A program made the translations under genes and the position numbers. Below are positions 1 to 39,413 of a DNA stretch of 39,413 bases, piece after piece. The stretch is from Candidatus Thorarchaeota archaeon (GTDB lineage: Archaea; Asgardarchaeota; Thorarchaeia; Thorarchaeales; Thorarchaeaceae), in NCBI GenBank assembly GCA_004524435.1, contig SDNO01000003.1:1-39413 (forward strand), given 5' to 3'. How positions within the stretch are numbered: position 1 is the stretch's first letter; the number at the start of each line of letters is the position of its first letter. The notes under the pieces are model-generated. The model was given only the letters and a program-made list of their open reading frames with translations. It did no database searches and had not been told where the DNA came from.

Positions 1-285
1 CCAGCCGAGTACACCATCACAAGAAACGGGACGGTTGTCACAACGGAGGTCTGGGACGGCGGAAACATCGCGATAAACGTCGATGGTCTGGACCCCGGCA
101 ACTACAGCTACACCCTTACTGTGGTGGACTGGACTGGCAATGAGGCGAGCGATACCGTTCGTGTTGAGGTTGAGGCTGGTGGCCTCATCCCAGGTCTACC
201 ACTGGATGATCCCATCGTCCTGCTCATCATCGCAGGCGTTGTTGTTCTGATCATCATTGTGGTTATTGCTAGACGCAGAAAGTAG
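1..285 (+). CDS. C-terminal end of an Ig-like surface protein with membrane anchor (5' end outside window)
   Basis: The frame is open from base 1 to a TAG at 283-285, giving 94 residues; no start is in the window, so it is missing from the ORF track. The visible part is the end of one beta-sandwich repeat (GLDPGNYSYTLTVVDWTGN), a short linker, one membrane segment of about 22 residues and an RRRK tail. The same repeat signature (G-Y-T-L-TV-D-GN) and anchor layout recur in the complete protein at 3405-5303, so the two are probably paralogous cell-surface proteins facing outward and held by a C-terminal helix. The fold assignment to an Ig-like/cadherin-like sandwich is from pattern only. The function (adhesion, S-layer or binding) cannot be read from this fragment. 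Confidence 0.85.
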   Translation, partial: PAEYTITRNGTVVTTEVWDGGNIAINVDGLDPGNYSYTLTVVDWTGNEASDTVRVEVEAGGLIPGLPLDDPIVLLIIAGVVVLIIIVVIARRRK

Positions 286-301
286 TATAGAACCATAGAG
301 C

Positions 302-346
302 GGCCATCCCGCGGGTTGGCCCTCTTCCCCCTTTCTTTTCCTATAC
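302..346 (+). terminator. hairpin plus pyrimidine tract after the surface-protein gene
   Basis: A 20-base inverted repeat at 302-321 (GGCCA, one T-T mismatch, CCCG and complement) lies 17 bases after the stop of the partial surface-protein gene. It is followed by a C/T-rich tract containing CTTTCTTTTCC. T-rich tracts are the main archaeal termination signal, so this is a likely 3' end for the upstream transcript. Confidence 0.5.
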
Positions 347-387
347 CCTGACCCACCGGGCCTAGCCGTTCTGCACAGGACACTATG

Positions 388-394
388 CTTATAG
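388..394 (+). promoter_or_regulatory. TATA-like box of the site-2 protease gene
   Basis: CTTATAG is centred about 28 bases before the TTG at 419. This is the distance expected for an archaeal TATA box feeding a leaderless transcript whose 5' end is the start codon. It therefore supports the TTG start over the in-frame ATG at 548. Confidence 0.5.
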
Positions 395-418
395 CCAAAC
401 CCTCCGATTTTCAGCTGA

Positions 419-1615
419 TTGGCACCCATCGGAGGGAATGATACCCTGTCATTTGGCAATGAATACCAAGACCGCGTCATTAGCTATCCTACCTTCACAG
501 AACTGAACGCAGCACTCTCACAATACTTCGAGGTTCTAGAGAGTTCGATGCAGTACAGTATGCCGACTTTCCTCTTTCGGTGGCCTGACAGTAGAGTCCC
601 CGAGCTTGATGAGCAACGCAGAGTCTTTGACGAGTTGGACAGGAAGGCCGAGAAACTGGGGGTCTGGCCTGTGGTTCGGTGGTACGATGAGGATGAGGGA
701 ATCTACAAGTCCCGCTTTGTGCCTGCCCAGAAAGAGGCCAAGTCGGATGTTCGTATCAACTATGCACTCTTCATCGCTACGATTGCGTCAATCGCTCTGG
801 GAGGTTTTCTGCAAGCAACAAGCCCCATTTTTCTGAGCCTCTTCTATCCCCAAGGCTGGACTATCCTTGATCTTGCATTTGTGACTATCATCTTCATCGC
901 ATCACTGATGGGTATCATCTTCACCCATGAGATGGGCCACTATCTGACGGCGAGGAGACGCGGCATCGATGCGACGCCGCCGTATTTCATTCCAGGACTA
1001 CCCCAGCTGGGCGGAACATTCGGTGCTTTCATCCAACAGAAGAGCCCACCAAAGAGTCGCCGTGACCTGTTTGATCTGGGGGTTGCCGGTCCGCTTGCCG
1101 GATTCGCTGTGACTCTTGTTGTACTCTTTGTAGGATTCTTTCTGTCTATCCCCGTCACTGCGGAACAACTAGCCGCGATAGATGCTGCGTTTCCAAACAT
1201 GACTGGATCGCTTCCTGTGCCGCCAGTCTTCTGGATACTCGAGATCGTTTTCTCAGGTTTCATTCCCGCAGGAGGAACCCTCTATCTACATCCAGTGGGA
1301 TTTGCTGCATGGGTTGGCTGTCTTGTGACCGCACTGAATCTGTTCCCTACGAGTCAGCTTGACGGCGGGCACGCTCTTCGAGCTATTGTTGCCTCTGATA
1401 AACACAAATACATCGGTTGGGTGGCGATTGCGGTCATGGCACTTGCAGGCTATTTCACCATGGCAATCCTAGTGATACTCTTGTCCCAAGGAGGAGAGCA
1501 TCCTGGACCACTGAATGACACTGTACCCGTTTCAAAGACCCGGATTGCTGTGTTCATCCTTGCCATGATTATCCTGGTGCTTGCGATACCGCCCATTGGG
1601 CTGGATATCTTCTAG
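419..1615 (+). CDS. site-2 protease-like membrane zinc metalloprotease (M50 family)
   Basis: The 398-residue protein is a polytopic membrane protein with the two hallmarks of intramembrane M50 proteases. These are the zinc motif HEMGH at about residues 170-174, and the third-ligand motif SQLDGGH at about 313-318, placed in a later membrane segment. Between them lies the archaeal/plant-plastid-type conserved stretch FIPGLPQLGGTFGAFI. The first ~110 residues form a soluble region ahead of the membrane core. Such enzymes cut membrane-bound substrates, often transcription factors or signal peptides; the substrate here is unknown. The start is TTG, supported by a TATA-like box at leaderless distance. 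The gene is monocistronic and convergent with the TBP gene, with a hairpin between the two. Family assignment is firm; the biological role is not. Confidence 0.92.
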   Translation: MAPIGGNDTLSFGNEYQDRVISYPTFTELNAALSQYFEVLESSMQYSMPTFLFRWPDSRVPELDEQRRVFDELDRKAEKLGVWPVVRWYDEDEGIYKSRFVPAQKEAKSDVRINYALFIATIASIALGGFLQATSPIFLSLFYPQGWTILDLAFVTIIFIASLMGIIFTHEMGHYLTARRRGIDATPPYFIPGLPQLGGTFGAFIQQKSPPKSRRDLFDLGVAGPLAGFAVTLVVLFVGFFLSIPVTAEQLAAIDAAFPNMTGSLPVPPVFWILEIVFSGFIPAGGTLYLHPVGFAAWVGCLVTALNLFPTSQLDGGHALRAIVASDKHKYIGWVAIAVMALAGYFTMAILVILLSQGGEHPGPLNDTVPVSKTRIAVFILAMIILVLAIPPIGLDIF

Positions 1616-1639
1616 CCGGCGAAACAAAACAAGAATGAG

Positions 1640-1671
1640 GAAGCACGCGGAGACATACACTCCGATGCTTC
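1640..1671. terminator. hairpin between convergent protease and TBP genes
   Basis: GAAGCA-CG-CGGAG, a 7-base loop, then CTCCG-A-TGCTTC forms an 11-pair bulged stem between the two convergent stop codons. On the + strand it runs into ATCTCCTTT. Its location suits a bidirectional 3'-end structure. Confidence 0.5.
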
Positions 1672-1678
1672 ATCTCCT

Positions 1679-2281
1679 TTAGAACCATTCTTCTTCTTCG
1701 TAGTCGCCCCAGTCTTCACCTTCGGGAACACGCATCACACCGAGTTCCAAGAGACGATCCATGACCTTCTCTGCAGCCTCATCAATTTGAGGCTCGAACT
1801 TGGCACCGGTGATGACCAGCTTGCCTGAGCCAAAGAGCAGAATGACTACCTTTGGATCACGCATTCGATAGATCAGACCAGGAAACTGCTCAGGTTCGTA
1901 GAGGGTGTTCTCAAGTTTCATCGCTGCCAGCTCAAGGTTGAGCTCAGCTCCGAGACTCGCGCTAGCTACGATATTCTGCACTACAATGATTGGTTTTCCT
2001 GTGATTTCAATTCCGGCCTCTTTGATGTTCTTCACAATCTTGTGAACAGCCTTCTTGGCTTCCTTCTCGCTCTTGGCCCCAGTACACACCATCTTCCCGC
2101 TGTTGAAAATCAGTGTGGCAGTCTTGGGCTTTTTGAGGCGATAGACGAGACCCGGAAACTGCTCAGGGTCAAACTCTACATTAGGCATTGTGGCAGCAAT
2201 CTCGTCTAGGTCAAGACGCTGATTGAGTATCACAGAAGCTACTACATTCTCGATTTTTGTCTTCGGCTGTGGTCTCGGCAT
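1679..2281 (-). CDS. tbp: TATA-binding protein (TBP)
   Basis: This is the archaeal general transcription factor that binds the TATA box and recruits TFB and RNA polymerase. The 200-residue protein has the two-fold TBP repeat. Residues about 8-95 (IENVVASVILN, EPEQFPGLVYRL-like, IFNSGKMVCTGAKSE) and 99-185 (VQNIVASASL, YEPEQFPGLIYRM, LLFGSGKLVITGAK) align with each other. An acidic tail (DYEEEEWF) ends the protein, as is common in archaeal TBPs. The ORF track starts 43 codons too early; the conserved protein begins at MPRPQPKTKIENV (ATG at 2281), which gives the usual TBP length. Several TATA-like elements lie just upstream. The family call is essentially certain. Archaea may carry more than one TBP, so this need not be the only copy. 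Confidence 0.97.
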   Translation of the reverse strand: MPRPQPKTKIENVVASVILNQRLDLDEIAATMPNVEFDPEQFPGLVYRLKKPKTATLIFNSGKMVCTGAKSEKEAKKAVHKIVKNIKEAGIEITGKPIIVVQNIVASASLGAELNLELAAMKLENTLYEPEQFPGLIYRMRDPKVVILLFGSGKLVITGAKFEPQIDEAAEKVMDRLLELGVMRVPEGEDWGDYEEEEWF

Positions 2282-2314
2282 CCATTTCCCCTGCCTTATA
2301 TATATCAGACTCAT

Positions 2315-2324
2315 CCTATATAAG
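2315..2324 (-). promoter_or_regulatory. TATA-like promoter element(s) of the TBP gene
   Basis: On the minus strand CTTATATAGG at 2324-2315 is placed to give a start about a dozen bases before the TBP ATG. Two further AT-rich elements flank it: TATATATAA near 2296-2304 and CTTTAAAAAG near 2329-2338. The cluster is unusually TATA-rich for this window; which element is used cannot be decided by eye. Confidence 0.45.
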
Positions 2325-2424
2325 GGTCTTTTTAAAGCTGACGAAGTGGGGCGCTTTTTTGACCAGTTTGTAGGATAATAGTCCAAGGAAAAGATGGATA
2401 TAGCAGACATGCATGGGAGAATCC

Positions 2425-3267
2425 ATGAGTTCTGTAACGTTGAGTGAAGGCACGTATGTGGGATATGATGGAACAGAGATGTTCATGTGCACTTGGCACC
2501 CCGAGGGACGACCCCGTGCTGTGATACTTGCCCTCCATGGTCTGGGAGCTCACTCGGGCCTGTTGTCCTTTGTTGCCAAATACTACGCCGAGAATGGCTT
2601 CAAGGTCTATGTGCCAGACCTGCGAGGCTTTGGACACTACTCGGGACTGAAGGGACACGTTGAGAGTTTCGATGAGTACACGAAGGACATAGATGTCCTT
2701 GTCACTAACATCATGAGCGAGCACCCTGAACTCAAGCTATTCTTACATGGGCATTCTCTAGGACCCCTGTTTGCCATCAGGTATTCTCTGGCTCATCCAG
2801 GAGTCTTCGATGGCTATGTGTTGCCCTGCCCGGCTGTTTCTGAGAGGCTTGAGATTAATCCAGTCGTCAAGGGTCTGCTTCGATTCCTAGCAGTGTTGAA
2901 CGTCAAGAAGCAGTTTTCTAATGGTCTTAACTACGACTATATCGCGAGGAATCCTGAGGTTGTCGAACGAAACAGGACCGACCCGCTCCGTTGGGACAAG
3001 GTGACTCCACGTTTTGCAGTGGAGGGTTTCAAGGCCCGAGAACATGCCTTCAATTCTGCAGAAGAAATGACGGATCCTGTAATCATTCTTCAGACCGGCA
3101 ACGACAAGATCTTGGTGCCAGAAATGAATCGCGATTTCTATGAGCGAATTGGCTCTGAAGACAAGACGTGGAGATTCTACGAGGATCTGTACCACGAACC
3201 TTGGGAAGATGAGGGCGGAGAGGTCATGCTTGAAGAAATGGTCAAGTGGATTGAGGCCAGAATCTAG
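2425..3267 (+). CDS. alpha/beta hydrolase, monoacylglycerol-lipase-like
   Basis: The protein is a soluble serine hydrolase of the Hydrolase_4 / lysophospholipase type, about 280 residues. The nucleophile elbow is GHSLG (Ser near residue 111). The oxyanion strand is ALHGLGAHSG, followed by PDLRGFGHYSG, a block typical of monoacylglycerol lipases. The probable catalytic Asp is in TGNDKIL and the His in YHEPWED. It probably cleaves acyl esters; the true substrate is unknown, and in an archaeon it may be exogenous lipid. Two ATGs are possible, 2413 and 2425. I prefer 2425 because GATATAGC is centred about 25 bases upstream and GGGAGA precedes it closely. The gene is divergent from TBP and stands alone. 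Confidence 0.88.
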   Translation: MSSVTLSEGTYVGYDGTEMFMCTWHPEGRPRAVILALHGLGAHSGLLSFVAKYYAENGFKVYVPDLRGFGHYSGLKGHVESFDEYTKDIDVLVTNIMSEHPELKLFLHGHSLGPLFAIRYSLAHPGVFDGYVLPCPAVSERLEINPVVKGLLRFLAVLNVKKQFSNGLNYDYIARNPEVVERNRTDPLRWDKVTPRFAVEGFKAREHAFNSAEEMTDPVIILQTGNDKILVPEMNRDFYERIGSEDKTWRFYEDLYHEPWEDEGGEVMLEEMVKWIEARI

Positions 3268-3321
3268 ATGGATTTCATGTTCCGTTCGCAAAGGGCTTGG
3301 TACAGGAGCGTTGCAGTCAAA

Positions 3322-3339
3322 ACCCTTTTATGCCTCTCG
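3322..3339 (+). promoter_or_regulatory. promoter-like motif upstream of the surface-protein gene
   Basis: ACCCTTTTATGCCTCTCG lies 83 bases before the ATG at 3405. An almost identical string (ACCCTTTTATCCTCTCG) lies 77 bases before the AsnRS gene. CTTTTAT could act as the TATA box, giving a leader of about 50 bases. The shared sequence at a shared distance makes it a candidate common promoter. Confidence 0.4.
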
Positions 3340-3404
3340 AAGTTCCGAGCCCTCTAGCCAAGCGACGGCCTAGTATACCTTGTATCAGTAGAGAGTGACA
3401 ATGG

Positions 3405-5303
3405 ATGATTGGATTCAGACGTGGAATTGCATCGATTCTATTGGCTACAGTACTTGTTAGTATGATTGCTCCCTGTATGTTTGCTGGACGAAACGGAGCA
3501 CAAATCGTTACCTACAATGGTTTCATAACGAGCGAAACGGAATTCAACGTGATCAACAGGACACTGAACATCGGGGGAGAGTTCAATGATGATGACTTTG
3601 AGTTCAGAGTCCTCAATTTTTCGGATCCGATTGACCTTGCCAATGTGAGTCTGTACTTCATTGGAAATAGCTCTCTCTATGACTCTTCTTTGACCGATGG
3701 GCTTGGTTATGCCGTCTTTGAAGATGTCCCGCAGGGTACGTATAACTGGGAAGTCACTTGGGAAGACGACCTTGAGGCCACCGATTCGGGTATCCTTATC
3801 TCTGATGGGCCTGAGGCTGTCATCGATCTGGAACTTGGTAATCTTGACGCAGAGAATGATGATGATGATCTCTATGGCACGATTACGGACGTGGAAGGAG
3901 ATCCAGCAGAGGGATTGAACTTTACACTGCTCTTCGCTGAGAATGCATCGCTCTATTACCAGACCCTCTTGGGTGTTGACGGTGTTGTAAATATCACCGA
4001 CATTCCTGTGGGAAACTACACCTGGCAGTTGATAGTAGAGCAGTACGAGTATGCTGGCACCATACTTGATCAGGCGAACTTCACAGCCGATGGTACAACA
4101 ATCAAGGTTCATCAAATCATTGGGCCTTTTGCTGGAAACCCGTGGTTCTACGATCTAGAGGTCTTTGTCTATTACGAAACCACTCAGGTTCCTTTCTCTG
4201 GTGCGCTTGTTAACGTCACGTACAAGAACGGAACCGAAATCCAATCAGAAACAACCCCCTCAAACGGAACGGCTCTTTTCATTGATTTGCCCATTGCCTT
4301 CGTGAACTGGACTATTACATACGCCGGGGAATTCTTAGGTGTTGGCAAGTACTTCAAGAATCTCACAACGGCAGACACAGACGTACGCCCACCAGTGTTC
4401 TCTTCACCCGGTGACCAGGATTTCTTGGTTGGTTCGGAGAATATCACGGTCACTTGGCATATTGAGGATGAATATCCTTCGGAGATTGCTCTGTATCTGG
4501 ATGGCAATCTTGAAGATGAAGTTGATTGGACGAACTCCTCATACGAGTATACTTACAACGTTACAGGATTCGAACTAGGCCTCTATGAGCTTCGCTTCGT
4601 TGCGACTGATCAGAATGACAACAGCATTGAAGACATGATTACAGTCCGCATCTATGAGAACGTGACTCCGTCGCTATCCGGGCCTGATGATGTCGAGTTC
4701 TTCTTCACCGAGACCGGCTACTCTCTTAGATGGAACATATCCGAGGAGAATCCCGCCAGCTATGTACTAAGGCGAAACGGCACTGAGGTTGAGAGCGGAA
4801 GCGTAGACCTCCTGGAGCCTTATGTGGAGGTTTCACTGGACGATCTCAGTATCGGTATCCACGTCTATATCCTGACCGTCAACGATACGAGCGGCAATGA
4901 AGCAACTGATGAGGTTCTTGTCAACGTACTGCCCGATATGGTCTCACCCGAGATTACTTTCAATCCACAAACCGTCTACTACTCGCAAGGGGACCTGAAT
5001 GTCATCCGCAATTGGACGGCTACCGACAAATACAAGGACTACTACACCATCGAGGTTGATGGATTCATTGTGGAACAGGATGATTGGACCTCCGAATCCA
5101 TTGAGTTCGATTTTGCGGGTCTTACTCAAGGTGAGCATTGGGTCGTCCTGACCGTCTATGATATCGGTGGTAACAGCGCTTCTGCGTCCGTGAAGGTGAT
5201 TGTATCCCCACCAACAATGGTTGTGATAGGAGCAGTATTTGGGGGAATCATTGGTCTGGCAATCGTTGTCTACTTCGTTGTTTGGTATATTAGACGCCGT
5301 TGA
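3405..5303 (+). CDS. secreted multi-domain Ig-like surface protein with C-terminal membrane anchor
   Basis: The 632-residue protein starts with a signal peptide (residues 1-28: RR, hydrophobic core, then AG). Three beta-rich repeats in the style of Cna-B/carboxypeptidase-regulatory domains follow, at about 70-120, 155-215 and 245-310, each with a G-x-DVP.G.YNW-like turn. Next come three Ig-like/cadherin-like repeats at about 330-417, 420-508 and 512-600 (signature: Y-dG..v....W ... GL..G.h...LTV.D..GN). A single membrane helix (about 604-628) ends in an RRR tail. Many N-x-S/T sites suggest N-glycosylation. The layout is that of an outward-facing, membrane-tethered protein for adhesion, envelope structure or ligand binding; no catalytic motif is visible. 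ATG 3405 is chosen because only that frame yields the signal peptide; an overlapping ATG at 3401 is out of frame. Confidence 0.88.
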   Translation: MIGFRRGIASILLATVLVSMIAPCMFAGRNGAQIVTYNGFITSETEFNVINRTLNIGGEFNDDDFEFRVLNFSDPIDLANVSLYFIGNSSLYDSSLTDGLGYAVFEDVPQGTYNWEVTWEDDLEATDSGILISDGPEAVIDLELGNLDAENDDDDLYGTITDVEGDPAEGLNFTLLFAENASLYYQTLLGVDGVVNITDIPVGNYTWQLIVEQYEYAGTILDQANFTADGTTIKVHQIIGPFAGNPWFYDLEVFVYYETTQVPFSGALVNVTYKNGTEIQSETTPSNGTALFIDLPIAFVNWTITYAGEFLGVGKYFKNLTTADTDVRPPVFSSPGDQDFLVGSENITVTWHIEDEYPSEIALYLDGNLEDEVDWTNSSYEYTYNVTGFELGLYELRFVATDQNDNSIEDMITVRIYENVTPSLSGPDDVEFFFTETGYSLRWNISEENPASYVLRRNGTEVESGSVDLLEPYVEVSLDDLSIGIHVYILTVNDTSGNEATDEVLVNVLPDMVSPEITFNPQTVYYSQGDLNVIRNWTATDKYKDYYTIEVDGFIVEQDDWTSESIEFDFAGLTQGEHWVVLTVYDIGGNSASASVKVIVSPPTMVVIGAVFGGIIGLAIVVYFVVWYIRRR

Positions 5304-5311
5304 TACTCTGA

Positions 5312-5338
5312 GGCCTCTTCGGAGGCCGTCACCCTTTT
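5312..5338 (+). terminator. stem-loop with TTCG tetraloop and T tract
   Basis: GGCCTC-TTCG-GAGGCC is a perfect 6-bp stem closed by a TTCG tetraloop, 8 bases after the stop of the surface-protein gene. CCCTTTTAT follows it. It would serve as a 3'-end signal; its T tract overlaps the promoter-like motif of the next gene. Confidence 0.6.
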
Positions 5339-5347
5339 ATCCTCTCG
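5331..5347 (+). promoter_or_regulatory. promoter-like motif upstream of AsnRS
   Basis: ACCCTTTTATCCTCTCG repeats, with one base missing, the motif found before the surface-protein gene, and sits 77 bases upstream of the AsnRS ATG. It overlaps the T tract of the preceding terminator-like hairpin. Confidence 0.4.
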
Positions 5348-5407
5348 GAGAGAGGCCAAGAATGGTCTATCCTAGGGATCAGGCCATCCCTACTGGAAGT
5401 TAAACAG

Positions 5408-6703
5408 ATGTCATACATTCACATAGACGAGATACTGGAAGGCAAACATGAAGGAGAAACAGTTGGGGTACGAGGCTGGGTCCATCGTATTCGGAAACAG
5501 AAGAACATGGTCTTCGCCCTACTTCGGGATCCTTCAGGCGTCGTCCAGACTGTCATCAAGGAGTCGGCCGTCAGTGAAGAGGACTATGCCGACGCTGAGA
5601 AGATGCTCATAGAGTCTCTCGTATCCGTCAAGGGTACAGTCAAGGCAGATGAACGAGCAGAGGGCGGATATGAGATTCAGGTGGAGGAACTCGAAGTTCT
5701 GCACTTCGCAGAGGAGTTCCCAATCACTGAAGACCAGAGCATTGAATTCCTGAACGACAATCGCCATCTGTGGATGCGGTCGCGGACCATGACCAACGTC
5801 CTAAAGGTACGGGATGAGGTCTTCCGATCCGCTCGGGAATACTTGAGGGATAATGGCTTCTATGAAACAACGTCTCCAATGTTCGTCGGAACGATGGGCG
5901 AAGAGGGGGCAGAGCTATTCACTGTGAAGTACTTCGGTAAGAAGATGTACTTGACCCAGACCTCACAGATGCACCTTGAGCCGCAGCTCTTCGCGTTGGA
6001 GCGGGTCTTCACTCTTGCCCCGTCGTTCCGGGGAGAGAAGTCTAGAACACGGAAACATCTGACTGAGTACTGGCATTTGGAAGCAGAGGAGGCCTGGTGT
6101 GACCATGATTGCAACATCAAGCGGCAGGAGGAACTCATCTCTCATATGTGCCAGAGCGTAGCCACCAAGTGCGAGGGAATACTCAAAGAAATGGAGATTA
6201 GTCCCGAACGTCTTTTCAGAATTGAATCCCCGTTTGAACGCATGACCTACGACAAGGCCATCGAGTACTGTCAAGCAGAGGGTCTAGATATCTCCTGGGG
6301 CGAGGATATCCGTACCGAGGCAGAGGATATTCTCACAAAGGACCGTGACTCCTTCTTGGTGATAGAGTGTTATCCCAAGGAAATCAAGAGCTTCTATATG
6401 AAGCACAACCCTGAGGACCCTCGAACCTATCTCAACAACGACTTGCTGGCACCTGAGGGATATGGAGAGATTATTGGGGGAAGCCAGCGAGAAGATGACG
6501 CTGAGAAGATTCTTGAGAACCTGAGGAGGATAGGTGATGATCCCAAGAAATACGAGTGGTATATTGACATTCGCCGCTACGGAAGTGTTGTCCACTCGGG
6601 ATTCGGAGTTGGCCTAGATCGATTGATTATGTGGATGTTGAAGCTTGAACATATCCGCGATTCTGTTCCTTTCCCTCGGACTGTGACAAGGGTGTATCCG
6701 TGA
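5408..6703 (+). CDS. asnS: asparaginyl-tRNA synthetase
   Basis: This is a class IIb aminoacyl-tRNA synthetase that charges tRNA-Asn. The 431-residue protein has an N-terminal OB-fold anticodon-binding domain (residues about 17-100, GWVHRIRKQKNMVF). Motif 2 is FRGEKSRTRKHLTEYWHLE (207-225), and motif 3 is GFGVGLDRLIMW (398-409). The block EIIGGSQRED and the SFYMKHNPED segment resemble archaeal AsnRS, whereas aspartyl enzymes typically have a SGAQR version; hence AsnRS rather than AspRS. Length is normal for the archaeal family. It follows the surface-protein gene after a terminator-like hairpin and has its own promoter-like motif. The remaining risk is an Asp/Asn misassignment between these close relatives. 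Confidence 0.92.
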   Translation: MSYIHIDEILEGKHEGETVGVRGWVHRIRKQKNMVFALLRDPSGVVQTVIKESAVSEEDYADAEKMLIESLVSVKGTVKADERAEGGYEIQVEELEVLHFAEEFPITEDQSIEFLNDNRHLWMRSRTMTNVLKVRDEVFRSAREYLRDNGFYETTSPMFVGTMGEEGAELFTVKYFGKKMYLTQTSQMHLEPQLFALERVFTLAPSFRGEKSRTRKHLTEYWHLEAEEAWCDHDCNIKRQEELISHMCQSVATKCEGILKEMEISPERLFRIESPFERMTYDKAIEYCQAEGLDISWGEDIRTEAEDILTKDRDSFLVIECYPKEIKSFYMKHNPEDPRTYLNNDLLAPEGYGEIIGGSQREDDAEKILENLRRIGDDPKKYEWYIDIRRYGSVVHSGFGVGLDRLIMWMLKLEHIRDSVPFPRTVTRVYP

Positions 6704-6830
6704 ATACTACTGGGAGTCCGAAAGCCGGCTCTAGTCTTAGTACTCTCGGTCTACTGGTGAGAAGCTGGCGAATCAAACCATTTCCCAAGACTCATAAATC
6801 AGTAAACGCTTGTTAATATGAGATTCGCCG

Positions 6831-7808
6831 TTGCAACTTGAGTTCATATACAACATAATCGATGCCATCAGAAACAATTGGGCATTCATCTATCCTCTAC
6901 TGGTTCTCATCGTCGAACTTGTGATTCTCGGGGTCGTCTACGCGGTGACAACCCGGGGTATCACAAATCGGCTCCGTGACTCCGGAGTTTCTCGTGAGGC
7001 TTCCACGGGTATGGTCCTCATCATCCGAATCGTATTCTTTGTTGTGGCCATCGTGTTGTCCGTGAACGCTTTCGGTCCTGACCTCGCTGCTCTTATCTCG
7101 CTTTCAACGCTGTTTGGAACAGCATTGGGACTGGCATTTTCTCAGGCTGTCAGCGGCTTAGTGAATGGTGTCTATATTCTTGTAGCCAGACCGTTCCGTG
7201 TTGGGGATTACGTTCGAATCGGCGACGTAGAGGGTGTTGTGACGGACATCACCCTGAACTATACTCGAATCCTCCAACCAGACGAAACCCGTATCCGACT
7301 ACCTAACACCAATGTTCTATCTACCAGAGTAACAAACTTCCGCGTCCCTGTGGAGGACGTAATCCAAGATGTGACGAAGGAACGCCTTTCTACGGATGAC
7401 TACTCACTTCGTCGGAGGCTGACAACTGCACTGTACCGCCTGAGGAAGGTGGCGACTGGTGAAGTAGCCTATAGATACACGTTCGATCTCACATTGCATT
7501 ACACTCTTGACCATGTACGTTCCCGGAGGCATTTCGCAGTCGTCTGTCAGAAATGGGATGACCGTTTTCTGGTGACACCAGAGTTTCAAGTGTGGGCATC
7601 GGACTCTAACGGCATAACTTACAGATTCACGATAGTTGCTGAGGAGCCCTCCGATCTCATCAAGCATGTTGGGCCACTCATGAACGAGCTATTGATGGTC
7701 TATTCGGAGGAAGCAGATGTTCATGAGGAACCTCCTGATGTGCCCATTTCAAAATCCAAGGCCGTGCCGCACGAATCGAGCTCGAAATCTTCGAGAACAG
7801 AATCATAG
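6831..7808 (+). CDS. MscS-type mechanosensitive channel
   Basis: Small-conductance mechanosensitive channels open under membrane tension and release solutes in osmotic downshock. The 325-residue protein has three membrane helices (about 18-40, 60-80, 85-118). TM3 and the following beta domain carry the family signature: GTALGLAFSQAVSGLVNGVY, then RPFRVGDYVRIGDVEGVVTDI and LPNTNVLST. A mixed alpha/beta cytoplasmic domain follows, and the last ~25 residues are Ser/Lys-rich and probably disordered. The start is TTG; the only nearby ATG (6818) runs into a stop after seven codons. ACTCATAAATC about 35-40 bases upstream is a reasonable TATA box. The gene is monocistronic and convergent with the ABC operon. 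Confidence 0.93.
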   Translation: MQLEFIYNIIDAIRNNWAFIYPLLVLIVELVILGVVYAVTTRGITNRLRDSGVSREASTGMVLIIRIVFFVVAIVLSVNAFGPDLAALISLSTLFGTALGLAFSQAVSGLVNGVYILVARPFRVGDYVRIGDVEGVVTDITLNYTRILQPDETRIRLPNTNVLSTRVTNFRVPVEDVIQDVTKERLSTDDYSLRRRLTTALYRLRKVATGEVAYRYTFDLTLHYTLDHVRSRRHFAVVCQKWDDRFLVTPEFQVWASDSNGITYRFTIVAEEPSDLIKHVGPLMNELLMVYSEEADVHEEPPDVPISKSKAVPHESSSKSSRTES

Positions 7809-7855
7809 ATATCCTCCGGTCAGTATTAGGCGGGATTGTTATGCGATTTCCTCTT

Positions 7856-8083
7856 CTACTCAGCAGATTGCTGTCTTGATTGAAGTTCTGCTTGGTGGAT
7901 GCGGACCCAATGAAGAGAGAAGACCAGAGCGAACAGGCCGCCTACTGTGGGAATAAGCCAGAGCGGGTTTGCCCATGGATGGTCCAACCATAGAGTCAGT
8001 AGGTAAACATTCAGTGAGAAGAAGAAGACTCCAAATGAGGCAATCGTTGCGAAGAATGACCATGGTATCTCTGTGGCGTCCAT
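7856..8083 (-). CDS. small two-helix membrane protein, last gene of the ABC operon
   Basis: The 75-residue protein has two hydrophobic segments (about 8-32 and 38-62) and a polar C-terminus (IHQAELQSRQQSAE). I do not recognise the family. It starts 40 bases after the stop of the second AbrB-fused ATPase on the same strand, so it is likely the distal gene of the transporter operon. The AT-poor, membrane-like composition and unbroken frame argue for a real gene, although no strong Shine-Dalgarno motif precedes it. It could be an accessory subunit of the exporter, or simply a co-transcribed gene. Confidence 0.6.
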   Translation of the reverse strand: MDATEIPWSFFATIASFGVFFFSLNVYLLTLWLDHPWANPLWLIPTVGGLFALVFSLHWVRIHQAELQSRQQSAE

Positions 8084-8123
8084 TTGAGATCAGCTCAGGA
8101 TGAATGGCTGTTTCTTTCCATGC

Positions 8124-8993
8124 TTATTTGTCGTTTTGTTTGTTTTCATCCAGAGGTTTGACAAGCAACCCCTCGTCCGTCACTTTGAGGACCACCCGTT
8201 TCTCAATGCCTGCAAGTTTCTTGACCTCTTCGGGGACAACGAGTCTTCCCTTGGCATCGACTTCAGTGATATCACCATAGAGTGTATGTTTCTGTCCCTC
8301 GATCAGACCATCGCGGATATGCAGAACTCTATCAGCATACTTCGCTACACGTGGATTGTGTGTGACATTGACAACGGTTGTTTGAAGATCAGTGTTTGCC
8401 GTCCTGACGTAGTCCATCACCCTTTCTGAAGTCTCAGTATCAAGCTCGCCGCAGATTTCATCACCCAGAATCACGTCAGGTTCATTTGCCAGTGCGACAC
8501 ATACTGCAACTCGCTGAATCTGTCCTCCAGATAGCTGACTCGGTCTATGATCTGCTCTCGCCTTCAGACCCATGGTATCTAGCAGCATCTTAGCTCTCTT
8601 GGACGCTGTGTCTTTCGACTTCCCTGCTATACGCATCGGGAGAAGAACATTCTCAAGGGCGGTCAGACCCTCCACCAGGTTTTCCGTTTGCCAGACGAAT
8701 CCAATCTTTCTCCTTCTGAACTCCACCGCCTGATCGTCCTTCAGCTGACTGATGTTTTGTCCATCGAAGACCACCAAGCCGCCCGTTGGCCTATCCAGCG
8801 TGCCAAGGATTTTCAGCAATGTTGATTTGCCGCTGCCTGATGCTCCCATGAGGCTGACAAACTCCCCCTCCTTCACCTCGAAATCTATTCCTCTGAGGGC
8901 GATCACTTCTTGTGGGCCTTGATTGTATATCTTAATGAGGTCACGGACCACAATCTTGTTTTCTTTTGTAATTCGATCTAGGTCTTCTCCCAT
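8124..8993 (-). CDS. ABC-transporter ATPase (LolD/MacB-like) fused to a C-terminal AbrB-type domain, cassette 2
   Basis: The 289-residue protein powers the FtsX-type permeases encoded just upstream. Residues 1-235 are a complete nucleotide-binding domain: Walker A GASGSGKST (about 50-58), Q-loop FVWQ, signature LSGGQIQRV, Walker B VILGDEI with catalytic Glu, and H-loop THN. Residues about 243-281 (EVDAKGRLVVPEEVKKLAG ... GLLVKPL) match the SpoVT/AbrB swapped-hairpin domain, which is normally found in DNA-binding regulators and MazE-type antitoxins. The ORF track starts at a GTG (9002), but GGAGTGAT sits at Shine-Dalgarno distance from ATG 8993. The paralogue at 14724 has the same GGAGTGAT-4 nt-ATG layout and an alignable N-terminus. 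The Walker B neighbourhood is DEICGELD rather than the usual DEPTGNLD. Fusion and ATPase calls are firm; DNA binding is inferred. Confidence 0.93.
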   Translation of the reverse strand: MGEDLDRITKENKIVVRDLIKIYNQGPQEVIALRGIDFEVKEGEFVSLMGASGSGKSTLLKILGTLDRPTGGLVVFDGQNISQLKDDQAVEFRRRKIGFVWQTENLVEGLTALENVLLPMRIAGKSKDTASKRAKMLLDTMGLKARADHRPSQLSGGQIQRVAVCVALANEPDVILGDEICGELDTETSERVMDYVRTANTDLQTTVVNVTHNPRVAKYADRVLHIRDGLIEGQKHTLYGDITEVDAKGRLVVPEEVKKLAGIEKRVVLKVTDEGLLVKPLDENKQNDK

Positions 8994-8998
8994 GGGTA

Positions 8999-11806
8999 TC
9001 ACTCCGTTGTTCTGAGTTCTTCTGCGAGGTTACGATTCAGTATTCTATTCGAGATGAAGTATGTGGAACCTAGGGCAAATGCTAGGCTCAGAGCCAGCAG
9101 CAGAGCTGTTACAGTTGGGGGTACTAGAAACCGGACTGTAAGGCGTGACCACTCAACAAGCAATCCAGAACCTGCGTATACAAGTGGCATGTTCATCACT
9201 GTTAGTGTTAGGAAACTTGCGAGTACGAGCCCCAGAGCCGCGCCGATAAGTGTGCTGAACGCACTATCAAGTAGAAGAGATGTACTAAGAGAATGTCTCT
9301 GTGTACCCATGGCTCTCAGGATTGCGAGCTGCTTCCTGAGTTTCCGGCCACGAATCATCGTCAGGAGGACCATCCCTGCCGTCAGATATCCGAGTGAGAA
9401 TATCAGATTGAGTGCATAAACTCCGTAGATTGACCCACTTGTCGCAGACCGGAATAGGGCATCATACTCCTGTGAGGGGACATCATAGGAGAGAGTTTCA
9501 TTCGAGCACGCTTCTCGGATGCTCTGCACGACGGCCTCAGGATTGCTTCCTTCTTTCACACTAACATAGACTTCAGTGATTCGCGACGTATTCAGCGTTT
9601 GATAGACGTATTCTATGTTCATGATGATGAAGTCAGTCGCATCTGCAACGCCTGGAAGATACGTCTTGCTCTCAGTAGTTTCGTCATCTGATAGAAGCCC
9701 CACGATTGTGCAGTTATTCTCCAGCAGCGTTTCATTATGGAGAAAGCTGACTGAGATTTCGTCTGTATACACGGGTTGACCACTGCCGGACTGGTCGGCG
9801 GTTTGAAACAATGGCTTGAAGGATGACAGGATGTTCGATGAATTGGAGAGAAGGCTCAGAGTTGCTTCTATGTCGCGTGTGTCAACAAAGTAAGGCAACC
9901 AGAATGCTGCTCCTGACCAACGCTCCGGCTGAACGGCATACACGGGGTATGTAGTGTTCACCTCGAGCAGTTCAGTTCCGGCCCGAGTCATATATCTCAG
10001 CCAGGCAACTGTCCTGAGCAGGCCTGCAGCGCGGTGAACCCCTTCTATGTCGGCGACTTCGTCAACAAAGGCACAACTTGCATACTCTGAGCCCGGTTCG
10101 ATGTGAATGACTATGTCTGCTCCTGCTTCGAATGTGTACAGGTCTCTGATGTGTTCTGCTCCAGTACTAGAGGCAATGGCCGAGAAGAATCCTGATGCAA
10201 AGACCAGTACGATGAACATCGTACCAAGAGCTTCACTGGTCCTGAACACACGTAGATTCCTGCTGAGGACTCTGGGGCCGATTGCCAGTTTCGTTTTTCC
10301 CACTCTCCCAAGGACCTTTCTGCGAAGAAATGGACCCAATCTCGAAAGAGCTTTTGCCGAGCCTATTATGAGCGCAGAGAAAAGCAGAATGAGAGTCATA
10401 GCGAACAGAACAGAACCTGAGCTGGAGATTCCTTGTTGTCCTAGTCTTCCAAGCATTGGAATCACCAGAATCGCCGATACTGCAGCAATAGAAATCTCCC
10501 ACACGGGACTCACCCTTTCACACCCTTGCCGAGTGGTCTGGCGGTCTATCTTCATTCTCGCCTCGCTGGGCAGCATGATTAGTGCTCTCAATGCAGATGG
10601 AAGACTGACTGCTACTCCAACGACGAAGGAAAATGAAAACACATAGAGAATCAACTCAGGATTCAAGGCCTGTTCAACTGCAATGGTTCGAGACAGATCA
10701 AACTGGAGCGGACCAGAAGTGGTTCCCGATAATACCGCAGCCAAGATTCCAGTGCCCACAGCCCCGAAACTGCCCAAGATGCCCGTCACAAGAGCGCTGC
10801 CCATCACCCAGACGAATGCCTGTCTTCCCTTCGCACCCCTTGTCACTATGTTTCCAATCTCTCTCCGTCTTTCATCGGCGAGAATCTCAGAGTTGTAGTT
10901 CACCAGCATGATGCCCATAATCACACTTGGGACCGAAAAGGCCAGAGCAACGAGTGTCATGGTCGAGGACCATGAGCCGTAGCCATACACGGATTCGAGC
11001 AAGTCAAAACGTTCAACGAGGGCATAGGGTAAGGCCGCCTGCTCTATCCTTTTCTTCACGGTCTTCAGTCCGGGCACGATGGAGGCTGGGTCAGACTGAT
11101 GAAGCAGATTCCGGTCCAGCTGCAGCCAGAAGACATGTCGGATTCCATTGAGGCCTCCTAGCTCCAGACTTCCATACTGATACTCAAGCGACTGACGTGA
11201 CGTCAATATCTGCAAGCTGCTGAATTTCTGACTTGCAGCCATTTCTGTACTCGGAGCTATGGAAAAAGTTCCAATGACTGTGAGATTGCCGTAGTGGAAT
11301 ACAGGCTTGAACTCGGAATCGTATACAACCAAAGGAATCTTCCATGTTTCCCCAAAGGCAAGTCCTTCTTCTATGAAGAGCTGTTCCTCAACATAACATT
11401 CCCCGTTTCGGAGAATTGTGTCATCACTCAATGAGAAGGATGCACCAAAGGATTGGAAGAAGGTGTTGTTGACGCCTAGTATCGTTCGTCTTGAGGCTCC
11501 TGGTAAGTCTCTGGGTTTGGAGTAACCTTGAGCTACAGACAACATTTCTAGATTCGAAACGTCCTGTTGTTCAATGATGTCGTGAAATAGAATGGGAAGG
11601 GTGGTTGAATTCTGGGCGTAGAAACTATTCGTAACTGAAACTTCTAGATCAACCTCTACCTCTGATGTCATCTCGGAGAGCACGTTGCGACTGGAGGCGT
11701 CCAGATAGAGCAGCGCTCCGCCGAGCACACCTGATGCGATCGAAAAGACCACCACTGTCACGAGGACTTGGGGAGCTTTTGATGTGAGTCGCGACTTCAG
11801 GAACAT
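8999..11806 (-). CDS. FtsX/MacB-type ABC permease B, cassette 2
   Basis: This 935-residue permease belongs to the type VII (MacB/LolCE/BceB-like) superfamily, which works by moving substrates or signals on the outer face rather than through a channel. I count ten membrane segments. One lies near residues 11-35, followed by an extracytoplasmic domain of about 240 residues. Six more are in the middle, then a second external domain, and three at the end. This amounts to two FtsX modules. The cytosolic motif before the final helices (RKLRKQLAILRAMGT) is the FtsX-family coupling region. Its ATG directly abuts the TAG of the preceding permease (TAGATG) with GGGAGGGGG upstream, and it overlaps the ATPase start region, so the three genes are translationally coupled. 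It is a paralogue of the 15605-18424 protein (both begin MFL-SRL-S-APQVL). The substrate is unknown. Confidence 0.9.
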   Translation of the reverse strand: MFLKSRLTSKAPQVLVTVVVFSIASGVLGGALLYLDASSRNVLSEMTSEVEVDLEVSVTNSFYAQNSTTLPILFHDIIEQQDVSNLEMLSVAQGYSKPRDLPGASRRTILGVNNTFFQSFGASFSLSDDTILRNGECYVEEQLFIEEGLAFGETWKIPLVVYDSEFKPVFHYGNLTVIGTFSIAPSTEMAASQKFSSLQILTSRQSLEYQYGSLELGGLNGIRHVFWLQLDRNLLHQSDPASIVPGLKTVKKRIEQAALPYALVERFDLLESVYGYGSWSSTMTLVALAFSVPSVIMGIMLVNYNSEILADERRREIGNIVTRGAKGRQAFVWVMGSALVTGILGSFGAVGTGILAAVLSGTTSGPLQFDLSRTIAVEQALNPELILYVFSFSFVVGVAVSLPSALRALIMLPSEARMKIDRQTTRQGCERVSPVWEISIAAVSAILVIPMLGRLGQQGISSSGSVLFAMTLILLFSALIIGSAKALSRLGPFLRRKVLGRVGKTKLAIGPRVLSRNLRVFRTSEALGTMFIVLVFASGFFSAIASSTGAEHIRDLYTFEAGADIVIHIEPGSEYASCAFVDEVADIEGVHRAAGLLRTVAWLRYMTRAGTELLEVNTTYPVYAVQPERWSGAAFWLPYFVDTRDIEATLSLLSNSSNILSSFKPLFQTADQSGSGQPVYTDEISVSFLHNETLLENNCTIVGLLSDDETTESKTYLPGVADATDFIIMNIEYVYQTLNTSRITEVYVSVKEGSNPEAVVQSIREACSNETLSYDVPSQEYDALFRSATSGSIYGVYALNLIFSLGYLTAGMVLLTMIRGRKLRKQLAILRAMGTQRHSLSTSLLLDSAFSTLIGAALGLVLASFLTLTVMNMPLVYAGSGLLVEWSRLTVRFLVPPTVTALLLALSLAFALGSTYFISNRILNRNLAEELRTTE

Positions 11807-14560
11807 CTAGACCCCCTCCCTCTCCAATGAGTGTGCCCAGCTGGCGTCAAGAGCTTGGTTGAGTTCGATATTCGCCCCTACCAATGTCACAATCACGTTG
11901 ACAAGGAATACAGTGGTAATGAACAGCGCAAGAATGATTCCCATAAGCGCAATCGGGATAGAGATCTGTATTGGAACCGGGTACTTGTACCATGAGCCGG
12001 AGTGGGTGTCTGCAAAGAGTAGTAGTTCGTTAGATATCATTAGGGGGGAAAACATCATGACCATGAGTAGGCTGAAGAATGTGAGCGCTACGGTTTCAGA
12101 TACTTGTGTCTTTGTGACATCTCCCCTTGTACTCCCCATGGCCTCAAGAATTGCCATCTCTCTTCTTGCTTTCTGGAGACTCTCCATGGAATACAATAGG
12201 AAGACTGCAATGCTTGCCAATAGACCAACCATCACTGTTACCGTGTCAACTCTCCTCTGGACAAGGTACTGTGGGCTTTGCGTAAGGATAGTGGTCTCGA
12301 TATGAGCTGAAGACCATTTTCCCTCGTCAATCACTTGTGAGGCCCCGTGAGCTATGAGGTCGTATGCAAGTTGAGCGCCCGCCTCTGATTCATCCACCCG
12401 GGCGAAGATTATTGGATCAAGTGTCTCAGCCTTCTGTATTATCTCAGACGCACTACCAATATTGATGAAGACCTTCTGTTGACCTACCACATATGAGTAA
12501 CCGAGACCCGTATAGACCAGCTTCCCATCCTTTGATACGAGCCTATCAGGAAGATAGTCTACAACTGCCACAATGACAAACTCGAAGACCTCAATCTCGT
12601 TGCCGGATTTGAGAAAGGCCCGAAGAAGATCATCCTCTCCAATCTCCATATCACTGGCGATATCTTCCGTCACTATTGCCCCAAGAGGGTTACTTGCGAG
12701 CTCATTCAATGCGATACGAAGGTCTGATTCCTCCAAGTGAATTCCATGTTCGTCATAGGCAACATAAGAGAGTTGTTCCGGATTGACTGCCACAAAGTCT
12801 GCAGTATTACCCCCCTCTGTACTTAGGTCAAGCCGAGTAGCTGCTGCAAAAGTTGCGTTGGTGCAGTAGGGATGAGATGTGACATTGGAGAGGAAAGGCT
12901 GCCAAGAGTCCGGAGAGCTTGAATCCAGGTGAAACGAAACATCACCACCAATGGCGAATCTAGTGTTGACAGTCGCCGTGTAGGGAAGTGTCGTGCTTAC
13001 GAGTGCAGAATTCCACGATGAGCTCAATGCCAAAACAAGCACCATGGCCGCTGGGACTGCAGAGGCTGATTCTTTCACCATCCTCCTTATTCCCACACTC
13101 GCGGATACTCTGCCCATCAACGGGCTGAACATCTTTGCCAACCATGGGGATCCTTTTCTAACGATTCCTATGGAAAGATTGGCAAGCCCGATGAATATGA
13201 CGAGAGGAAGGGACTCGAGGATGAGAGACACCACGAAATCATCTCCAGAAGCGAAACCTCCCAAGTGTAGACTACTGAAAACCAAGAGCCCAATGACAAT
13301 CAAGACAAGGTCCCACCGAAGAATGCCCGTGATCCGTGAGTACTTGCCTAACTGTGCACCCTGAGGTTCTGTGTCCACACGAGTACGGTAGTGAGAGAGG
13401 TAAGCCGCAGCCGTTATCATGGGCAAACCAGTTCCAATGACAATGCCGAAGATTAGGCAATCAAGAGTCACCAGAACCCTTGAGTTCAGGAGCAGTGAAA
13501 AATCGAAAGTGAGAAATCCAGTAGAACTAGTAGCCATCCAACCGAGTAGTGTTCCTAACAGGAATCCTATTCCTGCCGCTGCCAAAGAAAGGGCGAGGAG
13601 TTCGAAGTTGAGGATCCTGTTCAAGTAGGACTGAGGCACTCCACGAGCATGGAGCCTGTTGATCTCTTTCTTCCTCTCAGTCACATGTTTCCGTACCACT
13701 AATAGAGAGGTAACCACTGCCAGCACCAATGAACTCCCGGCACGATATACATTGACCAGGCGCAATTCCTGCAGATATGTTTGGTACTCATTGATACCTT
13801 CCTTCAGCATGCCAATGACAGTGATGAGAGACCAGTCTCTCGTAACACCGTAGTCCTCATCCAGACTCCTAATTGACTCCTCGACTTGAGTGAGGACCGA
13901 GAGGCTCGTACGAGGGTTGAAAGGCGTCACGACATTCTCTGGCACCGATACGTAGACATACCCAGTTTTTGCAAACGTGATTAACTGTTCCAGGACTATG
14001 GCCTTTGCCAATGAATACTGGTTGGGGTTGTGGTTATCCACCGCTCCCAGCTCGAAAATGCCAACCAGAGTGAGTTGATAATCTGTTCTAGGTAGCATGA
14101 CTGTCATATTGACGTCGAATCCAAGTGTGCTCTTCAGGGCTGAAGCGACGCTCTGCTCTAGCGCAATCTCAGATCTGTTTGCTGGCATCCTCCCCTCTAT
14201 TATCCTGAATACAGTGGGATAGTTCTCGATGAAGAGATCGTCTATGTAGGCTGTTGTCGTTTCAACTTCCCATAATAGGGACTTATAGAGGGTTGTCAGT
14301 CTGGCTCGAACAGTAGCCACTGATCCTGCCTTTGCCACGCCTTCCATCTCACGAATCTCATCGAGCTTATGCTGGAGATACTCGGCCTGAGCAGTCATCG
14401 ATGCAGGCCCGACGTCAGTGTGCTCATCCCACTCGCTGAGTGACTCAGTATCAAGATAGACCATCAAGCCAACGATACTTGCAGAACATAGCATGAAGCA
14501 GAACACAGTCACTATTTGGCTGCGGGACTTCTGTAGTATCTTGAGACTCAATGGGACCAT
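11807..14560 (-). CDS. FtsX/MacB-type ABC permease A, cassette 2
   Basis: The 917-residue protein is a second, distinct FtsX-type permease that presumably pairs with permease B to make a heterodimer. A membrane segment sits at about 15-35 and a large external domain follows. A middle block contains several helices, including the coupling segment RKEINRLHARGVP. A second external domain precedes the last three helices, which come after the coupling segment RREMAILEAMGSTRGDV. Its closest relative in the window is the 18424-21213 protein (shared SMHKWDE/SLSEWDE-type N-terminal external motif). The ATG at 14560 has a good Shine-Dalgarno (CGGAGGAAT) 7-8 bases upstream. It is the first gene after a 163-base gap that holds a TATA-like element and a palindrome, so this cassette may also have its own promoter. 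Confidence 0.9.
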   Translation of the reverse strand: MVPLSLKILQKSRSQIVTVFCFMLCSASIVGLMVYLDTESLSEWDEHTDVGPASMTAQAEYLQHKLDEIREMEGVAKAGSVATVRARLTTLYKSLLWEVETTTAYIDDLFIENYPTVFRIIEGRMPANRSEIALEQSVASALKSTLGFDVNMTVMLPRTDYQLTLVGIFELGAVDNHNPNQYSLAKAIVLEQLITFAKTGYVYVSVPENVVTPFNPRTSLSVLTQVEESIRSLDEDYGVTRDWSLITVIGMLKEGINEYQTYLQELRLVNVYRAGSSLVLAVVTSLLVVRKHVTERKKEINRLHARGVPQSYLNRILNFELLALSLAAAGIGFLLGTLLGWMATSSTGFLTFDFSLLLNSRVLVTLDCLIFGIVIGTGLPMITAAAYLSHYRTRVDTEPQGAQLGKYSRITGILRWDLVLIVIGLLVFSSLHLGGFASGDDFVVSLILESLPLVIFIGLANLSIGIVRKGSPWLAKMFSPLMGRVSASVGIRRMVKESASAVPAAMVLVLALSSSWNSALVSTTLPYTATVNTRFAIGGDVSFHLDSSSPDSWQPFLSNVTSHPYCTNATFAAATRLDLSTEGGNTADFVAVNPEQLSYVAYDEHGIHLEESDLRIALNELASNPLGAIVTEDIASDMEIGEDDLLRAFLKSGNEIEVFEFVIVAVVDYLPDRLVSKDGKLVYTGLGYSYVVGQQKVFINIGSASEIIQKAETLDPIIFARVDESEAGAQLAYDLIAHGASQVIDEGKWSSAHIETTILTQSPQYLVQRRVDTVTVMVGLLASIAVFLLYSMESLQKARREMAILEAMGSTRGDVTKTQVSETVALTFFSLLMVMMFSPLMISNELLLFADTHSGSWYKYPVPIQISIPIALMGIILALFITTVFLVNVIVTLVGANIELNQALDASWAHSLEREGV

Positions 14561-14648
14561 TGCGGATTCCTCCGGTGCTCAGGTATCAGCTGGCTTCTCG
14601 AAACACACCGTATCCATTCTCCACGATTCTTGCCCAGTGCTGTATTCA

Positions 14649-14680
14649 GAAACCGGTTTCGTTGATACTGCCTAATAAGC
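14649..14680 (-). promoter_or_regulatory. internal promoter with a perfect 12-bp palindrome (candidate operator)
   Basis: In the gap between the two ABC cassettes the minus strand reads GCTTATTAGG at 14680-14671, a TATA-like element. About 26 bases downstream, at the predicted transcription start, lies the perfect palindrome GAAACCGGTTTC (14649-14660). A symmetric site at a start point is what a dimeric repressor would bind. Who binds it is unknown; the AbrB-type domains encoded on either side are candidates. Confidence 0.4.
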
Positions 14681-14723
14681 AGACTCCTTGAAGCAGCAGG
14701 CGGTTTGCTCCTGCGCTCTCAGC

Positions 14724-15599
14724 CTATGATTGCTCGTCTTCTTCGAGATGCGTTTCAAGTGGCCGCATGAGGAGCCCTCTGTCTGTGATCTCGAGGACCA
14801 CTCTCTTTCCGATGTTGGCCAGTTTCCTGACTGATTCTGGAATCACGACTCTGCCCTTTGCATCGACCTCTGTCATCTCTCCGTAGATGGTGTGTTTCTG
14901 TCCCTCGATTAGGCCGTCTCTGATGCGGAGCACTCTATCTGCTGTGGCCGCAACCCGGTCATTATGTGTTACATTGACAACCGTCGTGCCGAACTGCTCA
15001 TTAATCATGCGAACGGATTTCATGACCATGTCAGTTGTTTCCGTGTCTAATTCTCCGGTTATCTCGTCGGCCAAAAGAAGCTCTGGTTGGTTAGCCAGTG
15101 CCACACAGATTGCCACCCGCTGGTTCTCGCCGCCTGAAAGCTGATTCGGTTTGTGCTCCATCCTCTTGGAGAGGCCCATCGTCGTGAGAAGCATCTCAGC
15201 ACGTTCTTGGGATTTGTCTTTGGGAGCTCCTGCTAGATTCATCGGCAGCATGACATTCTTCAGAGCGGTGAGGCCTGGTACCAGATTGCCACTCTGCCAA
15301 ACGAAACCGACCTTCCTGCGTCGATACATCATTGCCCTATAGTCATCAAGTAGAGTCACGCTATGCCCATCAAAAAGGACGCTTCCAGCAGTGGGTTTGT
15401 CTAAGGCGCCTAGCAGTTTGAGGAGAGTTGACTTTCCACTTCCTGACGGACCTACAATGGTTATGAATTCGCCCTCCGAGACTTCGAAGTCAATGCCTCG
15501 TAGAGCAATCACTTCTTTCCTTCCCCTCTTGTAGACCTTCATCAGGTCTCTGACCACGACTTTGTATTTTTCCGCAATCTCTTCTATGTTCTCAGTCAT
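14724..15599 (-). CDS. ABC-transporter ATPase (LolD/MacB-like) fused to a C-terminal AbrB-type domain, cassette 1
   Basis: The 291-residue protein is the paralogue of the 8124 ATPase. The ATPase domain has Walker A GPSGSGKST (about 50-58), Q-loop FVWQSGN, signature LSGGENQRV, Walker B LLLADEI with catalytic Glu, D-loop GELD and H-loop THN. Residues about 243-281 (EVDAKGRVVIPESVRKLAN ... GLLMRPL) form the SpoVT/AbrB-type domain, joined through the linker EGQKHTIYGEM, which is nearly identical in the paralogue. The C-terminus is acidic. The ORF track begins 53 codons early inside the upstream permease; ATG 15599 is correct because GGAGTGAT stands 4 bases before it and the paralogue aligns from there. 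It follows permease B after a 5-base gap. Whether the domain binds DNA or only regulates the ATPase dimer, as the extra domain of MalK does, cannot be told from sequence. Confidence 0.93.
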   Translation of the reverse strand: MTENIEEIAEKYKVVVRDLMKVYKRGRKEVIALRGIDFEVSEGEFITIVGPSGSGKSTLLKLLGALDKPTAGSVLFDGHSVTLLDDYRAMMYRRRKVGFVWQSGNLVPGLTALKNVMLPMNLAGAPKDKSQERAEMLLTTMGLSKRMEHKPNQLSGGENQRVAICVALANQPELLLADEITGELDTETTDMVMKSVRMINEQFGTTVVNVTHNDRVAATADRVLRIRDGLIEGQKHTIYGEMTEVDAKGRVVIPESVRKLANIGKRVVLEITDRGLLMRPLETHLEEDEQS

Positions 15600-15604
15600 C
15601 AGAA

Positions 15605-18424
15605 TCACTCCGCGTATTGAATTTCCTCCGCAATGTTGGCCTGAAGGCATCTCCATGTCACAGTCAGAACCGCAAAGAGTGAAAAGACAAAGGCTGTGCC
15701 TATGATGCCAGCAAGGATTCCGGTGGGTATCGAAGGCACCACCGGAAGCCGAGTCCACAGACTCGTTGTGCTGCTTCCTATGAAGACTAAGGGAATCTGA
15801 CTGACGAGGCTGGCCAAGAAGATGCCGAAAAGGCTCCCAATGACGCTGGCAATACAGATGCCCGCAAGCATGTCAATTCCCACAACAAGCATAATCGAAC
15901 TTGTATCACTACCAAGGGCCCGCATAATTGAGAACTCTCGCCGCAGTTTTCGCACCCGGATTACTGAGACCACTGCCATCCCAGCCGTCAGGTAGACAAG
16001 TGCGAACACAACGTTCAAGGTATAGACTCCGAATACTGACTGGCCAGCTTTCGCATCTAGAGTCTGATCCCGTTGTTCGTGCGCACTATCGATACCCACC
16101 ACGTTGTTCGGTGCGGCCTCATGGATATCTTGGATTATGCGAGTGTAGTTCGCCCCGTCCTCGATTCTCACGAAATACCGGCTGACACTATCTGTGTCTA
16201 GAGCCATCTGGACATAGTTGAGGTTCACGAGAACAAAACTGGGAAGGTTCGAGTATCCTGGCAGATATCTCACTCCACCGCCCTCCATAGAAGACAGCGT
16301 ATCAACTATATTGCAATCGAGATAGAACTTCTCGTTGGGGTCCCTTGCTATCTCTAGCCTGTATGTGTCGCCATAGACTGGGACCCGGTTCGGATACTGA
16401 CCTGCATAGTGGGAGAAGGGTTTGAAGGAGCTCAACACGTTGGAGTTCGCCAGCTGCATTGCCTGGAGCCCCATCTGGGGCGTATTCTCATAGGCGAAAT
16501 ACGGGAGCCAGAATCCCGTTTCCTCATAGAGCTCTGGTTGTACCCCAATGACATTGATCTCCCTTCGGACCTGTGAAACAGCTCCCATGGTATCCTGTGT
16601 TGTGTACATGACAACACCGCTTGCCTCAAGCACAGCACAGGCAGATGTCACTCCTTCAATGGCGGACAGATTGTCCACAAAAGCACGTGTCATGTTATCG
16701 AAGGCTGGATTCAGTTCAACGCTGATGTCTGCCCCAGTCTCAAACAAGAAGAGATGCTCCATGTGGGCATAGCCCGTCGATGCAGAGACAGATGAGAATA
16801 CGCCAGCAGTGAATACGAGGGCGATGAACATGGTCCCGATGATCTCACTCTTCTTGAAGACATTCGTGGCCCGTGAGAGTACTCTCGAGGCCGCTGCCAA
16901 TCTGGGTCGTTTTATCCGATCCAAGACTCGGGACTTGAACCAAGGTCCAATTCGAGCAGCCCCACGTGTGAACGTGAACAGGGCGATGGCAAGTAATGGT
17001 ACTACTAGCAGCATCATGGATGCGATGGCGACGAGGCTGAATCCGTATCCAAGCATCATGAGCATCGGCCCCAGAAGGTACGCGGAGATAGCGAAGCCAA
17101 CGATATCGAAGAAGGGATTTCCAATAGTTTCTCGATCCAAGAGGTTCTCGCGTTGCACGATACTGTGAGCCTCTGTGGCGGTGATTGTGAGCGCTTTTGC
17201 TGCGGCAGGTATGGAAACTAGTAGCCCCATAACAAATGAGAATACGAAGACGAAGATGATAGACTGTGTAGTGAAGAAGAACGTAAACTCGCCGAGCTGC
17301 GTCAGATCGAAGTTCATGAATGTGCGTACTGTACTCGACATGACAGCCCCTGCAATCCCCGTCCCAATTGCACCGACACTTCCGACGATGGCCGTGAAGA
17401 GACCCGAACCCATGATCCAACTGAATGCCTGTCGTCCTGAAGCTCCCCGAGTCTTCAGTGTTCCAACATCCCTACGTTGTTCGTCTGCCAGTAGATTCGA
17501 ATTGTAGTACACGAGGAACATGCCCATGAATATTGTTGGAATGCAGAAGGCTACCCCTATGGCTCGAATGACAAAGACCCAGTTCACGTACTTGTTGACA
17601 GCGTCACGGAGCTCGTAGCCTCCGTATGGCACGACAGCATAGGGAAGAAGTCGTTGCTCAATGCGGCGGCGAATGTTCTCCAGTTCATCAATGGTTTCTG
17701 CAGGATCCGACGACAGGATAAGGCTGTGGTCGATTGCGGCCCAGACTGCATCCCTCACGGTGCTGTCCATGAAGACGGGCGCCATCCTGTTTCTTATTCC
17801 AACCTGAGTGGTCACCATCCTCAGCGATGTGAACTCCGGTTGCTGCCAGTAATAACTCCTCATGAACAGCTCTGAAGTGAAAGTACCGACGATGGTGAAG
17901 TTGACATTGTTCTCTATCCTGTTACCATGCTGATCCCACTGGACTGTGCGCGCCGTGTAGTTGTCCCCGATTGCCAGCCCGAAATCGTCCATTGTTTCCT
18001 TCTCAACCCAGCAACTGGTGTTATCGAATGGGGAGTTACCCTGGGTGTCCTCTAGTGCGTTTGGGAACGTTTCGAAGAATGAAGACTCAACGCCCAGGTA
18101 TGTGTTTTCATAGTACCTTGGGTCATCCTGATACCACTCAAAGGATTGAAGGTAAGCCACCGACTCTGTGTCCAGAATATGAGTCTGATTTGCTATTGTT
18201 GCAATGATGTCTTCGAGCGATGTCTCGTTCTGGAAGCCGAAGATTGGCTGGATTTCGACCTTCAAGTCGATGGAAACGTCTTCGGTGAAATCATCCAAGA
18301 CCTGTGGTCCGATAGTATCCATGTAGAGCAAGACGCCACCTAGCACACCAGAAGAGAGCGAGAATACAATCAGAGTTGCGAGTACCTGAGGTGCGCGTGA
18401 CATGAGTCTTGAGAAGAGAAACAC
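15605..18424 (-). CDS. FtsX/MacB-type ABC permease B, cassette 1
   Basis: The 939-residue permease has the same plan as the 8999-11806 protein. There is an N-terminal helix (about 11-35), an external domain, a central block of about six helices, a second external domain, and three C-terminal helices preceded by RKLRREFSIMRALGS. The central coupling segment is ADEQRRDVGTLKTRGASGRQAF, matched closely in its paralogue (ADERRREIGNIVTRGAKGRQAF). The start is GTG at 18424, overlapping the TAG of permease A by one base (TAGTG), with GGGAGG upstream. It is part of the translationally coupled ABC operon, and probably forms a heterodimer with permease A1 and uses the AbrB-fused ATPase encoded next. The substrate is unknown. 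Confidence 0.9.
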   Translation of the reverse strand: MFLFSRLMSRAPQVLATLIVFSLSSGVLGGVLLYMDTIGPQVLDDFTEDVSIDLKVEIQPIFGFQNETSLEDIIATIANQTHILDTESVAYLQSFEWYQDDPRYYENTYLGVESSFFETFPNALEDTQGNSPFDNTSCWVEKETMDDFGLAIGDNYTARTVQWDQHGNRIENNVNFTIVGTFTSELFMRSYYWQQPEFTSLRMVTTQVGIRNRMAPVFMDSTVRDAVWAAIDHSLILSSDPAETIDELENIRRRIEQRLLPYAVVPYGGYELRDAVNKYVNWVFVIRAIGVAFCIPTIFMGMFLVYYNSNLLADEQRRDVGTLKTRGASGRQAFSWIMGSGLFTAIVGSVGAIGTGIAGAVMSSTVRTFMNFDLTQLGEFTFFFTTQSIIFVFVFSFVMGLLVSIPAAAKALTITATEAHSIVQRENLLDRETIGNPFFDIVGFAISAYLLGPMLMMLGYGFSLVAIASMMLLVVPLLAIALFTFTRGAARIGPWFKSRVLDRIKRPRLAAASRVLSRATNVFKKSEIIGTMFIALVFTAGVFSSVSASTGYAHMEHLFLFETGADISVELNPAFDNMTRAFVDNLSAIEGVTSACAVLEASGVVMYTTQDTMGAVSQVRREINVIGVQPELYEETGFWLPYFAYENTPQMGLQAMQLANSNVLSSFKPFSHYAGQYPNRVPVYGDTYRLEIARDPNEKFYLDCNIVDTLSSMEGGGVRYLPGYSNLPSFVLVNLNYVQMALDTDSVSRYFVRIEDGANYTRIIQDIHEAAPNNVVGIDSAHEQRDQTLDAKAGQSVFGVYTLNVVFALVYLTAGMAVVSVIRVRKLRREFSIMRALGSDTSSIMLVVGIDMLAGICIASVIGSLFGIFLASLVSQIPLVFIGSSTTSLWTRLPVVPSIPTGILAGIIGTAFVFSLFAVLTVTWRCLQANIAEEIQYAE

Positions 18425-21213
18425 TAGCCATCGCCTCCCATGGGTCCGCCTTCAGACCAAGATGCGTTCAGAGACTGTGAAAGCTGGATTCTTGTTGCAA
18501 GGCTCGATACGGCCACAACAAACAATGTGACTGACACCAGGAAGAAACCTAAGACAAGGGATAGGGTTCCATAAGGAACAGAGAAGAAGAATCGGATTGG
18601 ATAGATGATATAGCTCGTCTGCTGGGATAGGCCGGTCGTGACAATGAGTAGTGGTGCAAATACGAGGAGCAGCATGATGCTCGAAAGTGTGAGTACCAGG
18701 AGCTCCGTCGCTTGCGTCTTCACTATGAGCCTCTTCCCTGCTCCCATCGCTCTCATCAGGGCGATCTCTCTTCGTCGTGAGTTCAGTCCCTCCGCTGCAT
18801 AGACGGATATGGCCCCAAAGATGACCAAGGTAGTGGCTATTGTCAACATTGTGTCCACTGCTCGATCCATCGTATAGTCTGTAGTGCCGATATACGAGCG
18901 AACTTCAGAGTCAACGTCAGCGTAGTCATTGTTGGCAGAGTCATCCCCATCGGTAGATTGGTATCCTGCTGCCTCTAGTATGTCGAGAGCAACTTCGGTG
19001 GTATTACTGGAATCTGCAACACGCATCGCGTACATGTTTCGCGACTCCGTGGTGAAGTTCACGAATTGTGATAGGTATCCTCTGTTGACCCACACAGTCC
19101 GCAGTCCAAATCCCGCACCGTAGTAGCCCCATATGTTCCCAGAAGTATCAGACAGAAGCGCGTTGGTGAGAGCCTCGTAGATTCCAATGATTGTGAAGGT
19201 GAACACCGAAACGTTCCCTCCTTCGGTTCCATATGACCGCAACGAATCGCCCACGGACAGCTCGTATTCTTCGGCTATATCTTGGGAGATTATGGCACCC
19301 ATTGGACTGGTTTCGAGCTCCATTAGCATGCTGCTAAGGGGCGACTCATTGAGGGGCTGGCCTGTGTAGTCGTATCCAACGGCCAGATAGTCCGATGGAT
19401 CCATTGCCACCAAGTCTGCGGCGTCGTAGTATCCGGTAGAGAGCATCCTCTCAGTGATTGACAGCTCTGCTCCAGCGACATAGGCCTCATGAAGCGTGCA
19501 GTTCTGCACGAACTCGGTAGCGTTTGCATCGGCGAAGCTATTCAAGGCATCGAGGTCGAAACGGATGTCTCCTCCGAATGTGAATCTGGCCTGATTCATC
19601 TTTGTTAGAGGGAGTGAATCCCCGATAACCGCGCTGCTCCAGGCAAGGCTGATAGTGAGCACTAGCACCATGGCGACAGGCCCTGCAGAGGACGCAGCCC
19701 TTCCTATTCGTCTGATTCCGACTGACGACGGAATAGAACCAAAGATGCCCTCCATCCTATTCGAGATACGATTTGCCCCGGCTCTGAGGGCCTTGATGAA
19801 TAGACTTGCCATCCCCAGAAAAAGCGCAAAGGGTGCAAGACTTAGTATCATGTTAGAGAAGAATCTCAACAATGGGTTGAGCTGCAGAGCAGTCCCCGTA
19901 GCCAACATGGCTATCAACGCAATGCCTGTCAGAGAGACCAGGAGCACATCCCACTTCACAAATCCCAGGAGGCGTGTGAGTTTGGCGAGTTTACCCGTGC
20001 TCTCCTCTGCCGTCTGTCTAATCCTGTATACGTAGTCATAGGCGAGGATTGCCCCGAAGGGGACGAGAATCCCCGCTACGGCTGATAGAGCCAGTGATTC
20101 GATGCTAATCAGGAACGGCTCATTGACGAAAAGCTCCCATCGGAAGACGAAATAGTCACTCGACATCACTCCCACTCTGCTGAGCAGGGCTCCGAGGCCG
20201 AGGCCGACTATCGTGGAGAGAGCAGCTAGTATCATGATTTCTTTGTACACCATGTTTCGAACCTTGTTCTCATCAGCACCTCTGGAGATGAGAATGTTCG
20301 ATTCGTATCTCCTCTCATTCATGTTGTGACGCACGGCGAGGAAGAGTGTCAAGACTACGAGGAGAATGGGGCCACCAGCTCGAAATAGCTGAGCAACACG
20401 CTTCCCCTGTTGCCAGGATGCATAATTCGTGATTCCTGAGCGGAGCCCGTCGTTTACCCAATATCTACTACCAGTATCCCGGTCTGGATCATACGTGGGA
20501 TCTAGTTCTCTTATTGACTCCTCGATCTGCAGGAGGTAGTCAAGACTGCCCTGAACATTGAAAGCTGATACTCTTGACCTGTCAACGTCAATCCAAAGGT
20601 ATGAATCATCGGTTCGTGGATCTAACATTGATCCCGTGACCATTGCGATCTGCCATCCGTAGTGGAAAGAACCAGAGTTTCCACTGAACTCCCAGAGCCC
20701 AACCACGGTCATGACGTAGGAACCACCTATCCCTGGCTCTCCTCGTGTGTAGTTCACTAGGTCACCAATGTCTATATCGGTTTCTTGGGCAATTTCGGCA
20801 CTGAGGGCTATCTCATCGGTGGCTGAGGGAAAGGCTCCTTTGTTGAGGACGAAAACATTGCCAAAGTGTGTCATCAGTGTTTGATCGTACCTGAAGACAC
20901 TAGCTGACCAAGTTATGGGTTGGCCCCCTGTTCCGATAGCTGTCACGCTTCCTTCTGCCGCTGCAAAGATTGCGATGTCTGTGACTCCGTCAATCTCTGC
21001 AACACCATCTGCGATGTGTTCGACGCCCGCGCCTCCTATCTCCATGGCGACAGGGCCAATCTCCACAAGCTCGTCCCACTTATGCATGGAATACGAATCA
21101 ACGTAGACCGTTATCGCTGCAGCAAGGGACGAGGAGAGCATGAGGCAGATCAGTGTGACGGCCTTTCTGCGGGACCCTCCGAATGTTTCGTATCCTACCT
21201 GCAGGGCAGTCAC
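18424..21213 (-). CDS. FtsX/MacB-type ABC permease A, cassette 1
   Basis: The 929-residue permease has an N-terminal helix at about 15-37, external domains of a few hundred residues after the first and after the seventh helix, and the FtsX coupling segments RRYESNILISRGADENKV and RREIALMRAMGAGKRL. It is paralogous to the 11807-14560 protein. The start is GTG 21213; its Shine-Dalgarno (TAGGAGGAT) contains the stop codon of the preceding classical ATPase gene, so translation of the two is tightly linked. External domains of this size in FtsX-type permeases are used for substrate or partner binding (as in MacB, LolCE and BceB). I cannot assign export of a specific lipid, peptide or protein. Confidence 0.9.
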   Translation of the reverse strand: MTALQVGYETFGGSRRKAVTLICLMLSSSLAAAITVYVDSYSMHKWDELVEIGPVAMEIGGAGVEHIADGVAEIDGVTDIAIFAAAEGSVTAIGTGGQPITWSASVFRYDQTLMTHFGNVFVLNKGAFPSATDEIALSAEIAQETDIDIGDLVNYTRGEPGIGGSYVMTVVGLWEFSGNSGSFHYGWQIAMVTGSMLDPRTDDSYLWIDVDRSRVSAFNVQGSLDYLLQIEESIRELDPTYDPDRDTGSRYWVNDGLRSGITNYASWQQGKRVAQLFRAGGPILLVVLTLFLAVRHNMNERRYESNILISRGADENKVRNMVYKEIMILAALSTIVGLGLGALLSRVGVMSSDYFVFRWELFVNEPFLISIESLALSAVAGILVPFGAILAYDYVYRIRQTAEESTGKLAKLTRLLGFVKWDVLLVSLTGIALIAMLATGTALQLNPLLRFFSNMILSLAPFALFLGMASLFIKALRAGANRISNRMEGIFGSIPSSVGIRRIGRAASSAGPVAMVLVLTISLAWSSAVIGDSLPLTKMNQARFTFGGDIRFDLDALNSFADANATEFVQNCTLHEAYVAGAELSITERMLSTGYYDAADLVAMDPSDYLAVGYDYTGQPLNESPLSSMLMELETSPMGAIISQDIAEEYELSVGDSLRSYGTEGGNVSVFTFTIIGIYEALTNALLSDTSGNIWGYYGAGFGLRTVWVNRGYLSQFVNFTTESRNMYAMRVADSSNTTEVALDILEAAGYQSTDGDDSANNDYADVDSEVRSYIGTTDYTMDRAVDTMLTIATTLVIFGAISVYAAEGLNSRRREIALMRAMGAGKRLIVKTQATELLVLTLSSIMLLLVFAPLLIVTTGLSQQTSYIIYPIRFFFSVPYGTLSLVLGFFLVSVTLFVVAVSSLATRIQLSQSLNASWSEGGPMGGDG

Positions 21214-21225
21214 GTCTATATCCTC

Positions 21226-21957
21226 CTACGATACATTCACGATTGTTCCGTCTCTCATGGTGTAGAGCTTCTCCATCTGTTGACCCACCTCTGGGTCATG
21301 CGTCACCACGATGAGTGTCCCACCCTCTGTGTGAGTGAGTTCCCTCAGTACCTGCATGATCTCCTCACCCGTCCTTGTGTCCAGGTCTCCTGTAGGTTCG
21401 TCCGCAAGCACAATTACCGAGCTGGCTTGACCTTTTGGCTTGGCCAAGGCTCGAGCAATTGCAACCCGCTGTTGTTCTCCTCCGGATAACTCGTCTGGTC
21501 TGTGTTCTGCTCTCTCTGTTAGACCCACCAGCTCGAGGAGATGATCAACTCGCTCTTTCCGCGCATTCTCCTCAATACCACCGATGAGTAGCGGCAACTC
21601 GACATTCTCATAGGCGGAGAGAACCGGTAGCAGGTTGAAGAACTGGAAGACGAATGAGATCTTATCTCTCCGAACGGCAGTGAGATCCTTCTCGTCCATC
21701 TTTGTGATGTCCATTCCGTCAATCCTGACTGAACCGGAGGTTGGTCTGTCTAGGGCTCCTATGAGATTAAGAAGCGTGGTCTTGCCGCTTCCCGAAGGCC
21801 CCATGATGGCAATTGCTTCTCCCTCCGTTACGTCCAGGGAAACGCCTCGTAGGGCTTCAACACTCACTTCCCCAACTCTGTAGATCCTAGAAACGTTGTC
21901 AACTGAGATGAGATAGTCGTCGTTCAGCACGTCCCACTCCAAGATTCTTGCTAACAT
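21226..21957 (-). CDS. classical LolD/MacB-type ABC ATPase, head gene of the operon
   Basis: The 243-residue ATPase is a textbook member. Walker A is GPSGSGKTT (about 52-60), the Q-loop is FVFQFFNLLP, the signature is LSGGEQQRV, Walker B/D-loop is VLADEPTGDLD, and the H-loop is VVTHDPEV. It ends right after the nucleotide-binding domain (TMRDGTIVNVS) and lacks the AbrB-type extension of the two cassette ATPases. Its residues around Walker B are the canonical DEPTG, unlike theirs. It is the promoter-proximal gene of the minus-strand operon and overlaps the Shine-Dalgarno of permease A1. It may form a mixed ATPase dimer with an AbrB-fused partner, or serve permease A while the fused ATPase serves permease B. 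That division is speculative. Confidence 0.95.
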   Translation of the reverse strand: MLARILEWDVLNDDYLISVDNVSRIYRVGEVSVEALRGVSLDVTEGEAIAIMGPSGSGKTTLLNLIGALDRPTSGSVRIDGMDITKMDEKDLTAVRRDKISFVFQFFNLLPVLSAYENVELPLLIGGIEENARKERVDHLLELVGLTERAEHRPDELSGGEQQRVAIARALAKPKGQASSVIVLADEPTGDLDTRTGEEIMQVLRELTHTEGGTLIVVTHDPEVGQQMEKLYTMRDGTIVNVS

Positions 21958-21967
21958 TATGGAATCA

Positions 21968-21983
21968 GCTAATAAGATAAGCG
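21968..21983 (-). promoter_or_regulatory. TATA-like box of the ABC operon
   Basis: On the minus strand GCTTATCTTATTAGC ends about 11 bases before the ATG at 21957, with its centre some 20 bases upstream. This implies a leaderless or almost leaderless mRNA. The GCTTAT-TTAG core resembles the TATA-like GCTTATTAGG before the second cassette. Confidence 0.35.
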
Positions 21984-22092
21984 CTTTCCCTCAAGCAACG
22001 CTGCTATTGGTTCATGGTTTCTGAAGACGAAGCTTTATCTAAGCGAACCGCTGTCACCTGTATAACCACAAAGAGAGAGTTGGTGGGTAGTT

Positions 22093-22740
22093 ATGGACGG
22101 CACTCCGGAGATGCGATATGAGTTCTTCAGTCTGAAGGGCTTCGTGGTTGGTGCAGTGATAATCGCTGCATTGCTGATATTGCAGTCGCTCATCTCCTTT
22201 CCCACGATATGGTTGAATGAACCTCTCCGATTTGGAGCTTTCATCCTCATCTCCGCATTCATCGTTGGATTTGCATCTGGAGCAGTTCTTGTGTATCTTA
22301 TCCCGCCGAATCAGGATGTCATCGGATTAGCCGGTCTAGGGAGCGACGATCTACCCCAGAGCATCTCTCTCTCTCTAGTGATACTGGCCCTGATTCAGCC
22401 GATGTTCTCTGGATTCATATTTTTCTACTCTTATTTCGGAAGCGACCCTCTCATCCCCATTTGGATTCTAGCGGCTTTCGCAGCTCCCAGTGCGGGTTTC
22501 GCAGCAGCGATGTTTGAACGACAGAAGAGAATCGCAGACGATCTCCGCACGTACTTCCAAGAGAACAGCCGGCTCAACATGGTATCTCTGGACTGGCTTC
22601 ATGGACTTGGACCCCGCACAGCCACATACCGTATGGGCATGCTCGAAAGCGCTGCATCACGGGTTGAGAATATTCGCGTTGTCGGTCACGAGATTGTCCG
22701 CGAAGGTTCTGTCGCAAAACAAGAGACTGTTGAGACCTAG
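22093..22740 (+). CDS. four-helix membrane protein with cytosolic C-terminal domain, unknown function
   Basis: The 215-residue protein has four hydrophobic segments (about 15-37, 46-71, 92-117, 122-142). A charged soluble tail of about 70 residues follows. Within the tail, LDWLHGLGPRTATYRMGMLESAA looks like a helix-hairpin-helix turn (L.GLGP.TA), which often binds nucleic acid or mediates contacts; this is a weak resemblance. GGTGGG precedes the ATG at 22093 at Shine-Dalgarno distance, and GCTTTATCTA about 55-60 bases upstream may be the TATA box. It is divergent from the ABC operon and convergent with the zinc-finger gene, sharing the CTAG of the two stop codons. I do not recognise the family. 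Confidence 0.75.
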   Translation: MDGTPEMRYEFFSLKGFVVGAVIIAALLILQSLISFPTIWLNEPLRFGAFILISAFIVGFASGAVLVYLIPPNQDVIGLAGLGSDDLPQSISLSLVILALIQPMFSGFIFFYSYFGSDPLIPIWILAAFAAPSAGFAAAMFERQKRIADDLRTYFQENSRLNMVSLDWLHGLGPRTATYRMGMLESAASRVENIRVVGHEIVREGSVAKQETVET

Positions 22741-23051
22741 GCTTTATGCCGCTTCTCCATATGGACTCGGAGACCCTCTTCCGTCCAAGCGTACCAGTTG
22801 CATTTCAGGCAGGTGAACTTCTTGCTTCCAAGACCAAATCTCGGTGCAGATTTCTCCTCTAGTTCGTAGATTGTGCCCCCATATCCAGACCGTCTCTTCG
22901 TTTCGACCTTGAAGCGCTTGTCAAAACACTCTCGACAGATACCTAGCCTCTTCTGTTCGTCCTGGACGAAATTATCTTCGAGAGTCTTAGCTGGGCCATA
23001 TGGTGCAATCTCCTTGCCACAGCTTTCGCAACGCTCAGGTATCCTTATCAC
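22737..23051 (-). CDS. small zinc-finger protein (treble CxxC plus C2H2-like C-terminus)
   Basis: The 104-residue protein contains CESCGKE near the start, CRECFDKRF near residue 39, and a C-terminal element CLKCNWYAWTEEGLRVHMEKRH. The C-terminal spacing C-x2-C-x12-H-x4-H is that of a classical C2H2 zinc finger. The two first pairs can form a second zinc site. The protein is basic between the sites, which suits nucleic-acid or protein binding. The start is GTG 23051; no other in-frame start exists before the first Cys pair. Its stop overlaps the stop of the convergent membrane-protein gene in the palindrome CTAG. It lies downstream of the GTPase gene on the same strand, separated by 113 bases that include a CCCC-ATT-GGGG hairpin. 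The function is unknown; a regulator is plausible. Confidence 0.75.
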   Translation of the reverse strand: MIRIPERCESCGKEIAPYGPAKTLEDNFVQDEQKRLGICRECFDKRFKVETKRRSGYGGTIYELEEKSAPRFGLGSKKFTCLKCNWYAWTEEGLRVHMEKRHKA

Positions 23052-23164
23052 CTATACTGAAATCCAAGCCCCATTGGGGTGTAGTCAATGTCCTATCACT
23101 GCATTCGAGTATTTGACTCTCGTGGTTAGAGGGGTTACACACTCATTCCAAATAAGGACATGTG

Positions 23165-24478
23165 TCACGTGTTCGAAATCTGGTCATCGTACAAGTCTGC
23201 AGCAGTCTGGAATACATCTTCGACTCCCTCGTTTGTTAGACACGAGGTCTCTACAAACGCTACGGGATGGAAGCTTCCTTCACTTCCTAGGTTTTCCGCA
23301 ATCTTCTCAGCCGCTTTGAAACCTTCCTCGTAGGTCACCGGTGGTTCATCCCACTCTTCCTCCCCTTCCGTTCTCTCGTCTACCTTGTTTCCAACTAGGA
23401 CAATCGGAGGCATATCCTCAGAGGTCATGGCGACTTCGCGAATCCAGAAGTCGATGCTCTCGAAGCTCCACCTGTCGGAGGCAGAGTAGACAATCAAGAG
23501 GACATCAGGGCTAGCGTAGAATGTTCTGCGATCTATTCTTGACTCGACAGCATAGTCAAAGCACCAGACTTGGATTTCCACCCGGTGATTGGTCGTGTCA
23601 AAGACCCGCTCGTAGATGTATCCTGATACTTCGTTGGTTTCCTCATCGATGCAGAGAGGACAGAGATTGGCCTTCGTCATAAGAGTCCTCTTGCCCACAG
23701 ATTTCTCGCCTAGAATCAGAACCTTTGCCTTCACTAAGGGCTTGATCGCGTGTTTTGAGCGCTTAGAGATTGGTTTTTCTTTGTCCTCCAAATCCTGTTC
23801 TTCTTCAGCTCTAGCAGGTGCTTGCTCCAACACATCCGGAGCGATAGGTTCCGAGGCTCTGCTCTTGGATGCGGCCTTTACCTCCATTTCCCCGGATAAA
23901 TCTATCTTGATTCTGGACTTACTCTCTTGCTTCTGGCTGCCCGTCGGCGCCATAAACGTGTCACTCATATGTTCCACCGCTGAGAGTGCTTCTGTTATGC
24001 CTTCATATCCATTCTGCCAGTTTGTGACTTCAGGCTCCGTTTCCGGAGTGGCCACAAATCTGGCTGTTGCCTCTTCTTTCAACTCGGGTTCGGCGTCCCT
24101 TAGAGCTTTTTCGGCGGTCTTTTTTTCTTGAACTGGGGGAGAGGTGTGCATTGTTTCGGACTCCTCTATGGCCTCTACTTCGGGGATCGGCTCGGGTTCA
24201 TCTTCAACCATTATTGATTTGGCCACGGGGACACCGATTGTATCCAGTGTGTCTCGGAGAATTCGGTTCGCAATGAGTTTGCCGTTGGAACGAAGATAGA
24301 GATTGAGGTCCTCGACTATCTCATCAAATGATCTATTCTTGATCTTTATTTTCTTCTTGATGATCCCTCTGTCTCGGACCTCAACGTAGGTTGGTAGAAG
24401 TGTGACCGAGACTGTTGTTCCGGGGACTATCAAGTGCCAGTTGCTCCAGAGCTGGGTTCTATCATGAACCTTCATCAT
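23165..24478 (-). CDS. Ras-like small GTPase domain with long N-terminal extension
   Basis: The 437-residue protein ends in a Ras-superfamily G domain (about 250-437): G1 GEKSVGKRT (257-265), G4 GNKVD (364-367) and G5 ETSC (410-413). The G3 position reads WCFDYAVES, where Ras has DTAGQE, so the conserved Gly is a Val; GTP hydrolysis or switching may be altered. Residues 1-90 form a compact beta-rich unit of unknown type (HLIVPGTTVSVTLLPTYVEV). A ~150-residue acidic, probably disordered linker follows (EDEPEPIPEVEAIEESE). Extra Ras-like GTPases are a known hallmark of Asgard archaea, and this protein is one reason I place the window there. The ORF track starts 78 codons early; the ATG pair at 24478/24475 fits the promoter spacing and keeps the divergent gene's promoter free. 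Confidence 0.85.
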   Translation of the reverse strand: MMKVHDRTQLWSNWHLIVPGTTVSVTLLPTYVEVRDRGIIKKKIKIKNRSFDEIVEDLNLYLRSNGKLIANRILRDTLDTIGVPVAKSIMVEDEPEPIPEVEAIEESETMHTSPPVQEKKTAEKALRDAEPELKEEATARFVATPETEPEVTNWQNGYEGITEALSAVEHMSDTFMAPTGSQKQESKSRIKIDLSGEMEVKAASKSRASEPIAPDVLEQAPARAEEEQDLEDKEKPISKRSKHAIKPLVKAKVLILGEKSVGKRTLMTKANLCPLCIDEETNEVSGYIYERVFDTTNHRVEIQVWCFDYAVESRIDRRTFYASPDVLLIVYSASDRWSFESIDFWIREVAMTSEDMPPIVLVGNKVDERTEGEEEWDEPPVTYEEGFKAAEKIAENLGSEGSFHPVAFVETSCLTNEGVEDVFQTAADLYDDQISNT

Positions 24479-24595
24479 GGAAGTCTTAACTGTTTCGTAG
24501 ATAGTTGTCCTCTGAAGTGGCAATCTCTCTCCCAAAGGCTCCGGATAGAAAGAAATATGTCTGATATTATCTGTCGTTTGTTCTGGGAAAAGACC
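24479..24595. promoter_or_regulatory. divergent promoter region between the GTPase and phosphoribosyltransferase genes
   Basis: On the + strand GATATTATC is centred about 28 bases before ATG 24596, fitting a leaderless APRT-like transcript. On the minus strand AACTATCTA is centred roughly 24-26 bases before ATG 24478. Both spacings support the trimmed starts chosen for these two genes over the longer, mutually overlapping ORF-track versions. Confidence 0.45.
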
Positions 24596-25165
24596 ATGAC
24601 AGAAGAAGATACGAATTTCCGCGACTATGTTGACGTTATTATCGACTGGCCCGAACCAGGAAAGGCTGTTTGTGACATCAGTCGACTGCTTGAGCATCCA
24701 ACAATCTTCCATGAAGCTGTCGTGGCTCTGGCTAGGCCACTTGTCGAACTGCAGCCAAATAAGGTTCTAGGCATAGAACAGCGAGGTTTGGCACTTGGAA
24801 GCGCCATTGCGTACTACTTGGGATGCGGAATTGTGCCCGCTCGTTCGATTGCGTATGTGCCAGACGACTACAAGCGACCAGTTGAATTCCTGCCTTCAAG
24901 CATGTTCGCAGATCGAAGGCTTGCTCTCGTATCGGAGTCCATCGATGAGGGTGACAGAGTAGCAATCGTTGATGACTGGCTTGTCCAAGGCACCACTGTA
25001 CTTGCGGTGAAGCGACTGCTTGAAGAAAAGCTGGGTGCAACAGTGGTAGGGATATCGTGTGTGATCAACAACTTATCTGACACTCGTCTCAAACTTCTGG
25101 GACGTCCGGAAGTCTTTGAACTCATCAGGAATCTGAAGACAGATATTCTCACACCAGTTGACTGA
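24596..25165 (+). CDS. adenine-phosphoribosyltransferase-like protein
   Basis: Type I phosphoribosyltransferases join a purine base to PRPP in salvage. The 189-residue protein has the APRT order of elements: DIIDWPEPGKAVCDISRLLEHP at the N-terminus, KVLGIEQRGLALGSAIAYYLG, and the PRPP-loop region VAIVDDWLVQGTTVLAVKRLL (about 124-144). The usual loop is VDD-x-x-A-TGGT; here the stretch is VDDWLVQGTT, so the Thr and first Gly are changed. The two acidic residues that contact the ribose hydroxyls are kept. It may be an active APRT with a variant loop, a salvage enzyme for another base, or a non-catalytic regulator as some archaeal PRTase-fold proteins are. ATG 24596 is preferred over the ORF-track start at 24434, which would overlap the divergent GTPase gene. 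Confidence 0.8.
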   Translation: MTEEDTNFRDYVDVIIDWPEPGKAVCDISRLLEHPTIFHEAVVALARPLVELQPNKVLGIEQRGLALGSAIAYYLGCGIVPARSIAYVPDDYKRPVEFLPSSMFADRRLALVSESIDEGDRVAIVDDWLVQGTTVLAVKRLLEEKLGATVVGISCVINNLSDTRLKLLGRPEVFELIRNLKTDILTPVD

Positions 25166-25249
25166 GTCGGCCTCCACAATTTTGGCCAGATTCTCCCAAG
25201 GTCCGGTGATATACTCCAGATACCCCTCCCGCAATCTGCCCTAGGGAAT

Positions 25250-25328
25250 TAGAATCAAGATCAAGCACACCTATCAAGATAGATCATTCTATCTCCTAGA
25301 TGTGCTTCATCTTGAACTTGGGATTCTA
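25250..25328. repeat. 79-base imperfect inverted repeat (bidirectional terminator-like)
   Basis: A long palindrome lies between two convergent genes. The centre AGATAGA-TCAT-TCTATCT is a perfect 7-bp stem. Outside it, 25257-25274 pairs with 25296-25313 at 15 of 18 positions (AAGATCAAGCACACCTAT against CTAGATGTGCTTCATCTT). The ends TAGAATC (25250-25256) and GATTCTA (25322-25328) are again exact complements, with 8 extra unpaired bases on the right arm. The right end includes the stop codon of the acyl-CoA synthetase gene. It probably folds in RNA from either strand and ends both transcripts; a decayed mobile-element terminus is an alternative. Confidence 0.65.
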
Positions 25329-27011
25329 TGTCTCGTCTTCTTCTTGCTCTCTGAGTTCTCTACGAAGGACCTTGCCAACTGCTGTCTTCGGGAGCGTATC
25401 AACAACTTCGATGTCTGTCGGTACCTTGTATACCGCCATTTTCTCCTTGGCGAAGCTTCGGACCTCTTCGAGAGTGATTGACTCGGCCGGCTCCAAGACT
25501 AGGTACGCCTTGACGGTCTCGCCGCGTACTTCATCAGGTACTCCAATAACGGCGACTTCCTGGATCTTGGGATGCTCGAAGAGCACCTCTTCCACATCTC
25601 TTGGCCAGACCTTGTAACCGCTCGCATTGATCAGATCCTTCTTTCTGTCCACGATGTACGTCCAGCCGTCCTCATCCATCTTGGCAATGTCTCCTGTGAA
25701 GAGCCAGCCATCCTTGGTGAGAACATCGCCCGTTTCATCTGGGCGATTGTGATATCCCTGCATGACTTGGGGTCCCCAGACTGAGAGCTCGCCCACTTCG
25801 CCTGGAGGGAGTACCTTGCTTCGGTCATCGAGATCAACAATCCGACTATCGGTGCTGGGGAAGGGAAGACCGATTGAACCAATCTTTCTCAATTCCTTGT
25901 CCAAGGGATTTGCGTGGGTGACTGGTGAAGCCTCTGAAAGGCCATATCCTTCGATGATGATCGAATTGGTTGCCTCCTCAAATCTTCGAGTCACCTCGGC
26001 AGGCAGCGCCATTGCCCCGGCGATGGAGAGTTTTAACGATGTGATATCGTATTCCTCTACATGCTCACTTGAATAGATCGAGATGGCCAACGTTGCGACA
26101 ATCGGGAAGAAGGTTGGCTTGAGTTTGTCAATCAATTCGAGCAGGTGCTTGATATTTCGAGGGTCGGGAACCAGAATCATCCCACAGCCCCACGACATGG
26201 ATAGATTCATAGAAACCGTCTGGCCGAAGATGTGTTGCAGCGGCAGGGCTGCCACGAACAGTTCTTTTCCTCGTTCAGCCATCCAATCCATCCAGGCGCC
26301 ACACTGAGCACAATTGGCTTTCAGATTGTCATGTGTCAACATTGCGGCCTTGGGAATGCCCGTGGTGCCTCCTGTGAACTGATATACGGCAATCTGCTTG
26401 GAGGGATCGACCTCTATCTGCGGCGGAACCGGCTCAGTATCTTCAAGGAAATCAAGCCATTCGATGTCTCCCTCTACAAGGGGCGGCACCTCCTTCATCT
26501 CTTTCCGATACACGAGCTTGGCCGCCAAGAATCGCTTGATTGCACTCATATGATCCCAAGCGGCGGTGACGATGATATTCTCAAGACTACTCTCTTCTCT
26601 CACCGCGTTGACTATCTTGTAGAAGTAGTTGAGCGTTACAATCGTCTTCGCTCCCGTGTCCTGCAAGTATATCCTGAGTTCCTTGGGCATGCTGAGCGGG
26701 TTGACAGGGGTCACTATCGCTCCTGCCTTGAGGGCGCCGAAATAGGCAATGACGAACTGTGGAGTGTTGGGCAGCATTATTGCCACAACATCTCCTTTCT
26801 TGACTCCTAGTTTTGCGAACCCGTTTGCGGCTCGGTTGACTAGTTCGCCGACTTCGCTATACGTCATCTCCAGGCCCTCGTAATAGACGGCCATATTGTC
26901 CGGGAATTCTTCTATTGCATCATCGAGCTGACTCCAGAGGGGTCTGTCGTCAATCTCAATCTCTGTTGGCGTTCCTCCAACATAGTGTTTGTGCCATGGT
27001 CTTTCTTCCAC
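25326..27011 (-). CDS. long-chain acyl-CoA synthetase (AMP-forming)
   Basis: This is a 561-residue ANL-superfamily enzyme that activates a carboxylic acid through an acyl-adenylate and transfers it to CoA. All core motifs are visible: the P-loop FTGGTTGIPK (212-221), GYGLSEASPV (355-364), the adenylate/ribose motif WLFTGDIA (436-443), the hinge VDRKKDLINASGYKVWP (454-470), and the catalytic Lys region LPKTAVGKVLRREL near the C-terminus. Length and motif set match FadD-type long- or medium-chain fatty acyl-CoA ligases; exact chain length cannot be read. The start is GTG 27011 with GAGGAGA upstream, and CTATTAAGG near 27050 may be the TATA box. In an archaeon this fits uptake and beta-oxidation of external fatty acids, which the lipases in this window could supply. 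Confidence 0.93.
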   Translation of the reverse strand: MEERPWHKHYVGGTPTEIEIDDRPLWSQLDDAIEEFPDNMAVYYEGLEMTYSEVGELVNRAANGFAKLGVKKGDVVAIMLPNTPQFVIAYFGALKAGAIVTPVNPLSMPKELRIYLQDTGAKTIVTLNYFYKIVNAVREESSLENIIVTAAWDHMSAIKRFLAAKLVYRKEMKEVPPLVEGDIEWLDFLEDTEPVPPQIEVDPSKQIAVYQFTGGTTGIPKAAMLTHDNLKANCAQCGAWMDWMAERGKELFVAALPLQHIFGQTVSMNLSMSWGCGMILVPDPRNIKHLLELIDKLKPTFFPIVATLAISIYSSEHVEEYDITSLKLSIAGAMALPAEVTRRFEEATNSIIIEGYGLSEASPVTHANPLDKELRKIGSIGLPFPSTDSRIVDLDDRSKVLPPGEVGELSVWGPQVMQGYHNRPDETGDVLTKDGWLFTGDIAKMDEDGWTYIVDRKKDLINASGYKVWPRDVEEVLFEHPKIQEVAVIGVPDEVRGETVKAYLVLEPAESITLEEVRSFAKEKMAVYKVPTDIEVVDTLPKTAVGKVLRRELREQEEDET

Positions 27012-27168
27012 TATTCTTCTCTCCTCATCCTAGAGGTTTCGAACCTTAATAGCCAGTTATTCGGCGTAGCCTGATTTATTCCTTTTGGAAACTAGGGACG
27101 AGAAGCTAGGAATCAGAGAAGGGGTTCAGCAACGCTGTTCTGCTTATTGACTGATGCCCTTAGGCACT

Positions 27169-27681
27169 CTATGCCCTGGTTACCAGCAGACAGAAAACAT
27201 GCCCTTGGAGATTAAACGGTCTTTCTGTACCGACAATCAAGGCATAGACCTCATACCTCCAGGTCCACTGCTCATCGACTTGTCTCCCTAGGCCCACTCT
27301 AATCCAGAACATCTCCGGTTCTGTTGGGAGTCCGTAGGCTGGCGATTCAATACCCCCGGTGACATTGGGATCTACCTCGAGAGTAGTACTGCCGAGTCTG
27401 TTTGTTTCGGCTCTGGCTTCGCCCTCGGTCAGATAGAATGAGAGCTCGATCTTGTACGTGAGATTTGCAGGTTCTGCTGATAGAGTGATGTAGTGAGACG
27501 GTTCATAGGTTGGATCGGTTTGAGGGAACAGATCCATACGAGGAAGCGCATAGAGGCCGAGCAGGAGAATTATCATGAAAGCAAGAGCTCCGTATAGCCT
27601 GCGCCTTGTGACCGTATCGACATGTCCCGGTTCTGCTGGGACTAGTTCATCGGAGTGGTTCCGATAACTCATACACCTCAT
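27169..27681 (-). CDS. single-pass membrane protein with extracytoplasmic beta domain, unknown
   Basis: The protein is about 170 residues. A polar, charged N-terminus ends in TRRR, one membrane helix follows (about 29-48, LYGALAFMIILLLGLYALP), and the remaining ~120 residues form a probable outward-facing domain rich in beta-forming residues (NLTYKIELSFYLTEG, WTWRYEVYALIVG). The positive-inside pattern places the C-terminal domain outside. There are N-x-T sites. I do not recognise the family. Three starts are possible: GTG 27687, ATG 27681 and ATG 27672. GAATAATAAGG is centred about 31 bases before 27681. It lies between the acyl-CoA synthetase and the geranylgeranyl reductase genes on the same strand, with gaps of about 157 and 76 bases. 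Confidence 0.7.
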   Translation of the reverse strand: MRCMSYRNHSDELVPAEPGHVDTVTRRRLYGALAFMIILLLGLYALPRMDLFPQTDPTYEPSHYITLSAEPANLTYKIELSFYLTEGEARAETNRLGSTTLEVDPNVTGGIESPAYGLPTEPEMFWIRVGLGRQVDEQWTWRYEVYALIVGTERPFNLQGHVFCLLVTRA

Positions 27682-27757
27682 CCACACCCCTTTGATGTTC
27701 GGTACGCCTTATTATTCTTGGGCACCCTCGTTCGGATTCACAGACAAGATAGCACTC

Positions 27758-28966
27758 TCAGAGATTGAGGGCCTCCCGGAGGCAGACCCAGAGAGTCCGT
27801 GCAAGAAGTCGTTTCGCATCTGGACGGGGGTCTTCTGACTCGGCCATGGACGAAGTGACCATTTGCCGTATCGTCCTGTCTCGGCTACCTATCTCGAAGA
27901 GTAGGTCAGTGTATGGACTGGTGAATACCTTCTGCGCCAGAACCATCTGGTTGATTGACATTCCAAAGTCATTATACCAGAGTCTCTGGTATTCAGACAG
28001 AAAACTGGAGGACAAATCATCTCTATCTAATCCCTCATTGATTACCTGAGATGCGTGCCTTGCAGCGCGCATAGCATAGGAGATACCTCCACCGGTGATG
28101 GGATTAACGAAGCCAGCTGAATCCCCCACGAGCAGGCACCTGTCTGCGTACGTCTTTTCCAGCGTGCCTCCAGTGGGAACAAGAGCGCCTTTGGCTGTAG
28201 AGAGATTGCACCCCTTGCCAAGCAAGCCCTCTCTCATGAGGAAACCAACAAAGCGATCGAAGTGGGCAGGAAGCCCTGAAGCATATGAAGCGACTATTCC
28301 AAGGCCGACATTCACAGTATTCTTCTTCGGAAAAATCCATCCGTATCCTGGCCGTCCCTCGAGATTGGCATAAAAATGGTACTCCCTCTCTTCTCTGTAG
28401 GTATCATCGATTAGATCGGGATGCATGGCGATCTCCGCCACACGGCAGGGGGTAACAGCATTCGCCTGCCACTTCCGGTTAAGCCCTGTGGCTCTCGCAA
28501 CCATGCTGTTCGCTCCGTCCGCACCCACTACAACTCTGGCCTTTATCTCCCGTTCTGGCGATGTCTGAATCCTCACGCAATCTGACGAAATCCGGATGTC
28601 TTTGGCCTGCAGACCGAAGGCGGGCACGCTTCCCGCATCTACGGCTTCCTCAACCAAGATACTGTCTAAGACGGTACGAAGCGTGACAGCCATCTCGACG
28701 TGGCCGCGTAGTGTGATTTTCCGATTTGGGGAGTGGACTACGCCCACCTGGCAGATTCCGTGAACCATTTCTTTCTCACGTTTCTTCAAATAGGGGAAGT
28801 CATCCAGTAGCCCGTACGAGAACCCACCTCCACACGGCTTATCCCTTGGAAAGCGATGGCGGTCGAGTAGAAAGACACCGAAGCCCTTCTTCGCGAGGTA
28901 GCGAGCACAGGTGGATCCTGCAGGGCCAGCACCCACAATGGCACAGTCATAGATCATTGTTGACAT
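27758..28966 (-). CDS. geranylgeranyl reductase family flavoprotein
   Basis: The 402-residue FAD enzyme probably saturates the double bonds of isoprenoid chains in archaeal membrane lipids. The Rossmann dinucleotide site is IVGAGPAGS (about 10-18). FPRDKPCGGG (39-48) is the family signature whose Cys and Gly-rich turn line the active site. The GYGWIFPKKNTVNVGLGI block is the conserved lipid-channel motif, and LLVGDSAGFVNPITGGGI is the second FAD-contact motif. The ORF track starts 22 codons early; I choose ATG 28966 because CGATAAGAAC is centred about 30 bases upstream and the FAD motif then begins at the usual position (ATG 28957 is also possible). Whether the substrate is digeranylgeranylglycerophospholipid, a free prenyl-PP or another prenyl compound is unsettled. 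Confidence 0.9.
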   Translation of the reverse strand: MSTMIYDCAIVGAGPAGSTCARYLAKKGFGVFLLDRHRFPRDKPCGGGFSYGLLDDFPYLKKREKEMVHGICQVGVVHSPNRKITLRGHVEMAVTLRTVLDSILVEEAVDAGSVPAFGLQAKDIRISSDCVRIQTSPEREIKARVVVGADGANSMVARATGLNRKWQANAVTPCRVAEIAMHPDLIDDTYREEREYHFYANLEGRPGYGWIFPKKNTVNVGLGIVASYASGLPAHFDRFVGFLMREGLLGKGCNLSTAKGALVPTGGTLEKTYADRCLLVGDSAGFVNPITGGGISYAMRAARHASQVINEGLDRDDLSSSFLSEYQRLWYNDFGMSINQMVLAQKVFTSPYTDLLFEIGSRDRTIRQMVTSSMAESEDPRPDAKRLLARTLWVCLREALNL

Positions 28967-29092
28967 GAAGACAGGAATTCTCGCCAACTTGTTCTTATCG
29001 GTACAGCTGAAGACGTAGCAGGAAAAAGGCAATAAGCCCTCCAGAAGGGAAACTATAGAGTGAATCGGTATACAAGTACGGACTGAGAGGAG
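28967..29092. promoter_or_regulatory. divergent promoter region between the reductase and the five-helix protein
   Basis: On the minus strand CGATAAGAAC (29000-28991) is at leaderless distance from the reductase ATG. On the + strand AAACTATAGAG (29050-29060) could be the TATA box for the gene at 29093, which has GAGAGGAG immediately before its ATG. Confidence 0.45.
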
Positions 29093-30745
29093 ATGAACGA
29101 ACAGTCACGCAAGCAAGACGAACCGGGTGGTTTCATGGTCCGGGTTCGGACCTTGGTTTCTCACTTCGGGGAGAAACGCCGCATGCTTCAGAAGACCCTG
29201 AGGAACAACTCCAATGTTTCTCTCTTCCTGAAGATGTTCGTATGCATAGTCATGTTTCTTGACATCATCCTCATGGTATATGCCCTTCTCGCGGTTACCT
29301 ATCGAGCAAGCAGCCTCGGAGTGTCGCTAATAGACTCACTTCCGCTGGCCTTCTATGCTCTTCCACTGCTCGTGTTTCTGCCCTCAATGCTGAAGGCGTA
29401 TTACGATTCGCGGATGGGCATTGTACCTCTTTTCATCTTCATCATCGCGGGGCTTGTTCTCCTGCTTATCGCTCCCGTGCAGCCCCTGTTCTATGTGGTT
29501 TCAGCGCTCAATATCATGGCAATTTTCGTTGTCATCTTGGACGGTCGTTTTCGACCACAGAGTAGTATCCGATCTCTGGGAAAGAGGACAGTTGTCTATC
29601 TTCTCGTGCTCAACATGATTGGACTCGTGTTTCCTGCCTCTGTCTATGTAATGGGTCAGACACCAATTGCTGCGATATCCTTCGAGGAGCTGCCCAACCT
29701 GTACCTGACTGTACCAACTGCGGCAGTTGAGTACGTTTCTGAGAATATTCCCCCGGACAGCCATCTCCTCGATGAGATACAGGATGCTGGATTTGGGATT
29801 GACATACAGTATCTCGCGATGAACAACAATTCAGTTGATCTGGTCACAGACTGGTTGACGGAGGCGAGCAATCGCTCCCTTCCGCTGAGAGTCACCGTTC
29901 ATAGTAATCGCTCTGCCTTGCTTTCTGAAGACCTCAGTATTGCGAATCAGCATGCGCTTTCAGAAGTGTATTCCATTCTCGAAGACGGGACCCAAGAGGT
30001 ATGTGATATCATACAGAATCTTGGTATTGAGCAATCATCAATTGAGATTCAGGTGGACCTCAGGCTCTCTCCTTGTGAGTGGGGTGCTCTTCTTGAGCCG
30101 ATGCGAGCATTGAATCTCGCTGGATTCAGTGGGCTAGTAGAAGAGGCAATCCGAGGAATTGACCACAGTTCTCTGGATGCCCAATACGAATCCCTTCACG
30201 AAGTGGTTGACAGTGCAGGTTTATCTTTGGGCCTCCTGGTTGACGCGTTTGTCATTGACGACCTGCAGGATGACGATCCGACACTTATGCTTACGAACGG
30301 CGTTACTCCAGCTGTCATCAAGGACGCTGACTTCGTTGAGATTGACATTCAGAGAAGCAAGTTTTCGCTGGAGATGGATGGGGATGTTGGGAAATATCTG
30401 GTTCATTCTTACTCACAGAGTGCAAGAGTATTATCTGATATAGGCATCAAGTGTTCATGTCGGCTAGGGATTGTCGGAGAAGTCGAATTCTTGGATGGAC
30501 GGGACAATCCTGTCTACCAGACTAGTGACACCATCGCAAGTGATGTGGCCGTATGTGCTGGTCATGGACTTAGCAGCCTGACGATTACTTCGCTTGAGTC
30601 CCTGCTCAGAACAGAAGGCGGCCTGTCGGTAAACCAGCTAAAAACGAGAATTCTAGATGCAGGCACCCAGACCGTGACCTACACCTTCAGAATCTATGCT
30701 TTCCGGGCGGTCGTCTTTGCCATTGATTCGTTTCGCATCATGTAG
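29093..30745 (+). CDS. five-helix membrane protein with large C-terminal domain, unknown
   Basis: The 550-residue protein has a basic cytosolic N-terminus (about 1-44), then five hydrophobic segments (about 45-67, 78-100, 109-128, 130-150, 165-187). A soluble domain of about 350 residues follows, presumably outside the cell. That domain alternates strands and helices with phrases such as DFVEIDIQRSKF and VLSDIGIKCSCRLGIVGEVEFLDG, which recalls a TIM-barrel-like glycoside-hydrolase or deacetylase fold. I see no catalytic signature and treat that as a guess. GAGAGGAG precedes the ATG at very short spacing. The 3' end overlaps the convergent gene at 30738 by 8 bases. Family not recognised. Confidence 0.78.
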   Translation: MNEQSRKQDEPGGFMVRVRTLVSHFGEKRRMLQKTLRNNSNVSLFLKMFVCIVMFLDIILMVYALLAVTYRASSLGVSLIDSLPLAFYALPLLVFLPSMLKAYYDSRMGIVPLFIFIIAGLVLLLIAPVQPLFYVVSALNIMAIFVVILDGRFRPQSSIRSLGKRTVVYLLVLNMIGLVFPASVYVMGQTPIAAISFEELPNLYLTVPTAAVEYVSENIPPDSHLLDEIQDAGFGIDIQYLAMNNNSVDLVTDWLTEASNRSLPLRVTVHSNRSALLSEDLSIANQHALSEVYSILEDGTQEVCDIIQNLGIEQSSIEIQVDLRLSPCEWGALLEPMRALNLAGFSGLVEEAIRGIDHSSLDAQYESLHEVVDSAGLSLGLLVDAFVIDDLQDDDPTLMLTNGVTPAVIKDADFVEIDIQRSKFSLEMDGDVGKYLVHSYSQSARVLSDIGIKCSCRLGIVGEVEFLDGRDNPVYQTSDTIASDVAVCAGHGLSSLTITSLESLLRTEGGLSVNQLKTRILDAGTQTVTYTFRIYAFRAVVFAIDSFRIM

Positions 30746-31652
30746 GTGGCTTCACGTAGATTTCAAAGACCCCAGACCAAATCTCGCTGCTCGGCGCCAT
30801 CTTGATCAAGAGCTCGTTTCCCACGTTGATTCCAAGCGGCTTTGCATCGCTACGCTTCCAGATGTCGGAGAACAACACAGAGTGTATCTTGTTCTGGAAG
30901 TCCTCGCTTATTCGCGACATCATTTCATCCATGAATGCCTCAGTGATTCCTATGTCTGCCATATCCGCGCCGGTCTTGAACAACCTTCCTTCATCCACGG
31001 CTCCAACTTTCTTGTCGAAAGTATAGCCAACTCCTCCGACGAGATGGAACACACTGTGTTGAACCCTTGGTTCATCATCAATCACTACTATCTCACCACC
31101 AGTGAGGAGAACATATTCGGGTTCTGCCATGAGAAACGGTATGGATGCAGCCTCAACAGATACCTCGTCCATCTTTAGGGTCTTGCTGAGAAATGAGTCA
31201 AGCGTAGTGATGCTCTTGTCAAACCGGAAGGCAGAGAAATCTCCAAAATAGACCACATTGCGGGCTTTCCGGATGAAGACATCAATGATCCTCTGACATC
31301 GCTTCATGAATCGCATTCGCTCTTCGACCGTCTCACAGAGTTCTCCCGCAGCCATCACAATCCGGAGATACTGGAGCCCTTTGGTGTTTTCCACGATGGT
31401 CCGGCTGAGATACGTCTTGCGTTCTGCTTCTAAGAGACCCTCATGTTTGGATATCTCCGGAGATATTGGACTACCGAAGTGTACTTGCTTGGGGTCCTTT
31501 TCCCTGCGGGACTTGAAGAAAACCCCGATATCTAACCCGAGAGTCGGAATATCAGTAAACTGACGAACGAATGGCCCTTCTGGGACGATTTCCTTCGCTT
31601 GGGCCTTACGATAAATCTCTGTGTACTTCGAGAATAGATCGGAGCGTGACAT
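30738..31652 (-). CDS. soluble protein of unknown function
   Basis: The 304-residue protein has no membrane segment or signal peptide. The N-terminal half is helical and charged (RMRFMKRCQRIIDVFIRKARN). The C-terminal half mixes strands and helices (LLTGGEIVVIDDEPRVQHSVFHLVGGVGYTF, then GINVGNELLIKM). I do not recognise a family or a catalytic motif. The long unbroken frame, ATG start and normal composition support a real gene. It is convergent with the five-helix membrane protein, overlapping by 8 bases, and divergent from the zinc-finger membrane protein. CAGATAATAGAAAC about 37 bases upstream is a possible TATA box. Confidence 0.75.
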   Translation of the reverse strand: MSRSDLFSKYTEIYRKAQAKEIVPEGPFVRQFTDIPTLGLDIGVFFKSRREKDPKQVHFGSPISPEISKHEGLLEAERKTYLSRTIVENTKGLQYLRIVMAAGELCETVEERMRFMKRCQRIIDVFIRKARNVVYFGDFSAFRFDKSITTLDSFLSKTLKMDEVSVEAASIPFLMAEPEYVLLTGGEIVVIDDEPRVQHSVFHLVGGVGYTFDKKVGAVDEGRLFKTGADMADIGITEAFMDEMMSRISEDFQNKIHSVLFSDIWKRSDAKPLGINVGNELLIKMAPSSEIWSGVFEIYVKPPT

Positions 31653-31800
31653 GGGTTTCGCCTACCATCATCCAATGAAGTCTGTTTCTATTATCTGTTA
31701 GGGTGCTAAATCCCGTTGGTCGCTTTTTGTCTGGAGAATCCACAATCTATAAAGGAGGCTAGAATGTCAGAGGTTATCGGACTTCAAGGAGAGTATCGAG
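31653..31800. promoter_or_regulatory. divergent intergenic region with two promoter-like elements
   Basis: On the minus strand ATAATAG near 31689 may serve the gene at 30738-31652. On the + strand TCTATAAAG (31747-31755) is a good TATA box for the zinc-finger membrane protein. AAGGAGAG (31787-31794) is its Shine-Dalgarno, 6 bases before the TTG at 31801. Confidence 0.5.
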
Positions 31801-32097
31801 TTGAACCGCAGAAGTAAAGGGATGTTTCTTTCGCTAGCTGGAGTATTCGTTTTGGTGTCTTCTATTCTGATCCTGCTGCCTGTCCCTGAGCTATACCTTC
31901 TGTCTCTCATTTGCATGTTTGTTGGCGTAGTCCTCATTGGCGTAGGAGGCGCAATGGTCAAGGAGTACGACAACAACCTTGACGAACCGGACGAAGACTG
32001 TTACTACTGTAATGGAATGGGGAGGATAGAGGGGCCCGATGGATTTGAAACCTGTCCGAGATGTGGTGGTACAGGTCTCGCTAGGTCCGATGACTGA
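31801..32097 (+). CDS. small membrane protein with DnaJ-type zinc-binding module
   Basis: The 98-residue protein has two membrane helices (about 8-28 and 31-52, separated by a tight PELY turn). A short acidic linker follows, then CYYCNGMGRIEG...CPRCGGTGLA. The two CxxCxGxG repeats are those of the DnaJ/Hsp40 cysteine-rich domain, which bind one zinc and contact unfolded protein or act in thiol chemistry. There is no J domain, so it is not a DnaJ. By the charge pattern both termini are cytosolic. The start is TTG with AAGGAGAG at proper spacing and TCTATAAAG upstream. The glycerophosphodiesterase gene follows after 17 bases and is probably co-transcribed. The role could be membrane-associated protein quality control or simply zinc-stabilised folding. 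Confidence 0.82.
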   Translation: MNRRSKGMFLSLAGVFVLVSSILILLPVPELYLLSLICMFVGVVLIGVGGAMVKEYDNNLDEPDEDCYYCNGMGRIEGPDGFETCPRCGGTGLARSDD

Positions 32098-32114
32098 AAC
32101 ATGCCTCATATACT

Positions 32115-32861
32115 ATGGGTTCAAAGGTGTCAGAGTTGAGCGGTGATACTCCCCTGTGGGAACGAAAACTGGTTATTGGCCATCGAGGGGCAGCAGCACA
32201 CGAGCCCGAGAATACGCTTCTCTCTTTTCGCAAAGCGATAGAAATGGGGGCAGACATGGTTGAGCTAGATGTCCATGAAACCGTTGATGGGAAGTTGGTC
32301 TGTGTCCATGACTACGACCTAGCTCGACTGTGCGACTGCAAACGGCTTATCTCTGATATGACATATGATGAAGTTTTGGAATTCGACGTGGGAGGTGGAC
32401 AACACGTTCCCCTCTTGCGAGATGTATTGCAGTCGATGAAAGGTAAGGCTGGTGTTAACATTGAAATCAAGGTGCCCGATATAGAGACGGGGCTGGCTCA
32501 CCTCATAGCGCACTACGATATGTCTTCGGATATTGTGGTTTCTTCCTTCATTCATGAGACCCTAGTGAGATTCAGGAAGAGCGATCCTCATACAAGGACG
32601 GGGGTATTGTTCAACGAGCCATTGGACGATGCAACGTCTTATGCCACAGAGCTCGGTGCAGCTTCTCTTCATCCACTCTTCTTCACAATCGACAGTGAAT
32701 TCGTCAAACAGGCTCACGAAGCCGACCTCCTCGTCTATCCATGGACTGTCAACGATGAAGAGATGATGTTGGAGCTCTGGAATTTGGGTGTGGACGGCAT
32801 CATAACCGATTGTCCGGATGTCGGTGTGAGAACACGAATGGAGTTTATGACTCGGGAGTAG
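32115..32861 (+). CDS. glycerophosphodiester phosphodiesterase
   Basis: GDPD enzymes hydrolyse glycerophosphodiesters to glycerol-3-phosphate and an alcohol in lipid turnover. The 248-residue protein is a TIM-barrel with the full motif set. GHRGAAAHEPENTLLSF at the start gives the catalytic His and metal-binding Glu (His about 23, Glu about 32). VELDVHETVDGKLVCVHD (about 49-66) gives the metal ligands and second His. NIEIKVP comes in the middle, and VYPWTVNDEEM with GVDGIITDCPD at the end. No signal peptide is present, so it is cytosolic like UgpQ. It lies 17 bases downstream of the zinc-finger membrane gene and its last 17 bases overlap the convergent hydrolase gene. The substrate in an organism with archaeal lipids is not established. 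Confidence 0.92.
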   Translation: MGSKVSELSGDTPLWERKLVIGHRGAAAHEPENTLLSFRKAIEMGADMVELDVHETVDGKLVCVHDYDLARLCDCKRLISDMTYDEVLEFDVGGGQHVPLLRDVLQSMKGKAGVNIEIKVPDIETGLAHLIAHYDMSSDIVVSSFIHETLVRFRKSDPHTRTGVLFNEPLDDATSYATELGAASLHPLFFTIDSEFVKQAHEADLLVYPWTVNDEEMMLELWNLGVDGIITDCPDVGVRTRMEFMTRE

Positions 32862-33606
32862 TCTTTCCGACTACTTCATCTACAAAATCGAGAATGAGCG
32901 GATATGCCTGATGTCGAGCTGGATGGCACGTCAGAACGTGCTCAGCCCTAGGTACCAGATGCAGTCTCTTAGTTTCAGATCCTATCTTCTGGAAGACAAT
33001 CTCGGCTCCAACCGGATCTACGGTCTTATCGAGTTCTGACTGGAGGATGAGTGCCGGGCAAGTTATGTTGCTCAATTCATGCTTCACTTCTTTGGCCAAT
33101 GTGAGGAGCTCTTGAATCGAAGCTAGAGGATCTCTCTCATATTTGAATCGCATGACGTCGTACATTTCAGGCATCGTCGTCAGGTCGACCTTGCGGTAGG
33201 GCATGAAGTACTTGATAACGGGTACAAGCTTGCCCAAGAAGCCCCCAAACTCTACGGCAGGAGACATTGGAACGATTGCGTCGATTTCCTCCACCCTTGC
33301 GGCCAGCGCTAGTGTAAGTAGACCTCCCATGGATAGGCCCGAAACAAAGGTATTCTCTAAGCCCCAGCTCTGTACGTGTTCGAGTCCTGATTTTGCAGAA
33401 GTATACCAGTCATGGTGACTCGTTTCGGCCAAGTCCTCAGGTTTGGTGCCATGGCCTGCAATGCTGACTGCGAAAGAAGCAATATCATGGCCTTCGAGAA
33501 ACTCTCCAAGCGTTCCAACTTCGTCCACATGTGCACCGAAGCCATGAATGAGAAGAAAAGCAATGCGGGCTCCCTCGGGACGTCTTTCAACACCCAGGGG
33601 AGCCAC
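32845..33606 (-). CDS. alpha/beta hydrolase (carboxylesterase-like)
   Basis: The 253-residue serine hydrolase resembles Est30/monoacylglycerol-lipase-type carboxylesterases. It has the oxyanion motif LLIHGFGAHVDEVGTL, the nucleophile elbow SGLSMGG (Ser about 92), a probable Asp in QSELDKTVDP (about 193-198) and a His in RAEHVLTCH (about 223). It likely cleaves short- or medium-chain esters. The start is GTG 33606, preceded by GGTGGTC at Shine-Dalgarno distance. It follows the large membrane protein gene on the same strand after 28 bases, so the two are probably one transcript. It is only distantly similar to the hydrolase at 2425, which has a GHSLG elbow. Confidence 0.88.
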   Translation of the reverse strand: MAPLGVERRPEGARIAFLLIHGFGAHVDEVGTLGEFLEGHDIASFAVSIAGHGTKPEDLAETSHHDWYTSAKSGLEHVQSWGLENTFVSGLSMGGLLTLALAARVEEIDAIVPMSPAVEFGGFLGKLVPVIKYFMPYRKVDLTTMPEMYDVMRFKYERDPLASIQELLTLAKEVKHELSNITCPALILQSELDKTVDPVGAEIVFQKIGSETKRLHLVPRAEHVLTCHPARHQAYPLILDFVDEVVGKTTPES

Positions 33607-33634
33607 GTTTCCTGACCACCTAGCTGTGAGGAGC

Positions 33635-35614
33635 CTACTCCACCAGATCGGTTGGTTTCGTATACTTGAAACCGCCTGTGAGGAAGCCCAACCTGATGCC
33701 TGCTGATAGCCATGCCAGCTCGAGGCAAATCTCTAGACTCACAATCAGCGTGATGAGTATCGTGATGACATTCGCGACCATCGATGCCGGCGGGAATCCT
33801 GAGAACACAACGAAGGCTAGCAAGGCAACACCGCCGCCAATCACAAGTCCAACAGCTGCGGACACTCTGACGAAGTTACCCTCGAGTTCGTGTCCTTCGA
33901 CTAGTATTCGGCTACCAAGATTAAGGTTCAGTGATAGCACAAGCACGAAGCTGATTGCGTACAGTGCGAAGATGATTGCTGCAGCAGTCAGTGCTTGATG
34001 AGTGACATCAGCATTTCCTGCAATGATCACTAGGAGTAGTCCGAACAGAGTGCTGATTCCTCTGAGGACTCCACCACTTGAGAATTCCTGGCCGTACGAA
34101 TATCCACCGAGTGCAACATTCCTGACCAAGAGTGTTAGGACTACTAGCGACAAGATTGTTGGTGCCTGTGCGGCGATGGATGTTTCCGGGAAGAGTGACA
34201 CATTGAACCAACGATTGGCTGGCCAAATGGCTGCTGGCCCGCTTCCAAAGCCTCCGAGCATAAACAGTATGAAGGTCACTGATGCAACAATCGTCACTAT
34301 CACCGTAAGGAGGGTCTGCGAGAATGCTGTATGCCCCCGCACCTTCGTTTCAACAGCGAGGAGTCCCTGTATGAGAAGAGCAAGCAACCAGGGAACCGTC
34401 ACCATGAAGAGCAAAGAGTGCGGTGAGGTGAGCAAGAATATCGCAGCTACTACCAGTGGCAGCCCAGTTATGACGTCATTGGCACCCATGTAGAGGGCAC
34501 CCATGAGAAAGAGAACACCGGCCGGACAAACAGTTAGGAATATTGTATACCCCGCGCCCAAATCCATGAGAGTGCTGGCCTGTGATGCCGCCCAGACGCC
34601 GAAGATTGCTAGTATAACCATAAAGTACTTCTCGCCGCCAGAAACGATGTCAGAACGCACCGCTGTTTCTTTCAATTCTCTCGAGCCCAACCTAGGCCCT
34701 AACATGATCCATACGATCATCATTGATAGAAGTGCCTGTACGGCCCATGGTGGAGTGTCGAGTACGAGGGTTCCCGCTGATTCATTAACAACACTGGTGC
34801 CCCAAGGGAACCAGACTGCGGTTTCGCCCACAAATCCAGAGGGACCAAAGAAGACGGCAACGCTACCAATGAGTATAGTGAGAAAGCCTGTGAGGCCGAA
34901 GGCAAGCTTGCCAACTTGGCTACTCCGAGCAAATTCTCTGACATGTCGCCCGGGTGCTCGCCAGAACAGAACAACCCCAATCTGTCCGAGCAACAGAAGG
35001 ATAAAAGCTAGGACAATGCCCACACCATAGAATCCGGGGATAACGAAGGAGATTGCTGTTATGGGAAGGAATAGTGCGTTTCCCATGCCGGCAAGAATCC
35101 CGATATATGACTTGGTCGTGTCCATGTAGACATAGCTTGTCAGCTGCCACGAGATCACAAAGATCGGTCCAGCAATGGCAAGACTGGCGACGAAATTCTC
35201 GATTTGAGATTGTGCCTCTATGTTGACGCCAAAGGCGGTTGCATAGGTGTATGCTGCGAATGCAGCTCCAATCACTGCAACATACATCAGATTGGGGATA
35301 CCCGACTCAAGTCTTTTCCCCAATCGCTGTACCCCTCTCGTCTGGATAAGTGCACTCACAGCCAAAAGCGCGATGAACACTGTCGAAAGGGTATATGATA
35401 GAGGGTTACTCAATAGCTGTGCTCCCTGAAACGGCAACTGTAAAGCTGAGCCAACAGGAAGTAAGTCCGTGACCAAGAAGGCTCCCAGCCCTAAGAGCGC
35501 AGCTATTACTCCTATGAACCCACCCAAAGCTGCTCTACTGCTTAGGGACTCCATCTCTTGCCCCTCTGGAGTTTGGGCGAGTGCAGACTTCATACTTGAA
35601 ATCATTTCTGCCAT
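33635..35614 (-). CDS. large polytopic membrane protein, about 16 helices, unknown
   Basis: The 659-residue protein is almost entirely membrane-embedded: I count roughly 16 hydrophobic segments joined by short loops, after a short N-terminal cytosolic stretch (MAEMISSMKSALAQTPEGQE). No Walker, zinc or transporter signature that I know is visible. Gly/Pro-rich helices and a few charged loops (GPRLGSRELKETAVRSDIVSGGEKYFM) would suit a transporter or an integral enzyme of envelope assembly, but this is only a class guess. The downstream gene is a carboxylesterase-like hydrolase in the same transcript. GGTTTTATAGTG about 55-60 bases upstream is a possible promoter, giving a short leader that contains GTGAGGA. 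Confidence 0.8.
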   Translation of the reverse strand: MAEMISSMKSALAQTPEGQEMESLSSRAALGGFIGVIAALLGLGAFLVTDLLPVGSALQLPFQGAQLLSNPLSYTLSTVFIALLAVSALIQTRGVQRLGKRLESGIPNLMYVAVIGAAFAAYTYATAFGVNIEAQSQIENFVASLAIAGPIFVISWQLTSYVYMDTTKSYIGILAGMGNALFLPITAISFVIPGFYGVGIVLAFILLLLGQIGVVLFWRAPGRHVREFARSSQVGKLAFGLTGFLTILIGSVAVFFGPSGFVGETAVWFPWGTSVVNESAGTLVLDTPPWAVQALLSMMIVWIMLGPRLGSRELKETAVRSDIVSGGEKYFMVILAIFGVWAASQASTLMDLGAGYTIFLTVCPAGVLFLMGALYMGANDVITGLPLVVAAIFLLTSPHSLLFMVTVPWLLALLIQGLLAVETKVRGHTAFSQTLLTVIVTIVASVTFILFMLGGFGSGPAAIWPANRWFNVSLFPETSIAAQAPTILSLVVLTLLVRNVALGGYSYGQEFSSGGVLRGISTLFGLLLVIIAGNADVTHQALTAAAIIFALYAISFVLVLSLNLNLGSRILVEGHELEGNFVRVSAAVGLVIGGGVALLAFVVFSGFPPASMVANVITILITLIVSLEICLELAWLSAGIRLGFLTGGFKYTKPTDLVE

Positions 35615-35665
35615 AAGTCAATCCTCACGTGGGATGGTCTCTCAACGAGTTCGCAAGAAATCAGG

Positions 35666-35677
35666 CACTATAAAACC
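35666..35677 (-). promoter_or_regulatory. TATA-like box of the polytopic membrane-protein gene
   Basis: GGTTTTATAGTG on the minus strand is placed so that transcription would start near 35645, about 30 bases before ATG 35614. It lies in the gap after the stop of the split-barrel gene. Confidence 0.4.
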
Positions 35678-35762
35678 GTATCGGAGGACGCGGCACTCTT
35701 GTTGGCCAAGATGAGGAATACGGTCTTTCGATTGGCTTGTCCCGGTCTGCTCAGACTCCAGT

Positions 35763-36593
35763 CTATCGAGAATCTGGCTCAAGGAGGGGTTGATCTATTC
35801 GTAGGCCAGGCCTAGGAAGTGAACAAGCATATACCTTGTCAATGACAATAGCCGCAGTCTTCCTGTCGATTGGCTTGAACTCGCCCTTCACTTGGAATGC
35901 AGCAGGTTCTTGTGTCACCAGGGAAACTGCTACTCGCTGGCCATCTCTGAGGTCGATTCCCCGTTTCCTTTCCTCGCTCCTGTCTACTACAAGGAGATTT
36001 TCTGACGCAGGTAGCATTCCAAACGCAGGAAATGCTCTAGGAAATCCAGATGAGTCCACATATCCAAGAATCTTGACGGCTGCCATCATATTGAATCGGT
36101 CCAGCACGGCAGGTGGCATTCTGCCTTTGCCTGTTGCCCGGTCAGACACCTTCCTCTTCGAGAGCCTTGCTCTGAGGTAAGTCAGCAGAACAGACATTTT
36201 GGAGAGCCCTTGCTTTTCGCCGACCCAGATAGCCTCTGCTAGACCTGCTCCACGAACGTTTGTGTACTGGTTGTACCGAAACAGAGGAGTCATTGCCATG
36301 AACTCATAGACCTCATCTGCCACATGGTATGAATCGAACTTCGCTGTGATGTTCCAGTTGTCAAGATTCATCTTAAGGACCAAAAGTCCAATCTTGTCAT
36401 TCCCCTTCTCCAAGTTCTGCTTTGTCTTGTGACCCATGAAATCACCGTAGACGAGCTGGTTTCCCTGATAGACAGTCCACGTCATCACAAGAGCTGAATT
36501 CGGCTCGTCCTCCTCATTCTTTGTAATCATGAACTTAGGAGTTTCAAATATGCTCAATGTTTCTTTCAGCTCATTACTAAGTATCTCATCCAC
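35763..36593 (-). CDS. double split-barrel FMN-binding-like protein (PNPOx-like), third gene of the glycyl radical operon
   Basis: The 276-residue protein looks like two tandem pyridoxamine-5'-phosphate-oxidase-type split barrels. The first (about 5-105) has SIFETPKFMITKNEEDEPNSALV, GDFMGHKTKQNLEKGNDKIGLLV and WNITAKF, the usual 'KT..NL..n..v.l.v' pattern around the flavin phosphate. The second (about 155-265) has VKILGYVDSSGFPRAFP, LRDGQRVAVSLVTQEPAAFQVKGEF and VYACSLPRPGLRI. Such proteins bind FMN, F420 or heme, so the cofactor is open. The start is GTG 36593, overlapping the activase gene by 8 bases, with GGGAGGA about ten bases upstream. The position suggests an electron-transfer or product-reducing role linked to the glycyl radical enzyme. 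Confidence 0.8.
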   Translation of the reverse strand: MDEILSNELKETLSIFETPKFMITKNEEDEPNSALVMTWTVYQGNQLVYGDFMGHKTKQNLEKGNDKIGLLVLKMNLDNWNITAKFDSYHVADEVYEFMAMTPLFRYNQYTNVRGAGLAEAIWVGEKQGLSKMSVLLTYLRARLSKRKVSDRATGKGRMPPAVLDRFNMMAAVKILGYVDSSGFPRAFPAFGMLPASENLLVVDRSEERKRGIDLRDGQRVAVSLVTQEPAAFQVKGEFKPIDRKTAAIVIDKVYACSLPRPGLRIDQPLLEPDSR

Positions 36594-37569
36594 AGTATGC
36601 AGTCCTCCCTTCCATATTTGTTAGCCTCTCCGATTCGTCACTCTCCGAGGCGGTCATACCCGACCAAGTGACGTTTGCAACACCCATGTTGCGTGCTATT
36701 TCTGCGAGTTCCAACATGGTCTGCTTCCGCATCAAGGGATAGTCCCTGAGAGGATACTCGCGCCCGAAGAGCCTGTACTTGTCCAGACACATCTTATTGA
36801 ATGCTAGAAGATCGTATCTCGAAACATTCGGCATATTCTCCACTATGAATGATGCAACTCTCCGAATGTTCTCGGCCTCATCGGTATGACCCGGGATCAC
36901 CGGTGTACGAATCCAAGCTGGAATTCCCAGCTTGGCAAGAATCTTCGCATTTCGCAGTATTTGCTCAAGCCCGACTCCAGTATACTTCCGATGCTTGTTT
37001 TCGTCCATCAGCTTGAGGTCGAGCAGGACCAAATCAAAGGCGTCTACAGTCTTTGTCCAGACCTGCTCCGTCGCATATCCTGTTGTATCAAGTGCTACGT
37101 GTATTGCCCGTTCTCTCAAACCATTGGCAATTGCAGCAGCAAAATCGTGCTGTAGAAGTGGTTCTCCCCCAGATATCGTAACCCCTCCTCCTGAGGCTTC
37201 AAAGAATGGGGTATCTCTTGCTAGTTCCTCAACAAGCTCGTCCAAATCACGGGTCTCACCCATAATCTCTATTGCTCCAGTCGGGCAGGCTTCCTGACAG
37301 CTACCGCAAAGGTCACAGCGATCATGGTCTATGGCCATTCCTTCTGCAGTCAGAACTAAGACATCGTTTGGACATGCTTGCACACAAGCCCTATCTCCTA
37401 TGCATTTAGTCTCTCTCCAGACAACTCTAGGAGTGGCGCTGATCGTTTCTATATTGTGACACCAGATGCAATGAAGTGGACATCCCTTGAGGAATAGTGT
37501 GGTTCGAATCCCAGGTCCATCCTCTGTGGAGCACCTCTGGATATTCGTAATTTGGCCCGCGATTGTCAT
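36586..37569 (-). CDS. glycyl-radical enzyme activating enzyme (radical SAM)
   Basis: The 327-residue protein installs the glycyl radical on its partner enzyme using S-adenosylmethionine and a [4Fe-4S] cluster. The radical-SAM motif is CPLHCIWC (about 30-37, C-x3-C-x2-C), after STEDGPGIRTTLFLKG. The SAM-binding motif is GGGVTISGGEPLLQ. Like other activases outside the pyruvate formate-lyase group it carries a ferredoxin-like insert. The second motif is complete (CDLCGSCQEACP). The first reads CIGDRACVQACP, with Asp in place of the second Cys, as in the Pyrococcus furiosus ferredoxin. Its ATG overlaps the stop of the glycyl radical enzyme gene by one base (TGATG), so the pair is translationally coupled and surely functional partners. 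Confidence 0.95.
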   Translation of the reverse strand: MTIAGQITNIQRCSTEDGPGIRTTLFLKGCPLHCIWCHNIETISATPRVVWRETKCIGDRACVQACPNDVLVLTAEGMAIDHDRCDLCGSCQEACPTGAIEIMGETRDLDELVEELARDTPFFEASGGGVTISGGEPLLQHDFAAAIANGLRERAIHVALDTTGYATEQVWTKTVDAFDLVLLDLKLMDENKHRKYTGVGLEQILRNAKILAKLGIPAWIRTPVIPGHTDEAENIRRVASFIVENMPNVSRYDLLAFNKMCLDKYRLFGREYPLRDYPLMRKQTMLELAEIARNMGVANVTWSGMTASESDESERLTNMEGRTAYCG

Positions 37570-39413
37570 CAGATACTATGCTCCGTTCTGGCGATGATTT
37601 CTTCCTGCAGCTCTCTGCCGATTTGCGTGAAAAAGGCGTTGTACCCTGTTACGCGGACAAGCAGGTTGGAGTACTTCTCGGGAGTCTTCTGGGCATCTCG
37701 TAGCGTTGCTGAGTCAATGATGTTCACCTGCAGGGCAGTTCCGCCTACTTCGTTATACGCCCGTAGAAGCGCGGCTAGTTTTCGGATGTGTTCGGGTGAA
37801 CGGACCATCGAGGGACTCAACGTTATAGTGTGCGATGCACCATTAGGGACGGTTTCAAGGTTCAGTTTGCCCACTGAGCGGATAGAGGCTGTTGGTCCCT
37901 GGGAGTCCATTCCTTGGACAGCTCCAACTCCCCCTGAGAGGTATTCGCCCCTTCGCCTACCGTCGGGTGTTGCTGCGGTCAAGGGTGCGAGAGGGATGTA
38001 GTAATTCCAGCTGAGATAGCCCGCCCGATACTGCCTTCCTGTGGATGGGTTGCTACGTTTGAAGGCCTCTTTGGCCCAGAAGACCGATAATTCACGAGCG
38101 ATACCATCAACGTAGTCATCATCGTTACCAAACTTGGGTGCCTTCGAACGAAGGAGTTGTCTTATCTCTTCATATCCTTCGAAGTTTGCCTCGATTGCCT
38201 GAAGCAACATATCCATCGTCAGCCTTTGAGTGTCAAAGACCATCCTCTTCACAGCTGCAACTGAATCCGCGAGAGTAGCAATGCCCATCCCCTCCAGAGT
38301 ATTGAAGTTCCAGTCAGTACCTCCTTGATTGACATCTCTGCCCCTCTTAGCACAACCGTCCATTAGAGCACTGAGGTAGGGAGTGGGTTGATACTTGGCA
38401 CGGATTGTGTCTGCCATATTTCCACAGTCTGTTAGGAGGTCGATTAGTCTGACAAGCTGCATCTTCACGGCGTTAAGGAACTCGTCATACGTTTGGAATG
38501 TTATGGGATTGGCTGTTTTCGCGCCGATTCTCTCGCCTGTCTTCATATCTCTACCCTCACTTAGGGCGAGCTCTACAGCTTTGGCCAGATTGATGTTGAC
38601 ATCCACTGTATCCGAACGGTCGTTGCCCTGCATCGTATTCTCAAGACAGCCGACAATGCCGTAGTTCCAGGCCTCTTCCCTCGGCACTCCTTGCCACACC
38701 ATTCCCTCTATGCTATGTTCATCGAAGTTCATGAGAAATGGAGAGCCCTGAGCTCTCGAGAGAATCTCTGCTACTCGATACATGAAATCCTCGGGCGTAT
38801 TCCTGTGCAATCTTACGTTTGGCTTGGGCTCAAGTAGATTGATCTCCTCAATTACTTCAAGAGCCAGCCACGTCAGATCGTTGGTCAGGTCTTCACTGTT
38901 CGGACCACAACCGCTCAGAGTCATCAGCTGGCCGAAACTTGAGTTGATTCCCTGATTGATACCCAGTCGACCTTGGTAGTCATATACGTAGTTGTGCTTA
39001 ATCCAATAGCAGTAGAGCAGCTCTTTGGCCCACTCCCGAGTGAGAGTCCCTTCCTCCATGTCCTTCTTGTAGAAGGGATACAGGTACTGATCCCAACGTC
39101 CGAAGGAGAGACCCGCTCCTGGGTAGGATTCAGCTGCCATGACCAACATGTGTGTGAACCAGAGGGATTGAAGCGCCTCCCAGAAGGTTTCCGGGGGTTC
39201 CCAAGGCATTCTCTCACATATCCGAGCAATCTCCTCCAGTTCTTGTCTTCTGCTGGGGTCCTGCTCCTTGTTGGCCAAGACTGAGGCCTTATTCGAGTAC
39301 CTGTAGGCGAAGTCTCGCGCTGTTTCACAGCTTAGAATGAGAGCATCAATGAACTCCTTATGATCTGTAGACAGGTCCTCGACCTGAAGGTCCTGATACT
39401 CTTGAACTAGTCC
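37569..39413 (-). CDS. glycyl radical enzyme, PFL2/dehydratase-like (5' end outside window)
   Basis: The frame is open from the stop at 37569 to the window edge, 45 codons beyond the ORF-track start (an internal TTG). The visible 614 residues lack roughly the first 150-200 of a ~800-residue family. The glycyl radical loop VRVTGYNAFFTQIG (Gly about 590 of the fragment) and the active-site Cys in IVGCLENT (about 256) are intact. GGTDWNFNTLEGMGIATLADS and LTAATPDGRRRGEYLSGG are general family blocks. The Cys-x-Glu arrangement (GCLE) is typical of the eliminase branch (glycerol/diol dehydratases, choline lyase and relatives). Pyruvate formate-lyase has a Cys-Cys pair there, and benzylsuccinate-type synthases lack the Glu. 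The substrate is unknown. It is followed directly by its activase and a split-barrel flavoprotein. Confidence 0.93.
   Translation of the reverse strand, partial: GLVQEYQDLQVEDLSTDHKEFIDALILSCETARDFAYRYSNKASVLANKEQDPSRRQELEEIARICERMPWEPPETFWEALQSLWFTHMLVMAAESYPGAGLSFGRWDQYLYPFYKKDMEEGTLTREWAKELLYCYWIKHNYVYDYQGRLGINQGINSSFGQLMTLSGCGPNSEDLTNDLTWLALEVIEEINLLEPKPNVRLHRNTPEDFMYRVAEILSRAQGSPFLMNFDEHSIEGMVWQGVPREEAWNYGIVGCLENTMQGNDRSDTVDVNINLAKAVELALSEGRDMKTGERIGAKTANPITFQTYDEFLNAVKMQLVRLIDLLTDCGNMADTIRAKYQPTPYLSALMDGCAKRGRDVNQGGTDWNFNTLEGMGIATLADSVAAVKRMVFDTQRLTMDMLLQAIEANFEGYEEIRQLLRSKAPKFGNDDDYVDGIARELSVFWAKEAFKRSNPSTGRQYRAGYLSWNYYIPLAPLTAATPDGRRRGEYLSGGVGAVQGMDSQGPTASIRSVGKLNLETVPNGASHTITLSPSMVRSPEHIRKLAALLRAYNEVGGTALQVNIIDSATLRDAQKTPEKYSNLLVRVTGYNAFFTQIGRELQEEIIARTEHSI

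Follow-up and report, generated by a model that had tools for sequence, protein, structure and literature searches.

Two ABC ATPases encoded in the window, as we call the whole 39,413-nucleotide stretch of Thorarchaeota DNA analyzed here, carry a C-terminal extension that resembles AbrB, raising the question of whether this fusion is held in place by selection and what such a domain would do on a transport motor. The window, contig 60, belongs to a genome of 2.77 Mb in 281 contigs, and the two ATPases, A and B, lie with their permeases on its minus strand:

8124..8993, minus strand: ATPase A, 289 aa, a LolD/MacB-class ABC ATPase with a C-terminal AbrB-like tail, in the second cassette (cassette A)
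8301..8957, minus strand: ABC ATPase domain of A, residues 13-231
8151..8300, minus strand: linker and AbrB/MraZ-like domain of A, residues 232-281
8999..11806, minus strand: permA2, 935 aa, an FtsX-type permease with two FtsX stretches, 35% identical to permB2
11807..14560, minus strand: permA1, 917 aa, an FtsX-type permease, 30% identical to permB1
14724..15608, minus strand: ATPase B, 294 aa, with the architecture of A; the syntenic, family-wide ortholog
14757..14906, minus strand: linker and AbrB/MraZ-like domain of B, residues 235-284
15605..18424, minus strand: permB2, 939 aa, an FtsX-type permease
18424..21213, minus strand: permB1, 929 aa, an FtsX/MacB-type permease
21226..21957, minus strand: ATPase0, 243 aa, a tail-less ABC ATPase, first gene of cassette B

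Judged by their sequences, A and B are type VII ABC ATPases of the LolD/MacB class with intact motifs. In A, whose minus-strand ORF can start at ATG 8993 (289 aa) or at GTG 9002 (292 aa), the ABC ATPase domain takes up the first ~230 residues and contains Walker A (GASGSGKST), the signature LSGGQ, Walker B (GDE) and the H-loop (VTHN), and the last ~55 residues give the AbrB/MraZ-type match. The best family models for the ATPase domain of both proteins are LolD, MacB and YbbA, with LolD equivalog scores of 223 bits for A and 227 bits for B, below the curated cut-off of 307.75. The two are 63% identical over 289 residues (65% in the ATPase domain, 77% in the linker and 68% in the AbrB core), and their tails align without a gap. 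The original prediction that A and B have this tail in common was thus confirmed, as the sequences it quoted are exact and the linker and the spacing match.

We conclude that A and B share a predicted C-terminal domain of ~50 residues of the AbrB/MraZ swapped-hairpin type, with equal linker and spacing. The Pfam family MraZ was matched by all 13 tails tested (best 5.9e-6) and MazE_antitoxin by 12 of the 13 (best 4e-5); the single Pfam tail score that was compared with its cut-off fell below it (20.0 versus 23), and the tail of B reached 3.6e-6 and 26.6 bits with TIGR01439 (AbrB), under the cut-off of 28.3. Because these scores lie just below the thresholds of the profile libraries, annotation would probably miss the tail. 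MraZ, AbrB and SpoVT topped the search of PDB sequences with the tail profile, and by these profile matches the AbrB assignment is more than chance. In a low-confidence model of the tail alone (pLDDT 61), strands and helix follow in the order beta-beta-alpha-beta-beta; among PDB structures Foldseek ranked SpoVT, AbrB, MazE and a histone-like protein from archaea highest, but at E values (0.16 or worse) that are not significant. The full-length AlphaFold2 model of B, made with an alignment that contained only A, had a pLDDT of 36. No C-terminal OB/TOBE domain of the MalK/FbpC type was found in A or B among the matches listed, where the tail matches MraZ and MazE only.

Conservation across the duplication had been taken to show that the extension is under selection. 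The conclusion holds, but A and B by themselves make a weak case, because the raw identities of the parts are similar and synonymous sites between the two are saturated, so that dN/dS cannot be computed for this pair. The main support for selection lies beyond this pair. On a shared tree, the relative rate was 0.40 for the tail (50 sites) versus 1.14 for the ATPase domain (219 sites), making the tail ~2.8 times slower, and the terminal branch of A measured 0.19 in the tail and 0.88 in the ATPase domain. Estimates of dN/dS by part, proposed with the original prediction and obtained here from 11 ortholog pairs that were chosen for low synonymous divergence and are not independent, were low in both parts, at 0-0.059 in the tail versus 0.027-0.078 in the ATPase domain. 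The last ~10 residues, beyond the AbrB-like domain, are unconserved. At E 1e-33 or better, the tail profile was matched in 38 Thorarchaeota-family genomes, including that of the window, and such matches are confined to that family; those outside it ranged from 1e-6 to 1e-3 and were mostly stand-alone AbrB proteins. A neutral tail that merely survives from an ancient fusion is therefore very improbable. Divergent copies do exist, and the branch of A and B is without the zinc ribbon that its nearest relatives have, but a domain that is slower than the ATPase domain, low in dN/dS and at full strength in 38 family genomes already contradicts this reading. Since conservation is stricter in the tail than in the ATPase, we take the tail to serve a function there.

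Orthologs without the tail, which the original prediction had named as the counter-evidence to look for, were not found in the Thorarchaeota-family genomes searched. Ten family genomes had no full-length match at first; in two of them (G019 and G031) the copies are broken or partial but include the tail, and in the other eight no ATPase is more than 47% identical to B, so these contain no tail-less ortholog. The genome G007 is 97% complete, and loss of the cassette was rejected there since the neighboring genes for the essential aspartyl-tRNA synthetase (AspS) and the adjacent membrane protein are also unmatched; the absence of the cassette is probably an assembly gap. G007 is identical over 2,500 bases to a locus of Candidatus Thorarchaeota archaeon isolate BC, which places this GTDB family in Thorarchaeota. 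In another genome (G010, C64, 1258-1809), a truncated second ATPase copy has its N-terminal part replaced by unrelated sequence and its tail intact, and represents a pseudogene or an assembly join.

The two window proteins differ in their history. Orthologs are in all cases closer to B (66-77%) than to A (58-66%). In a tree of ATPase domains with close outgroups, the remaining Thorarchaeota sequences group to the exclusion of A, and the AU test narrowly rejects A and B as sisters (p=0.048), suggesting that A is probably an older, deep paralog and not a recent duplicate, with long-branch effects possible.

Two large FtsX permeases lie upstream of each tailed ATPase, and PF02687 (FtsX) was matched in all four permeases of the window. 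Cassette A has no ATPase0 and comprises its permease pair and A. Across the Thorarchaeota genomes inspected the order ATPase0, permease, permease, tailed ATPase is fixed, and the surroundings of cassette B are conserved around a single cassette, from a GTPase/PRT/acyl-CoA-ligase-like side to an AspS side. In most of the loci inspected, the cassette contains two ATPases and the tailed one comes last. Five loci from families f9, f17 and f22 have a tail-less ATPase, then one permease, then the tailed ATPase; loci in G106, G142, G145 and on contig 314 of G131 depart from the order ATPase, permease, tailed ATPase, and that of G137 has the permease, with no tail-less ATPase in the stretch read. An apparent second cassette copy in G003 was dismissed as a redundant assembly of one cassette. 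In G045 (14245-19829) and G037 (14109-19816), the position that cassette A occupies in the window, immediately downstream of ATPase B, is taken by two additional FtsX permeases that have no tailed ATPase of their own. A 515-aa protein encoded next to the cassette (window 23165-24712) is conserved in most family genomes inspected; its long N-terminal region precedes a small-GTPase-like domain (GEKSVGKRT, VGNKVD) at the C-terminus.

The tail has relatives beyond this family. In a search of 392 related genomes, with at most 12 candidates scored per genome, 85 were positive at E 1e-12, all of them in the Asgard phylum among the matches listed. Most Asgard relatives carry a zinc ribbon after the AbrB-like domain, and a profile of AbrB plus zinc ribbon found proteins of the ATPase-AbrB-zinc ribbon type in Thorarchaeota and in families f9, f17, f22, f23 and f24, all of one phylum. 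Profile comparison gave 91-94% probability between the A/B-type tail and the zinc-ribbon tail types and 98% between the A/B-type tail and stand-alone AbrB. Pfam MraZ support for the zinc-ribbon types is weak or absent, so what assigns them to AbrB is their profile-profile similarity together with the shared D...R...P core. The ATPase domains with AbrB tails form one clade, separate from tail-less and coiled-coil-tailed ones (support 92-99). A third tailed ATPase of the window's genome (contig 273, 14303-15257, cut by the contig end) has a zinc ribbon (CRVCG...CPNCG) behind an AbrB-like domain that has diverged further, and orthologs of this ATPase occur in most family genomes. In place of the AbrB-like domain, related ATPases of the same class bear a C-terminal tail that resembles a coiled coil and frequently ends in ELHRMGF or similar. 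One scan of a collection of named genomes with A alone as the query gave no AbrB-tailed relative, and a scan of viral contigs with the tail profile found no relative. At 556-954, the viral contig IMGVR_UViG_3300046025_000056 encodes a 132-aa protein in which a CxxC zinc ribbon accompanies two AbrB-like repeats.

Domains of the AbrB family form intertwined homodimers by hairpin swapping (PMC5222340). Because such a fold is complete only as an intertwined homodimer, the tail would most likely join two ATPase subunits, and its position at the C-terminus of a motor that itself acts as a pair points to a role in pairing or regulation. We infer dimerization and regulation, with DNA binding not the main role. 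The balance of probability tips slightly toward the tail being a dimerizing or regulatory module on a type VII (FtsX/LolD-like) ABC motor, joining two tailed ATPase subunits. A and B would then be the working ATPases of type VII mechanotransmission transporters, their tails AbrB/MraZ swapped hairpins that would pair two tailed subunits, either both motors on one permease or the motors of neighboring transporters, and this pairing would set or regulate motor assembly and opening, as the C-terminal domains of MalK and FbpC do. FbpC is an ABC ATPase with a domain-swapped C-terminal regulatory domain (PMC2896483), and a YbbP-like permease carries two ATPases (PMC12646458). Across 82 tails drawn from three groups, the Asp and Arg of the core (AbrB D11 and R15) never vary, while basic residues at the R23 and R24 positions are typical of the A/B type but missing from most other Asgard tails, which leans toward dimerization as the common role across groups. 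Two points count against pairing. In several cassettes a single permease is encoded with two different ATPases, so the motors may be heterodimers in which the tail is unpaired within one transporter, and the conserved Arg pair 261/262 of A and B is not needed for dimerization alone.

This Arg pair bears on the reading in which the tail binds DNA and the ATPase has a second role in regulating transcription, for instance by repressing its own cassette when off the permease, which we consider unlikely. The AbrB contact residues R15, R23 and R24 correspond to tail positions R253, R261 and R/K262, and their equivalents are conserved in A/B-type tails: R15 is kept, position 261 is Arg in 36 of 37 sequences (Lys in A only), and position 262 is Arg or Lys in 35 of 37. 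Arg at the R23 position also occurs in three Asgard proteins of two other families. Set against this are the replacement of R8 by Thr or Ser, a net charge near zero (A 0, B +2, family mean +1.5) and the lack of R23/R24 in most zinc-ribbon-type tails. The basic differences between A and B had been read as possibly reflecting different DNA specificities, which found no support: the KP/RP site means little, as position 282 of B is unconserved and Ser in 20 of 37 sequences. At the KK/RK site, Arg is the rule at position 261. In genus g6 the cassette promoter does carry TAGTACAATNCTTNGTACTT, an inverted repeat of imperfect symmetry that four genomes each match perfectly at a single site, upstream of the cassette (G041 C72:26373, G025 C333:55929, G005 C223:36644, G045 C156:115359), but this candidate operator is missing from the window's genome and absent upstream of the window's cassette. 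A half-site is found at the equivalent place in G020 (g10) and G001 (g2). Nor was a precedent for an ABC ATPase with an AbrB domain found in the open-access literature searched. Less probable still is that the AbrB tail of the motor subunit binds its own promoter, coupling transporter assembly to transcription, an arrangement that one of the two AbrB-tailed Asgard ATPase clades would have retained. About as doubtful as DNA binding in general is the reading that the tail docks or senses another protein or a small ligand, which would gate the ATPase, in an antitoxin-like or ACT/TOBE-like manner. The closest Pfam families of the tail, MraZ and MazE, are in line with this, as are the other tails of related ATPases, such as the coiled-coil-like ones, and the zinc ribbon of most Asgard relatives, which suggests a larger interaction surface; however, no ligand pocket was identified, and the cassettes of the loci inspected contain no genes other than ATPases and permeases that could supply a partner.

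The cassettes can be set beside known transporters. Like LolCDE, MacB, YbbAP and BceAB, they combine FtsX-type permeases with ATPases that score best with LolD, MacB and YbbA, but a cassette here has two different ATPases, one of them AbrB-tailed, and both A and B differ from LolD in scoring below its equivalog cut-off. The two FtsX stretches per permease are as expected for single-chain permeases like YbbP and BceB (PMC12646458). Similar to MalK, FbpC and MetN, A and B have a predicted small beta domain at the C-terminus of the ATPase that could pair two subunits, whereas the C-terminal domains of those proteins are other folds, without a match in A or B among the matches listed; in MalK and FbpC they are OB folds. 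Asgard archaea are relatives of eukaryotes, and the AbrB-tailed ATPases form one Asgard clade in which, in Thorarchaeota, the tail is under strong constraint, providing a test case for the reuse of a fold for DNA binding and toxin neutralization on a transport motor. With AbrB, MraZ, SpoVT and Sso7c4 the tail shares the D-x-x-G-R-x-x-x-P core, a helix with an Arg pair and, in the low-confidence model, the beta-beta-alpha-beta-beta order, and it differs from them in having Thr or Ser at the R8 position, in its near-neutral charge and in being fused behind an ABC ATPase. The parts and folds are known; their combination appears to be new.

Follow-up and report, generated by a model that had tools for sequence, protein, structure and literature searches.

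The window analysed here is a stretch of 39,413 nucleotides from a Candidatus Thorarchaeota archaeon. It carries two tandem transporter modules, both read on the minus strand. Module 1 runs in the order N1, A1, B1, N2-AbrB (21957 to 14724), and module 2 follows it as A2, B2, N3-AbrB (14560 to 8124). The open reading frame of the N2-AbrB gene is exactly 15599 to 14724. Region 21958-22092 lies upstream of the operon, and region 14561-14723 lies downstream of the N2-AbrB gene. The features are as follows.

21226 to 21957, minus strand: N1, a plain LolD/MacB-type ATPase without an AbrB domain, first gene of the operon
18424 to 21213, minus strand: permease A1, with two FtsX domains, ten predicted membrane segments and two large outer domains
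15605 to 18424, minus strand: permease B1, with two FtsX domains and A1-like topology, directly upstream of the N2-AbrB gene
14724 to 15599, minus strand: N2-AbrB, an ABC ATPase of 291 amino acids with a C-terminal AbrB domain
14907 to 15566, minus strand: LolD/MacB-type ATPase domain of N2 (residues 12-231), assigned by profile, structure comparison and motifs
14883 to 14906, minus strand: linker of N2, eight residues (EGQKHTIY)
14757 to 14882, minus strand: AbrB/MraZ-type domain of N2, 42 residues (240-281)
14727 to 14756, minus strand: acidic C-terminal tail of N2, ten residues, net charge -5
11807 to 14560, minus strand: permease A2 of module 2
8999 to 11806, minus strand: permease B2 of module 2, overlapping the second ATPase-AbrB gene
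8124 to 9002, minus strand: N3, the second ATPase-AbrB protein, third gene of module 2, with its AbrB domain at 8151-8276

A preliminary description of this DNA left the minus strand of the N2-AbrB gene unstated and missed the second ATPase-AbrB protein (9002-8124). N3-AbrB is 63% identical to N2-AbrB, and its ATPase motifs (8124-9002) are off-consensus, reading GASGSGKS, LSGGQIQR and DEICGELD. In N1 (21226-21957), the first ATG is probably not the start. The frame contains a ribosome-binding-like site, GGAGTGG, and relatives agree better with a start at a GTG some 27 bases further in. Elsewhere in the window, a Ras-like GTPase with a long N-terminal extension (23165-24712) is a conserved operon neighbour across the family. 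A glycyl-radical-enzyme-like gene stands side by side with an activating-enzyme-like gene at 36586-39278. The genome also encodes two ESCRT-III-like (Snf7) proteins, which, taken with the Ras-like GTPase, point to an Asgard archaeon.

The N-terminal part of N2 displays the features of a complete ABC ATPase. In profile searches, ABC_tran matches residues 33-181 (4.9e-33). Among named families, LolD TIGR02211 comes closest (2.4e-67), with a score of 226.7 bits that lies below the curated equivalog cut-off of 307.75. The predicted N2 structure superimposes on the archaeal ATPase MJ0796 (1f3o) with a Z of 31.0 and an rmsd of 1.4 over 222 residues at 45% identity. Walker A, the Q-loop, the signature, the Walker B glutamate and the H-loop are all intact, and the catalytic motifs of N1 are complete as well. 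A degenerate, scaffold-only ATPase is rejected because the catalytic motifs of N2 are intact.

Every permease contains two FtsX domains. Their hydropathy is consistent with about ten membrane segments, with large outer domains after segments 1 and 7, and permeases A and B are predicted to have YbbP-like topology. An FtsX-type permease with large outer domains, as expected of a type VII system, is encoded in the same operon as N2. N2 is a type VII ABC ATPase that bears an AbrB/MraZ-superfamily domain.

The isolated N2 C-terminus matches MraZ PF02381 at 7.1e-6, and its 26.3 bits exceed the 23-bit cut-off. Its match to AbrB TIGR01439 (3.6e-6, 26.6 bits) is slightly below the cut-off of 28.3. For PF04014, the family with which the preliminary description had proposed to check the segment, a match is present at 1.7e-4, but its 21.9 bits stay below the cut-off of 24.7. 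The resemblance is not due to chance, since each of 20 homologous C-termini, searched individually, matches both PF02381 and TIGR01439. Profile matches of the N2 C-terminus are confined to AbrB/MraZ, and neither a MetN C2 nor a ModC domain appears among them. The initial reading of a complete LolD/MacB-type ATPase followed by an AbrB-type domain is thereby borne out.

Structure prediction points in the same direction. Models of both the full chain and the fragment give strand-strand-helix-strand-strand, the order expected for AbrB. These are single-chain predictions from a shallow alignment and of low to moderate confidence, with pLDDT of about 50-63 over the AbrB domain in the full-chain model and mostly 66-85 in the fragment model. 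In the PDB, the fragment finds AbrB, SpoVT and MazE as its three top fold matches, all of them weak (E 0.2-0.4), and a VIA-align search with the isolated domain returned one unrelated match (Z 2.1). From the profiles above, the C-terminal domain of N2 is identified as a member of the AbrB/MazE/MraZ superfamily. By analogy with that superfamily, it would form a swapped-hairpin dimer.

The fusion was sought across genomes of the phylum with a profile of the linker and AbrB region. It occurs in 38 of the 47 genomes of the family. The other 180 genomes of the phylum gave no fusion and one marginal match, an 88-residue frame too short for an ATPase. In the nine family genomes without the fusion, the orthologous ATPase was also not found at E 1e-70, a threshold to be read against scores of about 1e-104 or better for complete orthologues elsewhere in the family and 7e-95 for the window paralogue. 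No intact orthologous ATPase without an AbrB domain was seen in the family genomes. Chance, a frame error and a contig or assembly artefact are all rejected, with two copies in the window and agreement among 38 genomes.

Gene order N1-A-B-N2 is retained in 18 of 20 relatives. The remaining two are cut short, and locus L045 ends within A. At the other (L037, 9326-10999), the intact ATPase-AbrB gene has only 254 residues of permease B in front of it, and N1 and A are missing beside it. One scan of genome contigs for relatives outside the phylum returned only two Bacteroidales LolD-like proteins, which lack an AbrB domain, and a scan of viral contigs returned no relatives; neither scan is proof of absence elsewhere. 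In the literature searched, which misses most subscription journals, no description of an ABC ATPase with an AbrB domain was found. A survey of Asgard transporters (PMC7997004) does not mention AbrB, MacB, FtsX or LolD.

Pairwise comparison of 22 complete homologues gives mean identities of 0.77 (ATPase), 0.81 (linker), 0.80 (AbrB domain) and 0.26 (tail). By this measure, the AbrB domain matches the ATPase in its degree of conservation. The linker is near-invariant, commonly EGQ(K/R)HTLY, and its length is fixed in all homologues compared. The tail is always acidic in homologues, with a net charge of -2 to -8.

These features are compatible with a C-terminal regulatory module acting through dimerisation. 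We consider it about an even chance that N2 is one of the two ATPases of a type VII system and that its AbrB domain is such a module. Like other proteins of the AbrB fold, two AbrB copies would exchange hairpins to form a single small barrel. Given the short linker of fixed length, this pairing would tie two ATPase subunits together and limit their separation between ATP cycles. A ligand or partner on the barrel, or the pairing itself, could then set transporter activity. Precedent exists in MetN, whose C2 domains pair, bridge the ATPases and prop them open, and the C-terminal domains of ModC act similarly (PMC10710835). We infer the dimerisation, the effect on ATPase separation and the existence of a ligand or partner.

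The geometry would depend on how N1 and N2 sit on the permeases, and the stoichiometries considered here are likewise inferred. If N2 forms a homodimer on permease B, pairing would occur within one transporter, as in MetN. This is feasible, since YbbP operates with its ATPase in two copies (PMC12646458). With an N1-N2 heterodimer, each transporter would carry one AbrB domain. A MetN-like arrangement within one transporter would be impossible, and the barrel would join two transporters.

A different role for the same dimer is protein docking. The AbrB dimer would here not hold the ATPases together but would serve, in the manner of MazE-MazF, as a fixed platform for a protein by which the transporter is recruited or inhibited. 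AbrB-family antitoxins are known to bind proteins, and surface charges are strongly conserved among the fused domains. Moreover, two proteins of the same genome carry an AbrB domain fused to PhoU, an ABC-linked regulator. The conserved shared neighbours, however, include no obvious partner gene, and we regard docking as rather unlikely.

DNA binding, for which the AbrB fold is best known, underlies a further alternative and was the role favoured in the preliminary description. The AbrB domain would bind the operon control region or chromosomal DNA in general. The transporter would in this way control transcription or be tethered to the chromosome, with ATP-driven closure as a possible gate. 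In Bacillus subtilis AbrB, the DNA face has been assigned to R8, R15, R23 and R24 (PMC4022651). In the archaeal protein Sso7c4, R11, R22 and a basic tail contact DNA, and R22 is equivalent to AbrB R23 (PMC5222340). The fused domains keep the equivalents of AbrB R15, R23 and R24, the last being represented by Lys in two homologues and by Ser in a third. Other contact positions are lost in all homologues compared. The AbrB R8 equivalent is Thr or Ser, the K9 equivalent is Glu, the Sso7c4 R11 position is Ala in an ungapped alignment, and the helix begins with Glu or Asp in place of the archaeal lysine. By contrast, stand-alone AbrB domains of the same Asgard phylum mostly have K or R at the K9 position and mostly K at the helix start, a rough control of 14 pattern-picked sequences, one or two of them doubtful. 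The tail differs in the same sense, being acidic in the fused domains and basic in Sso7c4.

The control region was compared across 18 operons, and no shared operator-like sequence was found upstream of N1. The best upstream 8-mers occur in six of the 18 sequences, against three to five in shuffles. As operators, they are rejected, being largely ribosome-binding site or the end of a neighbouring gene. Upstream of N1 at five loci (L042, L044, L052, L036 and L050), a GTACAATTCTTnGTAC-like imperfect repeat is present, partial in some. In these few related species, it is closely followed by a TATA-like box; the window lacks it.

With several contact positions replaced, an acidic tail and no shared operator, DNA binding by the fused AbrB domain appears less likely. 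The original proposal of a transporter-regulator keeps three arginines of the DNA face on its side, but the acidic or neutral residues at the other positions, the tail and the lack of a conserved operator speak against it, and we consider it unlikely. Its more specific form is quite unlikely. Here, the ATP cycle would gate the pairing of AbrB domains on ATPase subunits, and this pairing would make or break a DNA-binding unit and turn the transporter into a DNA-binding or chromosome-tethering regulator. The option that the same description gave second, a regulatory dimerisation domain resembling the C-terminal domain of MalK, becomes the more likely reading, given the replaced contact residues and the acidic tail. 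A purely structural part, stabilising the assembly of the ATPase or of two transporters with no regulatory role, is very doubtful: the short, fixed linker and uniform conservation would suit it, but the related type VII systems LolD, MacB, YbbA and FtsE assemble without an AbrB domain, and the partner ATPase N1 lacks it. The AbrB domain on N2 most likely regulates the ATPase rather than binds DNA, and filing N2-AbrB as an AbrB transcription factor is unwarranted on present evidence.

A C-terminal regulatory module of this kind would add a new fold to the few regulatory domains known on ABC ATPases. It would do so in type VII, a transporter class whose well-studied ATPases carry no regulatory domain. 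The reach of this finding is limited, as the fusion is so far confined to one archaeal family. Within that family, an AbrB domain is strongly constrained in a setting other than its usual one of DNA binding.

With LolD, MacB, YbbA and MJ0796, N2 shares a complete ATPase fold, all catalytic motifs and FtsX-type permeases; the well-known members stop after the ATPase domain, whereas N2 continues into AbrB. YbbAP and BceAB have a ten-segment permease with duplicated FtsX units, as here, and YbbP has two outer domains like the present permeases. Those systems consist of one ATPase and one permease gene, whereas this operon has two of each. With AbrB, SpoVT, MraZ, MazE and Sso7c4, the N2 domain shares its profile, the motif D-x-K-G-R-x-V-I-P-x-x-x-R-x-L-A and the order of strands and helix. 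It differs from them in its attachment to the C-terminal end of an ATPase, in several altered DNA-contact positions and in its acidic tail.

The archaeal AbrB-PhoU proteins, two of which occur in the same genome, also place an AbrB-type domain on an ABC-linked protein. In those, the domain is N-terminal and attached to PhoU, whereas in N2 it is C-terminal and attached to the ATPase. AbrB-PhoU-like proteins are encoded at L001 691-1665 and L002 1444-2487, and one adjoins a gene for a PstS-like phosphate-binding protein. MetN (of MetNI) and ModC resemble N2 in having an extra domain directly C-terminal to the ATPase that is expected to dimerise. They differ in the fold of that domain, in being importers rather than FtsX-type systems and in having a known ligand. 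N2-AbrB does not belong to the MetN or ModC families, but by analogy it may work like them.
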